Assembly: GCA_037783415.1 (NCBI GenBank)
Contig: JAZGTN010000052.1
Location: forward strand, 2,728,001 to 2,792,000
Direction: 5' to 3'
From: Leptasterias polaris
Taxonomy: Eukaryota; Echinodermata; Asteroidea; Forcipulatida; Asteriidae
DNA: 64,000 nt
Shown: positions 1 through 64,000 of the stretch, piece by piece
Numbering within the stretch: the first letter of the stretch is position 1
How the letters are laid out: each line of letters starts with the position of its first letter
Program-made: the position numbers and the translations under genes
Notes under the pieces: generated by a model
Told to the model about the DNA's origin: nothing
The model's database searches: none
Seen by the model: only the letters and a program-made list of their open reading frames with translations

Positions 1-825
1 ACCAGTTGTACTGTGCTATATTGATGATAGCGCCAGTACAGGAACAACGGCCTTGGCATCAGGTAGGTCAAGAATAGGGTGGCGAAAGTCGGGCTATGGG
101 GGATCAAGGGAACATCTTGGGCTTATTCATATCCAACCCCAGCTAAATTTAAGGACCCTAAAAAGGGTTGAGCGGCTACAAAAAGGTAAGGAGGGGGGGC
201 GGGCAATTATACGAACAGCGGCTAAGCCTTTAGACATCACTTTTACTGGAAGTGTACTACCACAGGAAAAAAATTAATGCTCCGGGAGTCAATTGAAAAA
301 CCCAAAATGGGAAACCTTTTGTCAGTTGCAGTATTTGGTAACGGAATGTGTTATATGGCCTCGGGAAGATGTGGGAGCGTCGTGAGATTGGAATCATTAT
401 TGTAATATTATTATTTAAAAAAGAAACTGTAGCGACAAGTATGGCTGTAGTGCAGTGGTTGACCTCAGTTTTTCATCAGCTGGGCCGAATAAATAAAAAA
501 GTTATGAGCACAACATTTGGTAGTCGAAACGGGCTACCAGCCAATGAGCACAACATTTGGTCGTCGAAACGGGCTACCAGCCAGAATCTCATCATGTTTG
601 TTTAGTAAGATTCCCATGCTAATACTTCTGCTTGGCCCACCTTACAAAGTTTTTATTCACGTGTATCCGTGTGATCAAGAAGGGGCTTGAGATTGAATCC
701 TATAGGGCCTACCCCACCGAGTAACTAAAACTGACTGCCAATAATTATTTCATATTTATTTTGTTGTCATAAGGGGGGGGGGGGATTTTTGCTACAATGA
801 TCTGTGTCTCTTCTACCCGTTGCAG
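1..825. other. SLCO intron or 5' flank, with possible retroelement remnant
   Basis: No SLCO exon is recognisable before the acceptor at 821-825, so this is probably intron. Bases 2-277 form an open frame that begins with a YIDD-containing stretch (CYIDDSASTG). This is weakly like the catalytic box of a gypsy-type reverse transcriptase, but the rest of the frame is not recognised and may be chance. A 41-bp near-perfect tandem duplication lies at about 502-583. A run of G residues precedes the polypyrimidine tract of the first SLCO exon. Confidence 0.3.
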
Positions 826-3800
826 GAATTTTCGAGAGCGTTTACGGGATAGGTGGTCTTATTGGTTTCCCAATTGCCGGTGGTATGCTGAGCCTGTGGG
901 TAGATTTCAACCGTGTAGACGTCAGCGAGATCAGCCTCACCCCGGATGACTACGGCTGGGTAGGTGCCTGGTGGCTGGGATTTCTCATCATTTCAATCAC
1001 GTATTTCCTTCTCTCGTTTGTTCTGTTCTTGTTCCCAAACCGTCTACCCATGAGCCGTGGAAAGGAGGATGCTGGTATCAAGGAGGTCGAAGAGAGCAAC
1101 GGAGAAAGGGCAACGGATGGGAAGAAGCTAGTTCGAACATCTGCTCTGGCAGCTCTCAAAGGTACATGTAGACTGGTGCCCTGTAAGTCCAGGCACCGGT
1201 CTTACAAATCCAATAGTTTCATTGGATAGACATACATGCAATGACTCACCAGCAGGTTCTAGAGGCCGGTATCTGGTTCTATTCACCAGCCTCAAATTGT
1301 GACGTTAGATGTTCGAGCTAAGGTACAATGTAACAGTGACCATTTTGTGGAGACAAACGCTTTTTATAGCACAGACCCCCAAATGGGTCAGGACCCCTAT
1401 ATACTCGGAATACGGGTCAATTCTGACCGGCCAGGAGTTTTTCCCGCGTTTTTTCCCTTCATAAGGCCTACTTAAACCGGATTGATCAAGAGGAGTCTTT
1501 AACACACAACAGTGTATATATTATATACCACAGCATTTTTGATATTTTTTTATATTTTCAGAGTGGCCTCGCTCGGTATGGCGACTTCTAAAGAATCCAA
1601 TTTACCGTCTGAGCTGTTTGTCATATATCACGGAGAACGCCCTCTTCTATTCATTGTTCACCTTCTTCCCAAAGTACATGCAGGACCAGTTCAGCATCGA
1701 TGTGTTTACATCCGGCAATATAACCGGTATGATATGGTTTGTGTAATGTGTGTAAATGAGAAGTATAACTAGTAAACTTACGGGTACAACCATGACGGAT
1801 AAGTCTTTTGGGAGCAGTGTTGGCTCTGAAAAGAGCCGGTGTGCTTGACGTTTCGAACAGTATACTCTGCTCGTATTCAGACCTGAATCAGACTTACAAA
1901 AACAATCCATTGTGGTTTTCTTTAAAACATAACCAGATGATTAAAAAGACTGTTAAAGTATGTTTCACGGTGTGGCCTAATTATAAAATTATTGTTAATT
2001 ATAGTTACACTTATTGCTTAAGAGAAGGGGTTCAACCCCGTGTTTCTGGCCGAATACATTGCAGCACCTTGTAAACCCTTACAAGGTGTTATACAAATGG
2101 GTCTCATAATTGAAAAACTTCGCCCCCCCAAAAAAAACCCAAAACAAACCCCCGTTATTCAAATAATAGCGCCATATAAAAACATAGTTCTCAAAATGAA
2201 TTTACAATCATGCAAAATGAAATGACTTTGTTTGCCAGGTTTTGCCCTGATCCCGGCCTGGGCAGTTGGTGCACTTATCGGCGGTGTCGTGGTCAAGGTA
2301 TTTGGCCTGAAGTTGCGAGGGTTGGTCATGCAAGGATGGATCGCTAGTGCGGTGTCCGCTGGCCTCGTTATCACCTTAATGCTTATCGGATGTAACAATC
2401 AACCAACAGCAGGCGTGACTGTCGGTTACCAGGGAACGAAGTAAGTTGGAAAGTTGGTTAAAAACACACAATATTGTTGGACGAGATTGATTAGTGTGTT
2501 CGAATTTTGTAAAACGAACCAAGTCTATGACGATTTTGAATATAACCGCATAGTTTTTAAACGAAACAAGTGCCAATTGTTGACCTGACTGAGGAGTAAA
2601 CACGTCAGGCTAATTAATATGCAAAGAACTTGTCCCCAAAATATTTTTTTAAATTATTTTGATTAACCAAGTTAAGAAAAGGCACATAATAAAACTATAC
2701 CTAAAGTCCCTACAAACATCCAGGTTGGTTTCTTCACTTGTATATTGTACAAGGGAAAAAAAGAAAGACACATGGCAATTTGGGGTGATGAACACAAAAT
2801 ATTAAATAGGATATCAAAAAGGATATCAGATAATATAAATATTATACAAAATCTATTGAAAACAAAATTATCAATTTTGGGGCGAATAAAAGGTAAAAAG
2901 GAACCCCAAAACAAAAAGGATGTCAGATAATGTAAACATCGATAAAAATCAATGTTAGAAATGAAATCTGTGCCTACGATTCATAAAAAGTGTAAATTGT
3001 TGATTTTAGAGGTCGACACATTTCTATTTTGAACTTTCTACTGCAGATTAGAAAGCATTAGTCTATACGCACCGTGTAACTCTGACTGTTCGTGTGGTTC
3101 CGAATCGGCCTTCATTCCGCACTGCGGGTCGGATGGTATCACCTATTTCTCCCCGTGCCATGCTGGCTGTACGGGAGCCAATGAAAACGAGGTAGGTACC
3201 AACCATGTCGCAAATTCCTGACAATACAAACATTTTTATCCGAGGCTTTTCGGAAACATGACAATCGTTTTATTATTGTGAATGTTTAGCAATACAACTA
3301 ATTATTATGCACTGTAGCTCAGAAGCCTTGAGAAAACGTGTAGATGAGGGTGCTTGCAATGAACCAGAAACACTATAATAAGTGCTCTCAGTTCTTTTAC
3401 GTGCATTACCAATTCTAGTACACGGGACATACAGCTTTACGTCCGATCCAAGGGATAAAGCAATGCTCAAGGGCGCAAGCATCGTGACCAGCCACAGGCT
3501 GCTGGGGTTCGAACCCACACTCATCTCATCATCTTCCTTTTCTGTGCAGAAACCTCCTCTGGAGTATACTCGCAAATTGGTTGAGGTGCAAACTAGCAGG
3601 TGCAGACAAAACTCAAGGCATAAAAAGATACGAATGTGCAAGTAAAAGCAGTTATTTAATTTAAGCATTTTGTTTGGGGGGATGGTTAATTAGCTGAAGG
3701 TGACACCCTTTAGTCTGGTCTTGAAGACATCCAGAGTTGGTGACTCAATAACTTGCTTGGGCAGTGAATTCCACAGGCAGATGGTGTCTGGGAAGAAGGA

Positions 3801-6287
3801 GCCTTTCAGTAAGTTTGTGCGAGTGGATGGAACAAGGAGTTTCATGTTATTTCCTCTGGTGGATGAGTTGGCTGGAATTAGCTGGTTGTCGGGGATGTCA
3901 ATGAGTTTGTTGATGACCCGGTACATCATTGTGACTTTGGAGATGGCTCGTTGATGTTGTGGAGATGAAAGAGCTTGAACGGTGCACTAGACCGCTCGCC
4001 AGGCGGCCGGGCCACGATACGATGAAAGGGTTCACGGGTTGGTTTTTTAAAAACAAAACAGATTGAGAATGGGTTTACTCTTCCAAAACAAAAAACAATG
4101 ATGCATCACACCTTCAAATGTCTATAGGGTCAGCCAAGGGCCTACTCCAAAAACTAACGACCACCATAACAATTATTTGGTGAAAAGTACTGCAGCTGTT
4201 GATAGCATGAACTATTTTGAGAAAAGATTCTTCGATGAAATATGGTTTTGATCATCTTTCGCCCCAAAATATCAGAATATGAGAAACGATTCATGCATGA
4301 ATCGTTTCTCAGATTTCTTGGGGTCGGTGTCCGGTCGCGAATGCTGTGGCCAGAGATGCGTTTGGTACCAGCTGTCATCTCGCTAAACATGGATGGATTC
4401 GACGTGCGTGTGAAAATACCGTACCAGTTTTTGCTGTAAATTATATATACACTGTATTCAGCTGAAACTTTCACTTGTGACTTTTACTGTATTTGTCTTT
4501 ATACTTCTGCCTATAAATCAGCTTTACGTTCACGAAAGACAATCTATGACCCTTTGATGATTGTTTCGGACATATTCTAAATTCGCCTTTTCGCACTAAC
4601 AAACAGACGTACACAGGGTGTTCCTGCCTGGAGTTACCATTGTCAGAGTCATCGACCACGCCACCAATGTTAACGCCCGGCCATTGTGAGTCCGACTGCT
4701 CCAATATCATCCTCTTTGTCTTAGTGGCATCCTTGTGGGTATTCAGTACGGGGCTTATCAGCTCTCCTAGGAACATCATCATAATAAGGTAAAGGTCATC
4801 ACCTTGACCTGAGGTCACGGTAAAGGTCACTACCTTGACCTGAGGTCACGGTAAATGTCGCCACGTTGACCACAGGTCAACAAAAACAAAATTTTCAAAG
4901 TCTTTTCCTTGAAGAATCCCAATCCGAAGGGAATTTTAAAAAAAATCCGTTTCCTGGTCCTCCATTTCAAGTCTACAAAATCGGGTTTCTCGCCCCACCG
5001 TCTTATCAAAGATCCCATATTGTGATGATTTTCCCCCAACTATCCAGGATCATTTCGTGAAACAGAAGAAAACACGTACAGGCGCAACAGCTCCGTGTTC
5101 AAATGATTCATTTAGTGCATTGCCACAATTACGGTTGCTAAATCCCCAGACTCGAAGTATGGAACCAAACGCTCACTGGTAAAGCATTTGACCCTACAAT
5201 ATGAACAAGAGCCATGATTACAGGCAGACACGCCTCTGGACTACAGACCAGTAGGGTGTGTGCAGTGTGCCCAATGGGTTTTATTCAATTACGTAATAAA
5301 ACATAGCAACTTATACTTGTGAGGCTTGGTATACAATAATCAATTAATTCAATTATACATCTTAACATTAATTATCAACAAAAGTTGTTTTTTGAGAGGT
5401 AAATGTTTTTTTTCTCCATCAAACGAAGGATCATCTTCCACAATGCTTAAAATATTTCCATTAAGACAAAACAAGATGTTTTCTAAATCATACATTCTCG
5501 TGTTTTGTCACTGCACCTTTATATGCCCTAATATATTTTTCATTTTTTTGGGGTATAGTTCCGTCGAACCGGCAGATAAAACCTTTGCGCTTGGACTGAG
5601 TCGCGTTCTCTCTCTGACCCTAGGTAAGTTATTTGGCCTGAGTTCTTCCTCGTTTGGCCCATCGGTAATGAAATCAAAGCGCACACAAATTAGACGAAAA
5701 TATAATGGTTCAACTGGCACTACATGTATTCAGGAAGAGATAAACTTTGAAAGCACCAAGGGCAGACTATATTCAGGCATTTTATTTTTGTGTAAGCCAA
5801 CTTATTGTTCTCATAATTTCGTTTTTGTGTAACATTTTCATTCACGTCATATTTAAAGAACAAAAGAATGAACAAATTTGCATATCTATGTATTTATTAC
5901 GTTTTCAACCACTGGTTAACATTTTGAAATAATATCAACTGATTGGAAGAAGTGTAGGTTTCAAGATCAAATTAAAAGTATATATCATAATAGCATTATT
6001 GGGTTGAAATATTGTAATACATTTGCCAACTTAATTTTCACAAAATTCCAGGGTCACTACCGTTCCCGGTGCTGTATGGAATCTGCATCGATTCATCGTG
6101 TCTGGTATGGCAAACCCTATGCGGGGAGCGAGGATTCTGTGATGTGTACGACATCGAACAGTTCCGGTTGATTCTGTTTGGTCTGTCCAGCGGGATTCTC
6201 GTGCTGCAGACATTTGTCTTCTTCTTGTTGTGGCTGGTTGCCCGCCGTAGGCAACCCGGTCCAAGTTACGCTGAGGTGACAAACTGA
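826..6287 (+). CDS. SLCO-like: SLCO/OATP organic anion transporter, 3' seven exons (partial)
   Basis: This encodes a multi-pass plasma-membrane transporter of the OATP (SLCO) family, which carries amphipathic organic anions. Exons are 826-1161, 1562-1726, 2239-2440, 3047-3191, 4607-4788, 5559-5623 and 6052-6287. All have GT/AG borders and phases join without a break, giving 442 residues to the TGA at 6285. Exon 1 carries the OATP signature next to a membrane helix ([14 protein letters not shown]). The family consensus has Arg-Trp where this reads Gly-Trp. Exons 3-5 supply the large extracellular Kazal-like loop with 11 cysteines, the number conserved in the family. The last exon holds the final helix, followed by an RRR positive patch and a short cytoplasmic tail. 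The N-terminal half, with the first five or so helices, lies outside the window. Assignment to the family is firm; the subfamily is not determined. Confidence 0.93.
3240..3535 (-). repeat. tRNA-derived SINE, family B (degraded copy)
   Basis: The sequence includes a segment ending in GGGGTTCGAACCCACACTC at about 3503-3521. That is the reverse complement of a tRNA B-box type head. It shares its body (the 'ttcttttacgtgcattaccaa' type block) with copies near 29120, 33785 and 40570. It lies in an SLCO intron, in reverse orientation to the gene. Boundaries are approximate. Confidence 0.6.
3690..4012 (-). mobile_element. LINE fragment, C-terminal end of reverse-transcriptase ORF
   Basis: The minus strand encodes a peptide ending at about 3690. 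It contains [20 protein letters not shown]-like and [13 protein letters not shown] motifs. This is the familiar C-terminal tail of non-LTR retrotransposon proteins (Jockey/CR1-type elements), where the 'FFP...WNSLP' motif precedes the stop. Only about 90 codons remain, so it is a 5'-truncated fragment lying in an SLCO intron. A tRNA-like SINE head directly abuts it at about 3970-4012. Confidence 0.65.
4263..4323. repeat. Palindrome in SLCO intron
   Basis: Bases 4280-4311 are a perfect 32-bp inverted repeat with no spacer (GAGAAACGATTCATG and its complement). Outside it the arms continue imperfectly to CCCC/GGGG at 4263 and 4323. The sequence resembles the interior of the TTAA-bounded elements listed elsewhere in the window. 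Confidence 0.6.
4787..4880 (+). repeat. Tandem 32-bp repeat rich in AGGTCA half-sites, at an SLCO splice donor
   Basis: Starting exactly at the donor of the 4607-4788 exon there are three copies, the last degenerate, of a roughly 32-bp unit. Each unit begins GGTAAAGGTC and contains AGGTCA and TGACCT hexamers in direct, inverted and everted arrangement. The splice donor sequence itself (GGTAAA) is therefore repeated. Confidence 0.75.
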
Positions 6288-6488
6288 GACGGAAACAGGG
6301 AGAGCACGAAATAGGGGCCTATTTACTCTCAACCTTTTCCCCTTCACACTCAAATAGCACAACTAGACTGAAGAGGTTTTTAGTGCAGTAGTGATTTCAT
6401 AAAACGACTTTTAGGCCTATGTATATTTGAGCTCCTGGTAAATGGAGTTCGTTGATCAAGAGTGGTCTTAAAAGTATTTATTTGCGAA

Positions 6489-7043
6489 TGTAGGGATCCC
6501 AAGTGCGCCCTCAGTGGTTATTTTGTAAAAAGTTTACTTTGGGGTCGCCACCTGTTGACCCAGTCTCTTTTTCATTTGGTAGCTTTTGCACGAGAGAGCA
6601 CATTATTTTATCTCGGTATTTCTCTCCATTTTGTGGGGAGCATGGCTCTGGCCATGCTCCACATGCTATTCATTTGGGAGGGATAGTTTCGTAGAACTCT
6701 CTGTGAGTATTATAATATCTTTAGTATCTTTTGATTATAGAAAGATCGTCTTTTATGAAGCTTTTTCAATCACAGTGTGTATTGTAAACTTGTAGTGTGT
6801 GTGTAGCCAGCCTCGTGTTGCGCTGACCTTTTGACCTTTAGTGTAACGGTGTACATTTGTAATGTAATGTATGCTATTTTGTAGTCTATGTGCTGTATTG
6901 CATTGGATAATTAAAATCAGTACAGGAGATCATTATTATAATTAACACGTCATGTAGAAATTGTTGCTTGCTTATATTATTATCTTTTGGTGGATCCTCG
7001 TCCTTTTTAATTAGAGGACCGGCCTCCTTCCCGTGTCTCTACA
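6489..7043 (+). repeat. 5' LTR
   Basis: A 555-bp terminal repeat bounded by TG and CA. It contains an internal palindrome around GGGGAGCATGGCTCTGG and an ATTAAA hexamer near 6909 that could serve polyadenylation. It pairs with the right LTR over its full length. Confidence 0.93.
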
Positions 7044-7045
7044 AA

Positions 7046-7063
7046 TGGCGTCGTAGACAGGAT
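7046..7063 (+). promoter_or_regulatory. Probable tRNA primer-binding site
   Basis: TGGCGTCGTAGACAGGAT starts 2 bp after the left LTR. The initial TGG is what a tRNA 3' CCA end would pair with. The same sequence with its upstream CTCTACAA recurs at 7120-7145, and an inverted, slightly shorter form lies between at about 7102-7113. The tRNA identity was not determined. Confidence 0.6.
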
Positions 7064-7918
7064 TGAGAATTCGCCATTTGTTTACATTTTTTTCGCATTT
7101 GTTCTGTCTACGCCGTACCTCTACAAATGGCGTCGTAGACAGGATAGAGTTTTCGCCATTCGCTATTTTTATGACGTGTTATTTGCCCTGGATTATAACT
7201 CCGGACTTTAGATTTTTCTCCTGTGAGAACTGATGTAATCGTTTTCGCGAAATCGTCGCGATCTATGGATAGGATGGTCACCATAAAGCCTTTTTGCATT
7301 CCCTGCATCGACTGAGGACTTCATCGACGGATTTATATTTTTATTTACATTGTATGTTGTGCAACTGATATTGTAAAGTTCTATTTATAGAATTGTATGT
7401 AATATTTGATATTTTCATCCAAGCTTTGATTGCAGATCTGTTTTACATTTTAAAGGCAGTTGTGTCTCATGTGGATCTTTTTGTAAAGATTCTTTTTAGA
7501 AACAGATAATTTTAGAGCCAGGTAGGCCCGTGCTTTGGATAAAGTGTCTTAAGTCAAATATATATTTTTGTTGTTGCACACATATTAATGTATTTAACTT
7601 GAGGTTTTCAGCTAACCACATTTTTCTAGTACATTTTACACCAGTAAATGTATAATACTTTATGACTTCCTGTGTATTTCAATTATCTTGGCATATTATT
7701 GTGTAACTTCTAAGTCTTTGTAAGACTGTATGTCAGTTGGAAATTTTTGAATAGCAATTGTACTTTTTGTCTACAGTGTGGTTAGACAAATTTTGGACTT
7801 GTATTTTTATTGTCTGTCTGTGTGCAGACTGTTTCATAGGTCAATGATTTAGGCCTCATTGTATTTTAACAAGTTAGTCATATTTTGTACGTGCATTGCT
7901 AGTAATTTTATTCCAACC

Positions 7919-8521
7919 ATGTCTTTGCCAGATTCTATTTTGAAGTCGAATAGTGAGTTAGCTAGAACGTTAGTCAGTGCCGTCACAGCTTTTGCTTGTG
8001 AAAATGATGAAGATGCATGTCCTAATAATACTAATGTGGTCGATAGCATCAAGGCTGCATTAGATGCCAGATTGTTTACTATTTTCAAGTGTTTTGAAGA
8101 TTTAAATGCAGACAGTATCAGTATTAATAAGTTGCAGTCACCTGACCCTATTACTTTTTCACATTCAGTTGAGGTGGTAGATACAATTTTTGAAGAGGCT
8201 GAGCCACTAGTTTTTGATCAAATTTCAGTTGGAACTGCTGCTGTTTATAATGTAGAGGTGGCAGGAGATGTTTTTATTTCTCCTTCTGTGAGTGTTTGTT
8301 GTGATAGCCACCATGCAGTTTCCAAGGGCCTCAGTGTATTTAGTAGCCACTCGTTTGGTTTGCCAAATGGCAAAGCCAAAGAAAAAGTAGGGAAGTCTCC
8401 CTTGTATTTAGGGATTGTAATTTATTTTCATTTGTGTATACCTGTCTTGGCAGTAACGGTGACCATCGGTAGGCCCACAGTATATTTTATCTTGGGTCTG
8501 TGGCCAAATGCCATTACTTAA
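7919..8521 (+). CDS. Hypothetical protein of the LTR element (gag-position ORF)
   Basis: A 200-codon open frame from an ATG in good context (ACCATGT) at 7919; an in-frame upstream ATG at 7859 would add 20 residues. The protein starts MSLPDSILKSNSELARTLVS. It is acidic and rich in Ser, Val and Asp in the first two thirds, then hydrophobic near the C terminus. No zinc knuckle, protease or reverse-transcriptase motif is visible. Its place after the primer-binding site suggests a gag-like or remnant role, but the family is not recognised. The hydrophobic end may be non-coding drift read in frame. Confidence 0.4.
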   Translation: MSLPDSILKSNSELARTLVSAVTAFACENDEDACPNNTNVVDSIKAALDARLFTIFKCFEDLNADSISINKLQSPDPITFSHSVEVVDTIFEEAEPLVFDQISVGTAAVYNVEVAGDVFISPSVSVCCDSHHAVSKGLSVFSSHSFGLPNGKAKEKVGKSPLYLGIVIYFHLCIPVLAVTVTIGRPTVYFILGLWPNAIT

Positions 8522-10417
8522 ATTTTGTATTAGCAGAGGAATCCTGCATACTTGTAGTGTCAGCTCAAGCTGCCTCTGATCAACCTAAATATATAACATG
8601 GTGTTTCTCTTCATGTCTGGATGTTTTCCGCACCATTATTATATACATGTAGTCCTTTGCATTGTATAAATTTCAAGTTTCCTTTTTGTATTTTTCTACC
8701 TTTTGGATACTTTGAAACCTGCTTCTTTCATAATTTATGGAGGAGATTTATCTGTTGTATTGTATTATACAGCTATTGATATAAACATGCCATTGAAGAT
8801 TTGGTAATGTATGTGCATGTATGTGTATTGACTTTTGGATCTACATAATTTCATGATTGTGCAGATGCTTTTATTCAGGTTTATATCCTGATTTGTCAAA
8901 GTTTGGTTCATGGAGATAGTTGTCATGTATTTATATTTATCTTTCACAATCTTTGTGATATGGGAATTTTATGATGTCTAATTGCATTTCTAACTTTGTT
9001 CCCTAAGAACGTTTTGCGACGGGATTATACATGTAGGTTCCTAATTTTAGTGTGGTTGCTAAGTGAAATATTTTTGTCAGCAGTTTTATAGTTTGGTGTA
9101 ATCCAACTTTTTATGCTCGCCGATTAATGGGATATTTTTATATACCCTTCTGTTGTGAGATCTTTTGTCTGACGTTTTCACCATGTTTACTGCCATTTAT
9201 AGGACCACTTTTTAAGAAATGCTTTTGTCATATTAAACATTATTCTCATGTCATTGTTGACACCCTAGTACATAGTGATGGGTCTTTGCTCCCTCAATTG
9301 TAGATGTTATTATAGTTGGTAGAATTGAAATAATTTTGTCACTTAGCCTGATATGGTTTAGTGTGCATTTTGAAGTTGGCTGTGTTGTCCAACTCTGTTG
9401 TTGTTCTCACAGTGTGGGTGAGACTATTTATAATCTACCATGCTTTTCTACCTTGTGGATGCATACATTTTAGTGATTGATAATATATTTGCCTTTTTGC
9501 TTTCCAAGCAAATGCAATTAAAGTTACAGCAATTGTTATATTATATTCTCCATTGTAATCTTTGTGAGCTTTGAATGGAACCAAACTGTTCTGCCTGTCT
9601 GTTCAGATCCAATTGTTCATTTCATATGTATTGTAGTAAACAAATTGAAAACGATTTGTCTGTAGTGAGATCCAAGATTAATGTCATTTGGATTTAATGA
9701 CAGGGTTTTGCTTTTTTGAATGATTTTACACCAAGTTATGTGTAAACTATTTTAGAGTTTTGGACATGATTTTAAGATAGCCATTTTGTTGTGCAGTGTA
9801 TGTTCATGGTTGCTCTATAAATAGAGACAAGCTATTCCCGCCATGTGAGTGTATTATGTCTGTTCAACCCGTGGTTGACCTCAATGTATTACATTGTGGC
9901 AACTTTGCTATTTTGAGATTGGGTTCAAGAATTTGCTGTTTAAACTGTGTGTTTACATGTGAAATTTACTAGACAGGTTTGGTATTGGGATATGCACCTA
10001 TGTACTGTTACCCTTTACTTGTTTTTGGAGCTGACATGGAATACGTTTTTCGATGAGGATGTTTTATCCATGCATGTGTGTCAGTTTGTATTTAGAAAAC
10101 CTGGTATTAGTGAACATTCAGTGGATATTATATGCAGTGTATTTTTCTGCTGTGTGTACTGGATTCTGAATCCATCTTGAATAATGTTATAGGATGGATC
10201 TTGTGTAGGCCTATCAATTTATGAGATTGTATTAACTATTTGTCGTTTTCATAAATCCTTTCAAGGTCGCACTTGTATTTGTTTTGAGGTTAGCTTGTAT
10301 CACAACACACTGTGTGTAGTGACTACCTGACATTGATCCCTGTGATCTACCTCAATTATTGTAAATTAAAAGTTGTTTTTGGACCACTCGGGTCGCGTGG
10401 TCATAAAGTAGGGAACC

Positions 10418-10987
10418 TGTAGGGATCCCAAGTGCGCCCTCAGTGGTTATTTTGTAAAAAGTTTACTTTGGGGTCGCCACCTGTTGACCCAGTCTCTTTT
10501 TCATTTGGTAGCTTTTGCACGAGAGAGCACATTATTTTATCTCGGTATTTCTCTCCATTTTGTGGGGAGCATGGCTCTGGCCATGCTCCACATGCTATTC
10601 ATTTGGGAGGGATAGTTTCGTAGAACTCTCTGTGAGTATTATAATATCTTTAGTATCTTTTGATTATAGAAAGATCGTCTTTTATGAAGCTTTTTCAATC
10701 ACAGTGTGTATTGTAAACTTGTAGTGTGTGTGTAGCCAGCCTCGTGTTGCGCTGACCTTTTGACCTTTAGTGTAACGGTGTGCATTTGTAATGTAATGTA
10801 TGCTATTTTGTAGTCTATGTGCTGTATTGCATTGGATAATTAAAATCAGTACAGGAGATCATTATTATAATTAACACGTCATGTAGAAATTGTTGCTTGC
10901 TTATATTATTATCTTTTGGTGGATCCTCGTCCTTTTTAATTAGAGGACCGGCCTCCTTCCCGCCGGCCTCCTTCCCGTGTCTCTACA
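10418..10987 (+). repeat. 3' LTR
   Basis: A 570-bp copy of the left LTR. The 15-bp difference in length is a tandem duplication of CCGGCCTCCTTCCCG just before the terminal TGTCTCTACA. The bases before it (AAAGTAGGGAACC) are a poor polypurine tract. Confidence 0.93.
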
Positions 10988-11380
10988 CGAAGTAGAAACA
11001 TGAATTTTCTAAGTAAAACATTTAGGCCTATTTGTTGATTTTGATTTCTTTTGTTTTCAAATGTATACGCATTTTTCGTTTAATGACCTTTTAATCATTA
11101 TGGATGTGAAATTGCAGTTAATGATTGTGAGCACTGAGCAGACCATTATGGTGTTTATGTGTATAAAAACACAATACACCAATACTGTGAGTTGCCATGC
11201 AACTGGGAGTCAACCAACTGCACTGTGTGCAGAAGAAACACCGCGCGGGCAGCACAAGAGGAAGTCTTCTAGCTTTAACTCACTATCCCCAAAAACAAAA
11301 GAGAGATCTGAAATGTGTATTCATTATTACAGCCTGGAGCTGGTTGCTGTAATATCCTCAATGCTTCAACACCACTGTTT

Positions 11381-11384
<4 letters not shown>

Positions 11385-11412
<28 letters not shown>

Positions 11413-11655
11413 TTAACCAAATCCAACAGCGATCAAGTCGCCAATAACAGGATGGTATTAAGTGAAGAGAAGACAATGAAGGAAGTTTCAGTTTTAGATG
11501 TGGGAGGAAAACCCCAGAGAATTATTCCAGGGAAAACCCACGCGATCAGGCAGGGACTGAAAACCCAATCCACATAGTGCCCCAGGTGGGATTCGAACCG
11601 GGGTCCCATAGGTGGAAGGCGAGGCAAGATACCACTACACCAACCTGACCGCCTG
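11385..11655 (-). repeat. tRNA-derived SINE, family A
   Basis: Read on the minus strand, the head (from about 11655) has A-box-like GGTTGGTGTAGTGG and B-box GGTTCGAATCC. A conserved body follows, then a (TAAA)n tail at 11385-11414. The same body occurs at 46355-46625, 54886-55150 and, decayed, near 51180-51275. The body block reading GTGGGAGGAAAACCCC on the plus strand is like a central domain shared by many animal SINEs. Confidence 0.8.
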
Positions 11656-11747
11656 GTATTTATGGTATATGCTTCAACGCATAATTGTGAGAATCGAACA
11701 ACATGGAAAGCATAGGGCCTGCCTACACGTAACGAGTTATAATAAGA

Positions 11748-11870
11748 GAATAAAAGAGTGGTGACGAGTTCTTAAACGGCCCGAGCCGAAGGCGAGGGCC
11801 TTTATCGCACGGCCACGACCCTGCAAGGTTTTAAACGACCGTTTAAGAACGAGTCACTACTCTTTTATTC
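11748..11870. repeat. Inverted repeat, 32-bp arms
   Basis: GAATAAAAGAGTGGTGACGA at 11748 pairs with the complement ending at 11870; the full 32-bp arms differ at about four positions. The loop is GC-rich (GAGCCGAAGGCGAGGGCC). It looks like the remains of a small fold-back DNA element. Confidence 0.65.
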
Positions 11871-12263
11871 CCATTCATAAATGCCAATTTGTTAAAAAGT
11901 GAAAGAATAAGGAAAATCGGTGGTAAAAAAGACAATCTGTTTGTTAAGCGAATTTTCGAAGTTTTTACATTTTCAAAAACTTTTGTAACATTCTGTTTTG
12001 AGCGCGTTGGGTTGTGCGCGCGCGCGCGTGTCGACAAGATTACGCGCTGGTATACATAGCTGTATATTGCGTTCCGCGTAAGTATTAAATTGGCGTAAAC
12101 AAGCTTGCGCGCCCAACACGCGAAGCCAGCCGTGTTTAACACGTATCCACCCGTGTTGAAATTAGATGCGCGCACGCGCGAAAATAACGTCATATGACGC
12201 GCTAATTATCTGCTCATGCATATGTATTTTTAGTTCTTAGAAAACATAGCGATGACTCATCGA

Positions 12264-12416
12264 TACGCCTCTCTTAATATTTATGCTCGAGTACGTCACA
12301 ATTCTAACCCAAAACGAGGCCATAGGCGCAGCCACTGCAAGTGGTGGCGGACGCGCGCCTATAGCCTCATTTTAAGTAAGAATTATGACGTCATGCATGA
12401 ATATTAAGAGAGGCGT
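12264..12416. repeat. Fold-back element, arms about 65 bp
   Basis: TACGCCTCTCTTAATATT at 12264 and its complement ending at 12416 begin arms that continue with scattered mismatches to the short GC-rich centre at about 12330-12350. The surrounding 11980-12480 is unusually CpG-rich for this window. No coding potential is seen. Confidence 0.7.
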
Positions 12417-13439
12417 ATAAGGAGGCGGTTTAAATGGGACGAAGGAGGAGCCTTAGCTATTTTAATGAATATGCATTAGCCAGGGCTTGTTCGATGTTTA
12501 CGTTCGTCTTTTAATTTTTTTAACATGTGGTTTTTGAACGAGGTTACCGTCGTTCCTAAAATGGGTATATTTTTGTCCTAAAAATACGTTTTATGGGAAT
12601 ATTTTGAGCATTTGTCGTTTAAAAAAAAAAGCGCAATTTGAGGGGGATATGGAATCTAAAATATCATGAACGAGGATGTTTACGAACCTGTACGTCCTAG
12701 AACAGAGCTAAACTTTTTTTTTCAGTGGTAAATTTGTTCATGAATATGGCATTTTCTTGCATCTTTCTTTACTCAAATAGTCACTTTGTACGTAAATAGG
12801 ATCGTTAAGATTTCCTAATTGTCAAATTTTCAACTAAAAACTGGCACATTTGATCAAGATTCCGTTGGCCTAGCTACGTATGAGTACTACATGCAACCAG
12901 ACTGCATGCAACATGGTCACTAGACCCCATGCAGCCTTGTGTATTGTAATCTGACACCGCGTCTTCAAGATAAGAAGTCACCATCTTGCATGCTGAACGC
13001 ACGCTGTGTGTGCAGTGGAAATGAAGGGAACGCTATGGTGCGAAGACTGGTGGTGGGGAAGGCTTCGTGAAGAAAACAGGTGAAGAGCTAGAGACTCAAT
13101 CAATTCTTTCAGGTATTATTATTAATTCATTGTCAGTTATTTATTGAACAAACCGTATATGATTTTGACGGATTATTCTTTCATGTAAACTGACATTACA
13201 TTCAATAATAAATTACAATTCACCAATTATCATTCAGTTCATGATTAATATAAAACCATGGAGAAATTTGTTTTCTTATTTCTCCATGTTTAACTTAGTA
13301 AAAAATGAACCACCATTTGTGTGTGAAGGAACATGTAGGAAGAACAACATGTCTTTCAAATGAAAACAAACCGGACCTGATGTTGACTTTTTAAATCCAG
13401 TTTTTGTTTTTAGTGAATGAAGGAAAGAAAATACCCCAT

Positions 13440-14951
13440 CCGTATTTTCTTGCGGATAAGGCGCTCGGCGGACAAGACGCAGGACCCTAAAATGACCCCA
13501 AAAAATTTCAAACGTCAGCAGAAAAGGCGCACCGCCGCACAAGACGCATGTTTAACAGCACACAGAAGAACACCAGGCGCCACCCGGTGTCGGTACATTG
13601 ACACAAAGACGTCATTTTGTTGCCTTTTGGAGCGTTCACACTATTCGAAGCATGAATGAAACCGTAACCACATGGGCGTGTAGAGCCATGCAGAAAAGAC
13701 CAACGTAAATTGATACCGACCTTCGTCCATCCATTCAGCCAACGCTGTGCATTGTTAATAATATGAAGTCCGGCCCAATCAGCGGCCAGAAACAATGGTC
13801 CACGCACTGTCTGAAGATATTGCAACACGAACCCAGGCCCTCCTAGCATGAACATCCGACGTCCCACAATGAGGATCCTTGCTGATAAAGACAGGTTACC
13901 AGTCTAAGTCCCTCCGAGCCAGTAGATGTTGCGCCCTCTACCGGTGACTAATACCAAAACTAGCGTCGCCTTTATATATACCTTACGCAAATAATCCCCA
14001 CACCCGGGAAGACGTAACAAAATGTTTCATTATATATATTTGTTTAAGTTTTTGTAATGTGTTTCTTTTTGTATATAAAATTCTTTTCCATTATTTCAAA
14101 CCTTTAATTTGTTAATCTCGTTCATAAGATTTTGTTTTAAAGTTCTTTTTATTTATTTCAAACTTATAATCTCGTTCATAAGATATTTGTTTAAAACATC
14201 TATCCTCTTCTTAAATAATGTTAGTTTTGTTTTCAAGGGTCATTACCTTGTTTTCAAGGATAATTTTTTTTATTTGACTAAAAAGAGGCAATTAAAAAAT
14301 GAATATTTGAACGTTTAATGAAACAAACGAAAGTGCAATTCGTATAGGTTGGCCAACAAACATTGGTACTTAATTATCCCATCCTTAAATAGTACGTCAA
14401 GCCATAATAGTACGTCAAGCACACTTCGGAGATATTCTGTACAATAAAAACCCTCAAAGTTCACCACACAATAGAGGTTGGGTGAATGCCGTTTGTACAA
14501 CAGCATTGACAGTAAATCTGATTGCAGCATTTTCGGAACGAATACGCGGCCACACAGAAAAACGTTTGTACGACGCCGACGTCTGTTGGACCGAAAGTAC
14601 CAACACATTGCGGCATTGTTGGAATGAAAGCACGGTCATGGGGGATGAACAAGTTGCGGCATTGTTGGAATGAAAGGACAGTCTGGGGGATTGCGGCATG
14701 ATTGTTGAAACGAAAATACGGTCTCAGTGTCTGGATAGTTGAGCCTTGTTTGACGGCATTATTGAGTAAGGATTCTTCACACAAAGACCGTTGATTTGAA
14801 CTGGACAAAATAAAGGTATTATTTTACGCAGTGATCATCAAAAAAAAATCAATCGTCAGCAGACAAGGCGCATCGAAAGATAAGACGCACCGATATTTTT
14901 GGGGTCTAAAAAGTCAGATAAGACGCGTCTTGTCCGCAAGAAAATACGGTA
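13440..14951. mobile_element. Non-autonomous DNA transposon with terminal inverted repeats
   Basis: The ends match in inverted orientation: CCGTATTTTCTTGCGGA at 13440 and its complement ending at 14951. GC-rich motifs of the 'GGACAAGACGC' type follow inside both ends. The roughly 1.5-kb interior has only short open frames and a small array of the GCGGCATTGTTGGAATGAAAG unit near 14610-14700. No transposase is visible, so it would be mobilised in trans. A target duplication could not be fixed. Confidence 0.65.
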
Positions 14952-16050
14952 TATTTCTTTCCATTTTCATCATCTGATTGCACCGTTGCGGGGTGAAAAA
15001 CCAGGTGAAAACTCAAGTAGAGAAAAAAAAATACCTGGAAAACCCAGCAACTTAAATTTGAAATTAATTGACAATCTACGTGCATATGGCCTAGTTACAT
15101 TCTGGTTTTAAATTTTAACATTTTTAAGCAACTTTATCTAAATACTTACGCCTGACATTATATTTAATATAAAGCTCAAATAATAATGTAAATTGCACTT
15201 CTTCAAACACATTTTTATTTTTGACTTAATTAATTAAAAGGAGGACTCAGCAGTATTAAATGAAAGTAGGCCCTATGTTTAAAACAATTCATGGTCAAAA
15301 TAAACCAATGTGCTGATGGCTTCATGTTTTGATTACTGCAATGGAATGTGCATGCAAACCATAATGTCATCAGTACATTGATCTAAATAACTACAAAATA
15401 AGCCTGGTTAATACTTCACACGAAGGCAATTGTAAAGCGAACTATGACGCAAAAGCAAACAATCGGGCACGCGCTGTATATTTATTGTGACGCAAGGAAC
15501 TCCGCTTCCCTTTTGCAATTTTTGTGATGTATGAACCGGGCTTTGCTGAGTTTGCAGAAGCATTTTAAAATTACTGATTCATTTATTTATGTTTGTCTAT
15601 GATTATGAATTGCACAAATTAAGAAACTGTGATTCAGTAACTCGACAATACTTATTCTAGTCGTTGTGAAATCAGCGGTTAGTTTGATAGTATTTGAACC
15701 CACAACCTTGTGATTGCAAGTCCTGCAATCTAACCACTGGACCACGGTGACACAACATGAAAATTAAGAAAGAAAAATATAAGTGAAAAATCAAAGCAGA
15801 ATTTCAAACCTAAATTTAAAGGGCTGTGTTGTCTTGATCATAGTCTGCTTGTGGCTAGGCATGGAAGCATGAAATCACACTCAGTTATTTCAGACCACAT
15901 CACAAATCAAAGCTTTAAAGGGTGCCGCATTATCACATGTGCATGTGCAGTAGTTAGATGAGAGTTCAGAATTCAATGCCTGGCCACAGACTCGCTGTGA
16001 TCAAGACGACAGAGCCCTGTTAAATACTTGTCTGCAATTCCTATAATATT
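14952..16050. other. Intergenic, mostly featureless
   Basis: No coding frame or exon with family resemblance is seen. The only recognisable piece is a tRNA-like SINE head at 15676-15755. The rest is AT-rich with short ORFs only. Confidence 0.5.
15676..15755 (-). repeat. tRNA-like SINE head
   Basis: On the minus strand it reads GTCACCGTGGTCCAGTGG, then GGTTGTGGGTTCAAAT, matching tRNA A- and B-box spacing. The stems do not fold into a full cloverleaf, so a SINE or tRNA relic is likelier than a working tRNA gene. Confidence 0.4.
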
Positions 16051-16406
16051 AGGCCAAGTAAAAAAAAAATACCAGTTGATCGTCCCCGCCCGCATCCTTT
16101 TTTGAGGCTGCATCCTTTTTTTTATTTTCGATTTTTCCATAAAAAAAAAAAAAAAAAAAAAAATTGTTTGTATTTTTAATCCACCCTTGACATATATATT
16201 TAAATTTTTGATGTAAACTTACCTCATGCAACAAATAAATATAAAGAAAGTTAGCGGTGATTTCAAACTGAAGAATTGGTGGCCTGTTTCAATTGAAATA
16301 CTTGGCGGCCATCTTGGAAAAAAAATAATAAAAAATAAAAAGGCCCTCATCCTCCTCTTTTTGGAAAAATCAGGACGATCAACTGGTATTTTTTTTTATT
16401 TGGCCT
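16051..16406. mobile_element. Short inverted-repeat element (MITE-like)
   Basis: AGGCCAAGTAAAAAA at 16051, continuing to ACCAGTTGATCGTCC at 16085, is mirrored by the complement at 16373-16406. This gives about 34-bp terminal repeats around a 287-bp AT-rich core with a long A-run. It sits about 200 bp beyond the 3' end of the RAG1-like gene. Nothing shows it is an end of that locus. Confidence 0.75.
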
Positions 16407-16633
16407 TATGTACATTTTATTAAAAGTAGAAATTTACACATGTTTATTTACACACATATTGTACCATAATCTTAGTCGTATAAGCCGCGTAATACATTGA
16501 TTTTGACCCCCACAAAATTTGCGGCTCATATGCCAAAGATTAAGGTACAAATTTATTATTTACACATTAGAAAACTACCAGTTCTTTATTTATTGAAACT
16601 TGTGATAACTATGTGGAAATTAACAAAATAAAA

Positions 16634-19600
16634 TTATTTTGAAAAGGCAGCAGGTGGTGCATGGGCAGGGCTGGTCATGACCCAGTGAGTCCGGATGACA
16701 GACTGCAGAATATCCACCTCTTCATGCAGTCCTCGGACATCACGCCGGAGGGTGTTGAGATGAGCATGGACAGACTCCCCTCCTTGTTCGCCGTGGAATC
16801 CTAGACCAAAGTGCCACTGCCGCAGCCAGGAGATGACATGGTCTTCTAGTAGATGCATCTTCGGCGGCACACTCTCAGATGGAAAAGTGGCGCGGAAATA
16901 AGCCAGGTAGTTGTTGATATCCTGGCTTAATGCATCTACAGCTGGGCCATCCAGGATCGATGAGGTGTTGTACGTCCGGTGACAAGTGCCAAACAGATGG
17001 AATAGTTTGGCATACTTTGCAGCGACTGTTCTTGCTTCACCCACCAGGGAAGGACAAAGATCTCGGGTTTTGTTGACTACTGCATCGGTGAGGAGCTTGA
17101 TGTTTTCTTCCTGCATAGAAAAATAGGTTAAATATTTTTAATCTAAAATACTTGATATGTTTTACTTGTTTTAAGTCGCAGCGACAATTTCTTTAAAAAT
17201 TATTTTGTAAGTGGAACACAATTGCCCAAAAAAGTATTTAAGAAATAAAAAATAGTTAGTTGATTTTACATTTAATGGTAGATCAAAAAAAAAAAAAAAT
17301 TCCCTTGTATTAATATTTTTTGAGTTGGATAAGTAACAACTTAGAAAGATGACTGTTTCATACCTTGCAGCATTTGTGGACATGATTGCCAACAAAACTC
17401 TTCCCATGGTAGGCCTGTCGCTGCACCCGGAAATCCTGGAGAATGATGTCTAGTTGCCCAGCTAGAGGACCTTGGCCTGGCTTAAGTGCTGCCTTTTCAC
17501 GAAGGGCCTTTGCTTCCGCCAACTAAAAATACATAACATAGTCAAATTAGTTAATAGAATAGCTTGTGCTCATAATAATAAAGGTTTGACAGATTTACAT
17601 TATTTTTTTTTCAAGCTTACCAGATGTTCTTGTTGCTTCTGCAGTGCAGTCGTTTCATCGATGTAAGATTGAATATCTGCACTTCCCTCCACAGATGACA
17701 TGATGGTGTCCGCAAGTTCTTCTTCTTTGTGACGGAATTCCTCATCCAAGGCCTCGGCCTGCAGATCTAATTGCCGGGCCCTCTTCAACACGGAGACGAC
17801 ACTCTTGAAGCAGGAGCCAAGTACTGGATTTTCTTCGGTTGGATGTTCATCTTGTAAGGCCAACACAGCCGCCACTTGCATGTCAAGGTCATGACATGCA
17901 CCTTCAAAGCTGTTGAAATGCTTGAGGTATAACCCGAGACTGATGTGAAGTCCGGGTGGGCAAACCTGTCATAAATAAGGTAAATGCAATATTATCTCAT
18001 TTTCACCTTCTTTTGCATTTATTTACTCACTATTTTGCTTTGTTTTTTATTATCACTAAATTTAAATATAATTGGCAAAATATTTACCTGTGTCAGCGGA
18101 ATCCTAAACATTGGCTCGCTGATCACGTTGTTGAAGAGTTTAGCCTTAGAGAGTTTACTGCCATCATCGGTGAATCTGCGGAGGTCATCGTCCAGGGTCT
18201 GTAGAGTCCTCTGCCTCCATGGTGACCTTTCCTCCCGGGGCTTCCGCATGTCATCTTTGGTAATGTTGCAATAAAGACAACAGTGTCTTCCTGTTCAATA
18301 TAAAAAAATAACAGTTGCAACACATGTCTATAGTTTGCCTTTTTTGCACGTAAAAAAACCCCTCAAATTTACCTGAAGCCCCGGTTATTCCATACACTCG
18401 GCAGAGATACTCATAGTCCCCGAACATGAAGAGTCTGATGTTATGACTCTTCCAAGTGCAGGACTGCAGCTCAGCAACTTGTTGGCGGAAGCGCAGGAGA
18501 CCAGTTTTCAAATTGTTGCTGGTATCACCTGCTGCGAAAGCACAAGCAACTACGGTGTGACGAAGGGCATTGGGACGTCCAACGTTGGCGATCTGAAACA
18601 TCTGTTTGAACGTCCCGCCACCCTTGTCGCCTCCGATCTTGACCCAAACCTCGTCCTGTGGGATGTTGCCCTCGTGCCAAGTTAGCTCGTCGGTCCTGTT
18701 GAAGAGAATAAGAGCAAATCATAATTTTAAGCATTTTATTCAGTTGTGTTCTCAAAAAGAAAATAATGAAATAATTAAACATTCCAAATTTTCTTACTTC
18801 TCGTAGGCATCTAGTTGCTGTCTAACTTTGGCGACAAGGGACTTCACAGCTACGCAGGGGGCTGGCTTGATGGTAACTCCTCCATTGACGTCGTCAGGGA
18901 ATGAAAAGGGGAGGTTCTCGGCAATGATGTTATCCGCCACGACGTCTTGTTGTTGTTGACGCATGGCGTTTTCGCCTTCAGTTAGGATGTTATACTCCCT
19001 CAACCATCTTTTCAGTTCCCTGGTGCGCTTCCAAGAGACTCCCAGGTGAGCCTTCGCAGCAAGGAGCTGCATGTTGGGGATCTTGATGGTGTTCAGTTTT
19101 AACTCCCGCAACATGCCCTGCAGATCTTTTCGCAGGTGGCATAACTTCATCTCATCTTTATGCTGCTCCTGTTTAGCATCCTTGCTGAGAAGGTTACGGG
19201 TCTTGTCTAAAATCTCTGAGCGCCGTCGAATGGTGAAGGAGGAGGCAACCTCACTGCTTTTCCGAGGAGTGGGGACACAAAGTGTCGTCAGAGGCTAGTT
19301 ATGAGGGAAAAAATTAAAGATACAAAATAATCAGCAGCTCTAATTTTTATGTGAAATTCTTTGCGAGGAAGGAAAATGAGGAAAAATGAAGAAAGCAAAT
19401 TTATAAATAAATTAAATGCACAGATTAAGCATTAACATTTTGAACAATTAAACTCACTTGACCACCGGTGCTGTACTTTGTTGTTAACCCGTCTGCAGAT
19501 TGGGCGAGCTTCGACTTCAGGATGTGAGCTCCGAGAGCCTCCATCTGGGGGGTTAACGGCGCAGTCAGGGGACGCAGCAACATCTGGGTGACCTCACTTG

Positions 19601-20375
19601 GAGTTTGACTTGATGGAATAATTTTATCTGCAAATGAAACTGTTGGTGGGTTAGTGAAGGAACAAACATGGGATGAAATATCACCCACAGTTACGTGGAC
19701 CTTGCATGCTGTGCACTTCATAGCTGTACTCAAAAATAAACCAGCAAAATATCCTCGGGGGGCAGTGATGCTCTTGAAGTGCACTTGTACTTGACAGACT
19801 GGACAGGGGGCGCTAGGTTCTCTGAAAGATTCATAGTGGGCTGCCAAGCACTCGGAACAAAATAGATGCATGCAAGGTGTCTCCAGGGCATTGTCAAGTA
19901 AACGGGTGCAAAGTTTACATTCTATGGAGGCTGTACTTGACAATGGCTCAAAATTGGGAATCTTATCCCTGGAGACTGTGGGTGAGGGGGGGAGACTACT
20001 GAAGTGCTCTACACATGCTGGGGTAATCCTAGGCCTGCCACTCCCTGGGTGTTTCTGCTTCTTTTTTCGACCAGCTTTTAGCCGTTGGACAGAATTTGTA
20101 CACACAGTACAGACACCTGTTCTTGGGTGGGGTGGCCAGGCGGGGGCAGCTTTCCTGGATGAAAGAAAAAGACAAGTATAACAAGAGTGACACATGTATG
20201 GGGGGTGAGTGCTTTCGTCATCATGGGAGACGTCAACCTGAAATGTGCTAACAATTTTGTCTATGTATTTGGCACAACTCTTAGCACATTTCTCAGCCTT
20301 CGTCTCAGATGATGACAAGCAACGCCCCCCACACAGTCTACATAACCTTTTCAGAGTTTTCTTGTGAACATCCAT
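16634..20375 (-). CDS. RAG1-like protein (RING, zinc finger, DDE recombinase-like core), intact
   Basis: Seven coding exons: 20375-19458, 19294-18798, 18695-18373, 18290-18088, 17965-17621, 17522-17364 and 17110-16634. They have GT/AG borders, unbroken phase and a total of 973 residues. Residues 1-70 hold paired cysteines and a DESTHPPYMCHSC block like the RAG1 N-terminal region. A C3HC4 RING spans about 153-194 and a zinc finger about 221-238. The core has VWVKIGGD (D495) and FGDYEYLC (D565). C584 and C587 lie exactly 19 and 22 residues after D565, as C727/C730 follow D708 in RAG1. H901-x4-H906 then matches the RAG1 zinc histidines, and GEQGGES (E923/E927) matches the glutamate region. Zinc-bound, chromatin-type DNA cleavage or strand transfer is inferred. 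An AATAAA lies at 16590-16585; a 5' non-coding exon may end at 20464. It could be an N-RAG-TP-type transposon gene or a domesticated copy. Confidence 0.9.
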
Positions 20376-20381
20376 GTTGAA

Positions 20382-20480
20382 TCTGTATTTGAAAAATAAA
20401 TGTAAATAAATTATTTTATGATTTAATAGTTTAAATAATATAAAATCAAAACTTTGAAAATACCTCTTGCATCTTCTTTC
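20382..20480 (-). other. Upstream splice junction of the RAG1-like transcript
   Basis: The start ATG lies 7 bases inside an exon whose acceptor (TTTTTCAAATACAG) ends at 20383. A matching donor (GCAAGAG then GTATTT) lies at 20464-20462, only about 80 bases upstream. This suggests a 5' non-coding exon. Such a short intron is close to the minimum, so the call is tentative. Confidence 0.4.
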
Positions 20481-21846
20481 TGTTTACTTTTATTGTGATC
20501 AAATGTTAAATAAGGTTTCCATTTTTAAAAAGGTGTTCTATTACAAAAATGGACAATTAAAGTTTCTCTTTGATTTTGTAGTGACCTTGTAATTTAAATG
20601 ACACTGTAAACTAGTCTGATGATACATAGACTTTTAACTAAAATATATACATTTTTTTTAATAAAAAGGGTAGGCCTAGCCTGATTGATTTGAGTAAGTC
20701 TGGAGTGTTTATATATCATGGGGTTGTTATAAAAGCAGTTTGAATATTTTTATTTGTTTATTTATTATTTTTTAATCATCAATAATATTAACACGATTAT
20801 CATAAATTTGTTATAGGGTTGCCTTTAAATTTATAAAAATAGGCCTGATTTATGGCATAAGTACTTTCATAAGATTTGCCAGGAAAAATTATATGGCAAA
20901 TGGTTAAGCATTAAGCAGCTACAGACCCCTTTTAAATTGAGCCTATCATTTGTTTATTTTGGCAGAACGCTACGAGTGAAGATTTAGCGACCCAATCAAC
21001 ACGCACCCGAAACGCCCGACAAACGCCTCGTTTTCACGGTACTCCGTTGTGGCTTTGTCCGTGTGAGCGCGTTTCTCGTGAAATGTTACGGGTGTCAAAT
21101 TACAAATTGCCCCATTGACCTTGACGAGAATTACACACTGTACCGTTAAAAAAAGTTTAGCTCTGAAGTGAAAACCAACGTCATTTGTGAAATAATCTGA
21201 AAACTAAAGTTAAATTAATGGGATTTTCGTAGATTTGCGCAGAATTAAACAAGGTATGTTTTATTTTTGTTGATTTTTCAAAGATATTTTGGGGGGGCTT
21301 TTAGGATAAAGTAAACAAAAATTTGGTTTATTTACCGTGAAGTGCGTCTCGAACATCAATCGGCAGCGACAGATCTAAATATAAATAGACGGTGACGCTT
21401 AGCCTAGAATGATGATTGGCTAATGGGAATCAGTTTGGATGTTAAATATTCATGAGTCTATTTTTTCCCGCCGGTTTTAACATCCCTTTCGTTGATTAGT
21501 CCGTTTGAAAAGTTTTTCAAATTTCGGAGACCGCAAACACGACTTGACCGCGCGCGGGCGCCCTGTTATCTCGCGATGTTGACATAAATCGCGCGTTGTT
21601 TACAAAAGGAGCTAACGCGCAAGGTCAGACTAAATGCCGCACGACGAATTCCCATAGGGCATACGTGTAATTAAACACTTCACACGTTTAAACACCCCCA
21701 CGTGACGTGCTCTCCACCAATCAGAATGGATAAACTGTCCAAGGTATTTATGAATAATATTTTTCTGTGTCATTTTACTCATTCGTCCTATATAAAGTAC
21801 ATCAGACCATTACAGTTGCCCGTATTTTGCTCCGTGTGAAATGGCC
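20481..21846. other. Intergenic region between RAG1-like and caveolin genes
   Basis: The first 450 bp are AT-rich and featureless. From about 20960 to 21750 the sequence is richer in GC and CpG (for example CCGCGCGCGGGCGCCC near 21549). A donor-like AAGGTATGTTT lies on the plus strand at about 21250. It could hold promoters for both the leftward RAG1-like gene and a rightward transcript; no core promoter motif can be assigned. Confidence 0.3.
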
Positions 21847-22402
21847 TTAAAGGGTGTGTACACGTTGGTAATTGCCAAAGACCAGTATCCACACTTGATG
21901 TGACCTAACATAATACATGAAATAATAAACATGTGAAAGTTTAAGCTCAATTGGTCTTCGGAGTCACGAGAAAACAGGGACACCCCCGTGTTAACTTATT
22001 TTTAAAACATCGGATTTTATCCTGCAGGATAAAGACTACATTGTTTTACCCATTTCATAAAGACTATGGCATTTCAAGGAAAACTATTTCATACCATGGC
22101 CATCTTTATACCATGTAATGTATATTTGGTTTGCGGCATGTGTAGGCCTATATCTACTTGCTAGGTAGATTTTGTTCTCTGAGAACTTGTCTTGCTATTT
22201 ATTCTACTGCAGTAGAATAAAAAGCAAGACAAGTTCTCAAAGAACAAAATCTACCTAGCAAGTATACACACGGTCTTACCACAAACCAAATATACATTGA
22301 TACCTCACCATGCAATGCCTCAAATCCCATATACCATGTAAGTTGTGCAAATCTGTGACCATTTGTATTTTCAATCTTACCAATGTTGTACACACCCTTT
22401 AA
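21847..22402. mobile_element. TTAA-bounded inverted-repeat element with large fold-back core
   Basis: It starts TTAAAGGGTGTGTACACG and ends with the complementary GTACACACCCTTTAA. TTAA at both ends is the probable target duplication, as in piggyBac and Kolobok elements. The centre (about 22157-22262) is a near-perfect palindrome around CTGCAG, and the arms extend outward with more mismatches to about 22090-22330. The internal phrase GCTCAATTGGTC is shared with the other TTAA elements in the window. Confidence 0.8.
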
Positions 22403-22871
22403 GAAACCAGAGAAAGGAAAACAAAATGAAAAGACGATGGGATAGGAAAGAACTAAAGCCTTCAAGTCATGACTCTTTACAGTGCTTTTATACTGCGCTG
22501 TTTCTGTTTGCCTACGTACTTTTTGATGCAAAGTATTAAAAAGTGAAAGTCCACCACAGCAAATAAGCACGGTCATCAACAGTTTCTACAACTTTTGTTA
22601 CTAGCCTCTTTTTAGAGGCGGTTGTAAAGGGGGATTTATTGAAGAAATTAGTGTACTTTTGAAAATTGTCTGTCTTATATGGCCACCATAATAAAATGGT
22701 GCTCGATGTGCGTTCTTGTGCAAGATTGCGTATTGAGACCTTTTGCATCCTTTGTATATTATGATGGGCGGGGACCTTGAGACGGTGAGTGGAGACTCGA
22801 TTGGGTCAGGAATTAGAAATACCTCTGAGCAGTAGTAGTTACCTAGCGGCTCAACTACATCAGTTTACTTT

Positions 22872-25800
22872 ATGGGGGACACACTGTCCAAACAACCGAG
22901 TGCCAGTGCAACTCCTAGTGCCGCACTCAGTATTATATCAAGCCCCAGTGAGTCACCTAGCCGCCAAGCCAGCATCCGGACGATCCACAGTGCCACACCG
23001 GTGCATAGCCGCCAAGCCAGCATCCGGTCGAACCACGGTAACACACCGGTCCATAGCCGCCAAGCCAGCATCCGATCGAGCAACGGTGCCACAACAATTC
23101 CTCGTGCAACACCAAGCATTCAAATCGAAATGGCCAACAACGGTAAGCTTGGATTGTATGAAATAAAGTTTGAAATGGTAGGCCTACGACAACTCTCCGT
23201 GGAAACTAAACATTGAAGTTATATAGGGCTTACCGGCGGTAGAAAACCTACTCTCAGACAGCTGAGCTGCAAATGCGTATTGGAGTCTAGTACCAAACCA
23301 TACCAAACCCTACAAACTACCACTCACAAAAACGCCAATTTATATTTTGTCCGAACACGTTTTTAATCAGACAAGGAATTAAATATTGTTTAAGGGTTAC
23401 AAAATACCCAGACTGGTTGATTATCTCTTTCTTTTGAACTCACCAAGTGTACACAACAGTCGTTTCACCCCTACATGTGTTGTTGCACAATTTGGACGAC
23501 AAGTATAATGGAAAGTGCCATCACAAACATTGGTATGCAAAAAGAGAAGGGCAAAAAACAGAAAGGCATAATTATGATAACATAATTTTTCCGTAGCCGG
23601 TAAGGACTGTATAGGCATACAGATTAACGAAGAGGGCAAGACACCGGTTGAATTTGAGAAATATTGAACATGAGAGGCGTACTTTAATTTTTTACAAGAT
23701 TAACTTTTTAGTGGGCACAATTAAAACTGTAATTTCCGATAATTTGCATTTAATCTCTTAAACAAGCCCATTTTCAGTGCTCTTGTTGTACCATAAACCT
23801 GATTTGCAAAGTTCTTTCCTCAACACAAGAACTGGATTCACTAGTATAGTGTGTGTCAGCCATTGACTTATACTAACACACTGTGTTACCTGAGGTGTAC
23901 AATGGAGTTGGTCAAGCGTGCTACTCTTATCACCATTGTGGCTCTATTCAATTGCATAGGTCAAAACCTATAGAAAATGCAGTGTCCACTGTACCTTGAA
24001 ATACAATGAACCAAATCTACATGCAGTACCATGGAAGTCAACTCGATATCTTGGAGCACGTGTTGCCTTCTATGACAACCAGCGTTTCCACTTCTAAGGA
24101 AATTTCCTTATTTTAAGGAAATTTTAACGTCCTAAGGAAATTTCTAAGGAAACAAAAAATCTAAGGAGATTTAAGGAAATTTCAAAAATCTAAGGAAATT
24201 TTAAGGAAATTTCACCATTTTAAGAAAAATTTAAAGAAATTTGAGAATAAAAGCAAATCATACAAAAAAACCCCAATAAAACATGAAAACTGGCCATTTT
24301 TAGGGTTCATATCAGCGAAAAATGGCGCAGTGAGATCGATCACGGCTGGGAACGAGGTTGGTTGCTTATAGTGCGTACCATAGAATTAGAACCCGGTCGG
24401 TGCGTACTAAAAGCATCGCTCCACTGCTGCGCCTGGCGCCCCCAAGTAATTAGTCTGGTTTCGATTGCATCGTAGGCTGAGCCCAGGCCTGATATGCGGC
24501 GGGGTCGCGCATCCACACTACTACCGACCACATGATGACTGTGTGTGTGGTTTGCACGTCGTAGATTTTGCATACTGTACATTGTACATGTTGTGTTGTT
24601 GGTTCATTGCTGTTTGACTAAAATTGGGACTGGTATACTATGACAATTTTCATCAATTACCATCAATAGTTTAAGTTATTTTATCTAAGGAAATTTTAAG
24701 GAAATCCTCCCAAAACTCTAAGGAAATTTCTTTTAATCTAAGGAAAAAATTATGTCAATCTAAGGAAATTCAATTTTGGGAAGTGGAAGCACTGATGACA
24801 ACTCAACAGCTACATTTCAACTAAAGCTACTTGTGGCCGGAGATGTAAATCCTAATCCTGGACCTATGACGCAGGATTGCTCTGAAATTAATCAAACTAC
24901 CAAGCTCGATCCTGGAAATCAGCGAATACTTTACGACAAGAATTTCCTTGTTCAACTCAACCACTCGGGTACCAATCCACACTTACACAACAGATTACCA
25001 CCTGATGTCTGGAATAACATTATAGATCTAGGAATATCCATAAAACATCGATCCCACCGTGGTAAGAGAGCTGGAAAGAGAAAACAGCGGCCAATCCAGG
25101 TCCTCATTTCCTCGCGAGTTTCACATTCCTACATGTATAAACATAGCTCTCCTGGAATCAACCACTGCAATTTAAAGCCAATTCGTAGGTACAACCCCAA
25201 TATTCAATCTGGCAAAACTATGTGTCTATGGAATGCCCACTCTGTAAGAAACAAGGCACTGATCACATGTGACTACATGATTGAACATGACATTGATGTT
25301 TTAATTATCACCGAATCTTGGCTGAAAGCTGATGATGAAGTCATCATGGCAGAATGTACTCCACCTGGATATGCGTTACTGAATTCCCCCCGTATGACTG
25401 GAATGGGGGTGGTATCGCATCCATTTTCAAATCCACGCTTAAACTATTGACAAAGAAGGTTACTCAAGACTACACAACATTTGAGCACAGTCATATTGTT
25501 AATGCTTCGTCAACACTGCATATTTTCACTGTCTATCGACCACCACCCTCACAAGCCAATGGGTTCACATTCCCTGCCTTCTTGGAAGAATTTGACAACT
25601 TTTTGACCGAAATATCCCTACTACCTGGGAAACTGCTCCTATTAGGAGACTTCAACATCCATGTTGACACACCTTCAAAGACAGATGTAGCCGCTTTTCT
25701 ACAATTGGTGTCTGCAGCTAATCTGCAGCAGCATGTCACTGGACCAACTCATGAATTAGGGCACACTCTAGACTTAGTGTTTACAAGATTCGCTGAGACA

Positions 25801-28800
25801 CTAATTGACAGCTGCACTGTTCATAACGCTCTTATGTCAGATCACTCCGTCATCACTCTAGTGCTGAACATGCCTAAACCAACTCAAGAGCATGTGACGT
25901 TGTCGTCAAGGAACTATCGAGCAATCGACAGAGAGAGCTTCGTAATTTCACTTACAGAGGTAGCTCAATCTTTCTGCTACCACGGTGACTCAAATGCTGC
26001 ATTTGAATGGTACAATACGAAGATGAAAGAACTTCTTGATTCAGTTGCCCCCGTGTCTCAGAGATCCTGTTCAGTTCGTAGAAAGATGCCATGGTACAGC
26101 AAAGAAATACACATAGCCCGCCGTATGAAACGTAGGGCGGAAAGCAAATGGAGAAAATCTCACTCCTTTGATGACAGACAGGTATTTCTATCAGAAAAGC
26201 GGAAATGTTCCAATCTGATATGCCGCAGCAAGATCAGCTACTTTAAGAATAAGCTGTCTTCGTGTGACAGTAAGGAATTGTACCGGACATTAGATCTTTT
26301 GTTAAATCGTAATCGTCCGTCATTTCCAGTTCATGATTGTGCTAAAACCCTCTCAAATCAATTTTCCACGTACTTCGCTGACAAGATCACTACAATCCGA
26401 CATAAACTAGAATTCATGCATTCTAATAACAAGTTTCCTGATTCAACGTCGATTAACTTTTCACCACTGTCATGCTTCGCTCCAGCTACTGAAGAGGAAG
26501 TGCTGAACGTTATCAAACGATCGCCTAACAAATCAAGTATCTTGGACCCGATTCCAACGTGGCTCCTTAAGGAGAAGGAGAATATTATATGTCTGCTTCC
26601 TGTTTTTACTGAAATAATAAACTCATCCTTGTCAACAGGCACCTTCCCATCCGCTGCAAGATGTGCAATCATTAGACCAATCCTCAAGAAAGCATCTTTA
26701 GACAAAAATCATCTCAATAACTACAGGCCAGTGTCAAATCTTACGTTCCTTGGTAAGATCCTGGAAAAAATCATCTGTTCCAGATTGACCGGCCACATGA
26801 ACACAAATAACCTGACAGATCCTTACCAGTCGGCATATAAGTCAAATCACAGTACAGAAACTGCGCTGATCATAGTGAAGAACGAAATAATGGCTGCCCT
26901 TGACTCGAACCAAGTAGTTTTGCTTGTCTTATTGGATCTGTCAGCAGCATTCGACACCATCGATCGCCAGATTCTGTTATCACGCCTGTCACAACGAGTC
27001 GGTGTTCGCGATTTAGCTCTTCAGTGGTTTGAATCCTACCTCGCTGATTGGTCCACCAGAGTTGATGTAGAGGGGGTGTTGTCAATCCCTTCACTGGTCA
27101 CAACTGGACTACCACAAGGATCAGTGTTCGGACCACTTGGGTACACCATCTACACTTTACCTGTCGGTGACATAGCACGCCATCATCATGTGTCATACCA
27201 CACCTATGCAGATGACACGCAGCTGTATGTCACATTTGATCCCAAAACTCCTGGAAACCAAGAGGCGGCAATGAAAACATTATCATCATGTATATCTGAT
27301 ATCCAATCTTGGATGACATTTAACAAACTCAAACTTAATGAAGAAAAAACAGAATTTCTCATTATAGGCTCACAATGGAACCTGAAGCGCATTCGTAGTG
27401 AAAGCTTGACTGTTGGTAGTGCATCAATAACACCCTCTGAGTCAGCAAGAAACCTTGGGGCTTACTTCGACTCCAATATGTCTATGTCTCCACATGTGAA
27501 TCATGTTTGTAACAGTTTACGGTTTCATCTCAAAAGCATATCTCGAATCAGAAAATTCATCGATCAAAACACTTGTCACCACGCTGTACGTAGCTTAGTA
27601 CTTTCACGGTTAGACTACTGCAACGGACTCCTAACATCAGTTCCAGCAGCACAATTGAAACGGCTACAGAGCCTACAAAATTGGGCTGCTCGCATTATTT
27701 TTCAAGCAGATCGGCATCATGACCCTATTCCCCTCATGAAATCCCTTCACTGGTTACCTGTTCAAAGAAGAATTCGTTTCAAGATTATTCTACTTGTGTT
27801 TAAAACATTCATTAATCAGTCACCAGATTACATTAATAACTGTCTTCAGCGTCATCGACCATCTCGTCATAATCTCCGCTCCAATTCGGATCCTTTCAGG
27901 CTAACAATCCCAAGAACTCACAACCGTGCCGGAGACAGAACATTCACAGTCTTCGCTGCTAAAGAATGGAACAATATTCCCACCTACATTAAATCTGCCA
28001 GCTCAATTGTACATTTCAAGAAATTACTCAAGACTTACCTGTTCCATTAATAATTATTGTATTATTAATTTTATTCTTTCTCATTAACATTGTAAGCGCT
28101 GTGATTTTGTTTTACAAAGTAGAGCGTATTTAAATGCCCGGTATTATTATTATTATTATTTACTGGTTTTTTACGAGATAATCTGACGTGTTTATGGGTG
28201 TAAAAACAAAAACATTGTCTGCGTGTAAATGGAAAAACGTTTTTAAAAACGTTGAAGTTTTCATAAGTTATCATAGAGTGTAACATTTTACTCATAATCT
28301 CAAAAGTCAAGAATTTAGGGGAGGGGTCACTCAGGGAGGGGGTGGGGAGGAGGAGATGAGGATATCAATATGGGGTGGGGCATGTGCCCCTTTATGATAC
28401 ACCACTGCATGTAGAAAGTTGTTTTCATTTTTTTTTTTTGGAGTAGCGACTTATAACATACAAGGATTGGCGCATTTGGACTTTACTTTTCACGGGAGGC
28501 AATGTGTTTCATCCCTCCTATTACTAAGGCAACAGCATTGGCAGGATGCACCAACTTCATAATGCAATCTGAGCAAAAATGATCTCTGTGGCATCAACGA
28601 CACCAGAGGAGACATCGGGGCGTACCGTGGGTAGAGCAAGAATGTGGGGTGCGGCAAAAACCATTGTCTAAATTCGCACGTCGTTTCATACAGCTGCATT
28701 ACAAAAAACACACAAATACTTTATTTCATTATGATCATTTTATCAGCACATGTAGTTGAGGTCAAACACATAAGTAAATACGGTTATTTGTTCTTACTGG

Positions 28801-31800
28801 TGGTGCCCTTGTGGAAGTATCAAAGTTCATCAATAAACTGCCCAGACAGTCAGATAGGTAAACTCAGTAAAGTTGAATTTGTCTTTTAAAATAAAATAAG
28901 ATTAACAAACGGTTCATCATGTATAAGTGCGATCACAACAGGTAGGCCCTATACACACAGTCTGTTTAAACTTCGGTAATGCATAACAGTGCCAAGCCAA
29001 ACATTTTTTTGAATGACAAATAATCTGTGGAAAAGGTTCAATCAAGATTCCAACAAGAAAATACACCAGAAGAACTGAAAACTTTTCTATCTTAGAATTA
29101 TTGAAGCTGGCAATAGTATTTCAAGCTTGTTGTAAATGTTCAGTGATCTTAATCATTGTGTAGATCACAAGCCTGAGGAAACCTGTAAACAGGGGGTGCT
29201 TTTGATGTGAAACACTGGTGTTAATAACCCAAACTCTTCCACGATGAGTGTTATGGGTTCTTTTACGTGCACTACCGATCCTTGTCCACAAAATATATGT
29301 AATTAAAAGTATCTTGCTCAAGGAGCAACAAGTGCCACGACCGGGACGCGTATTTTTTTCCCAGGAGAGATGAGGCCACTAAGCATAAATTGGCGTGTTT
29401 TCTACCAAAATCAGTCTTTTTAAAATTTATTACGCGACCGGGACACGAACTCATACTCTGCTGATCAGAAACACCAGTTGAGTCCTGTGCTCTTAATTAA
29501 CGGTACTGCTCATCAGCCACGACACGCCAATAATCTATATTAATAGCTTTAGGCGGTGACGTATAGACATTTTGGTGGTTGGGAAGTAAATAATAATTTA
29601 GAGGATTTGTTTATTTCATTACAATGTACATTCTATAAGTTGATGTAAACCGAACCATATCGTCCGTTATTGAGCTTAGGATCTGACCGTGGTGCTCGCA
29701 AACATGAAATATTGGAAATTACGACTACTCGCGAATTCCTTCCATTTTGTAGGATTGGGTTTGAAATTCAATGACTGATTTGAACTAAAACATTAATTTT
29801 TTTGCCAAAGGATTTTATACAGTAGGCCTACTGTATAAATTGTTATGTTGATTTTATTCAATCTTATTTGGGAGTGAGAAGGTGGTGGGTGGTGGGAAAA
29901 AAGGCTTTGAGCCAGGGATCAATCCCCCGTTCCATTTGGTTTAATATAGGTTTTTGTTGTACATCACAATCAGTGCATACCTTACCATTGAGATGCACAG
30001 CGGGATTTTAATGTCTTTGCAAAAGTGTGTTCACCCGTGAGGGGTTCGACCGAATGGCGACTTCAGCCCCCTACACTAATCCAATACCACCTTATCAAAA
30101 TAAAAGGATATTCAAAATAAGCTTCTACCAAAAGTGCTCTCAACAAAACTTTCGGTCTTTAATACGTGGGACCGGAATGGGAGAAGTGAAAGGGACTCTT
30201 GTGTGAAAGAATGTGGTTAAAGGGACACTTTGCCTTAGATTTGGGCCATTACAAAGCGTTTGTGAAATGAATATGGTTGGAAGGGTATTTTAAAAGATAA
30301 ATATAATGATCCACACAAATACCCCTCGAAATGTGTGGTTTTCTTCTTTAACTTGGTGAACTAACAGTAACACGGTCTGCCATTTTGTGGAGACAAATGC
30401 TTTTTACAGTACAGAGCGTCAAATCCAAGGCAACGTGTCCCTTAAAGCATGGGCCAAGAGATCTGAACTTTCACCAGTAGCCAATTTCATAGAATTGCAC
30501 ATCAAGTTGTGACTGCAGGGCCCGTGTCAAATGTCATTAATACGAAGCCCGGGAAGGGACAGTGGTAAGAAAAAAAATTGCGGGGACTAATTCGCCATCT
30601 TGAAGGCTAAATTGTTTTGTCATTAGCTATACTTTATGAAGGTTGTCCCCAAGTACAAAAACGACACAACAATGATTATTATACTATTTACAATTGTTTC
30701 CTTTTTTCCCTTTCCCCAAAATGATACAGATGGCGACGCTGAACCCGGTCTGGAGGTCACGACCGACGGAGCCAAACTAAAAGACATAGAGACCACGGTG
30801 GAATCGGACATCTACGATATGGGACCTCAATTAAAGGTTGGAAGAAGAAACAAAGTGGTTCACCTTTATTGACAAAATAATACGGCTTTGGTATTAGTTT
30901 TTATTAATTTTTTAAATTTTTAGATATCTAATAGAAAGCTCACTGAATACAACATTTACAAAAGTACCAATCCTCAAGGGAAATCGTTCCGCCCTAAGTC
31001 ATGGGAAATACTTGTTGAGAGAATATGATACAAATACCTCACAAATCACCTTTGCTTCTTTTTAATTCGACTGCTTCATTCGATGTGAATGCACACAAAG
31101 TCCCCTTCGAATACTTGAAAGGTTTTGTGCTATGACAGCGCCCTCTTGTGAATCAACTTCCTTCTGCCCATGTTAATTTATGTTACTGTCATCGGGGGAG
31201 CTTGGATACTCACACGGCGGGGGCGTGCCACCGAAAGGTGATGTGCCACCGAAAGGTGATGTGCCACCGAACGTAATGTGACCCTTTCAAACTCAAGCAT
31301 ACCCTGCAATAAAGTGGGCTTGTGTTTTGACAAATTAAATCACTCTAAGCATGTACAAGTTATTGTCCTACAATTTATTATTAGCTAACACTTTTCTTTT
31401 GTAGGTTGAATATGATGATGTCTTCGCTGCACCGGATGACTACAACTTATTTAAGTCCGTCACTGATATTAACAGAACGATCTTTAATAACACCCAGGTT
31501 CGTATTCTAACGTTCACTTTAAAAAGAACACCAAATGGCGCAAAGTTACACTAAACACCGCAGTCTGACCGCTGAAGTGTTTTAATCAAATTGCTTTTCC
31601 CCGGTGACGAAGAAAGTCATCATACAAAAAAGTGACCCACAAGATATTATGCTTGATAGAAAATGATGCAAGGGAGAACATCTGATTTCATACTAATGGA
31701 AGCAAACAAGTAAATAGTCCAAATGCAACATAGAACCATCAAGCTAAAAAATAAACAAACGTAGATTACACCCTGCCTAATGAAACCCAGGGAATATTTC

Positions 31801-32423
31801 CACGAAATACAAGCAACACGAAATATGCTATAGAAGGAACTCAAATGAGTGCAGAGGGACACGGTGGAGCGGACCTACTGACCACGAGGAGAGGGGCCTA
31901 CCGACCAGTTGAGGGGCGGGGGGTGACATACTGACAGTGGGGGAGGTGACCAACTGACGGGGGCGGGGGGGGGGGGGGGAGGAGTGATGGTATCATGCCG
32001 TAACCCCAAAAAGTTGTTAAATAACAGTGAATTTAGAGTAAAAAAGAACAATATTGATGAGACCAGAGGTAGATTTAGTTTGATGGTAAAAAATAATTTC
32101 ACTCTTTTTGGTCTACTCCTCAGGTGGTAGTCTACAGCATCTTCACCGTCATCATAGGAATCTTCTTGTCCTTCGTCTGGGCGATTGTCTTCGGTCTACT
32201 CAATGTGATTTCGATATTCGTCTTGCAACCGGCATCCAAGGTGTTCTTCATCCTCCTGCGCGTTGCAGGGATGATCTTCAAGGCGCTGATCGGTTCGTTC
32301 TGCGACCCGTGTTACCGCTCTGCTGCCCTCGTTTTATCACGTATCAATGTGGCTGCCCTGACCGCTACGGAGGCAAAGCCAGTCGGCATGAGAATCTACA
32401 ACTCAAATCTTCAAATCGTCTAA
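22872..32423 (+). CDS. Caveolin family protein A, long N-terminal region
   Basis: Four exons: 22872-23142, 30730-30836, 31405-31497 and 32124-32423, encoding 256 residues with phases 1, 0 and 0. Caveolins are hairpin membrane proteins that coat caveolae. The last exon encodes the hydrophobic hairpin (IGIFLSFVWAIVFGLL) followed by FCDPCYRSAALVLSRI, the C-terminal caveolin pattern. Exon 3 has YDDVFAAP, matching the family motif FEDVIAEP. Exon 1 is unusual: a Ser/Thr-rich stretch with three copies of SRQASIR in about 16-residue repeats, a pattern typical of basophilic kinase or 14-3-3 sites. Intron 1 (7.6 kb) contains a LINE. Exon 1 is joined on phase and position only, so it could belong to another transcript. 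The hairpin exon is secure. Confidence 0.8.
22960..23095 (+). repeat. Coding minisatellite, 48-51 bp unit, three copies
   Basis: CGCCAAGCCAGCATCCGG recurs at about 22963, 23011 and 23059 inside the first exon of caveolin A. The repeats stay in frame and encode the three SRQASIR motifs. Confidence 0.8.
24094..24775. repeat. Degenerate array of AAGGAAATTT units flanking a 440-bp insert
   Basis: About a dozen copies of CTAAGGAAATTT-like units occur in two blocks, 24094-24245 and 24683-24775. A unique-looking segment separates them. Bases 24095-24110 are a perfect 16-bp palindrome (TAAGGAAATTTCCTTA). The right block runs straight into the LINE. Confidence 0.65.
24776..28162 (+). mobile_element. 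CR1/L2-type LINE, 5'-truncated, with 2A-like motif and one frameshift
   Basis: The 5' frame (about 24776-25450) has GDVNPNPGP, which resembles 2A ribosome-skipping motifs. It is followed by the start of an apurinic endonuclease domain (NAHSVRNK, then ITESWL). The frame shifts at a G-run (25405-25409), and the 25354-28050 frame continues with LLLGDFNIHVD and SDHSVITL. The reverse transcriptase then follows (NYRPVSNL, LDLSAAFDTID, GLPQGSVFGP, YADDTQLY), and a C-terminal region with RLDYCNGLL and LHWLPVQRRI. The 3' end has a GCGCTGTGATTTTG-type stem and an (ATT)n tail near 28141-28162. No start ATG is visible at the 5' end (the frame opens at TTG after an in-frame stop), so the copy is truncated. 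It lies in caveolin A intron 1. Confidence 0.92.
28163..30216. other. Caveolin A intron 1, right part
   Basis: No exon is recognised. It contains a degraded family-B SINE at about 29120-29525 and otherwise AT-rich sequence with short frames. Confidence 0.5.
29120..29525 (-). repeat. tRNA-derived SINE, family B (rearranged copy)
   Basis: It carries the family-B body (AGGAAACCTGTAAACAGG, GGTTCTTTTACGTGCACTAC). The reversed tRNA-Leu-like head is near 29440-29525 (GGGACACGAACTCATACTC ... CCACGACACGCC). A roughly 90-bp block containing the 'gaccgggac' phrase is duplicated within it, making it longer than other copies. Confidence 0.65.
30217..30445. mobile_element. TTAA-bounded short inverted-repeat element
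   Basis: TTAAAGGGACACTTTGCCTT at the left end matches, inverted, AAGGCAACGTGTCCCTTAA at the right end. It is 229 bp long with TTAA at both borders and no coding content. It lies in caveolin A intron 1, near exon 2. Confidence 0.75.
31210..31270 (+). repeat. 20-bp tandem repeat
   Basis: The unit GTGCCACCGAAAGGTGAT occurs about three times in caveolin A intron 2. Confidence 0.7.
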
Positions 32424-32525
32424 ATCTGACGGTCATTTTTAGTAAATTTTAATACTAGCTTTTGTATTCTCAACAAAAACCTGGTCCAAATTTGATGCAC
32501 ATGCCAAACACACAGATGTTATTCT
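32424..32525. other. Caveolin A 3' flank
   Basis: The sequence after the TAA stop is AT-rich. No clear AATAAA signal is seen before the TTAA-bounded element begins. Confidence 0.4.
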
Positions 32526-32921
32526 TTAAAGGTGCTGTATACGTTTGGTAATTGGAGCCTACTGATTGTGTTAATCCTATATTGATGTAGGTTTATAAAA
32601 TAAAACTAACCCGTGAAAATTTCATTTCAAAAGGTGGTCGCGTTTTTGAGATATCACCGAAAAACCGGAGTGAATATTTCCACGCAGGAAGAATATTCCC
32701 TATAGGAATACACAATCTGAGAAGCGTTATGGCAGTAACGCTTATCAGATTCAAATTTGTGGGGATAAAAAGTGATATACTTTTCCATAACCGCAGTACT
32801 TCGAAGTGAAAAGTTTCTCAAAATGCATTATACTTTCCAAAGCTGCTGTACTTCTTACCATGTAAGTTTTTTATTGCCATTATTTTTTATTGTCATTACC
32901 AAACGTATGCAGATCCTTTAA
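32526..32921. mobile_element. TTAA-bounded inverted-repeat element
   Basis: It begins TTAAAGGTGCTGTATACG and ends ACGTATGCAGATCCTTTAA. TTTGGTAAT and ATTACCAAA also mirror each other just inside. It is 396 bp and non-coding, 102 bp after the caveolin A stop, and could contribute to that transcript's 3' UTR. Confidence 0.75.
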
Positions 32922-33784
32922 TAACAGAGACAGGTTACCAATTAAAAAAGTTAACAGTAGTGGTCGTTGCCGCCATTTTTGATACGGCATCTGTTTCCAC
33001 CAAACATCCCAAACAATACTAGCCAGAACATCTGAAGTCACACTTCAATGCAAGGGGACATCCTAAACAATTATATATTTGTGTATACCCATTTTGTAAA
33101 TTATTAACACTGTTATAATATCCACCAACTATTTTTAATAAAAAAATAATCGAATTTTTAACTGAATAAATAAAAAATACACCCTTTATACTGAAAATCC
33201 ACCACCGCAGTTAATCCATTTTTCTTCATTAGCATCATTCCGAAACTAAAAAAAAAAAAAATCAAAGTTTAAACTTTTTAAATTGCATTCTTTGTTAAGC
33301 AAAATAATTGTGATTGTTGTAGGGCCTATCTAGTACATCGACTTAAGATACACATGTGCAGATGTCACGCCGTTTTATATTATACTACTGCCATTTTTAA
33401 TAAGTTTGTCTTCATTATATTCCTGACATTCCATCCTACGGTATATTTTCAGTTATCACTTTCTAAAACACTCGAATGACCCCCATGAAATAAGTGCCTC
33501 TTAATAATTGCTAAAATTTTTGTTGATTTTCTAAAAATGTATTCGGTAGGGTTACGTCTTGAAATTGGGTAGCTAGGGCCTACCAATCACCTACCAGCCC
33601 TTTGAAACAACGACGGTTTTGTTAATAAACTTATTTTACGCGCAATTAGTGCGACTAACATTTTTACAACTATTTAGGCTATTATAACTTTTTTTATCTC
33701 TTTTATTATGTATTGATCAGGAATGTCTATAGTACAGGGTGATATGAAGCAAGTACTTTGATTGGAAATTGTTACTGTTAACAT

Positions 33785-34125
33785 TTATTTCTGGCAATGA
33801 AACCAAGGATGCCTCATATAAGTGAACTAACTACTTGAGCTCGCAAGCCTTAGGAAACCTATAAACAAGGATGCTTGCTAATGTGAACAAGAAACACTGG
33901 GGTTAACTCCTACTCTCAATCTCTCACGGAAAGTGTTCTGGGTTCTTTTACATGCACTACTAGTCCTAATACACAGGACATACGGCATAATGTACCATCC
34001 GAAGGACAAAGCAATTATGGTATTAAAGCACTTTGCTCAAGGACACAAGTGCCACGACCGGGACTCGAACCCACACTTTGATCAGAAACACCAGAGCTCA
34101 TGTCCGGTGCTCTCGACACAACACA
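33785..34125 (-). repeat. tRNA-derived SINE, family B
   Basis: This is a good copy of the family. On the minus strand the head contains a B-box from GGGACTCGAACCCACACT reversed. The body and the 'ggatgcctcata' tail lie toward 33785. Body blocks are shared with copies near 3240, 29120 and 40570. Confidence 0.75.
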
Positions 34126-34317
34126 CAATTCACCAAACAAATATTTTTTTAAATATGTTGTTAACCAATAAAGAAAATCTAGTGAAATACCAAGCTTAAG
34201 TTTCATGGAGTGATAATTTGTACATCGCTGCAGTTAAACACCTCTCTTCCACTGTTGTGCAACGATTAGACTTGTCAAGTCGTTCAATGATTGTCGCGGT
34301 GATAGCGTAATGTTGGG

Positions 34318-34645
34318 CGACTATACTCTCGAGAACTTCAGATACTGCTGCTCCCGCGAGACTTCTGCTCTCGCGAAAACTGCCCCATCAGTGCTCGAAA
34401 AGGGGGCATGGTGTATCCATATTGTGCCTTCATTTTTTGCTTTGAATCACAGGAATTCTCCAAAGGTTTGTGTGGGGTGGGGTTACTTCTGTACAAGAAG
34501 AAATCAGTGTGCTAAAGTATTTGGGAACATTGAGATGGGGGAGGAGGGGCATCCTTTCCCCATCTCGGGCATGATGTATACCCCCATTTAAATGGGGCAG
34601 TAGTCAGGAGCCAGCTATCTCGCGATAGCAGTATAGTCACATGAG
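34318..34645. repeat. Possible inverted-repeat element
   Basis: GACTATACT at 34318 and AGTATAGTC near 34638, with GC-rich neighbours (CTCGCG / CGCGAGATAG), form short terminal inverted repeats. Part of the interior (CTTCTGTACAAGAAGAAA, TAAAGTATTTGGGAACATT) recurs near 52840-52870. The boundaries are weak. Confidence 0.4.
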
Positions 34646-35235
34646 AACCGTTTACAGAGACAAACATTTAACGACCACTATTATGTACAGAATGATACGA
34701 AAGTAAAAGTATTTTGCTGCGTATAGCTATTCTGTAATGTATACATGTATGTATCGTTTAGGTTACAGTCATATGAAACCGCTCATAGTTTATAAAACAG
34801 TTTTATCGGGAAAGTAATTTCTTCACCGTTGGGAGCGTTTATATGGAACACTCAACACCAGAACAAAAAGAAATGTTTTAGATATTTTTTCTGAACGAAT
34901 TTTAACAGATGGTGCTGTTTACAAAACGAAAAATACCACTAATCATTGGTGGATTTTTTGTTTATTAAAAATAAATATCTGTTAAGCGTCCTCGAATCTT
35001 TAAAATTAGTTATTTAAAATTGTATCAGTGAATGTTCAGGTAAACTCGGCCAGAATCAGACCAAAATGTACAACATCGCACATAAAATTTGCGAATACTA
35101 TTTGCGATTTCCCTTCATTACACGATTTCGGGAGTGAACAGTGTCACGCAGAAAGCAAAAGTGAAAGTTGTTGGTGCACGTGTTTGCAACAATAATTAGG
35201 CATGTGACAAATTGGCAAATAGGCATGTGACAAAT

Positions 35236-35385
35236 TGGCATTTGTACGGCGGCCCACAACTATCACGGCAAAAAGCAAAAGCGCCATGGCAAAATCAAAA
35301 GTGCCACGACAAAAGCAAACATGTCAACATGGCAGTTTTGCTTATGCATGTCATGGCGTGACAGTTGTGGGCCACCGTACATATT
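35236..35385. mobile_element. 150-bp inverted-repeat element
   Basis: TGTACGGCGGCCCACAACT at the left and AGTTGTGGGCCACCGTACA at the right are near-perfect inverted repeats of about 25 bp. The core is A-rich. No coding content. Confidence 0.65.
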
Positions 35386-35774
35386 TACACCTTTAGCCTA
35401 TTTTCTCTTCAGTTGTACGATCGGAACCATAACAATTTCATATTCTTATGAACTAACAGGAGAAGTTACTGCAACGTGCTCAAATATGCAGACAAACACG
35501 ACATACAGTGAGTATATATTATACAATCGTAAAGACATGTACCAATATTTAGGTCTGTTTTTCAATATGAACAAAAATTGGGACTGTCACAAAATCATGT
35601 GACTTCTTTATAGGCATATTAGGCTGCTCCATAAAAATAATGCTCAAGTTTGTGCTGTCTATCATGGTGCTTATCATCTCAATCTGCCTATCAAAGTGAA
35701 GTTCATGGATAATTACCCATCTTGTTGGCAATTCTGGATAATGGATACTTACTCCAACAAAATACGACAAAATT

Positions 35775-36027
35775 GTGTGGGTTTCCTTTTGCTTCGTGAA
35801 CTAACAACATGGTCCGCCATTTCGTGTAACCAAGTTTTTGACTCCAGAAAATGGCGGGTCGTGTTAGTTCACGAAGTAAAAGGAAAACTACACAATTTCG
35901 AGGCATTGTGTGGATCAATATATTCTATACTTTTAAAACATCTTTCGAACCATATTTCACAACGAACGCTTTCAGACGCTTTTTATAGCTCATATAAAAC
36001 CCAATCCAAGGCAACGTGTCCTTTTAA
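35775..36027. mobile_element. Inverted-repeat element with TTAA right end
   Basis: Arms at 35775-35834 and 35846-35894 (TGCTTCGTGAACTAACA and its complement) form a large hairpin. The right part, ending AAGGCAACGTGTCCTTTTAA, matches the right end of the 30217-30445 element. The left boundary is unclear. Confidence 0.6.
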
Positions 36028-37224
36028 ATCTTGCCAATTTTATGCACAATCTGTCTGGGGGAATTCTTCTTTGAACAACAAATAGGCCCTTCTCAGACAT
36101 ACAAAAAGAGCTTCTAGGATTGTTGCCGACGATTTAGATTATGTCAACTCTCGAGGTAAAGACATCATTACTGAACTTTCTTGGCAGACCTTCGATTAGC
36201 GAAGGGATTTTTACTTATTCGTATTATGTGCAAGGCTACCAGACGTTTTTTTACGTTAAAATAGATTTTCAACACTTGATTTCATTCAACAAGGAAACAG
36301 TATTATTTTTTTGAGTAGTAGTCAATCAATGGCATGGTGGTATGAGGTCAAAGGAGGAAGTATGTTCTCCATAATGATGGTGGTACATACACAGGGTAAC
36401 GGCTGGCTTTACACTACAGTATAGGCCTATTGGTATTGTACAGTATTGTAAATCTACCATTGTGCGTAGAGCACAAAGGTCAAGCACAATGTTATACACA
36501 CAAAAAATGTTGTGAACAATTGTAATTATTTACAATTGTTTTGGGGGTGCCGAAGCTACGATGCACTTAGGCCCCCTCTATACTAGGATATCAACTGTTT
36601 AACCCTAATGACATGTGACCTGTATATATGATGCTGGGAAGTTTTGTAAATTACATCGGGCACAAAAATAGGATTGCAATGGTGCTAGGGCCAATTGGCA
36701 AGAACGAAGTGGATTTGGCCCTATGGGGCTAGTGAAGACATAGCATCGTCATGGTGTCTCACTCTGTTCAGAAAATCACATATTTTTTTCGTATTCAAGA
36801 AAGAGGGTTAATATCTGTTGTGCTTCTTTCAAACTGGTAATTAGGCCTATCAATAGTTCAGATAAAACATCAATGTTTTCCCCCCTGAATAAGTATTAAT
36901 TGTAGCCTGCATTTTGATTTTTATAACTCAGGATGGCTGATTCAAATCAATGACTCCCAACCCAACTCGAAAATAAAGTTTTAATATTGATCTTGCTAAA
37001 ACAAAAGTGGTCAGATATATTGCATGACGTCGCACCACAGAGCATCTAGAATCCTAACTGTTTCAGAGCATTTAAGCGGGCCCCGGAACCGGCCCATGCC
37101 GTAAGGGCTTACGCGCTCGAAGCAGCAACAAATTGCATTCACCATTTGCTGCTTAGTAAATTTTCACGCCCCCCCGTTTGGAAAATCCTGGATCCGCCCC
37201 TGAACAGAACTTCGTCATATCCAA
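36028..37224. other. Intergenic or caveolin B upstream region
   Basis: No recognised exon. AT-rich with scattered AGGCCTA motifs and a short GC-rich stretch at 37077-37120. The missing first exon of caveolin B could be here but none was identified. Confidence 0.4.
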
Positions 37225-37679
37225 AAACCGTGCATAGTCGAGGATTACAATAAATACATGGGGGCACGGATCTGGCAGGACAATTATGCACGTACTATAC
37301 TCATACCCACAAAACACTCAAATGGTGGAAACGTGTATTTATGACAATCCTAGACATTATGTTTGCTTAATGCTAATGTCGTATACAACAGCATCCATAC
37401 AAACAAGAGCTTGTCTACTTTGGATTTTCGGGTCAAGGTGATAGAGGCACTTATTTCAAGCTTGGAGTACAACCCATTGACCATGCCAGTCAAGTGTCAA
37501 GTGCTTCAAACGCCCTTTCAACTCAGCACTTTCCTGGTCCGAATGTTGGCGGGAAGAAACGTGACTGTGTTGTATGCAGTTCGACCTCTAATCGGAAACA
37601 AACTCGCATGATTTGTAAGCAGTGTATCAAGCCAATGTGTGTTATACCATGCTTTGAGAATTTTCACACCAAGCGATAA
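37225..37679 (+). pseudogene. piggyBac-type transposase remnant, C-terminal end
   Basis: Three frames together show the end of a piggyBac-like transposase: KPCIVEDYNKYMG, then KTLKWWKRVFMTILDIMF, then NSIHTNKSLSTLDFR. Last comes a cysteine-rich C-terminal domain (CVVC, MICKQC, CVIPCFENFHTKR) that binds terminal repeats in this family. At least two frameshifts and an in-frame stop break it, and the catalytic part is missing, so it is not functional. Confidence 0.8.
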
Positions 37680-37794
37680 ATTAGGTCAACAATTAAACAA
37701 TAAAGTTAATTATGTAAACAATGTGTAAAGCTGTTATACCATGATTGGAGAATTTCCACACCAAGCGAATAATTTTCAATACTTTCGGAACCCC

Positions 37795-39300
37795 CCCCCC
37801 CCCCCGCTACAATGTTGAATCCCACAATCGCATGCCTGCCAACAATCAACATTGAGGCCGGGGGGGGGGAAATGGTACTTAGAAAATACAAGTATAGCAC
37901 TTTGGCAAAATTTAATGTTAGTTCCTTCTTTACATATTGGTTCATGATAGGTGTAAATTAGATTTGAGGAGTAATTTTTTCCCAGTTCATATTGTGCTTA
38001 AGCAAACTTCTCTTGTTTATTTTAGGCAATATTGAATGTTGAATCCTGTGAGCGCTAATCCATGTTTCCTACATTGATGCGGGTGGGGGGGGGGGGGGGG
38101 GGGGTAGGATGGTGGTTCTAAAGTACAAGTAGAGGCGCGGGGGGGGGGGGTAATGGTAATTCGAAAGTATAGCACTTTGCCAATATTTAATGTTTGTTCC
38201 TTCTTTGTCATTAAATGTGGTAACTAAGAATAGTTTGCATTTTATCCTTAATTTTGTTCCAGGTCATATTGTGCGTAATCAAAACTCTCTTGTTTTTATT
38301 GAATGTGCAATCCTATGAGCGGGTTTGGGGGGGTGCTTAAAAAGGAAATTATTAAAACATTATGTTTATTTTAGGTTTCAGAAACCTATTTTCCAATAAT
38401 CAAAATGGCCGACTTAAGCCACTGTACCACATTGTTTGTATTTGGTCTCATTGGGTTCCTGCATCCTGCAATATTTTATGTTACGGGCAAAAACAAAATT
38501 GATTGGCGGCCATTTTGATTATGAAAATGGCCGCCTTAACCAACTGATCCAATAATTTTATTATGTGTCTTGTTGGGTTCCTTGATCCTGAAAACATTCA
38601 AGTTTCCAACATTGAGGCGGGGGGGGGGGGGGGAGGATGGTACTTAGAAAATACAAGTATAGCACTTTGGAAATATTTTATGTTAGTTCCTTCTTTACAT
38701 ATTGGTTCATGATAGGTAAAAAATTTATTTGAGGAGTTATTTTGTTCCAGTAACGTTCATATTGTGCTTAATCAAACTTCTCTTGTTTATTTTAGGCAAT
38801 ATTGAATGTATAATACCGGTGAATCCTATGAGCGCTAATCCAAGTTTCCTACATTGAGGCGGGTGGGGGGGGGGGGGGGGGGGGTAGGATGATTGTTTGA
38901 AAGTACAAGTATAGCACTTTGGCTATATATAATGTTATTTAATGTCAGTTCCTTCTTTGTCATTAAATGTTGTAAAAAATAATAGTTTTGATTTTAGCAG
39001 TAATTTATTTCAAAGTCATATTGTGCGTAATCAAAACTCTCTTGTTTATATTTAATGTCCAATCCTATGAGCGGGTTTGGGGGGGTGCTTCAAAAGAAAT
39101 TTATTCAAACCTTCTGTTTATTTGAGGATTCATAATTTGCCAAAAATCGAAATGGCCGCCTTAACCAATTGATCAACTATTTCATCCTGAAAACATGGGT
39201 ATAGTCACCAACCCCCAGTATCTGTGAGGCTCAACCAAATTTACAAATTTTGTGGCGGGTTGGGGGGGGGGGGGGGGGGGGAGGATGGTGTTTCGAAAGT
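37795..39300. repeat. Tandem 760-bp repeat with long G-runs
   Basis: Two copies start near 37848 and 38608 (both at CAACATTGAGGC followed by a G-run). They share ACTTAGAAAATACAAGTATA, TTCCTTCTTTACATATTGG and ATCCTATGAGCGGGTTTGG blocks in the same order. Each copy has two or three runs of 9 to more than 20 G residues; one C-run lies at the left edge. No coding potential. Confidence 0.75.
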
Positions 39301-39722
39301 AAATTCTTAAAACCTTATGTTTATTTAACGTTTCAGAAATAATTTTCATGCAGATTGGTATGAACAGCTACTTGACAACTTTTTAGCTTTCACATTTAAA
39401 CTACTAAATTGTGTATTTAGTGGTCCTAATACCAAACCTCAAATATATGTTAAAGGCAATGATTTAGTCAAAGGCAATATGCCAAAGGAAACAGTAATTT
39501 AATTGCTTGCTTGTACAACTTGCATTATGTTACTAGGACCTAGGCTAACCCCAATCTGCCTTGTGAGGGCGCTGTAACCTCAAACTTTCCTAAATAGTGT
39601 TGGTCACCAGGTAGCCATGTCAAGGAAATTTCTCTGGTCACCATTGCATTAGTAGCAAATATGTGTTGGTACTGAAAGGGTTATGAAAGCAAACGACTTC
39701 TATTTCATTGTTTCTTCTGCAG

Positions 39723-42700
39723 ATACACCTGACTATGGTCAACAAGGTGCCTCGTACACAAATACCTTGCCTGAGGGACGCGACGACTATACGGCCCAAC
39801 CACCGTTCACTTTTCCGTCGCGGGCCCGCTCGGAAGGTGACTTGGCACAGAATATGGCCCTCATCAACGGCGGTTCTGCTCATCAGTCATTAAATACTGT
39901 TCACCAGAAGGAAAACACTGCGGGCGAAGACATCTACCGAATCAGCCCCAACTTAAACGTTAGAAATGATTAATTTGCACATGTAATGTTTGAAAGTGGG
40001 AAGTCCAAAATCCCCCAATTGCTCAAGACTTCAACGGTATATTCAAAAAGTGTTTTGCAAAGTTTTTTGTGTTGCATCTTTTAAAGGCACTGGACACGTT
40101 TGGTAATTGTCAAAGACCAGTATTCTCACTTGGTGTATCCCAACATATATGCATAAAATAACAAACCTGTGAAAATTTGGGCTCAATTGGTCATCGAATT
40201 TGCAAGAGAATAATGAAAGAAAAAAACACCCTTGCTGCATTACTTTGTGTGCTGAGCATAATAAAAGGCTTCAGCTGAAGTCTTTTATTATTTTAGTGAG
40301 AAATTATACCCCTTTCTCAAAAACCACGTTACTTCAGACGGGGCCGTTTCTCACAATGTTTTATACTATCAACAGCTCTCCATTGTTCGTTACCAAGTAA
40401 TTTTTTATGCTAACAATTATTTTGAGTAGTTACCAATAGTGTCCAGTGCCTTTAAGCTTCAACTATATGAGCTGCAACTTAACTGAATCGTATTTGGTTT
40501 CACATGGCAAACAGTAGATTACATTGGGGGGGGGGGGGGGGGGAGCATAAACTATTGTTATTATTATGATATATTTCTAGTAATGAAACTGGAGGATGCC
40601 TCATAAGTGAACTTGATCACTGTAGCTTGCACGCCTAATAGGAAACCCGTAAACAATAGTGCTTGCTATGAGAACCCCAAAAATCGGAGTATAACCCCTA
40701 CTCTTATAAGTGTTCTGGGTTCTTTTATTTGCATTACCAATCCTATAGAACACGGGAAATACGGGTTAACGTCTCATCCAAAGGACAAGGCAAGTAAGGT
40801 AAAGCCTCTTACTGAAGGACACAAGTGCCATAATCGGGACTTGAACCCACACTCTGCTGAGTAGAAAAACAAAAACTCGAGTGCGGGGCTCTTAATCGCT
40901 CGGCCACGACACGCCACGGAAACACAAAATGATTTTCATTTATTTTGACGCCCGTTTATTCCAAAGCGTTAGCTCCTAACCACTCTCAATAAATTGTTTA
41001 CGCATTATGTCAGATCCAAACTGTTTCAATATCTCTATCGAATGCCCATAACACCTCGTGTTCTATCACTATTATTTTACAGTAATGTTAAAATGTAAAC
41101 AGGGTACAAATGGCGTTGTTGTATGGGGAATCCTACGGAGCTCTGGAAGTGCCATCCAACACATTTACACATGGTTTGTACCGCAAGTTTACTACTCATA
41201 GTTGTTTCTTATTGTTCACATCATGCACAACTTCAAACATCACTTGTCATCCAACTTGTTGAGATCCGGAGATAATTATCGCTTTATGATTGACGACACC
41301 ATAAACCTGAGATGACGACATCCCGAGACAATAACCTCGCGATGTCTATATCCTTGAAAGTAGGATGGCGTCTTCCAGATATATTTTATCGGAGGAGGAT
41401 GGCATCCTGAGAGTCAGGATGGCGTCTTCAAGAGATGGTTTAGTATCTCTGGCGACACTCCATCGCCCTACGAGATAATGAAGACGACATTCTATCTTCA
41501 GGATGTCATCTTCGAGTTCATCCCAAGATGGATTATCTTAAAGTTGACATATTTTACTTTCATGCATGATGTCGACGTCTTACAGTAATCTCAGGATCTC
41601 AATGAGTCGGATGGCACTTTAAGAGCTCCGTAGAGTCCTGTCTGCATTATGGTATTTATATATATATTTTTTTAGGCCGACTACGATGAGGTGTTCAAGG
41701 AACCGAGTTCTCATAAACGGTACATCTCTATAGCGTGGTTAAACCGCCATATCTTTACAAAGACACAGGTAATGTAACAAAATCTTTTTTACACGGGTTT
41801 CATAACTTATCCCCCCCGTTTTTCCTCTAAAGTACTGGGGCATTAACCATTACTCAATTACTCATTAACCAGTTATTTGTTATCAGACATCCACATTTTG
41901 CATGGTAGGCCCACAGGAAAATCACAGCCAGAACCCCTAAAAAAAATTTAAACAAAATATATAAAAAAATATTTAAAAAAATATAAAAAAATCACTTTGT
42001 CTGTGTGAGACTAATAGTAATACGAATGTATTTAAAAATGTGGATTTTCAAATTGCTTTTACTATTATGTTTTGTTTGAAATAATGGGTTGAACATAGAA
42101 AATTTGACGAGAGCGGGACTTCCACCTGCGACCTCAAGATTAACGTGCTGGTGCTCTACCAACTGAGTTATATAGCCCTGTGTTGGCGGTCACATTATTT
42201 TGCCAATCAATATCTTTGTTCGGGGGTGCCAGTCAGAAGCCATACAACGCCACACCCAAGCTTACGATACAACCTGGGAAGTGGCAGCAGATGGATCAAC
42301 CTTTAAGAAGATACAACTTTTTATTTCAAATATCAAGCAATAACCCAAAAGGGAAACCGACTGGGTATACTTCTAAAAAACTTTGGGCTAAACAAAGAAA
42401 AGTTGACTTGATGTTTGTTGATGTTTTGTTTTGCACAGATTACTGTATACATCGTCTTCAGTGTTTGTTGATGTTTTGTTTTTGCACAGATCACTGTATA
42501 CATCGTCTTCAGCGTCCTCTTTGGAGTCTTACTCTCCTTCCTCTGGGGGATCTTCTTCGCTATCCTCAACTTCTTCACCGTATATATCATGCAGCCTATG
42601 TTGAAATGGATATTCGTTTGGTTGCGCTCTATTGCAATGATAAACAAAGCGATTATCCGATCGTGCCTTGATCCGTTTTACGAAGCATTTGGACTCGTGT

Positions 42701-42792
42701 TTTCCCGGATTAGGGGAAGTTTCTCTTTAAACGCTTCTGGTTTCTTACCCATCGTAGCAAAGAATGAATGCACTCCGATCCAAGAAATTTAA
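39723..42792 (+). CDS. Caveolin family protein B (first exon not found)
   Basis: Exons 39723-39958, 41676-41768 and 42490-42792 join in phase and end at TAA 42790-42792, giving about 209 residues. The 93-bp middle exon has YDEVFKEP, the caveolin FEDVIAEP-type motif. The last exon encodes the hairpin (VLLSFLWGIFFAILNFF) and SCLDPFYEAFGLVFSRIRG, a typical caveolin end. Exon 2 ends with GEDIYRISP, matching DIY-x-x-x-P at the same point in paralogues A and C. The first exon should end in phase 1 but no candidate was found upstream. Intron 3 contains a SINE-like composite repeat and a 50-bp tandem duplication of the final acceptor. Likely role: caveola or membrane-curvature scaffold, as for caveolins generally. 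Confidence 0.85.
40081..40455. mobile_element. TTAA-bounded inverted-repeat element
   Basis: TTAAAGGCACTGGACAC at 40081 and GTGTCCAGTGCCTTTAA ending at 40455 are perfect inverted repeats. TTTGGTAA and TTACCAA mirror each other just inside. Interior phrases (AACAAACCTGTGAAAATTT, GCTCAATTGGTCATCG) occur in the elements at 43495 and 49123. This is the cleanest copy of the family. It lies in caveolin B intron 2. Confidence 0.88.
40520..40546. repeat. G-run
   Basis: About 19 consecutive G residues in caveolin B intron 2. Similar runs occur at 31966, 38082, 38618, 38867, 39257, 52820 and 52885 on this strand, and C-runs at 37792, 45492 and 61262. Confidence 0.8.
40570..40918 (-). repeat. tRNA-derived SINE, family B
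   Basis: On the minus strand the head reads GGCGTGTCGTGGCCGAGCG and later GAGTGTGGGTTCAAGTCCC, very like a tRNA-Leu with its long variable region. The body follows toward 40570. It is the copy with the best-preserved tRNA-like head. Confidence 0.8.
41118..41645. mobile_element. Inverted-repeat DNA element in caveolin B intron 2
   Basis: CCTACGGAGCTCTGGAAGTG near 41131 pairs with the reversed GCACTTTAAGAGCTCCGTAG near 41614. This gives terminal repeats of about 27 bp followed by GCCATCC / GGATGGC. The interior repeats AGGATGGCGTCTTC-like phrases. It ends about 30 bp before the polypyrimidine tract of exon 3. Confidence 0.65.
42055..42400 (-). repeat. tRNA-like composite repeat, family C
   Basis: On the minus strand a tRNA-like head (AACTCAGTTGGTAGAGCACC, GGTCGCAGGTGGAAGTCCC) is joined to the conserved blocks CAATATCTTTGTTCGGGG, CAGTCAGAAGCCAT and AAGGGAAACCGACTGGGTAT. 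The same order occurs twice at 62815-63245. Confidence 0.7.
42418..42515 (+). repeat. Tandem duplication of the caveolin B final 3' splice site
   Basis: A roughly 50-bp unit (TTGTTGATGTTTTG, then TTGCACAGAT, then TACATCGTCTTCAG) is present twice. The downstream copy starts the real exon at 42490. The upstream acceptor would start at 42439 and meets an in-frame TGA at 42469-42471 after 10 codons. Confidence 0.9.
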
Positions 42793-43494
42793 CTTTACTA
42801 AAGGCTCAACGAGTGGCGTTAGTTTCAATGCACGATGTTAACCAATATGAAGAATTGCAGAATTGGTCAGGCGGTAACTCGAGGTAACCAGAGGTTGAAC
42901 CCACGGATAACCGTGGAAAACCTCCATAAACCTCGAGGCTAACCTCCAGTTACGGCCTGTTTTAATTTTTAATTCGTCCATTATTGGGTACCTGTGTTAT
43001 GGAGAACGTCACTTATTATCTTAAAAGACACATCAAGCCTGTGAAAAATTCAGAGATGTTCATTTTTTCTTGAAAACACTATTAGTCAAGCAGGTGGAAA
43101 CTTTGTGCACCTTTTTCATTGAAGCACGAAACTTGGCACACGCGTGAATTAACCAAAACATTAAAAACCGGGCCGCCTTGAGTGTCCATTCAACTGCAAC
43201 TCGTTGTAGCGCGCTCTCTTTTGGCTTGAATAATAACCAAAATTGACTAGAGAGCTAGTCAAGTTGGTTAATTCAAGCCACAAGAGGGCGTGTTATCCGA
43301 GTTGTAACCGAGCACAGCACACTATCCACTATCGATCACTGGCGTCTTGGGCCAATACTAGTGTTTGCTTTAACAATGTAACATATTAAGCTAAACCAAA
43401 AAAAATTATGTTACAAGTACCTATAGTCAGTTTTATATGCACAGAAGTTGTTTTAATCGTTATATAAACTATAATAACCAAACGCAAAGTTATG
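42793..43494. other. Caveolin B 3' flank
   Basis: No gene. A short tandem-like stretch of GGTAACC/GGTTAACC phrases lies at 42869-42955. An imperfect inverted pair (TTGGCTTGAATAATAACC / GGTTAATTCAAGCCA) lies at about 43222-43280. Confidence 0.4.
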
Positions 43495-43857
43495 TTAAAG
43501 GCCCTGTACACTATTGGTAAGATCGAAAAACACAAATGTTCACAGATTCACACATAACTTACATGATTTAAAGTAAGTAATGGTAGAAAGGGTTCCTTAA
43601 AATATTTCTGCCTAAAATGCTATCGTTTCTGAGAAATGAGTAAAACAACAGTTTTTATCGCGCGCGATAATAAACTCCATGTTTGAAAAACAGAAAACAC
43701 ATAAGGTCTCTTTTCACTATTTTCTCGTGACCTCGATGACCAATTGAGCTCAAATTTTCACAGGTTTGTTATTTCATGTATGTGGTTGATTACACAAAAC
43801 ATGAACACTGTCTGTGATTAATTTGTCAGCTCTGCCAATCCTGTATAATACCTTTAA
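43495..43857. mobile_element. TTAA-bounded inverted-repeat element
   Basis: Starts TTAAAGGCCCTGTACACT and ends CCTGTATAATACCTTTAA. The interior carries CTCAAATTTTCACAGGTTTG, the reverse of the phrase in the 40081-40455 element. The core also holds a short ATCGCGCGCGAT palindrome. Non-coding. Confidence 0.75.
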
Positions 43858-44852
43858 ATTATACAGTAAACAAGCAAATATGTACTACACAGATGCAACT
43901 GAGTTCGTTCTTTTGAGTTACATAATGTTTTTTCTACTTCAATAGCCTCAAAAAAGTTGATCGACCTTTAGCACTGACGTCACACGGTGCTACGTCATAC
44001 ACATGGGTTTATTTTAAAAAAAAATTGCGCACTTTCTACAATCATGTCGTCTGTACACTATAAAAAACAAATCTGGGTCAGAATCGACCCGGATTCCGGG
44101 TCCGATCCGACGGGGCCTGAAAACGAACCCCTGTAGAAGCTCAAGTGCTTTGAGCTCATACTGGGGTGCCCGACGCCATCACTACTGACTGACGTCATCA
44201 CTGTTGAGACTTGTGCCAACCAGAGCAACTTACGGCTCTGGGTGCCAACGTAAATGCAGCGGTCTCTCTCGAGACCTACCTTGACCAAATTTTGAGTTGC
44301 AGGACAGCTTTCTTTGGTGGTAGTGCAAACAGGCTTTCATGGCTTCATGGGGAAGTCTCACTCGTGTTTTTACAAACAGAAACATATCATTAACAATTTG
44401 AATGCCTAATCCTATAGGAAAATGTTTTGATTCAGCCTAAGATATTGGTTGCTTAATCAGAAAAGAGACTATTTAAACAAAACTCTAATTGCCTTTTTTA
44501 TATTTAGGTATAATACTATACTGTAATAATGTCTATAATTGTTAAAAACTGTTAATGCCATTTTACCGATTGTATGTGCTCTTATTGTAAACTAAAAATA
44601 TATTTGCATAGGAAGTTCCGCAAGGGTGTTGTCTAGCCATTATTCTTATGAATTAATTGTCACTCACGGTTAATCTCTTAAAGTTTTAGACTGAAATTTA
44701 CACTAATCGATTACAAGTAGGAACAAAATCATCTGCAATAATTGTACTTTTAGCCTCTGAATTTGCGTTCTTATTGTTATTTTGCCAAAGTTTGAAGTAC
44801 TTCATCTTTTGCCCTTTTAAAATTCAGTTTTGTGATCCACTCATTTTCCCAA

Positions 44853-45024
44853 TAGACCTTTAGCATTGACGTCACCAAGCCGCCATCTTAGAGGTAAACT
44901 GACGATGAAACAATGGAAACGCGCTGATTTGTACGCGCGGAGCACAGGACTTGCCAATGAACTTCTTCCTTTTGACCTCAGGCGAGGGCGCCCTACTCAA
45001 ATGACGTCATACGCATAAGGTCTA
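44853..45024. mobile_element. TAGACC-ended short inverted-repeat element
   Basis: Ends TAGACCTTTAGCATTGACGT and its complement-like ATGACGTCATACGCATAAGG TCTA. Inside are CCGCCATCTTAGAGGTAAAC and GGGCGCCCTACTCAAATGAC, shared with copies at 55265 and 59990. Length 172 bp. Both ends carry TGACGTCA-like palindromes. Confidence 0.75.
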
Positions 45025-45870
45025 TAGAGTCCTTATGATGACGAAAACAAAATTAAAAAACTCCAACCTTACGTCAAAATGTTGTAGAATGTCACTTTGC
45101 TTGATAACCTTCAAGTGCAATTTTTGTCAAAAACCAACAACGTTCGATGACGTCACATTTCAAACTGTACGGTCTAGCATGCGTTTTTGTAAAAGAGAAC
45201 TGTTTGGGTCATTCCTGAATTTTATGATATTCAATCAAAATGGCATTGCATTTGAACTTATGACTGGCGCAAATAAAATTATTCCTCTTTTGGAATGTAC
45301 CAAACCTATTGATTTGTTTGATGACTTCATATAAAATGTTTACATTTCCATGTAATCTAATTTTGTTTTCAAATGGGGGTTAAACATTTGCATATGTTCT
45401 TGTACATTTCCGTATGTTTTGTGTTCATTTTGTTGTAAATAGAGAAAGATTGATGGTAATAAACGGAGTTAAACTCCACTTGTACCGGAAACCCCCCCCC
45501 CCCCCCCCCCCAAAAAAAACCCGTTTCAATGCCACACAAAATGGGCTAATATAATGTGACTATTGTTTCTTCCCTCGAATGCAACAACGAATCAGATGTC
45601 AAATGTCGAGGTCCATGTCCAACAGCCATCGTGTAGCAATAGAGTCACAGCAGACCATGCAGACTAACGATGCCACTGATGACCAGGTTTCTAATTAAGT
45701 ACGACCTTGACCGATGCAAGGTGGCCGATGCTACAACCTCACCAATCGAAAATGGAGTTTATTAGCATTGTGCGTTGCCTGGTAACTGCTCGACACAAAT
45801 TGTCCACGCATCAATAATTCACAACCACACAATATTACTATTAGTAGTGGTGATCATTTCCCAGTTTAAA

Positions 45871-48536
45871 ATGACGGGTGAGAATAACAGCATCGTTGGG
45901 GCTTGGCAGCCGGGCGCTGGCGACACGAGAAGAAACGGTAAGTACATCCAATGTGAAGTTCAAAGACATTCAGTTTCAGGAGTTGGTTGTGGTAACTCTG
46001 TTTAAATAAGTAGACCTACTTATCGTCTCTATCCCCCTAAATCACACCAATCTCAGAAACGTGCACAAAATCACACTAACGTAATACAATGCTCAGTACA
46101 AAGTAAACAATCAAGAGATCGTCTTCAATGAGCGACCTATTTCAAATCTCAGATGAAAATTCATATTTTGTTTATAATATAACTGAACAAATTGACTGTT
46201 CCAGTAAAGACCATAAGTATTCTGAGGAGTCTTGTAAACCACAATGTACAAGAAGATGTACATGTAGTATTAAATCATATAATTATCAGCAGCTGGCATT
46301 TCCTAAAGGCTTTGAGACAGTCACGCGGAGCCAAACTGTAGAATACGTCATTTCATTTCGTTTACTCTGGTTGTGAAGCCAATTATAGGACTCTCAGAAA
46401 AGCAAACTTGATCACTGTACTAGCCAAGAAACCAAGGGAGAGAAGACAAGAAAGGAAGTTTCAGTTTTAGATGTAGGAGGAAAATCCCAAAGAAATTATC
46501 CTGGAAAACCCCAAGCAATGCAGGACGGGACTGAAAACCTAATCCACGGAATGCTCCCGGTGGGATTCGAACCGGGTCCTAGATGCGGAAGGCGATAAGA
46601 GATAGCACTATGCCAACCCAACTGTCACACTAATTTCGCCAATAATGATAGGCCCTATTATATTCTATATTTCTTGCAGATTGCGAGCTCACGGACGAAG
46701 AAGATATCTACAAAACGAGTCCACAAATCAAGGTTGAAATAATTGAACTTCTCCCACAGAATTACTTACATAAACTTAAACTTGACAAGCTCGATAATGT
46801 TGTTGCTCGAGAAATTAAATATCATTCAAATTCTGATATTTTACCACCTCTACGATGCAGAAAAGTCTTATGTGTGTGAAACGAAATGATTTTGATCTAT
46901 TGCTATTTATATATGAGTATGCAATATATAGTGTAGCGGATCTCATCTAAGAATACAGGTACTATATCGAGTTTGACAATGCGGGTGAACTTCGTTAATG
47001 TTGTTATAATTATACAGAAAGGACTTTCTCAATATATTATTCGCACACGTGACAGTGTGCCACAATGCACATGGGTGAAGAACATTGTGAACAATACACT
47101 AGTTCACTGGGCCTGATGGCCACGCACATGGAGATGTGATACTGGTGGTACTTCAAATGGCCCAAAATATCATGATTGGGAATGAAGTGAACAGAGATCT
47201 ATAAAAATCTGATGTGCAAAAATTTGAACCGTGCATTTCTTCGGGTTTTACACTTTGTTGGATTTAACAAGTCTCTGGATTATGAAATTTTGTCTATGAT
47301 GGTTTTAAGACCGATGCTCAGCAACAGATAGAGATATCAGCCAAAAAATTAGTACTATTAATTTCTTTCCCTTGCACTGTGTAGATCGAGTATGATCAGG
47401 TATTTAAGGAACCGGAGGTCTATGCGAAATATTTCTCGATCAAGAAACTTAACAAACTGGTTTATTCGTTGACACAGGTATGTTGATATTCAACTAAATT
47501 TATTAACTAACGAACTAACTATACCACCTCACTAACTATATAACTAACTAACTAACTAACTAACTAAAAGAGTGAATAATGAATAAATATAAGATTACAA
47601 AAAAGACATGCATTAAATAAATAAGTATTTAATTTCTCTAAAAATAGACTATAGGGCCTATGCTACGACAAATTTTAGCCAAGAAAGAAAAAACAAAAAA
47701 CACACCCCAAAACCCACCAAACTATAAAAGAACTATATAAAGAGGACAACATGAACCAGCAGAGCCTGACATTTGGCACAATGAAACAAATTTTCAGTCG
47801 AGGAGGACGCTCCTCACTAGCTTTTTCGTTGTTTTTCTTTTCTCTGTGTCAAATAATAGCGGCCGGTATTTAGTTGTAATGAATTTTTCTTTGTTCCTGG
47901 ATGGAGTGATCAATATTTATATTTGATGATTCTGTTGCACTTTTTAAGCAGTCATTTGCATTTAATGTTTTTGTAGTAACTCTAATTTTCGTTAAAGGTT
48001 TTTTTCAAAAGCATTAAAATAAGAGCCACATCACACACACACAATAAAAAAATAAAAAATCAAAATTGAGTATTTACAGATATATATATATTTTTGTATA
48101 CATATAAAGGGGTGATTATTTAATTAGCAGTGAATCTGGCGGCACCAGGGTCTATTCAAGCACTAAGACTTGATTGACGTACAATGAGATCATTACTATT
48201 TTCTACATTGATGTTTTTTCTTCTTCACAGATTGCTGTATACATCATTTTCAGCATTCTCTTCGGGATCATTCTCTCCTTTCTCTGGGGGATCGTCTTTG
48301 CGATTCTCAACTTCTTCTCCGTGTTCATCATGCAGCCCACGGCGAAGGCCCTCTTCGTTATTTTGCGCACCAATGCCATGATGTTGAGAGCAATCGTGCG
48401 ATCCAACCTCGATCCTTTCTACGAGTCGTTCGGTCTCTTTTTGTCCCGAATCAAGGGAAGGATTTCGTTCAATACTCCCATGATCTTACCCACTGTAGCC
48501 AAGACCGGGCAAAATGTCATCAATGAAATAGTCTAG
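45871..48536 (+). CDS. Caveolin family protein C
   Basis: Four exons: 45871-45937, 46680-46732, 47385-47477 and 48231-48536. Phases are 1, 0 and 0; the product has 172 residues, close to the usual 150-180 for caveolins. Exon 1 encodes MTGENNSIVGAW and exon 2 ends EEDIYKTSPQIK. Exon 3 (93 bp) contains YDQVFKEP, in place of the family FEDVIAEP signature. The final exon encodes the membrane hairpin (IILSFLWGIVFAILNFF) and NLDPFYESFGLFLSRIKG. It is the most canonical and compact of the three paralogues, and closest to B: both share VYI(I/V)FS, LSFLWGI and the LDPFYE motif. Intron 1 carries a family-A SINE. Likely an integral membrane scaffold of caveola-like domains; tissue role is unknown. Confidence 0.9.
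46355..46625 (-). repeat. tRNA-derived SINE, family A
   Basis: On the minus strand the head lies near 46625 (GGTTGGCATAGTGCTAT) and the B-box reads CCCGGTTCGAATCCC. The body (GTTTCAGTTTTAGATGTAGG on the plus strand) and tail extend to 46355. It sits 53 bp upstream of exon 2 of caveolin C. Confidence 0.8.
47521..47572. repeat. (CTAA)n microsatellite
   Basis: CTAACTAACTAACTAACTAA and variants directly after the caveolin C exon 3 donor region. Confidence 0.85.
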
Positions 48537-49122
48537 TCAATTTGTGCCCAAAAATGGCTTGACCTAGACAAAATTGCAGCAAGTGTCTCTTGAAACCCTC
48601 CCAAACAACATATCAAAAAAGTAGAAAAAGGAAGTAGGGGAAATATGCCTAATTTGCATAAATTAAAATGGCCGCTTTTGCCTCTATTTTCAGTACTATA
48701 TGTCTCACACCCTCTAATGCTAGTAGAAATCTTATTTTTTCCACACAATATTTTCATGGGTATGGTGACTGCATATCCTCCTAACACAGACTTGTGTTTT
48801 CGGTGGGATTTTATTATCTTTGTATTTTTCAATTGTAATTTTTGGTAATTTACTTGTACCTTTTTAAATGCTTATCATCTTTGTGCTTTATGTACTTTTT
48901 ATGCCTTTTTGTGAAGCGCCTTAGAGCATTTTACAAAAATAGATTTGGCGCTATATAAATGTATTATTATTATTATTATTATATGAGCAACCATTTCAGG
49001 AACGACATAACCACAGTTACGCTATTTTCTAAATGATTTTCCCCTAATAATATAGTAAGACGGTGTTTTTAGTTTTGCATAGTTTGTGCTGCTTAATACA
49101 ATGTAATACAATTTTAAATTTA
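48537..49122. other. Caveolin C 3' flank with LINE 3' tail
   Basis: Bases about 48905-48985 read GAAGCGCCTTAGAGC, GGCGCTATATAAATG, then (ATT)n. This is the typical 3' end of CR1/L2-type LINEs, plus strand. No other gene is seen. Confidence 0.55.
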
Positions 49123-49445
49123 TTAAAGGCAGGGTGTACTTTTTAGTTAAAAAAATTACCATAAAAACTTACTTTGGTAAAAGAGCACTGGAGAGCTGTA
49201 GTGAAGAAAAAAAAACATCGTTAGAAACAATCCTCTTTGAAGAAAGGTGTTATTTTTCACCCCAAATTGGTATGACGCTTTTCTCACGCATCTGAAAGCA
49301 CACAATTCTATGAATTTTTCTTTCGTTATTGTCTTGCAACTTCGATGACCAATTGCATGAGCCGAAATTTTCACAGGTTTGTTATTATTTGTATGCAAAG
49401 AATGCTGGGATACACCAACTGCTACTGGTCCAATTACCAGAAGTA
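49123..49445. mobile_element. TTAA-family element, right end decayed
   Basis: Starts TTAAAGGCAGGGTGTACT. It contains TTTTCACAGGTTTGTTATT and TGGTCCAATTACCAG, shared with other members. No matching TTAA right end is visible, so the copy is truncated or rearranged. Confidence 0.55.
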
Positions 49446-51822
49446 TATCTTATATGTTTTTTTTTTTTGTAGATGCATAATTTTACATGGGAATGGGGGT
49501 TGGGTAGGGGGGGGGGGGTTTCCCCTTACCATGAGGCTGGGCCAATATCACGTACAGTAATCAATCTTTGCATTGAGCCATTTATCTTCAAATAACGAAA
49601 CAATAGCCTCTGAAGTATATACACTCTAAAAACTTCCGGATCAGAATTTCAAATTTAGTAGTCATTGCCTTCTCTGGGATTTTGTATACACATCAGATCT
49701 ATCTTGTGTGATCTTTAAAATTGCCGTTCACTTTGGCAGCATTTCATTCTGGACTTGAGGAGCGGTATGACATCGGTAATCAGTAAGCTCTCTGATTGAA
49801 ACCAATCAATTAATTCTCGATAAAAACGAATCTGCCTTTACCTTTGCGAAAGAAACGCTGTGCCGCTTCCTAAAACCCACTCAGCTGTAAAATTATTACA
49901 AATACAAACTATAAAATATGTACAACATATAAATGCACATATATTTTTAATTTCACGGTTATGCCTACTTGGTTTTATGAAGGGTTTAGGCCTATTGTTA
50001 AGAAAGTTGTTTATTTGTTCAGTTTATATTGGTATCATACACGCTTTAATAATGTAGTAAGTTTTATTGAGGTTTGATGTTGGTTTGACGTTACAAGTTT
50101 GGGTATTTGTGTGGGGTGTCTACAAACAGAATGGGGTCTGGGTGTTTTATTGGTTGCCCACGTGGCTTTGTTTGACATTTTCACTATACCCAACAGACCG
50201 TGTACAGCATCCAGGGCTGTATTTGTGGTGTTCTGTTGTTATCTCATCATACTCTCTATTAATATTCATGATGTGATTAGTTACTAAGGTGTGTATGGGC
50301 TCCTATAGTAAGTTATGTTATATTTTTATAGAGAAATAATAACAGTCAAACGAATGAACTATTGCAATTATTCTTGCATCTTCATTCAATTAAAATATTT
50401 ATAGACTGAACACTGAAATATAAGGACACTCGTGAATGTTGTCAGAAGCAAGCCTAATAGAAACTATAACTTGCATTTGTGTATAGTTAATTATTTTTAA
50501 AAGTCACTCTTACTGCAGCTCAACGATATTCTGATAGGCGAAACTATCAAGAGATACATGTATACAATAAAAGCCACCTTTGGCAAGTAACACAATAACA
50601 CCTGTTACAAAGATAATGCATTTTGTCAGCCCTGAAGACTTTAATTCCTCTTTCGAAAAGTATACAATAATAATATTTTATACAACATTAAAATTATTTG
50701 AATACTTTTTTTATTATTTTAATTTTATGAAATACAAAGGCTTATTATGTACATGGACGGTTGTTATAGCAAAGCTGATGTCTAAAGGCAGTGCTTCGTG
50801 GTGCAACACATTCTGTTTTCAGTCAAGAAAAAACCACCATGTCTCTAAGGAATGGAAAAAAGATAATGGTTCCGTTGGCTTAGACGTCCTCATGCCGCCA
50901 TCCTAGAGGTGAAACGATGATAAAAACGTGCGCGCTGCGCACAGGATATTGTCAAACAGCTTATACCCTCAAAATTGTTAAGGTCAAAACAATAATGGTT
51001 GAAAATCCTGGTTAATCCTTGAACATTGTCACAAAAATGTCCAACAAAAAGGAAACAATGTATTTTAAAAAAATGTGTGTCTTTTTAAATGATTAGTTCT
51101 AACTTTCTGGAAATGAAAACACGGAGTCTTCAAAAGTGCCTTGCACTGTGACTTGAGGGCCTTGTACAGAAGGTACTAAAGAAGTATTAAGTTTTAGATG
51201 TGGAAGGAAATTCCTAAAATAATAGCGAAAACCGTCACAATCAGGTAGAGACTGAGAACCCATGAATCAATGGAAGAGTTTAGTCGCTTTAAATTTAGTA
51301 TAACTCAGAAATGGAAACCCACTTCATTCATGGAAATATACACTCCTGCCAGAGAAATATTTAAAAAGGTTTTATCTTGTTACACAAACAAATTTAAACT
51401 TATGTACAATAAAAAAAAAAATACAACATACTGCCACGCCTAGAATTATACAAAACAACAAATGACACCTAGTTTAGTATACTCTTGCTTATAAAATTCC
51501 TCAATTTTTCATACACAGTTCCAAAAACATGAACTGAGGTCTGCCAATAAGTTGAACTATTTGCAAATCCGTCAAATGTAAACATGTAAACATCTGTCAC
51601 ATACAGCATTTAAACGAAAAGGAGAGACGTTTATGAATTATTTTCAAAGATCAGCTTTAATGCTAACTGGTGTCTCCATACAGCTGGATACAAAGTAAAA
51701 GGGCACCAGTGATGCCAGCCGTTCAATGTTAAAAGGTCAGTGTCAAATTCATCCTTTGGTTAATTACCAAGCAATAATTAAGCAAGGTCAAAGGTTGAGT
51801 CGTAAGTTCAGGGGTTAGGTCA
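49446..51822. other. Intergenic region between caveolin C and DNAI2
   Basis: No gene recognised. Contains a poly-T/G stretch near 49460-49520, a TAGACC-family fragment near 50878-50960 (CCGCCATCCTAGAGGTGAAA) and a decayed family-A SINE at about 51180-51275. Otherwise AT-rich with short frames. Confidence 0.5.
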
Positions 51823-54800
51823 TCATTCTTTGTCCTCTTTTTCGCCATTCTCTGTGTCTTTCTTCTCGCCGTCTTCATCCCCGTTCTCTTCAAGAATAGT
51901 ATTCTGCAAAAAGAAAATAACGAAATAACAGATAAATTATAACAAAAAGTACTTTCTCATATTTACCTTGTATTTAGTAATTATATTACTATTATTTAGA
52001 TTATATTTATATTTACATGTATCTGTTTTCATGTTGTTCTTTTGCTTTTTTTGTTTTTTGTTTGTACGTATGTATGTATGTGTTTAAAAATTATTTGTTT
52101 GTTTATTTGTTCTAGTTTATTTAATTTCTATTTTCAAATTTAAGTTATTTATATTTCAAGATTTTATATTTTCCCTTTCCTGTAATTGGCGGCTCGTCCG
52201 CTGTTGGTTTGGACAATAAATACAAATACAAATTTACACTTAAAAAATGGGACAAGGGCAGTGAAAAAATAGGAGAACTACTTTTTGTTAGCCAGAATAC
52301 AATAAAGTTAAAACTCTAGGTCTTGGAAAATGAAAAGCATGAAAAAGATGAAGCATTTCCTAACTAAAAAAACTAACTGCAGTTTGAACTCGGTTTCAAT
52401 GACTATTTCTGTTTCTTGTGGTTAATGAAAATGCAAATTATCTCTTGAGACTCTTCAAGTATGCATGCGACTGTGATTTGTCACATTATGAGGACATTTC
52501 GAGACACAGCGAGAGTTTGCACTGTGTTTTTCAATGTTCAATGGCAGAGCTAAGAAATCAAAAAGTAGCATAAATGCCTGTTCAATTGATTGAAAAGACA
52601 TTACTTGTCGTCCACGGTTAGAGCAGAAAAAGACTTTTATCATGTCTTCAGAAACTAAAAATGAATAACAAAAATTAAGAATCGTTAAAAAAATCCACAA
52701 TTCCCCTCCCCCAATTCCCTCCAATATAATATTGTGCTCGATCAAGTATGGTGTACCACCCTCCTATTGTGTCTTCATTGTGTTCTGAAAATTTCAGGAA
52801 TTCTTTAGAGGGTTTTAGGGGGGGGGGGGGTCTTCTGTACAAAAGGAAACGGGTGTGTTAAAGTATGGGAACATTTGCGGGGAGGGGGGGGGGGGGGGGA
52901 ACCACACCTCTGCCACATATTGCGCACAATACACCCTCAAATGTTACTTTGACTTACATCAACATCTTTGTTTGCCTGGTTTGCTTTGGCGTTCTTGGCC
53001 TCTTGCTTCTTCATATCAGCGTTGATCATGTGGAAGAAATCTTTCTCTGCCGAATCCACAAGGTCTTCTTCTTCGTCATTGTTGGCTTCGTCATCCTGAG
53101 AAAAACACAAAAAATAAACAAGAAACCCAAGCATGGGTTAATGAAAGGTCCAGAACTAAGGATGATTTGGGTTAAAAGACACACTATGCATCAAGGTGTA
53201 CGTTGTGCTAGTAAACAACACTTTTATGGGCTAGTGAACACCACTTCTCAATTTGTCCAGTGGGCTACTTAAAACTGTGCAACCTAATATTTCTTCCTTT
53301 TCAGATGTTAATAACAATTTATAAAAAGTGTTATTCTGTTAAATTATCTTAGACTGTTTGAATGTAACTTTATTTAACCAATAAACTGGTTGCGATTGCT
53401 AACACCATTAATCGGAAAGATACGTCGATGCGATACATGTGCAAAAGGGGCCAACTAACACTTCCAAGGGACGAGTAAAATGCAGCTGACTAGCCTGGTG
53501 GGCTCATTTACAAATAGCTTAAGTGCAAGGCCTAAAAACTAAATATGAGCCTGGTAGACCAAAGTTGATTGCATCAGGCTTTGATGATATAAAATTACAT
53601 AATAATAAAAAACATAATCATAATACTAGTAATAGTGATAACAGCATTTATAAAAGCATTATTCCATCTAACTCATGGTGCTAAGAAGCAGGCCTGGACC
53701 CTGGAGGCCACAGAGGCTGTAGCTGTAGCCGCCAATTCAGATACGACCAAAGCAACCCTGGGATACAAATGCTCCAATGTTTCCTGAATCTCACAAGGAA
53801 CCAAGTGTAAGCCCACATAAAACAAAGGTATAGCATTTAGATACAAAATTAGCAGCAACGGAAAGCAAGTTACATGTAGTTTGTGTATGCTCACATATAC
53901 AAAGAAGTACATTTATATACAACAATTAAGAAGCAATGAAAAACAGTAACAAGTGCATGCTCACAGTCTCAAACATGTGTAGGCCCACATATACAAGGAA
54001 GTACATTTGTAAAAAAAAAACAACCAAAAACAACCAAACCGAAACCCATGAAAAACAGTAACAAGTGCATGCTCACATATGCATAAAATTACATTTAATA
54101 AACATATGCAGCAATGAGAAACAGTCACAAACATGTGTATGCCCACAATTACAAATTTGTATACAACGAATAAGAAGCAATGAAAAAAAGTAAACAAGTG
54201 TACGTCCACATGTACATAAAAGTACACTTATATTAAAAACATATGAAGCAATGGAAAAATGAAATGCTATATTATATGTGCACAGCCACGATCATGGGTA
54301 CACATTTTTTCCGTGTCCATTTTATGAACAACAGTTTGAAAACCACTGGTAGCAGTTATCTCAATGTTATTTATATATCAATTAGCAGTCGCTGTGTCAA
54401 TGATGAATAAAAAGTGCTTGAGTTTGTCAAATACAAGATCTGCAAGTAGTTACTCAATATTTATATGTTGTTCATTTGGTGTCTTTGTAACAAAAAGTGT
54501 ACCCATGATTGTGGCTGTGCACATATACATATAATGCAAACATAATATTAGAAAACGAATTCATTGAAATCCAAAATGCATACCTCATTGCCAGCTGCAC
54601 TTGTACCAGCTCTCTTCAGCCTCAGCTCTCGCTGCCTGGACTCCAGAATCTTCTCTCGTTTGGTCTCCCGATCAAACATGGCGGTCACCAGGGCTTTCTC
54701 GTTGCGCTGCATGGTGCACAGACTACTGGACAGCTCCAGGAGGGTGGTGGTACCGGTGTGGGAACCAGTGGCAATCAGGTGGCCCTGGTCCTGGACTCTT

Positions 54801-57800
54801 AAACTGTGCAGGGCTTCATCACACACCTGAGAAGAGTCAAAGCACAGAGAATGTTGAGTAACAAAGGAAGATGTTAATTTCAATTCATTTCATTTCATTT
54901 ATTCTGGTTGTGAAACCAAGGCCTCTCAGAGAGCGAACTTAATCACTATACTAGCCAAGAACCCAATGGAGAGAAGAAAAAAAAGTTTCAGTATTAGATG
55001 TGGGAGGTAAACCCCAGAGAATTATTCCAGGGAAAACCCACGCAGTCAGGTAGGGACTGAAACTCCAATCCACGTAGTGCCCCCGGCGTGATTCAAACCG
55101 GGGTCCTAGAGATGGAAGGCAAGAAGATACCGCAACGCCAACCCGACCTTCATGGAGGTAATCATTTGCATCAGGGATAACGAGTGTACAATGTACCATT
55201 TAGATTTTACCCATTCTAGAGGTGGACGGCGAGGAAAGATACTATGCCAATCTGACCGTCCCTGTAGACCTTATGCACATGATGTCATTTGAGTAGGGCG
55301 CCCTCAGCTAGAAGTCAAAAGAAGGTACCTCTTTGGCTAAAGCCGCGCGTACAAATCTGTGCGTTTTCCATTGTTTCATCATCAGTTTACCTCTAAGATG
55401 GTGTCATGATGACGTCAATGCATAAGGTCTATTCCTACTCTGATTACCAAATACCTGGAGGCTAAGTGTTGGGTCGTTCTGTTTGAAGAGATAATCCCAG
55501 ACATCCAGGGTTCCATCCATCTTAGTCGTGAAGAACACAGCTGGTCTGACAGGACTCCAGCATCCATCAGTCAAGTACGACATGTGGTACCTGATTGAAA
55601 CAAAAGACAACAGATATGTTATCATCAGGGATGTGATAGGCTGTTGAAAAATAACCCTGAACTCTGAGCGCGAAGCTTGCGAGCTCGAAAACTTGCGAGC
55701 ACGAAGCCCACTAATAACATTTATCTTTGGTTTTAAAAGCCCTACTCTGCAATCTGGGGCGTTATATATGGTTTTATCTTTATTCTTTATTAGTTTGATC
55801 TTAAGTTAATTTTTTTTTTAATTTTAATTTTTTTTTTAGTGGGGAGCAAAAAAAACCACGGAATTCTTTTTTGGGGGGCAAAAAACCCCACGATTTCCAG
55901 TTAAAAACAGAGGAATCACATCCCTCTATCATAAAGGAATAATTTTATTCTTAAAAGGACCGAATCGAAGGCATAATGCATAAATTAGCGACCGTGCAAG
56001 CTTGCGAGCCAATACACTTATGTTTAAACACTTTTTGCCTCGTCTCTACTACACGTTTAAACATGGACATGTGATCTACTCTCAACCAATCAGAATGGAT
56101 AAACTGTCTGGGGTATTTATGAATATTAAATGGAGTCTTACGAAATGCCGAATCCTTAAGTGTTTTGCCTCATTGTACAATTACTCTAACATTCCCTAAG
56201 TTACTTACTTGGTCCACATGATAGAAGAGTCCCTCACATCTTCTGACCAAATCTGAAAAAAACCAAAACCATATATATATATAATTGTGACGGCCATAGA
56301 TAATGTACCCCCACTGTTAGTTTTGATGCATATACTAGGTAATATGTACTTTGCTGTATAAATTATTCAATTATTCAAGAGAAGCGCCCTCTTTTGAGAA
56401 CTAGATTATGTTCGCGCACTTCCATCACCCTCATACTGAAATTCACTGAAGACCTCACCACACGTCTTTGTCTCTTACAGAAATAAAGGTCATTGTACAA
56501 AGAGAGAACAAACTGCCGAATCATCTATCATTTAAACGACGCAAAGAATTAAAGAGGGTCACATAATGTTAGAATTTCTTGGAACCTTGCTTGCTCTCTA
56601 CAATGACTGCTCTCTACAATCTATTAAAATACATCACTACAAAAAAGTGCAACCCTTACCCTAGCTGTCCAGTCTCCTACTGTCAGGAAGTTCTTGGGGA
56701 AGAAAGGATTTCTCTGTAGACAGTAGACAGGTCCGATGTGCTCTTTGTAAATGGCCACAATTTTCTCAGCAGGCGTCTTGGCTTTTCGGTTGCAGGAGAT
56801 GATTGTTCCCTGCTCGGTGCCCACCATGAACTTAGTCGGCTAAAAATGGAGTTATAACGTTATGTACCTGATTTGTAACAAGGATATTGTCTTTTCTCTG
56901 ATGTAGTTTACAGCTGTTAAATTCTATAGACAAACTACAGGTTTTCTCGGTCTTTTTGGCAAATAACTCGCCAATCTAAACCTCTTGTTGTTTCATTTCC
57001 AGCAAAATTGAAAGCTCCTGAAAACAGTCATCCAATTTCACTTATTAATGTACATGTAAGCAATTGTTCTTTTGCGTCATGCAATTAAAAAAGACAATTC
57101 AAAAGTTAACAATTTGCTCAAACAGCATTCAAATTAACAGCAGCTTTTTGCAGAAATGTCTAGTTGCACCTCTGCTAAATTGAATACCCAACTCCCATGG
57201 CTACAAAGATTTTTTTACTGAATATAATGCTTTATATGTAAATCTGCAGAGGCAAAATTGCTTTCAACACGAATGCATGAAAGTGAACTAGGCTACTTTT
57301 TTCGCAAAAAATTACAATGAAAACCTATAATAAACATTTTTTCAGGCATGACATTTGGTCTTTGGAAAAAAGTAGGAACATTTCAAGGGCTGACCCACAT
57401 GTACACAAGGTATAAGCTTTAGAAGACTTTACAGGCTATTTATTCACAATTTTTCTGATTTTCCCAAATGCAATAAAATCGAAAATCAAACTAAAGTAGA
57501 AATATTATGCCTGACAAGTACTAACAATCAAAGTTATGTGAACATTTATAAACCGGTTTGAATGAAGTTACTCTGCGGAAAAAAATCTAAAAACTTTCAA
57601 TTTCACATGTTTTTGGTTTTTCTTCTTCTCTTTAAACTGATGACATTCTTTATTACAGGATTTGAACTGGCTTCCTGTTACCGGGCACCACGATGGTCTG
57701 GCAGTTAAAACATCTGCTCTAGAATGTAGGGGGGGGGGTTCAAATCCTCCTTAGATAGCCCGTGAAATTGTTGTTCTGCGTGACTAGGGAAAGTACTGAG

Positions 57801-60800
57801 CATACAGTGCTTATCCCACGTCAGTGTGGGGTGAAAACCAAAATAATGCTGATTAACTTGTACTTACAACCGTGGGTTCATATTCCAGTGATATTACTCC
57901 CTGTGCGTTCTCCATGTTGCCTTTCTTGTTGGGATCCATCACCAGTTTCTCTGTAGGCTCGCCAAGTTTGCGTGTATCCCACCACAGAACCTGCAACAAC
58001 GTATAGGATGTGTTTTATTATGTGAATTCACAAACGGACAGAAAGATGACAATCCTGTTTTATTCAATTCAATTCGGATAAAAAAAATGGTTCATTAAAA
58101 ACATCGCAGTTAAAAACTGAATTGTACATGTCAACATAAAAAAAATTAAAAAAATACTCCATCTTACAAAAGTACAGAAGCAGAAATATGAAACAATAAC
58201 ATGTACATCATCTATAATTACATTGGAAAAATCCTGGTCTCAATAAAATGTGTGATATGGTTTTTGTCAGAATTATCAGATTTTTTCATGAGAAATACCC
58301 TTGAAAGATAAATTTCAGTAAATTACAAACAAACATAAACTAGCTTTGGAGCCAAAAGTAGCAAAAACCTTGGACATTCAGAAGATACACGAACATCCAT
58401 GACTTACCAACAGAATTGAAGCAAACAAAAACAATAATGGAGTGATGAAAAAAACCACAGCACAGTTCAAAATATAACAAGGTTGGTAACCATTTAGTAA
58501 GATTGTGTTAACACCATGTACTCGAAAAATCTCTCTCATCGAGGTGGGGTGGTTCTGAAAAGAACTGGTGGTGTAACAATCCAGCGCTGATCCTGTACAT
58601 GGTGATCTCCATCATGTACAGTTTCAAATTCTACTTGGTGTTTGTAACCAAACTTTGAATAACATTTTGTTCTTACCTGTCCGTCAGTCGATGCAGAAAA
58701 ACACTCCGTGCCCGTCTTGGATTGCAGCCAAATGGTCTTGTAGACGGGATCGTGGTGGCTGTGCTCAACGGGGGACATTTCAACGGCCTGCGAACCCTTC
58801 CTCGTGTCCCAAAATGCTGTTTACACGGGGAGGAAAAAGGTAATTTAATTGCATATTTCCAGCTTGTTGAAATTTCTTTAGGCTACTAGGGAAAGAGGCT
58901 CCTCCTGCTAATGAGCTGTATTCACTGATACTGAGATTTTATGACCTGTATGTAGAACGAGCAAGTCTGAAGATTTACCTCCAAGATTGCGTCTGAATAG
59001 ACCGTATCGAATATGACGTTACCTGTCAAATAATGCCCCACAACATGGCGTCTGTGTGCGTGGGTGTGTGCGTGTGCGTGTGCCATAGAAATCAAACCAG
59101 GAACGCAGAGTGCATGAAAGCGGCCATATCATAGGATAGGCCGTATGCGCGTGTAAACGCGTCTTAGCGTTCCTGGTTTGATTTCTATGGCACACACACA
59201 CGCACACGCTCACAGACGCCATGTTGTGGGTCACATTGCAAGGTAACGTCATATTCGATACGGTTTATACATAAGGTCTATAAACACACCATACAACCAT
59301 CCCTCCAATATTTTGTCCAGGATATTTTTGCATGTTCATGTCAAGCTTATCGCAATAGCAATAATCAAAATAGAGGATAGCTATTTGTGGGGCTTTCAAA
59401 TGCCATTTTCAATTGGATTCAATTCAATTCAATGTAACTTTTATTTCTGTACTCACTATATCAAAAAACAGAATCGTTGGACAAAAAAATATAGTAGTAC
59501 AAAGTATTATGTGATCGATGATAATGATAATGTAAAATAGTACAGAAGAATCGAGAGAGCAAGGAGGGTGTTTAAATAAGCCGAGGCTAGGTAAGGGTAA
59601 AAAGACGCATTCTCCTGATAATGTTACTAACAAAGAGCTTCTCTTCTCGAATCCATCTGACTTTGACTTATGTCAGACTAAAATATTTCTCTGGAAAATT
59701 GGTGCTGGTAGAAACTTATTGATCACCTTAAAACTAATCAAACTCATAATTTGTTGATAGTTAACAGTTGGAGAGTCTGTGTTCCAAGTCACTCACCAAT
59801 CTGTCCATTGTAACAGCCCCCTATCAGTACATGCACATCTTTAGGGTTGTACTCAAGGCACACTAGCGGAGAAACTGGCTTCAGAGTTGTCTCTGGCTTG
59901 TTGGGATTTTCTGTGAGAGAAATAAATACAAAATATTTTGTTAGAAGGGATGACGCAAAGGTCTGTCTGTATAATTTTCTGCTTCACTACAGACCTTAGG
60001 CACATGACGCCATTTGAGAAGGGCGCCCTTGGCTAGAGGTCAAACGAAGGCTGCTCATTGGCCCATTGTGAGCACCTGTGCATACATAGTCATGTGTTTT
60101 CTATTGTTTGATTAATGTTTTAACTCTAAGATGGCGGCAAGATAACATCAATGCATAAGGTCCATTACTCTGGTGCTCGTTCTAATAGTGCATTTCTTAT
60201 CTGCATGCTTGATAAAGTTTAAGTTGAGTGTCATGGTCAAGCCGTCTAGTGCACCGGACTCCAGTTATGGTTTTGTCAGAGTGTGTGTTTAGAATCAGGT
60301 AGCAGCACTTGTGCCCTCGAGCAAGACACTTGTGACAATTATCGTAAAGAGAAGGGGCTTGCTCCGGTGTTTCTGGCAAGGTCTGGCAGCAATATTGCAC
60401 CACCTCACCTGTATCTCTTACAACGTGTTGTATCATGGTTGCTTCTCATCCTAAAATCATTATTAACAGATAATTTGAAAATTCCGCGCCATCAGTGTCA
60501 TTTATGACAGACAAGGCACATTATGTTCTCTACTATTATCATACCACAGTCGTTATGTATGGTTAAACAATTTTTTTAATGAGAGATCGCATAACATCAC
60601 AAGCCCACGGACGGCTACTTCAAGGTGAGGGCTGCTGCTGACAACACCAGAGCTTTGGTCCGGTGAACTAGACCGCTTGACCACAACACGCCTGCAAAGG
60701 AAGTTTTCTTACCGATATCCCAGATGTAAGAATCCAGACTTGTCTCGGCGGATGCTCTTTGGAATTCTAGGTTGGAGTAGGCTACAGCCAATTTACGAGC

Positions 60801-63444
60801 ACCGTCAGGATACCAGGAGAGGTGAGTAGCCGTGCGTTTTATTTCATTTGGATCTCTGTGGGAGATGAAGTAAAATAAATTGAAAGTTTCAATTACGGTC
60901 ACCTTTGGGAACCACTTTTCCCAATGTCGCATGCAAAAGTTGATTATTGTCAAAGTGTATTGGTTTTGTAAACAAAAAATTCTGGAATAGTTGCAAAAGG
61001 TTTATCGCGAATAGCAAAATACCAAGAGAGGGCGCTGTTTTGCCGCGCATGATAGTGTAGTGAAAGGGGGAAACCCGGGAACTCGCGCACGACGACCGAC
61101 TGTAGCATTTGCCCCCTCTGCCCTCCCATGATCCATTGCGATTCTGAATCACGATAAACCTTATTATCAAGTAATAAATCCCAGACGGCAACTGACTGGG
61201 TAATTGTAAATCAATTTTAGTGTGAACATATTACACAATTGTATGACTTCAGACTGGTGCTCCCCCCCCCCCCCCCAACAAAGATTTTACAACATAGGGC
61301 TAGATATAGCTCAGCTGGTAGAACACTAGCAAGAAAACCTGGAGGTGGCAGGTTCGGATCCGGTTCTAGTAAACTTGTATTTGTTTACCACAAAAACTGA
61401 TTAGATGCATTAATTAGCGGTAATATGACTTTGCGGTGAAAAGTTCCTACCCAAAAAAAATTTAAGATCATTTCTAGTGGGGATTATCTTTCAGCCAAAA
61501 AGTGGGTTGAAACATTCACACACAATTTTTGATGATAGTTCTCTGTACACTTTCATCTCTATGGCATTTTTCTAAAGAAACTGCCCTGCATCAATTGGAA
61601 CTCCACATCGTGCGGTGACTTGACACCTGAAGTGTTTTGACTCCTTTTTAGTCATGCATAAATCGCTTCTCAGATTCAAATGTTTGGGGGTGAAAAATTA
61701 TCAAAATCTCAAAATAGTTACTATCATCAACTGCAGTAGTGCTTCTCACCAAGTAAGTTCTTATGGTCATTAATTTTTGAAGTATTTACCACTCTATGAA
61801 CCTGCCTTTCAAGGTATCATCCACCGTACTCACCTGAAAACGTTGATGGTCTTTGCTGATGGGGTCTCCTCCGTTTCCTCAATGGCCAGATCAGAGAAAT
61901 AATCCTCATAGATATTGATGGCATTGTTCTGTCGAATACAATGCTCCATTGTCTGCATAAGGAGTAAAAACGGTTGGTATATAATTTATCTTTCTGGTTA
62001 TGGATTCGAGGGATCCTTAAAAGCCACTTGCACTGCAAGGAGAGTTTTTTTGAAGTAAAGATGAAGATGAAGACAAGGGTTTACTCTTTTTTTACCTTAG
62101 TGGCAAATCCATATCTTTTGTTTTGGGACAAAACGTGATCGTTAAACCCTTTCGTTACCGAATTGTTTGGACATAAACAACTGCTGGTTACCGCATTGTT
62201 TGACCACTCAAGCGTGAAGCACACATTCTTACACAACCGAAAGCTTTCGTTCAAAGGCAATTTTTAGAAACTCAATTATCATCTTGAAGATATTATTTTA
62301 TAGCTAAATAAGTAATACAAAAATTCTCACTTATTGAATTCCCTTTCATATAATCAAAAAATCATTGAGATCGGTCAATAAATGTCAAAGTTCTTCGTCT
62401 TTCTTTCCTCGGTGTGATCTGTAATCTAGAACACTTTTTTGTACACAACCATATAGCGCTCCGTAGGTGTTTGGCAATTCTGATCTTTCAACTTGGAAGA
62501 GATTGCAAAATAGCAACCTTATTTTACCACCATTGGAAAGATCCGATCTTTCCCCTTTCCAATGATGGTAAGCTTGGGTATGGAGGGTGAACATGGACAA
62601 AACTGCAGCTTTATTACAAATGGCCTTTGTGCTCAGGCTTGAGTGCTTTTTTGTGTGTAAGCTTGGTCGACTAAAGTCGTCAATGGTAAGGAAGAGGGGG
62701 TATAAGTGCAGTCGACTAAAATCGCCTATGGTAAGGAAAGTTTTTTTTTTTAAAACAAGAAATAAGGAAAAATTCTTGACAAATGCTAGAGCTATCTTAG
62801 GAAATAAATAATTGAGAAACCAAAAGGGAAATTGACTGGGTAAATTTTAAAATTAATTTTGGGTTGAAAAAAGAAAAAATTACTAGAGTGGGACTTGAAC
62901 CTGCGTCCTTCGGATTAATGCGCCGGTGCTCTACCAACCGTTGGCGGTCTCCCTATTAAGTCAATATCTTTGTTCGGGGATCCAGTCAGAAGCCATTCAA
63001 CCTGTAACTGTTGTGTAGCCAGGGATCGCACCCAAGTTTACGATACAACCTAGGAAGCGGCAGCTGAGGGATCGCCTTAAGGGGATGTGACGTTTTATTT
63101 CAAACATCAAGTAATAAACCACAAGGGAAATTGACTGGGGAATGTTATAAATAACTTTAGATTTGAACAAAGAAAAATTGACTGGAGCGGGACTTGAACC
63201 CGCGACTTCCAGATTATTGTGCCAGCGTTCTACCAACTGAGCTAGGAAATAATAGCAACAAGAAACACTGAGCTTGACCAACCGTAGCCAGTTGCTGGAT
63301 TGTGTTGATGTATGTCTCGTCCTTCTCCACCTTCTTGCGGAACCTGATGACCTGCTCAACTTCCTGTGGGTTGATGTCCTTGGGCCAGCCTCCTTCCACA
63401 TGGTTAATGCCTCTTGTCTCCGTCTCAAATCTCTCTGTGTTTAT
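51823..63444 (-). CDS. DNAI2: Dynein axonemal intermediate chain 2, 12 exons (5' end missing)
   Basis: This is an outer-arm dynein intermediate chain of motile cilia and sperm flagella, a WD40 scaffold linking heavy chains to the arm base. Exons: 63444-63283, 61952-61834, 60855-60713, 59910-59797, 58816-58677, 57990-57868, 56839-56660, 56252-56209, 55590-55455, 54826-54584, 53095-52958 and 51903-51823. They join in frame for 540 residues. Diagnostic stretches include [70 protein letters not shown] and [17 protein letters not shown]; these are the DNAI2 WD repeats in order. The C terminus is acidic, charged and low-complexity. Human DNAI2 has 605 residues, so roughly 65 N-terminal residues lie beyond the right edge. 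The first donor (ACG-GTTGGT) is weak. Introns hold SINEs and inverted-repeat elements. Confidence 0.96.
52740..52930. repeat. G-rich intronic stretch
   Basis: Two G-runs (about 52820-52831 and 52881-52899) lie within a block that shares phrases (TTCTGTACAAAAGGAAA, TAAAGTATGGGAACATT) with 34440-34530. It ends about 30 bp beyond the donor of the 53095-52958 exon. Confidence 0.55.
53800..54250. repeat. Degenerate tandem repeat in a DNAI2 intron
   Basis: About five or six copies of a 60-80-bp unit containing AAGCAATGAAAAACAGTAAC, AAGTGCATGCTCACATATAC and AAGTACATTTATA. The unit drifts in length and sequence. Confidence 0.7.
54886..55150 (-). repeat. tRNA-derived SINE, family A
   Basis: The head lies near 55150 on the minus strand, with a B-box-like CCGGTTTGAATCAC. 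The body includes GTTTCAGTATTAGATGTGGG (plus strand). The tail is an (ATTTC)n repeat at about 54880-54900, whereas the 11385 copy ends in (TAAA)n. Confidence 0.78.
55265..55431. mobile_element. TAGACC-ended short inverted-repeat element
   Basis: Starts TAGACCTTATGCACATGATG and ends GACGTCAATGCATAAGGTCTA. It is in inverted orientation to the 44853-45024 copy, with the same internal blocks. 167 bp, in a DNAI2 intron. Confidence 0.8.
57684..57860 (+). repeat. Possible tRNA-like SINE, plus strand
   Basis: GATGGTCTGGCAGTTAAAAC followed by GGTTCAAATCCTCC has A/B-box-like spacing, broken by a G-run. It overlaps the intron side of the 57990-57868 exon donor region. Weak call. Confidence 0.3.
58998..59280. 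mobile_element. Large fold-back element, 105-bp arms, TAGACC ends
   Basis: Left arm about 58998-59106 and right arm about 59165-59280 are near-perfect inverted copies (ATCGAATATGACGTTACC, CACAACATGGCGTCTG, GGTTTGATTTCTATGGCA). The spacer is about 60 bp. A (GT)n/(CA)n tract lies symmetrically in both arms. The ends TAGACC / GGTCTA match the short TAGACC family. Confidence 0.85.
59990..60164. mobile_element. TAGACC-family element, diverged
   Basis: Shows CAGACCTTAGGCACATGACG at the left and ATCAATGCATAAGGTCC at the right. The internal GAAGGGCGCCCTTGGCTAGA and CTCTAAGATGGCGGCAAG match the other copies. Confidence 0.7.
60230..60692. repeat. Two facing tRNA-Leu-like SINE heads, family B
   Basis: A plus-strand head begins at about 60232 (CATGGTCAAGCCGTCTAGTG). 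A minus-strand head ends at about 60692 (GGCGTGTTGTGGTCAAGCGG on that strand). They may be two insertions. They lie directly 5' of the 60855-60713 exon's donor. Confidence 0.5.
61299..61373 (+). repeat. tRNA-like sequence (probably SINE or pseudogene)
   Basis: It has TAGCTCAGCTGGTAGAAC (A-box) and GGTTCGGATCC (B-box) at tRNA spacing, and CTAGA/TCTAG could pair as part of an acceptor stem. The anticodon arm does not form a stable stem, so a working tRNA gene is unlikely. Confidence 0.35.
62815..63245 (-). repeat. Tandem tRNA-like composite repeats, family C, 299-bp period
   Basis: AAGGGAAATTGACTGGG recurs at about 62824 and 63122. Each is followed by a reversed tRNA-like block (GGACTTGAACCTGCG / GGACTTGAACCCGCG, then GCTCTACCAAC / GTTCTACCAACTGAGC). 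Between them are CAATATCTTTGTTCGGGG and CAGTCAGAAGCCAT, as in caveolin B intron 3. It ends 38 bp before the 63444-63283 exon. Confidence 0.75.
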
Positions 63445-64000
63445 CTGTTTAGAAAAACAAATTGTTGGAAAGTTCACTTTACTCAATATTAGTACAGTTG
63501 TAGTGAAATGTCCATTTATTGGAAAATCATTTTATTAAAGCCTTCCTACTGTTAGTGTCTGACCACTCATCATCAGGTTTGTACACAGCCTGCAATATCA
63601 TGCGGTGAATGCGATACACAGTACACAGTCAACCCTCCTACTGTCTGACCTTTCAATATCATCTACTTTGGTTTTGAATGATAAACTATGCTCAGCCTGA
63701 GTATGATATCATGTCGGTAATGCCTACTACCAGAGCTGTGTATTGAGAGAGTTGCAACAACTTGCGATAACAAGCCATTTTTGGGTCCAAAATCCGCATG
63801 GGTGCCAGACTAAACTGCACATTGGGTTCATCAATCAATCAATCAATCAATCAAAATAATTTATATAGCGCCGGTATCCATAAGTATGTTCAAAGGCGCT
63901 TTGACAAAGAATCTATTACATTTTGACTGAAAATGGCGTCCAGCATGAGCAACCAAATGACAAAAGAAAACTGGTCCATCCATGACGCAAATCTCTCAAT
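63445..64000. other. DNAI2 upstream intron with LINE 3' tail
   Basis: No DNAI2 exon is recognised here. Bases 63832-63910 on the minus strand read AAAGCGCCTTTGAACATAC, GGCGCTATATAAATT, then a (TTGA)n tail. This is another CR1/L2-type LINE or LINE-dependent SINE 3' end. Confidence 0.55.

What the first reader, a model, noticed from the sequence alone, without database searches (positions are those of the whole stretch)
16634..20375. Intact seven-exon RAG1-like gene joining RAG1-type N-terminal zinc modules to a DDE-like core
Seven hand-placed exons sum to exactly 2,922 bases, 973 codons plus stop, with no internal stop. The N-terminal third has the RAG1-like DESTHPPYMCHSC block, a C3HC4 RING and a following zinc finger. 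The rest looks like a recombinase. Vertebrate RAG1 has the same order of modules. RAG1 N-terminal relatives are known from echinoderms, amphioxus, cnidarians and the Aplysia N-RAG-TP element (recalled, not searched). One intact gene carrying both halves bears directly on how RAG1 was assembled.
Basis: partly seen in the sequence, partly recalled or inferred. Interest (0 to 1): 0.95.

Follow-up and report, generated by a model that had tools for sequence, protein, structure and literature searches.

The report
Sea-star Chapaev transposase, cousin of RAG1
This intact seven-exon gene, probably from a sea star, codes for a jumping-gene enzyme of the known Chapaev family whose parts come in the same order as in RAG1, the enzyme vertebrates use to cut and rejoin antibody genes, so it is a useful living cousin of RAG1 rather than a new kind of gene.

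The parts
16634..20375 (-). whole coding span of the Chapaev-type transposase gene, ATG 20375-20373, stop 16636-16634, 973 aa
19458..20375 (-). exon 1 (residues 1-306): Chapa/RAG1-type zinc domain, RING, zinc finger
18798..19294 (-). exon 2
18373..18695 (-). exon 3, holds both catalytic Asp candidates
18088..18290 (-). exon 4, holds C-x2-C
17621..17965 (-). exon 5
17364..17522 (-). exon 6
16634..17110 (-). exon 7, holds H-x4-H and the catalytic Glu candidate, and the stop
20046..20375 (-). residues 1-110, RAG1_imp_bd (PF12560) match = Chapa-type zinc domain
   Evidence: Pfam E 2e-6, 28.1 bits, cut-off 23.3; coordinates
19782..19922 (-). residues 152-198, C3HC4 RING
   Evidence: Pfam zf-C3HC4 E 1.3e-6 at 153-194
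19662..19715 (-). residues 221-238, zinc finger after the RING
   Evidence: conserved C221, C224, H236 in the homologs that reach there
16637..19090 (-). residues 375-973 over four introns: core corresponding to the part of the Patiria model that aligns with RAG1 459-1007
   Evidence: DUF1280 at 356-550
18626..18628 (-). D495, candidate first catalytic Asp
   Evidence: 19 of 21 rows
18416..18418 (-). D565, candidate second catalytic Asp
   Evidence: 20 of 21 rows
18268..18279 (-). C584-x2-C587, zinc ligands like RAG1 C727/C730
   Evidence: 21 of 21 rows
16838..16855 (-). H901-x4-H906, zinc ligands like RAG1 H937/H942
   Evidence: 20 of 20 rows with letters
16775..16777 (-). E927, candidate catalytic Glu (aligned with RAG1 E962 in a sub-threshold profile alignment); E923 at 16787-16789 is equally conserved
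   Evidence: 20 of 20 rows with letters
12703..12720 (+). left arm of an 18-nt exact inverted repeat, possible left transposon end (5'-CA)
   Evidence: tentative
21148..21165 (-). right arm of that inverted repeat, possible right transposon end (TG-3')
   Evidence: tentative

Best explanation
It is the transposase gene of a Chapaev-group cut-and-paste DNA transposon in an asteroid-like echinoderm genome, of the subgroup whose transposase has a Chapa zinc domain and a RING in front of the DDE core. Most likely mechanism (inferred): the core dimerises, binds the terminal inverted repeats through its DDBD-like helices and uses D495, D565 and E927 with two metal ions to cut the ends and join them to target DNA, much as RAG1 and Transib do; C584/C587 and H901/H906 hold a structural zinc that ties the insertion to the catalytic fold; the N-terminal zinc domain and RING are regulatory (nuclear import or DNA contacts, ubiquitin ligation), as proposed for RAG1. 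Shown here: intact gene, domain order, conserved motifs in relatives, predicted RAG1-like core fold. Inferred: catalysis, mobility, the N-terminal roles and the element's ends.
Against: By sequence the core alone finds no RAG1 or Transib chain. The fold was predicted for the Patiria ortholog, not for the window protein, from 20 sequences (pLDDT 75.2, pTM 0.62). Transposon ends are uncertain: no TSD of 4 bp at the candidate repeat, and counting CA-starting pairs with 2-5 bp TSDs gave no excess over dinucleotide shuffles. Copy number in the genome could not be tested. The two asteroid relatives each appear once, which also fits a host gene.
Confidence: 0.8

Rival explanations
1. A domesticated Chapaev transposase: a single-copy host gene kept by selection in sea stars, with transposon ends lost or decayed.
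For: Intact 973-codon frame over seven exons; one Patiria and one Acanthaster relative, and the window protein is sister to that pair at 100/100, as expected for vertical descent; no clear TSD; no second copy in the window by tblastn.
Against: An 18-nt exact inverted repeat flanks the gene. No Asterias rubens protein among the 20 hits although that species is in the database (the search scored only the 7994 candidates sharing most words). The motif set needed for catalysis is complete. In Antedon the relative lies on another contig (38,962,182) than the DNAI2 gene (41,379,608), so no old linkage there.
Confidence: 0.2
2. A true RAG1-like (RAG1L/ProtoRAG, Transib-lineage) gene, as in amphioxus or sea urchins.
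For: N-terminal domain and RING like RAG1; predicted core fold like RAG1 and BbRAGL.
Against: DUF1280 instead of PF12940; core-only profile finds no RAG1/Transib sequence at E <= 10; no kelch/RAG2-like match among the 20 ORFs scanned (short exons could be missed); nearest kin are the 20 DUF1280-type proteins, not RAG1L.
Confidence: 0.03
3. A chance or lineage-specific fusion: the N-terminal exon and the core belong to two neighbouring genes, or were joined only in this species.
For: Exon 1 carries the whole N-terminal part alone, and a single intron (19457-19295) separates it from the core exons; no transcript seen.
Against: At least P0004 (Antedon), P0007 (Diadema), P0011 (Ptychodera) and P0013 have zinc domain, RING and full core in one protein; separate N-terminal and core trees of 8 rows show no supported conflict (long branches flagged).
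Confidence: 0.03
4. A recent pseudogene or silenced fossil copy.
For: Region rich in other repeats: LINE, inverted-repeat elements and piggyBac-like exon nearby.
Against: No stop or frameshift in 973 codons, six proper introns, conserved catalytic and zinc residues.
Confidence: 0.07

Closest known systems
Chapaev DNA transposons, Chapa + RING subgroups (Kapitonov and Koonin 2015, PMC4411706; DUF1280 in PMC3985635)
   Same: Chapa-type zinc domain, RING, DUF1280 core, DDE with C2C and H4H.
   Different: Nothing tested sets it apart; ends and TSD are not established, and direct comparison with Repbase Chapaev sequences was not possible.
Vertebrate RAG1
   Same: Order of modules: N-terminal zinc domain, RING, zinc finger, DDBD-preR-RNH-CTD-like core; D/D/E and ZnC2/ZnH2 ligands with near-equal local spacing.
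   Different: Core in another sequence family (DUF1280); D-D spacing 70 against 108 and C-to-H stretch 314 against 207; no RAG2 partner seen; RAG1's nonamer-binding domain lies outside the aligned range (alignment starts at RAG1 459 in the best row).
RAGL / ProtoRAG / TransibSU transposons
   Different: Core family and absence of a RAG2L gene among the ORFs scanned.
Transib (HzTransib)
   Different: Canonical Transib transposase has no other identifiable domain than the core (PMC4411706).
Aplysia N-RAG-TP
   Same: RAG1 N-terminal-like sequence in a mobile element (PMC8355894, passages).
   Different: Described there as composed entirely of the N-terminal-like sequence; here a complete DDE core follows.

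Membership tests
Chapaev transposase | DUF1280 / Chapaev catalytic core | tested here: met
   PF06918 E 1.1e-13, 51.8 bits, cut-off 25; DUF1280 = Chapaev per PMC3985635
Chapaev transposase | DDE triad with C(2)C and H(3-4)H between second D and E | tested here: met
   which Glu is catalytic (E927 rather than E923) rests on a sub-threshold alignment
Chapaev transposase | Chapa domain, in two subgroups followed by a RING | tested here: met
   RAG1_imp_bd E 2e-6 and zf-C3HC4 E 1.3e-6; that the Chapa domain corresponds to RAG1_imp_bd follows from PMC4411706's description as the N-terminal part of RAG1
Chapaev transposase | terminal inverted repeats, 5'-CA..TG-3', with short TSD | tested here: inconclusive
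   18-nt exact inverted repeat at 12703/21165 with CA..TG ends, 0 of 200 shuffles as long, but TSD only AA and no excess of CA-starting pairs in the wider count; 4-bp TSD for Chapaev is recalled
Chapaev transposase | multiple copies in the genome | not testable with these tools
   The genome search gave no answer in ten tries
RAG1 / RAG1L (Transib lineage) | RAG1-family core sequence (PF12940) | tested here: not met
   not hit at E <= 5; no RAG1/Transib chain for the core-only profile at E <= 10
RAG1 / RAG1L (Transib lineage) | RAG1 core fold | tested here: met
RAG1 / RAG1L (Transib lineage) | RAG1-type N-terminal zinc domain and RING | tested here: met
RAG1L transposon | convergent RAG2L (kelch) gene nearby | tested here: inconclusive
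   no kelch match in 20 ORFs scanned by Pfam, of those of at least 90 aa (one of 66) listed; small exons not covered
domesticated host gene | single copy, syntenic, under purifying selection | not testable with these tools
   no nucleotide sequence of orthologous loci; contig-length proxy only for Antedon and Ptychodera, where the DNAI2 gene is on another contig

The most novel reading that the evidence does not exclude
A Chapaev transposase with the complete RAG1 architecture has been kept as a single host gene in sea stars: a RAG1-type recombinase domesticated independently of the vertebrate one, from the sister lineage that still carries Chapa, RING and core in one protein. It would mean that the RAG1 plan predates the Transib-Chapaev split and was recruited more than once.
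Probability: 0.15. Interest if true: 0.85.

Novelty: new member of a known kind. Interest (0 to 1): 0.5.

Why it matters
How RAG1 got its N-terminal zinc domain and RING is an open question: one published view fuses a Transib with an N-RAG-TP element (PMC8355894), another has an ancestor of Transib and Chapaev with all parts (PMC4411706). An intact echinoderm gene with all parts, a RAG1-like predicted core from end to end, and relatives with the same architecture from a crinoid to a hemichordate (in part Hydra) favours the second view and offers a protein on which it can be tested in the tube. That architecture was already reported for Chapaevs, so the gain is a good specimen plus structural support, not a new kind.

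Tried and rejected
RAG1L/ProtoRAG membership: rejected on the sequence of the core. A RAG2-like neighbour: no kelch match in the 20 ORFs scanned.

Transposon ends. The repeat finder on 14500-24500 gave only nested short elements. A first scan with 14-mers and up to 3 mismatches gave 63 pairs with 3-bp TSD against 34.8 (max 50) in simple shuffles and 18 with 4-bp TSD against 8.6 (max 12); the listed top ones were mostly AT-rich and I did not believe them. A wider scan for CA-starting pairs, 12 settings of TSD and length, with dinucleotide shuffles showed no excess of counts (e.g. TSD 2, 18-mers: 1 observed, 1.8 expected); the 18-nt exact repeat at 12703/21165 stood out from that list only by being perfect, so its 0-of-200 control comes after looking. 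Similarity beyond the 18 nt was weak: 25 of 2000 shuffles and 98 of 2000 genomic stretches scored as well.

Synteny as a test of domestication. The DNAI2 search (120 of 1485 hits listed) gave no separate Patiria or Acanthaster row; the caveolin search returned only Asterias rubens and one unnamed protein. So no answer for sea stars.

Core to RAG1 by sequence: the core-only profile found four unrelated chains (prefoldin 4 twice, a coat protein, PspA) and no RAG1. N-terminal model: only RING-type matches; the Chapa part itself was not matched by fold, so its RAG1 likeness rests on sequence. In P0017 and P0019 (Hydra isoforms) the first Asp is not aligned, and P0021 is truncated. P0021 was left out of the 20-row tree; the N/core trees used 8 of 21 rows.

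Full report
Observation. The joined frame is 2,922 nt, 973 codons and a stop, with GT-AG at the six introns. A protein search returned 20 relatives; the first are Patiria miniata LOC119723080 (60% over 90%), Acanthaster planci LOC110988954 (66% over 71%) and Antedon mediterranea (42% over 99%), followed by Holothuria, Diadema, sea urchins, Ptychodera, Branchiostoma, Hydra and three proteins without a name. Conservation across exons and junctions, with the fifth junction weakest, is given. The first Met agrees with Antedon and P0013.

Where it is. The best relatives are sea stars; in the tree the window protein is sister to Patiria plus Acanthaster at 100/100 (20 rows, midpoint root, two long branches flagged). 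A neighbouring caveolin exon matches Asterias rubens at 86 of 107 residues. The genome is thus probably an asteroid other than these three; I could not name it.

Active site. Mouse RAG1 uses D600, D708 and E962, with C727/C730 and H937/H942 holding zinc (PMC4914335, passages). The window protein has D495, D565, C584/C587, H901/H906 and E927. Local spacings: D to C 19 and 19, C to C 3 and 3, H to H 5 and 5, H to E 21 and 20 (window, RAG1); D to D 70 against 108 and C to H 314 against 207 differ. Conservation: D495 19 of 21, D565 20 of 21, both Cys 21 of 21, both His and both Glu 20 of 20 rows with letters. In a sub-threshold profile alignment (score -2.5) E927 stands over RAG1 E962. [quoted passage not shown]

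One gene or a chance neighbour. Of the 20 homologs, P0004 (Antedon), P0007 (Diadema), P0011 (Ptychodera) and P0013 (unnamed) carry the zinc-domain cysteines, the RING ligands and the whole D-D-E set in one protein; Hydra P0017 has zinc domain and RING but not the first Asp; the other 15 lack the zinc domain or the RING in the sequence found, many being short models. Separate trees of the N-terminal part and the core (8 rows each) show no supported conflict, with long branches in the N-terminal one. The joining is therefore old in the family, not an accident of this genome.

Ends. An exact 18-nt inverted repeat, CAGAGCTAAACTTTTTTT, lies at 12703-12720 and 21148-21165, bracketing the gene in 8,463 bp. 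Its ends are CA..TG, as stated for this transposon clade. None of 200 dinucleotide shuffles gave so long a match of like complexity (longest 16), but it was picked from a scan whose counts showed no excess, it ends in a T run, the TSD would be only AA, and similarity beyond 18 nt is weak. I hold it as a candidate, no more.

Prior knowledge. Kapitonov and Koonin 2015 (parts 1-2 of 4 read; [quoted passage not shown] The Guardian-of-the-Genome paper instead joins a Transib with an Aplysia N-RAG-TP (PMC8355894, passages). Searches for DUF1280 (2 papers), for Chapaev with RAG1 or Chapa domain (12 papers), for Chapaev, transposase and RING finger (2 papers) and for Chapaev with AlphaFold, RAG1 core and Transib (5 papers) showed in their listings no report of a Chapaev structure model or of this sea-star gene; subscription journals and preprints are not in that library.

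Verdict. Observation confirmed; interpretation partly supported. It works, most likely, like a RAG1/Transib-type transposase; it is a member of Chapaev, not of RAG1. The value is as an intact specimen with the complete RAG1 plan and a predicted fold that ties Chapaev to RAG1 where sequence no longer can.

Noticed in passing
window 25339-28047 +: Long open LINE-type frame, 903 aa, endonuclease plus reverse transcriptase.
   Followed up: no
window 32097-32420, 42472-42789, 48174-48533 +: Three caveolin exons in a row; the first matches Asterias rubens caveolin-1-like at 86 of 107 residues, the other two at 38 of 80 and 41 of 99.
   Followed up: partly
window about 52940-63531 -: Axonemal/ciliary dynein intermediate chain (DNAI2 type) exons, 86% to Amphiura filiformis.
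   Followed up: partly
window 801-1226 +: Exon of an organic anion transporter (OATP, E 2.4e-22).
   Followed up: no
window 37377-37676 +: Frame with a transposase-type zinc finger (zf-Tnp_2, E 9.5e-7), piggyBac-like by recall.
   Followed up: no
window 16048-16409 and 15815-16023: Two small inverted-repeat elements just downstream of the gene: perfect 25-nt arms at 16061/16397 with a further 21-nt match, and 65-nt arms 74% alike; MITE-like.
   Followed up: no
window 22155-22264: Palindrome of two 55-nt arms, 96% complementary, no spacer, within a further inverted pair 22117-22298.
   Followed up: no
P0004 and P0020 (Antedon mediterranea): Two Chapaev-type proteins from contigs of the same length (38,962,182) but only distantly alike (42% and 31% to the window protein), so two old lineages perhaps on one chromosome.
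   Followed up: no
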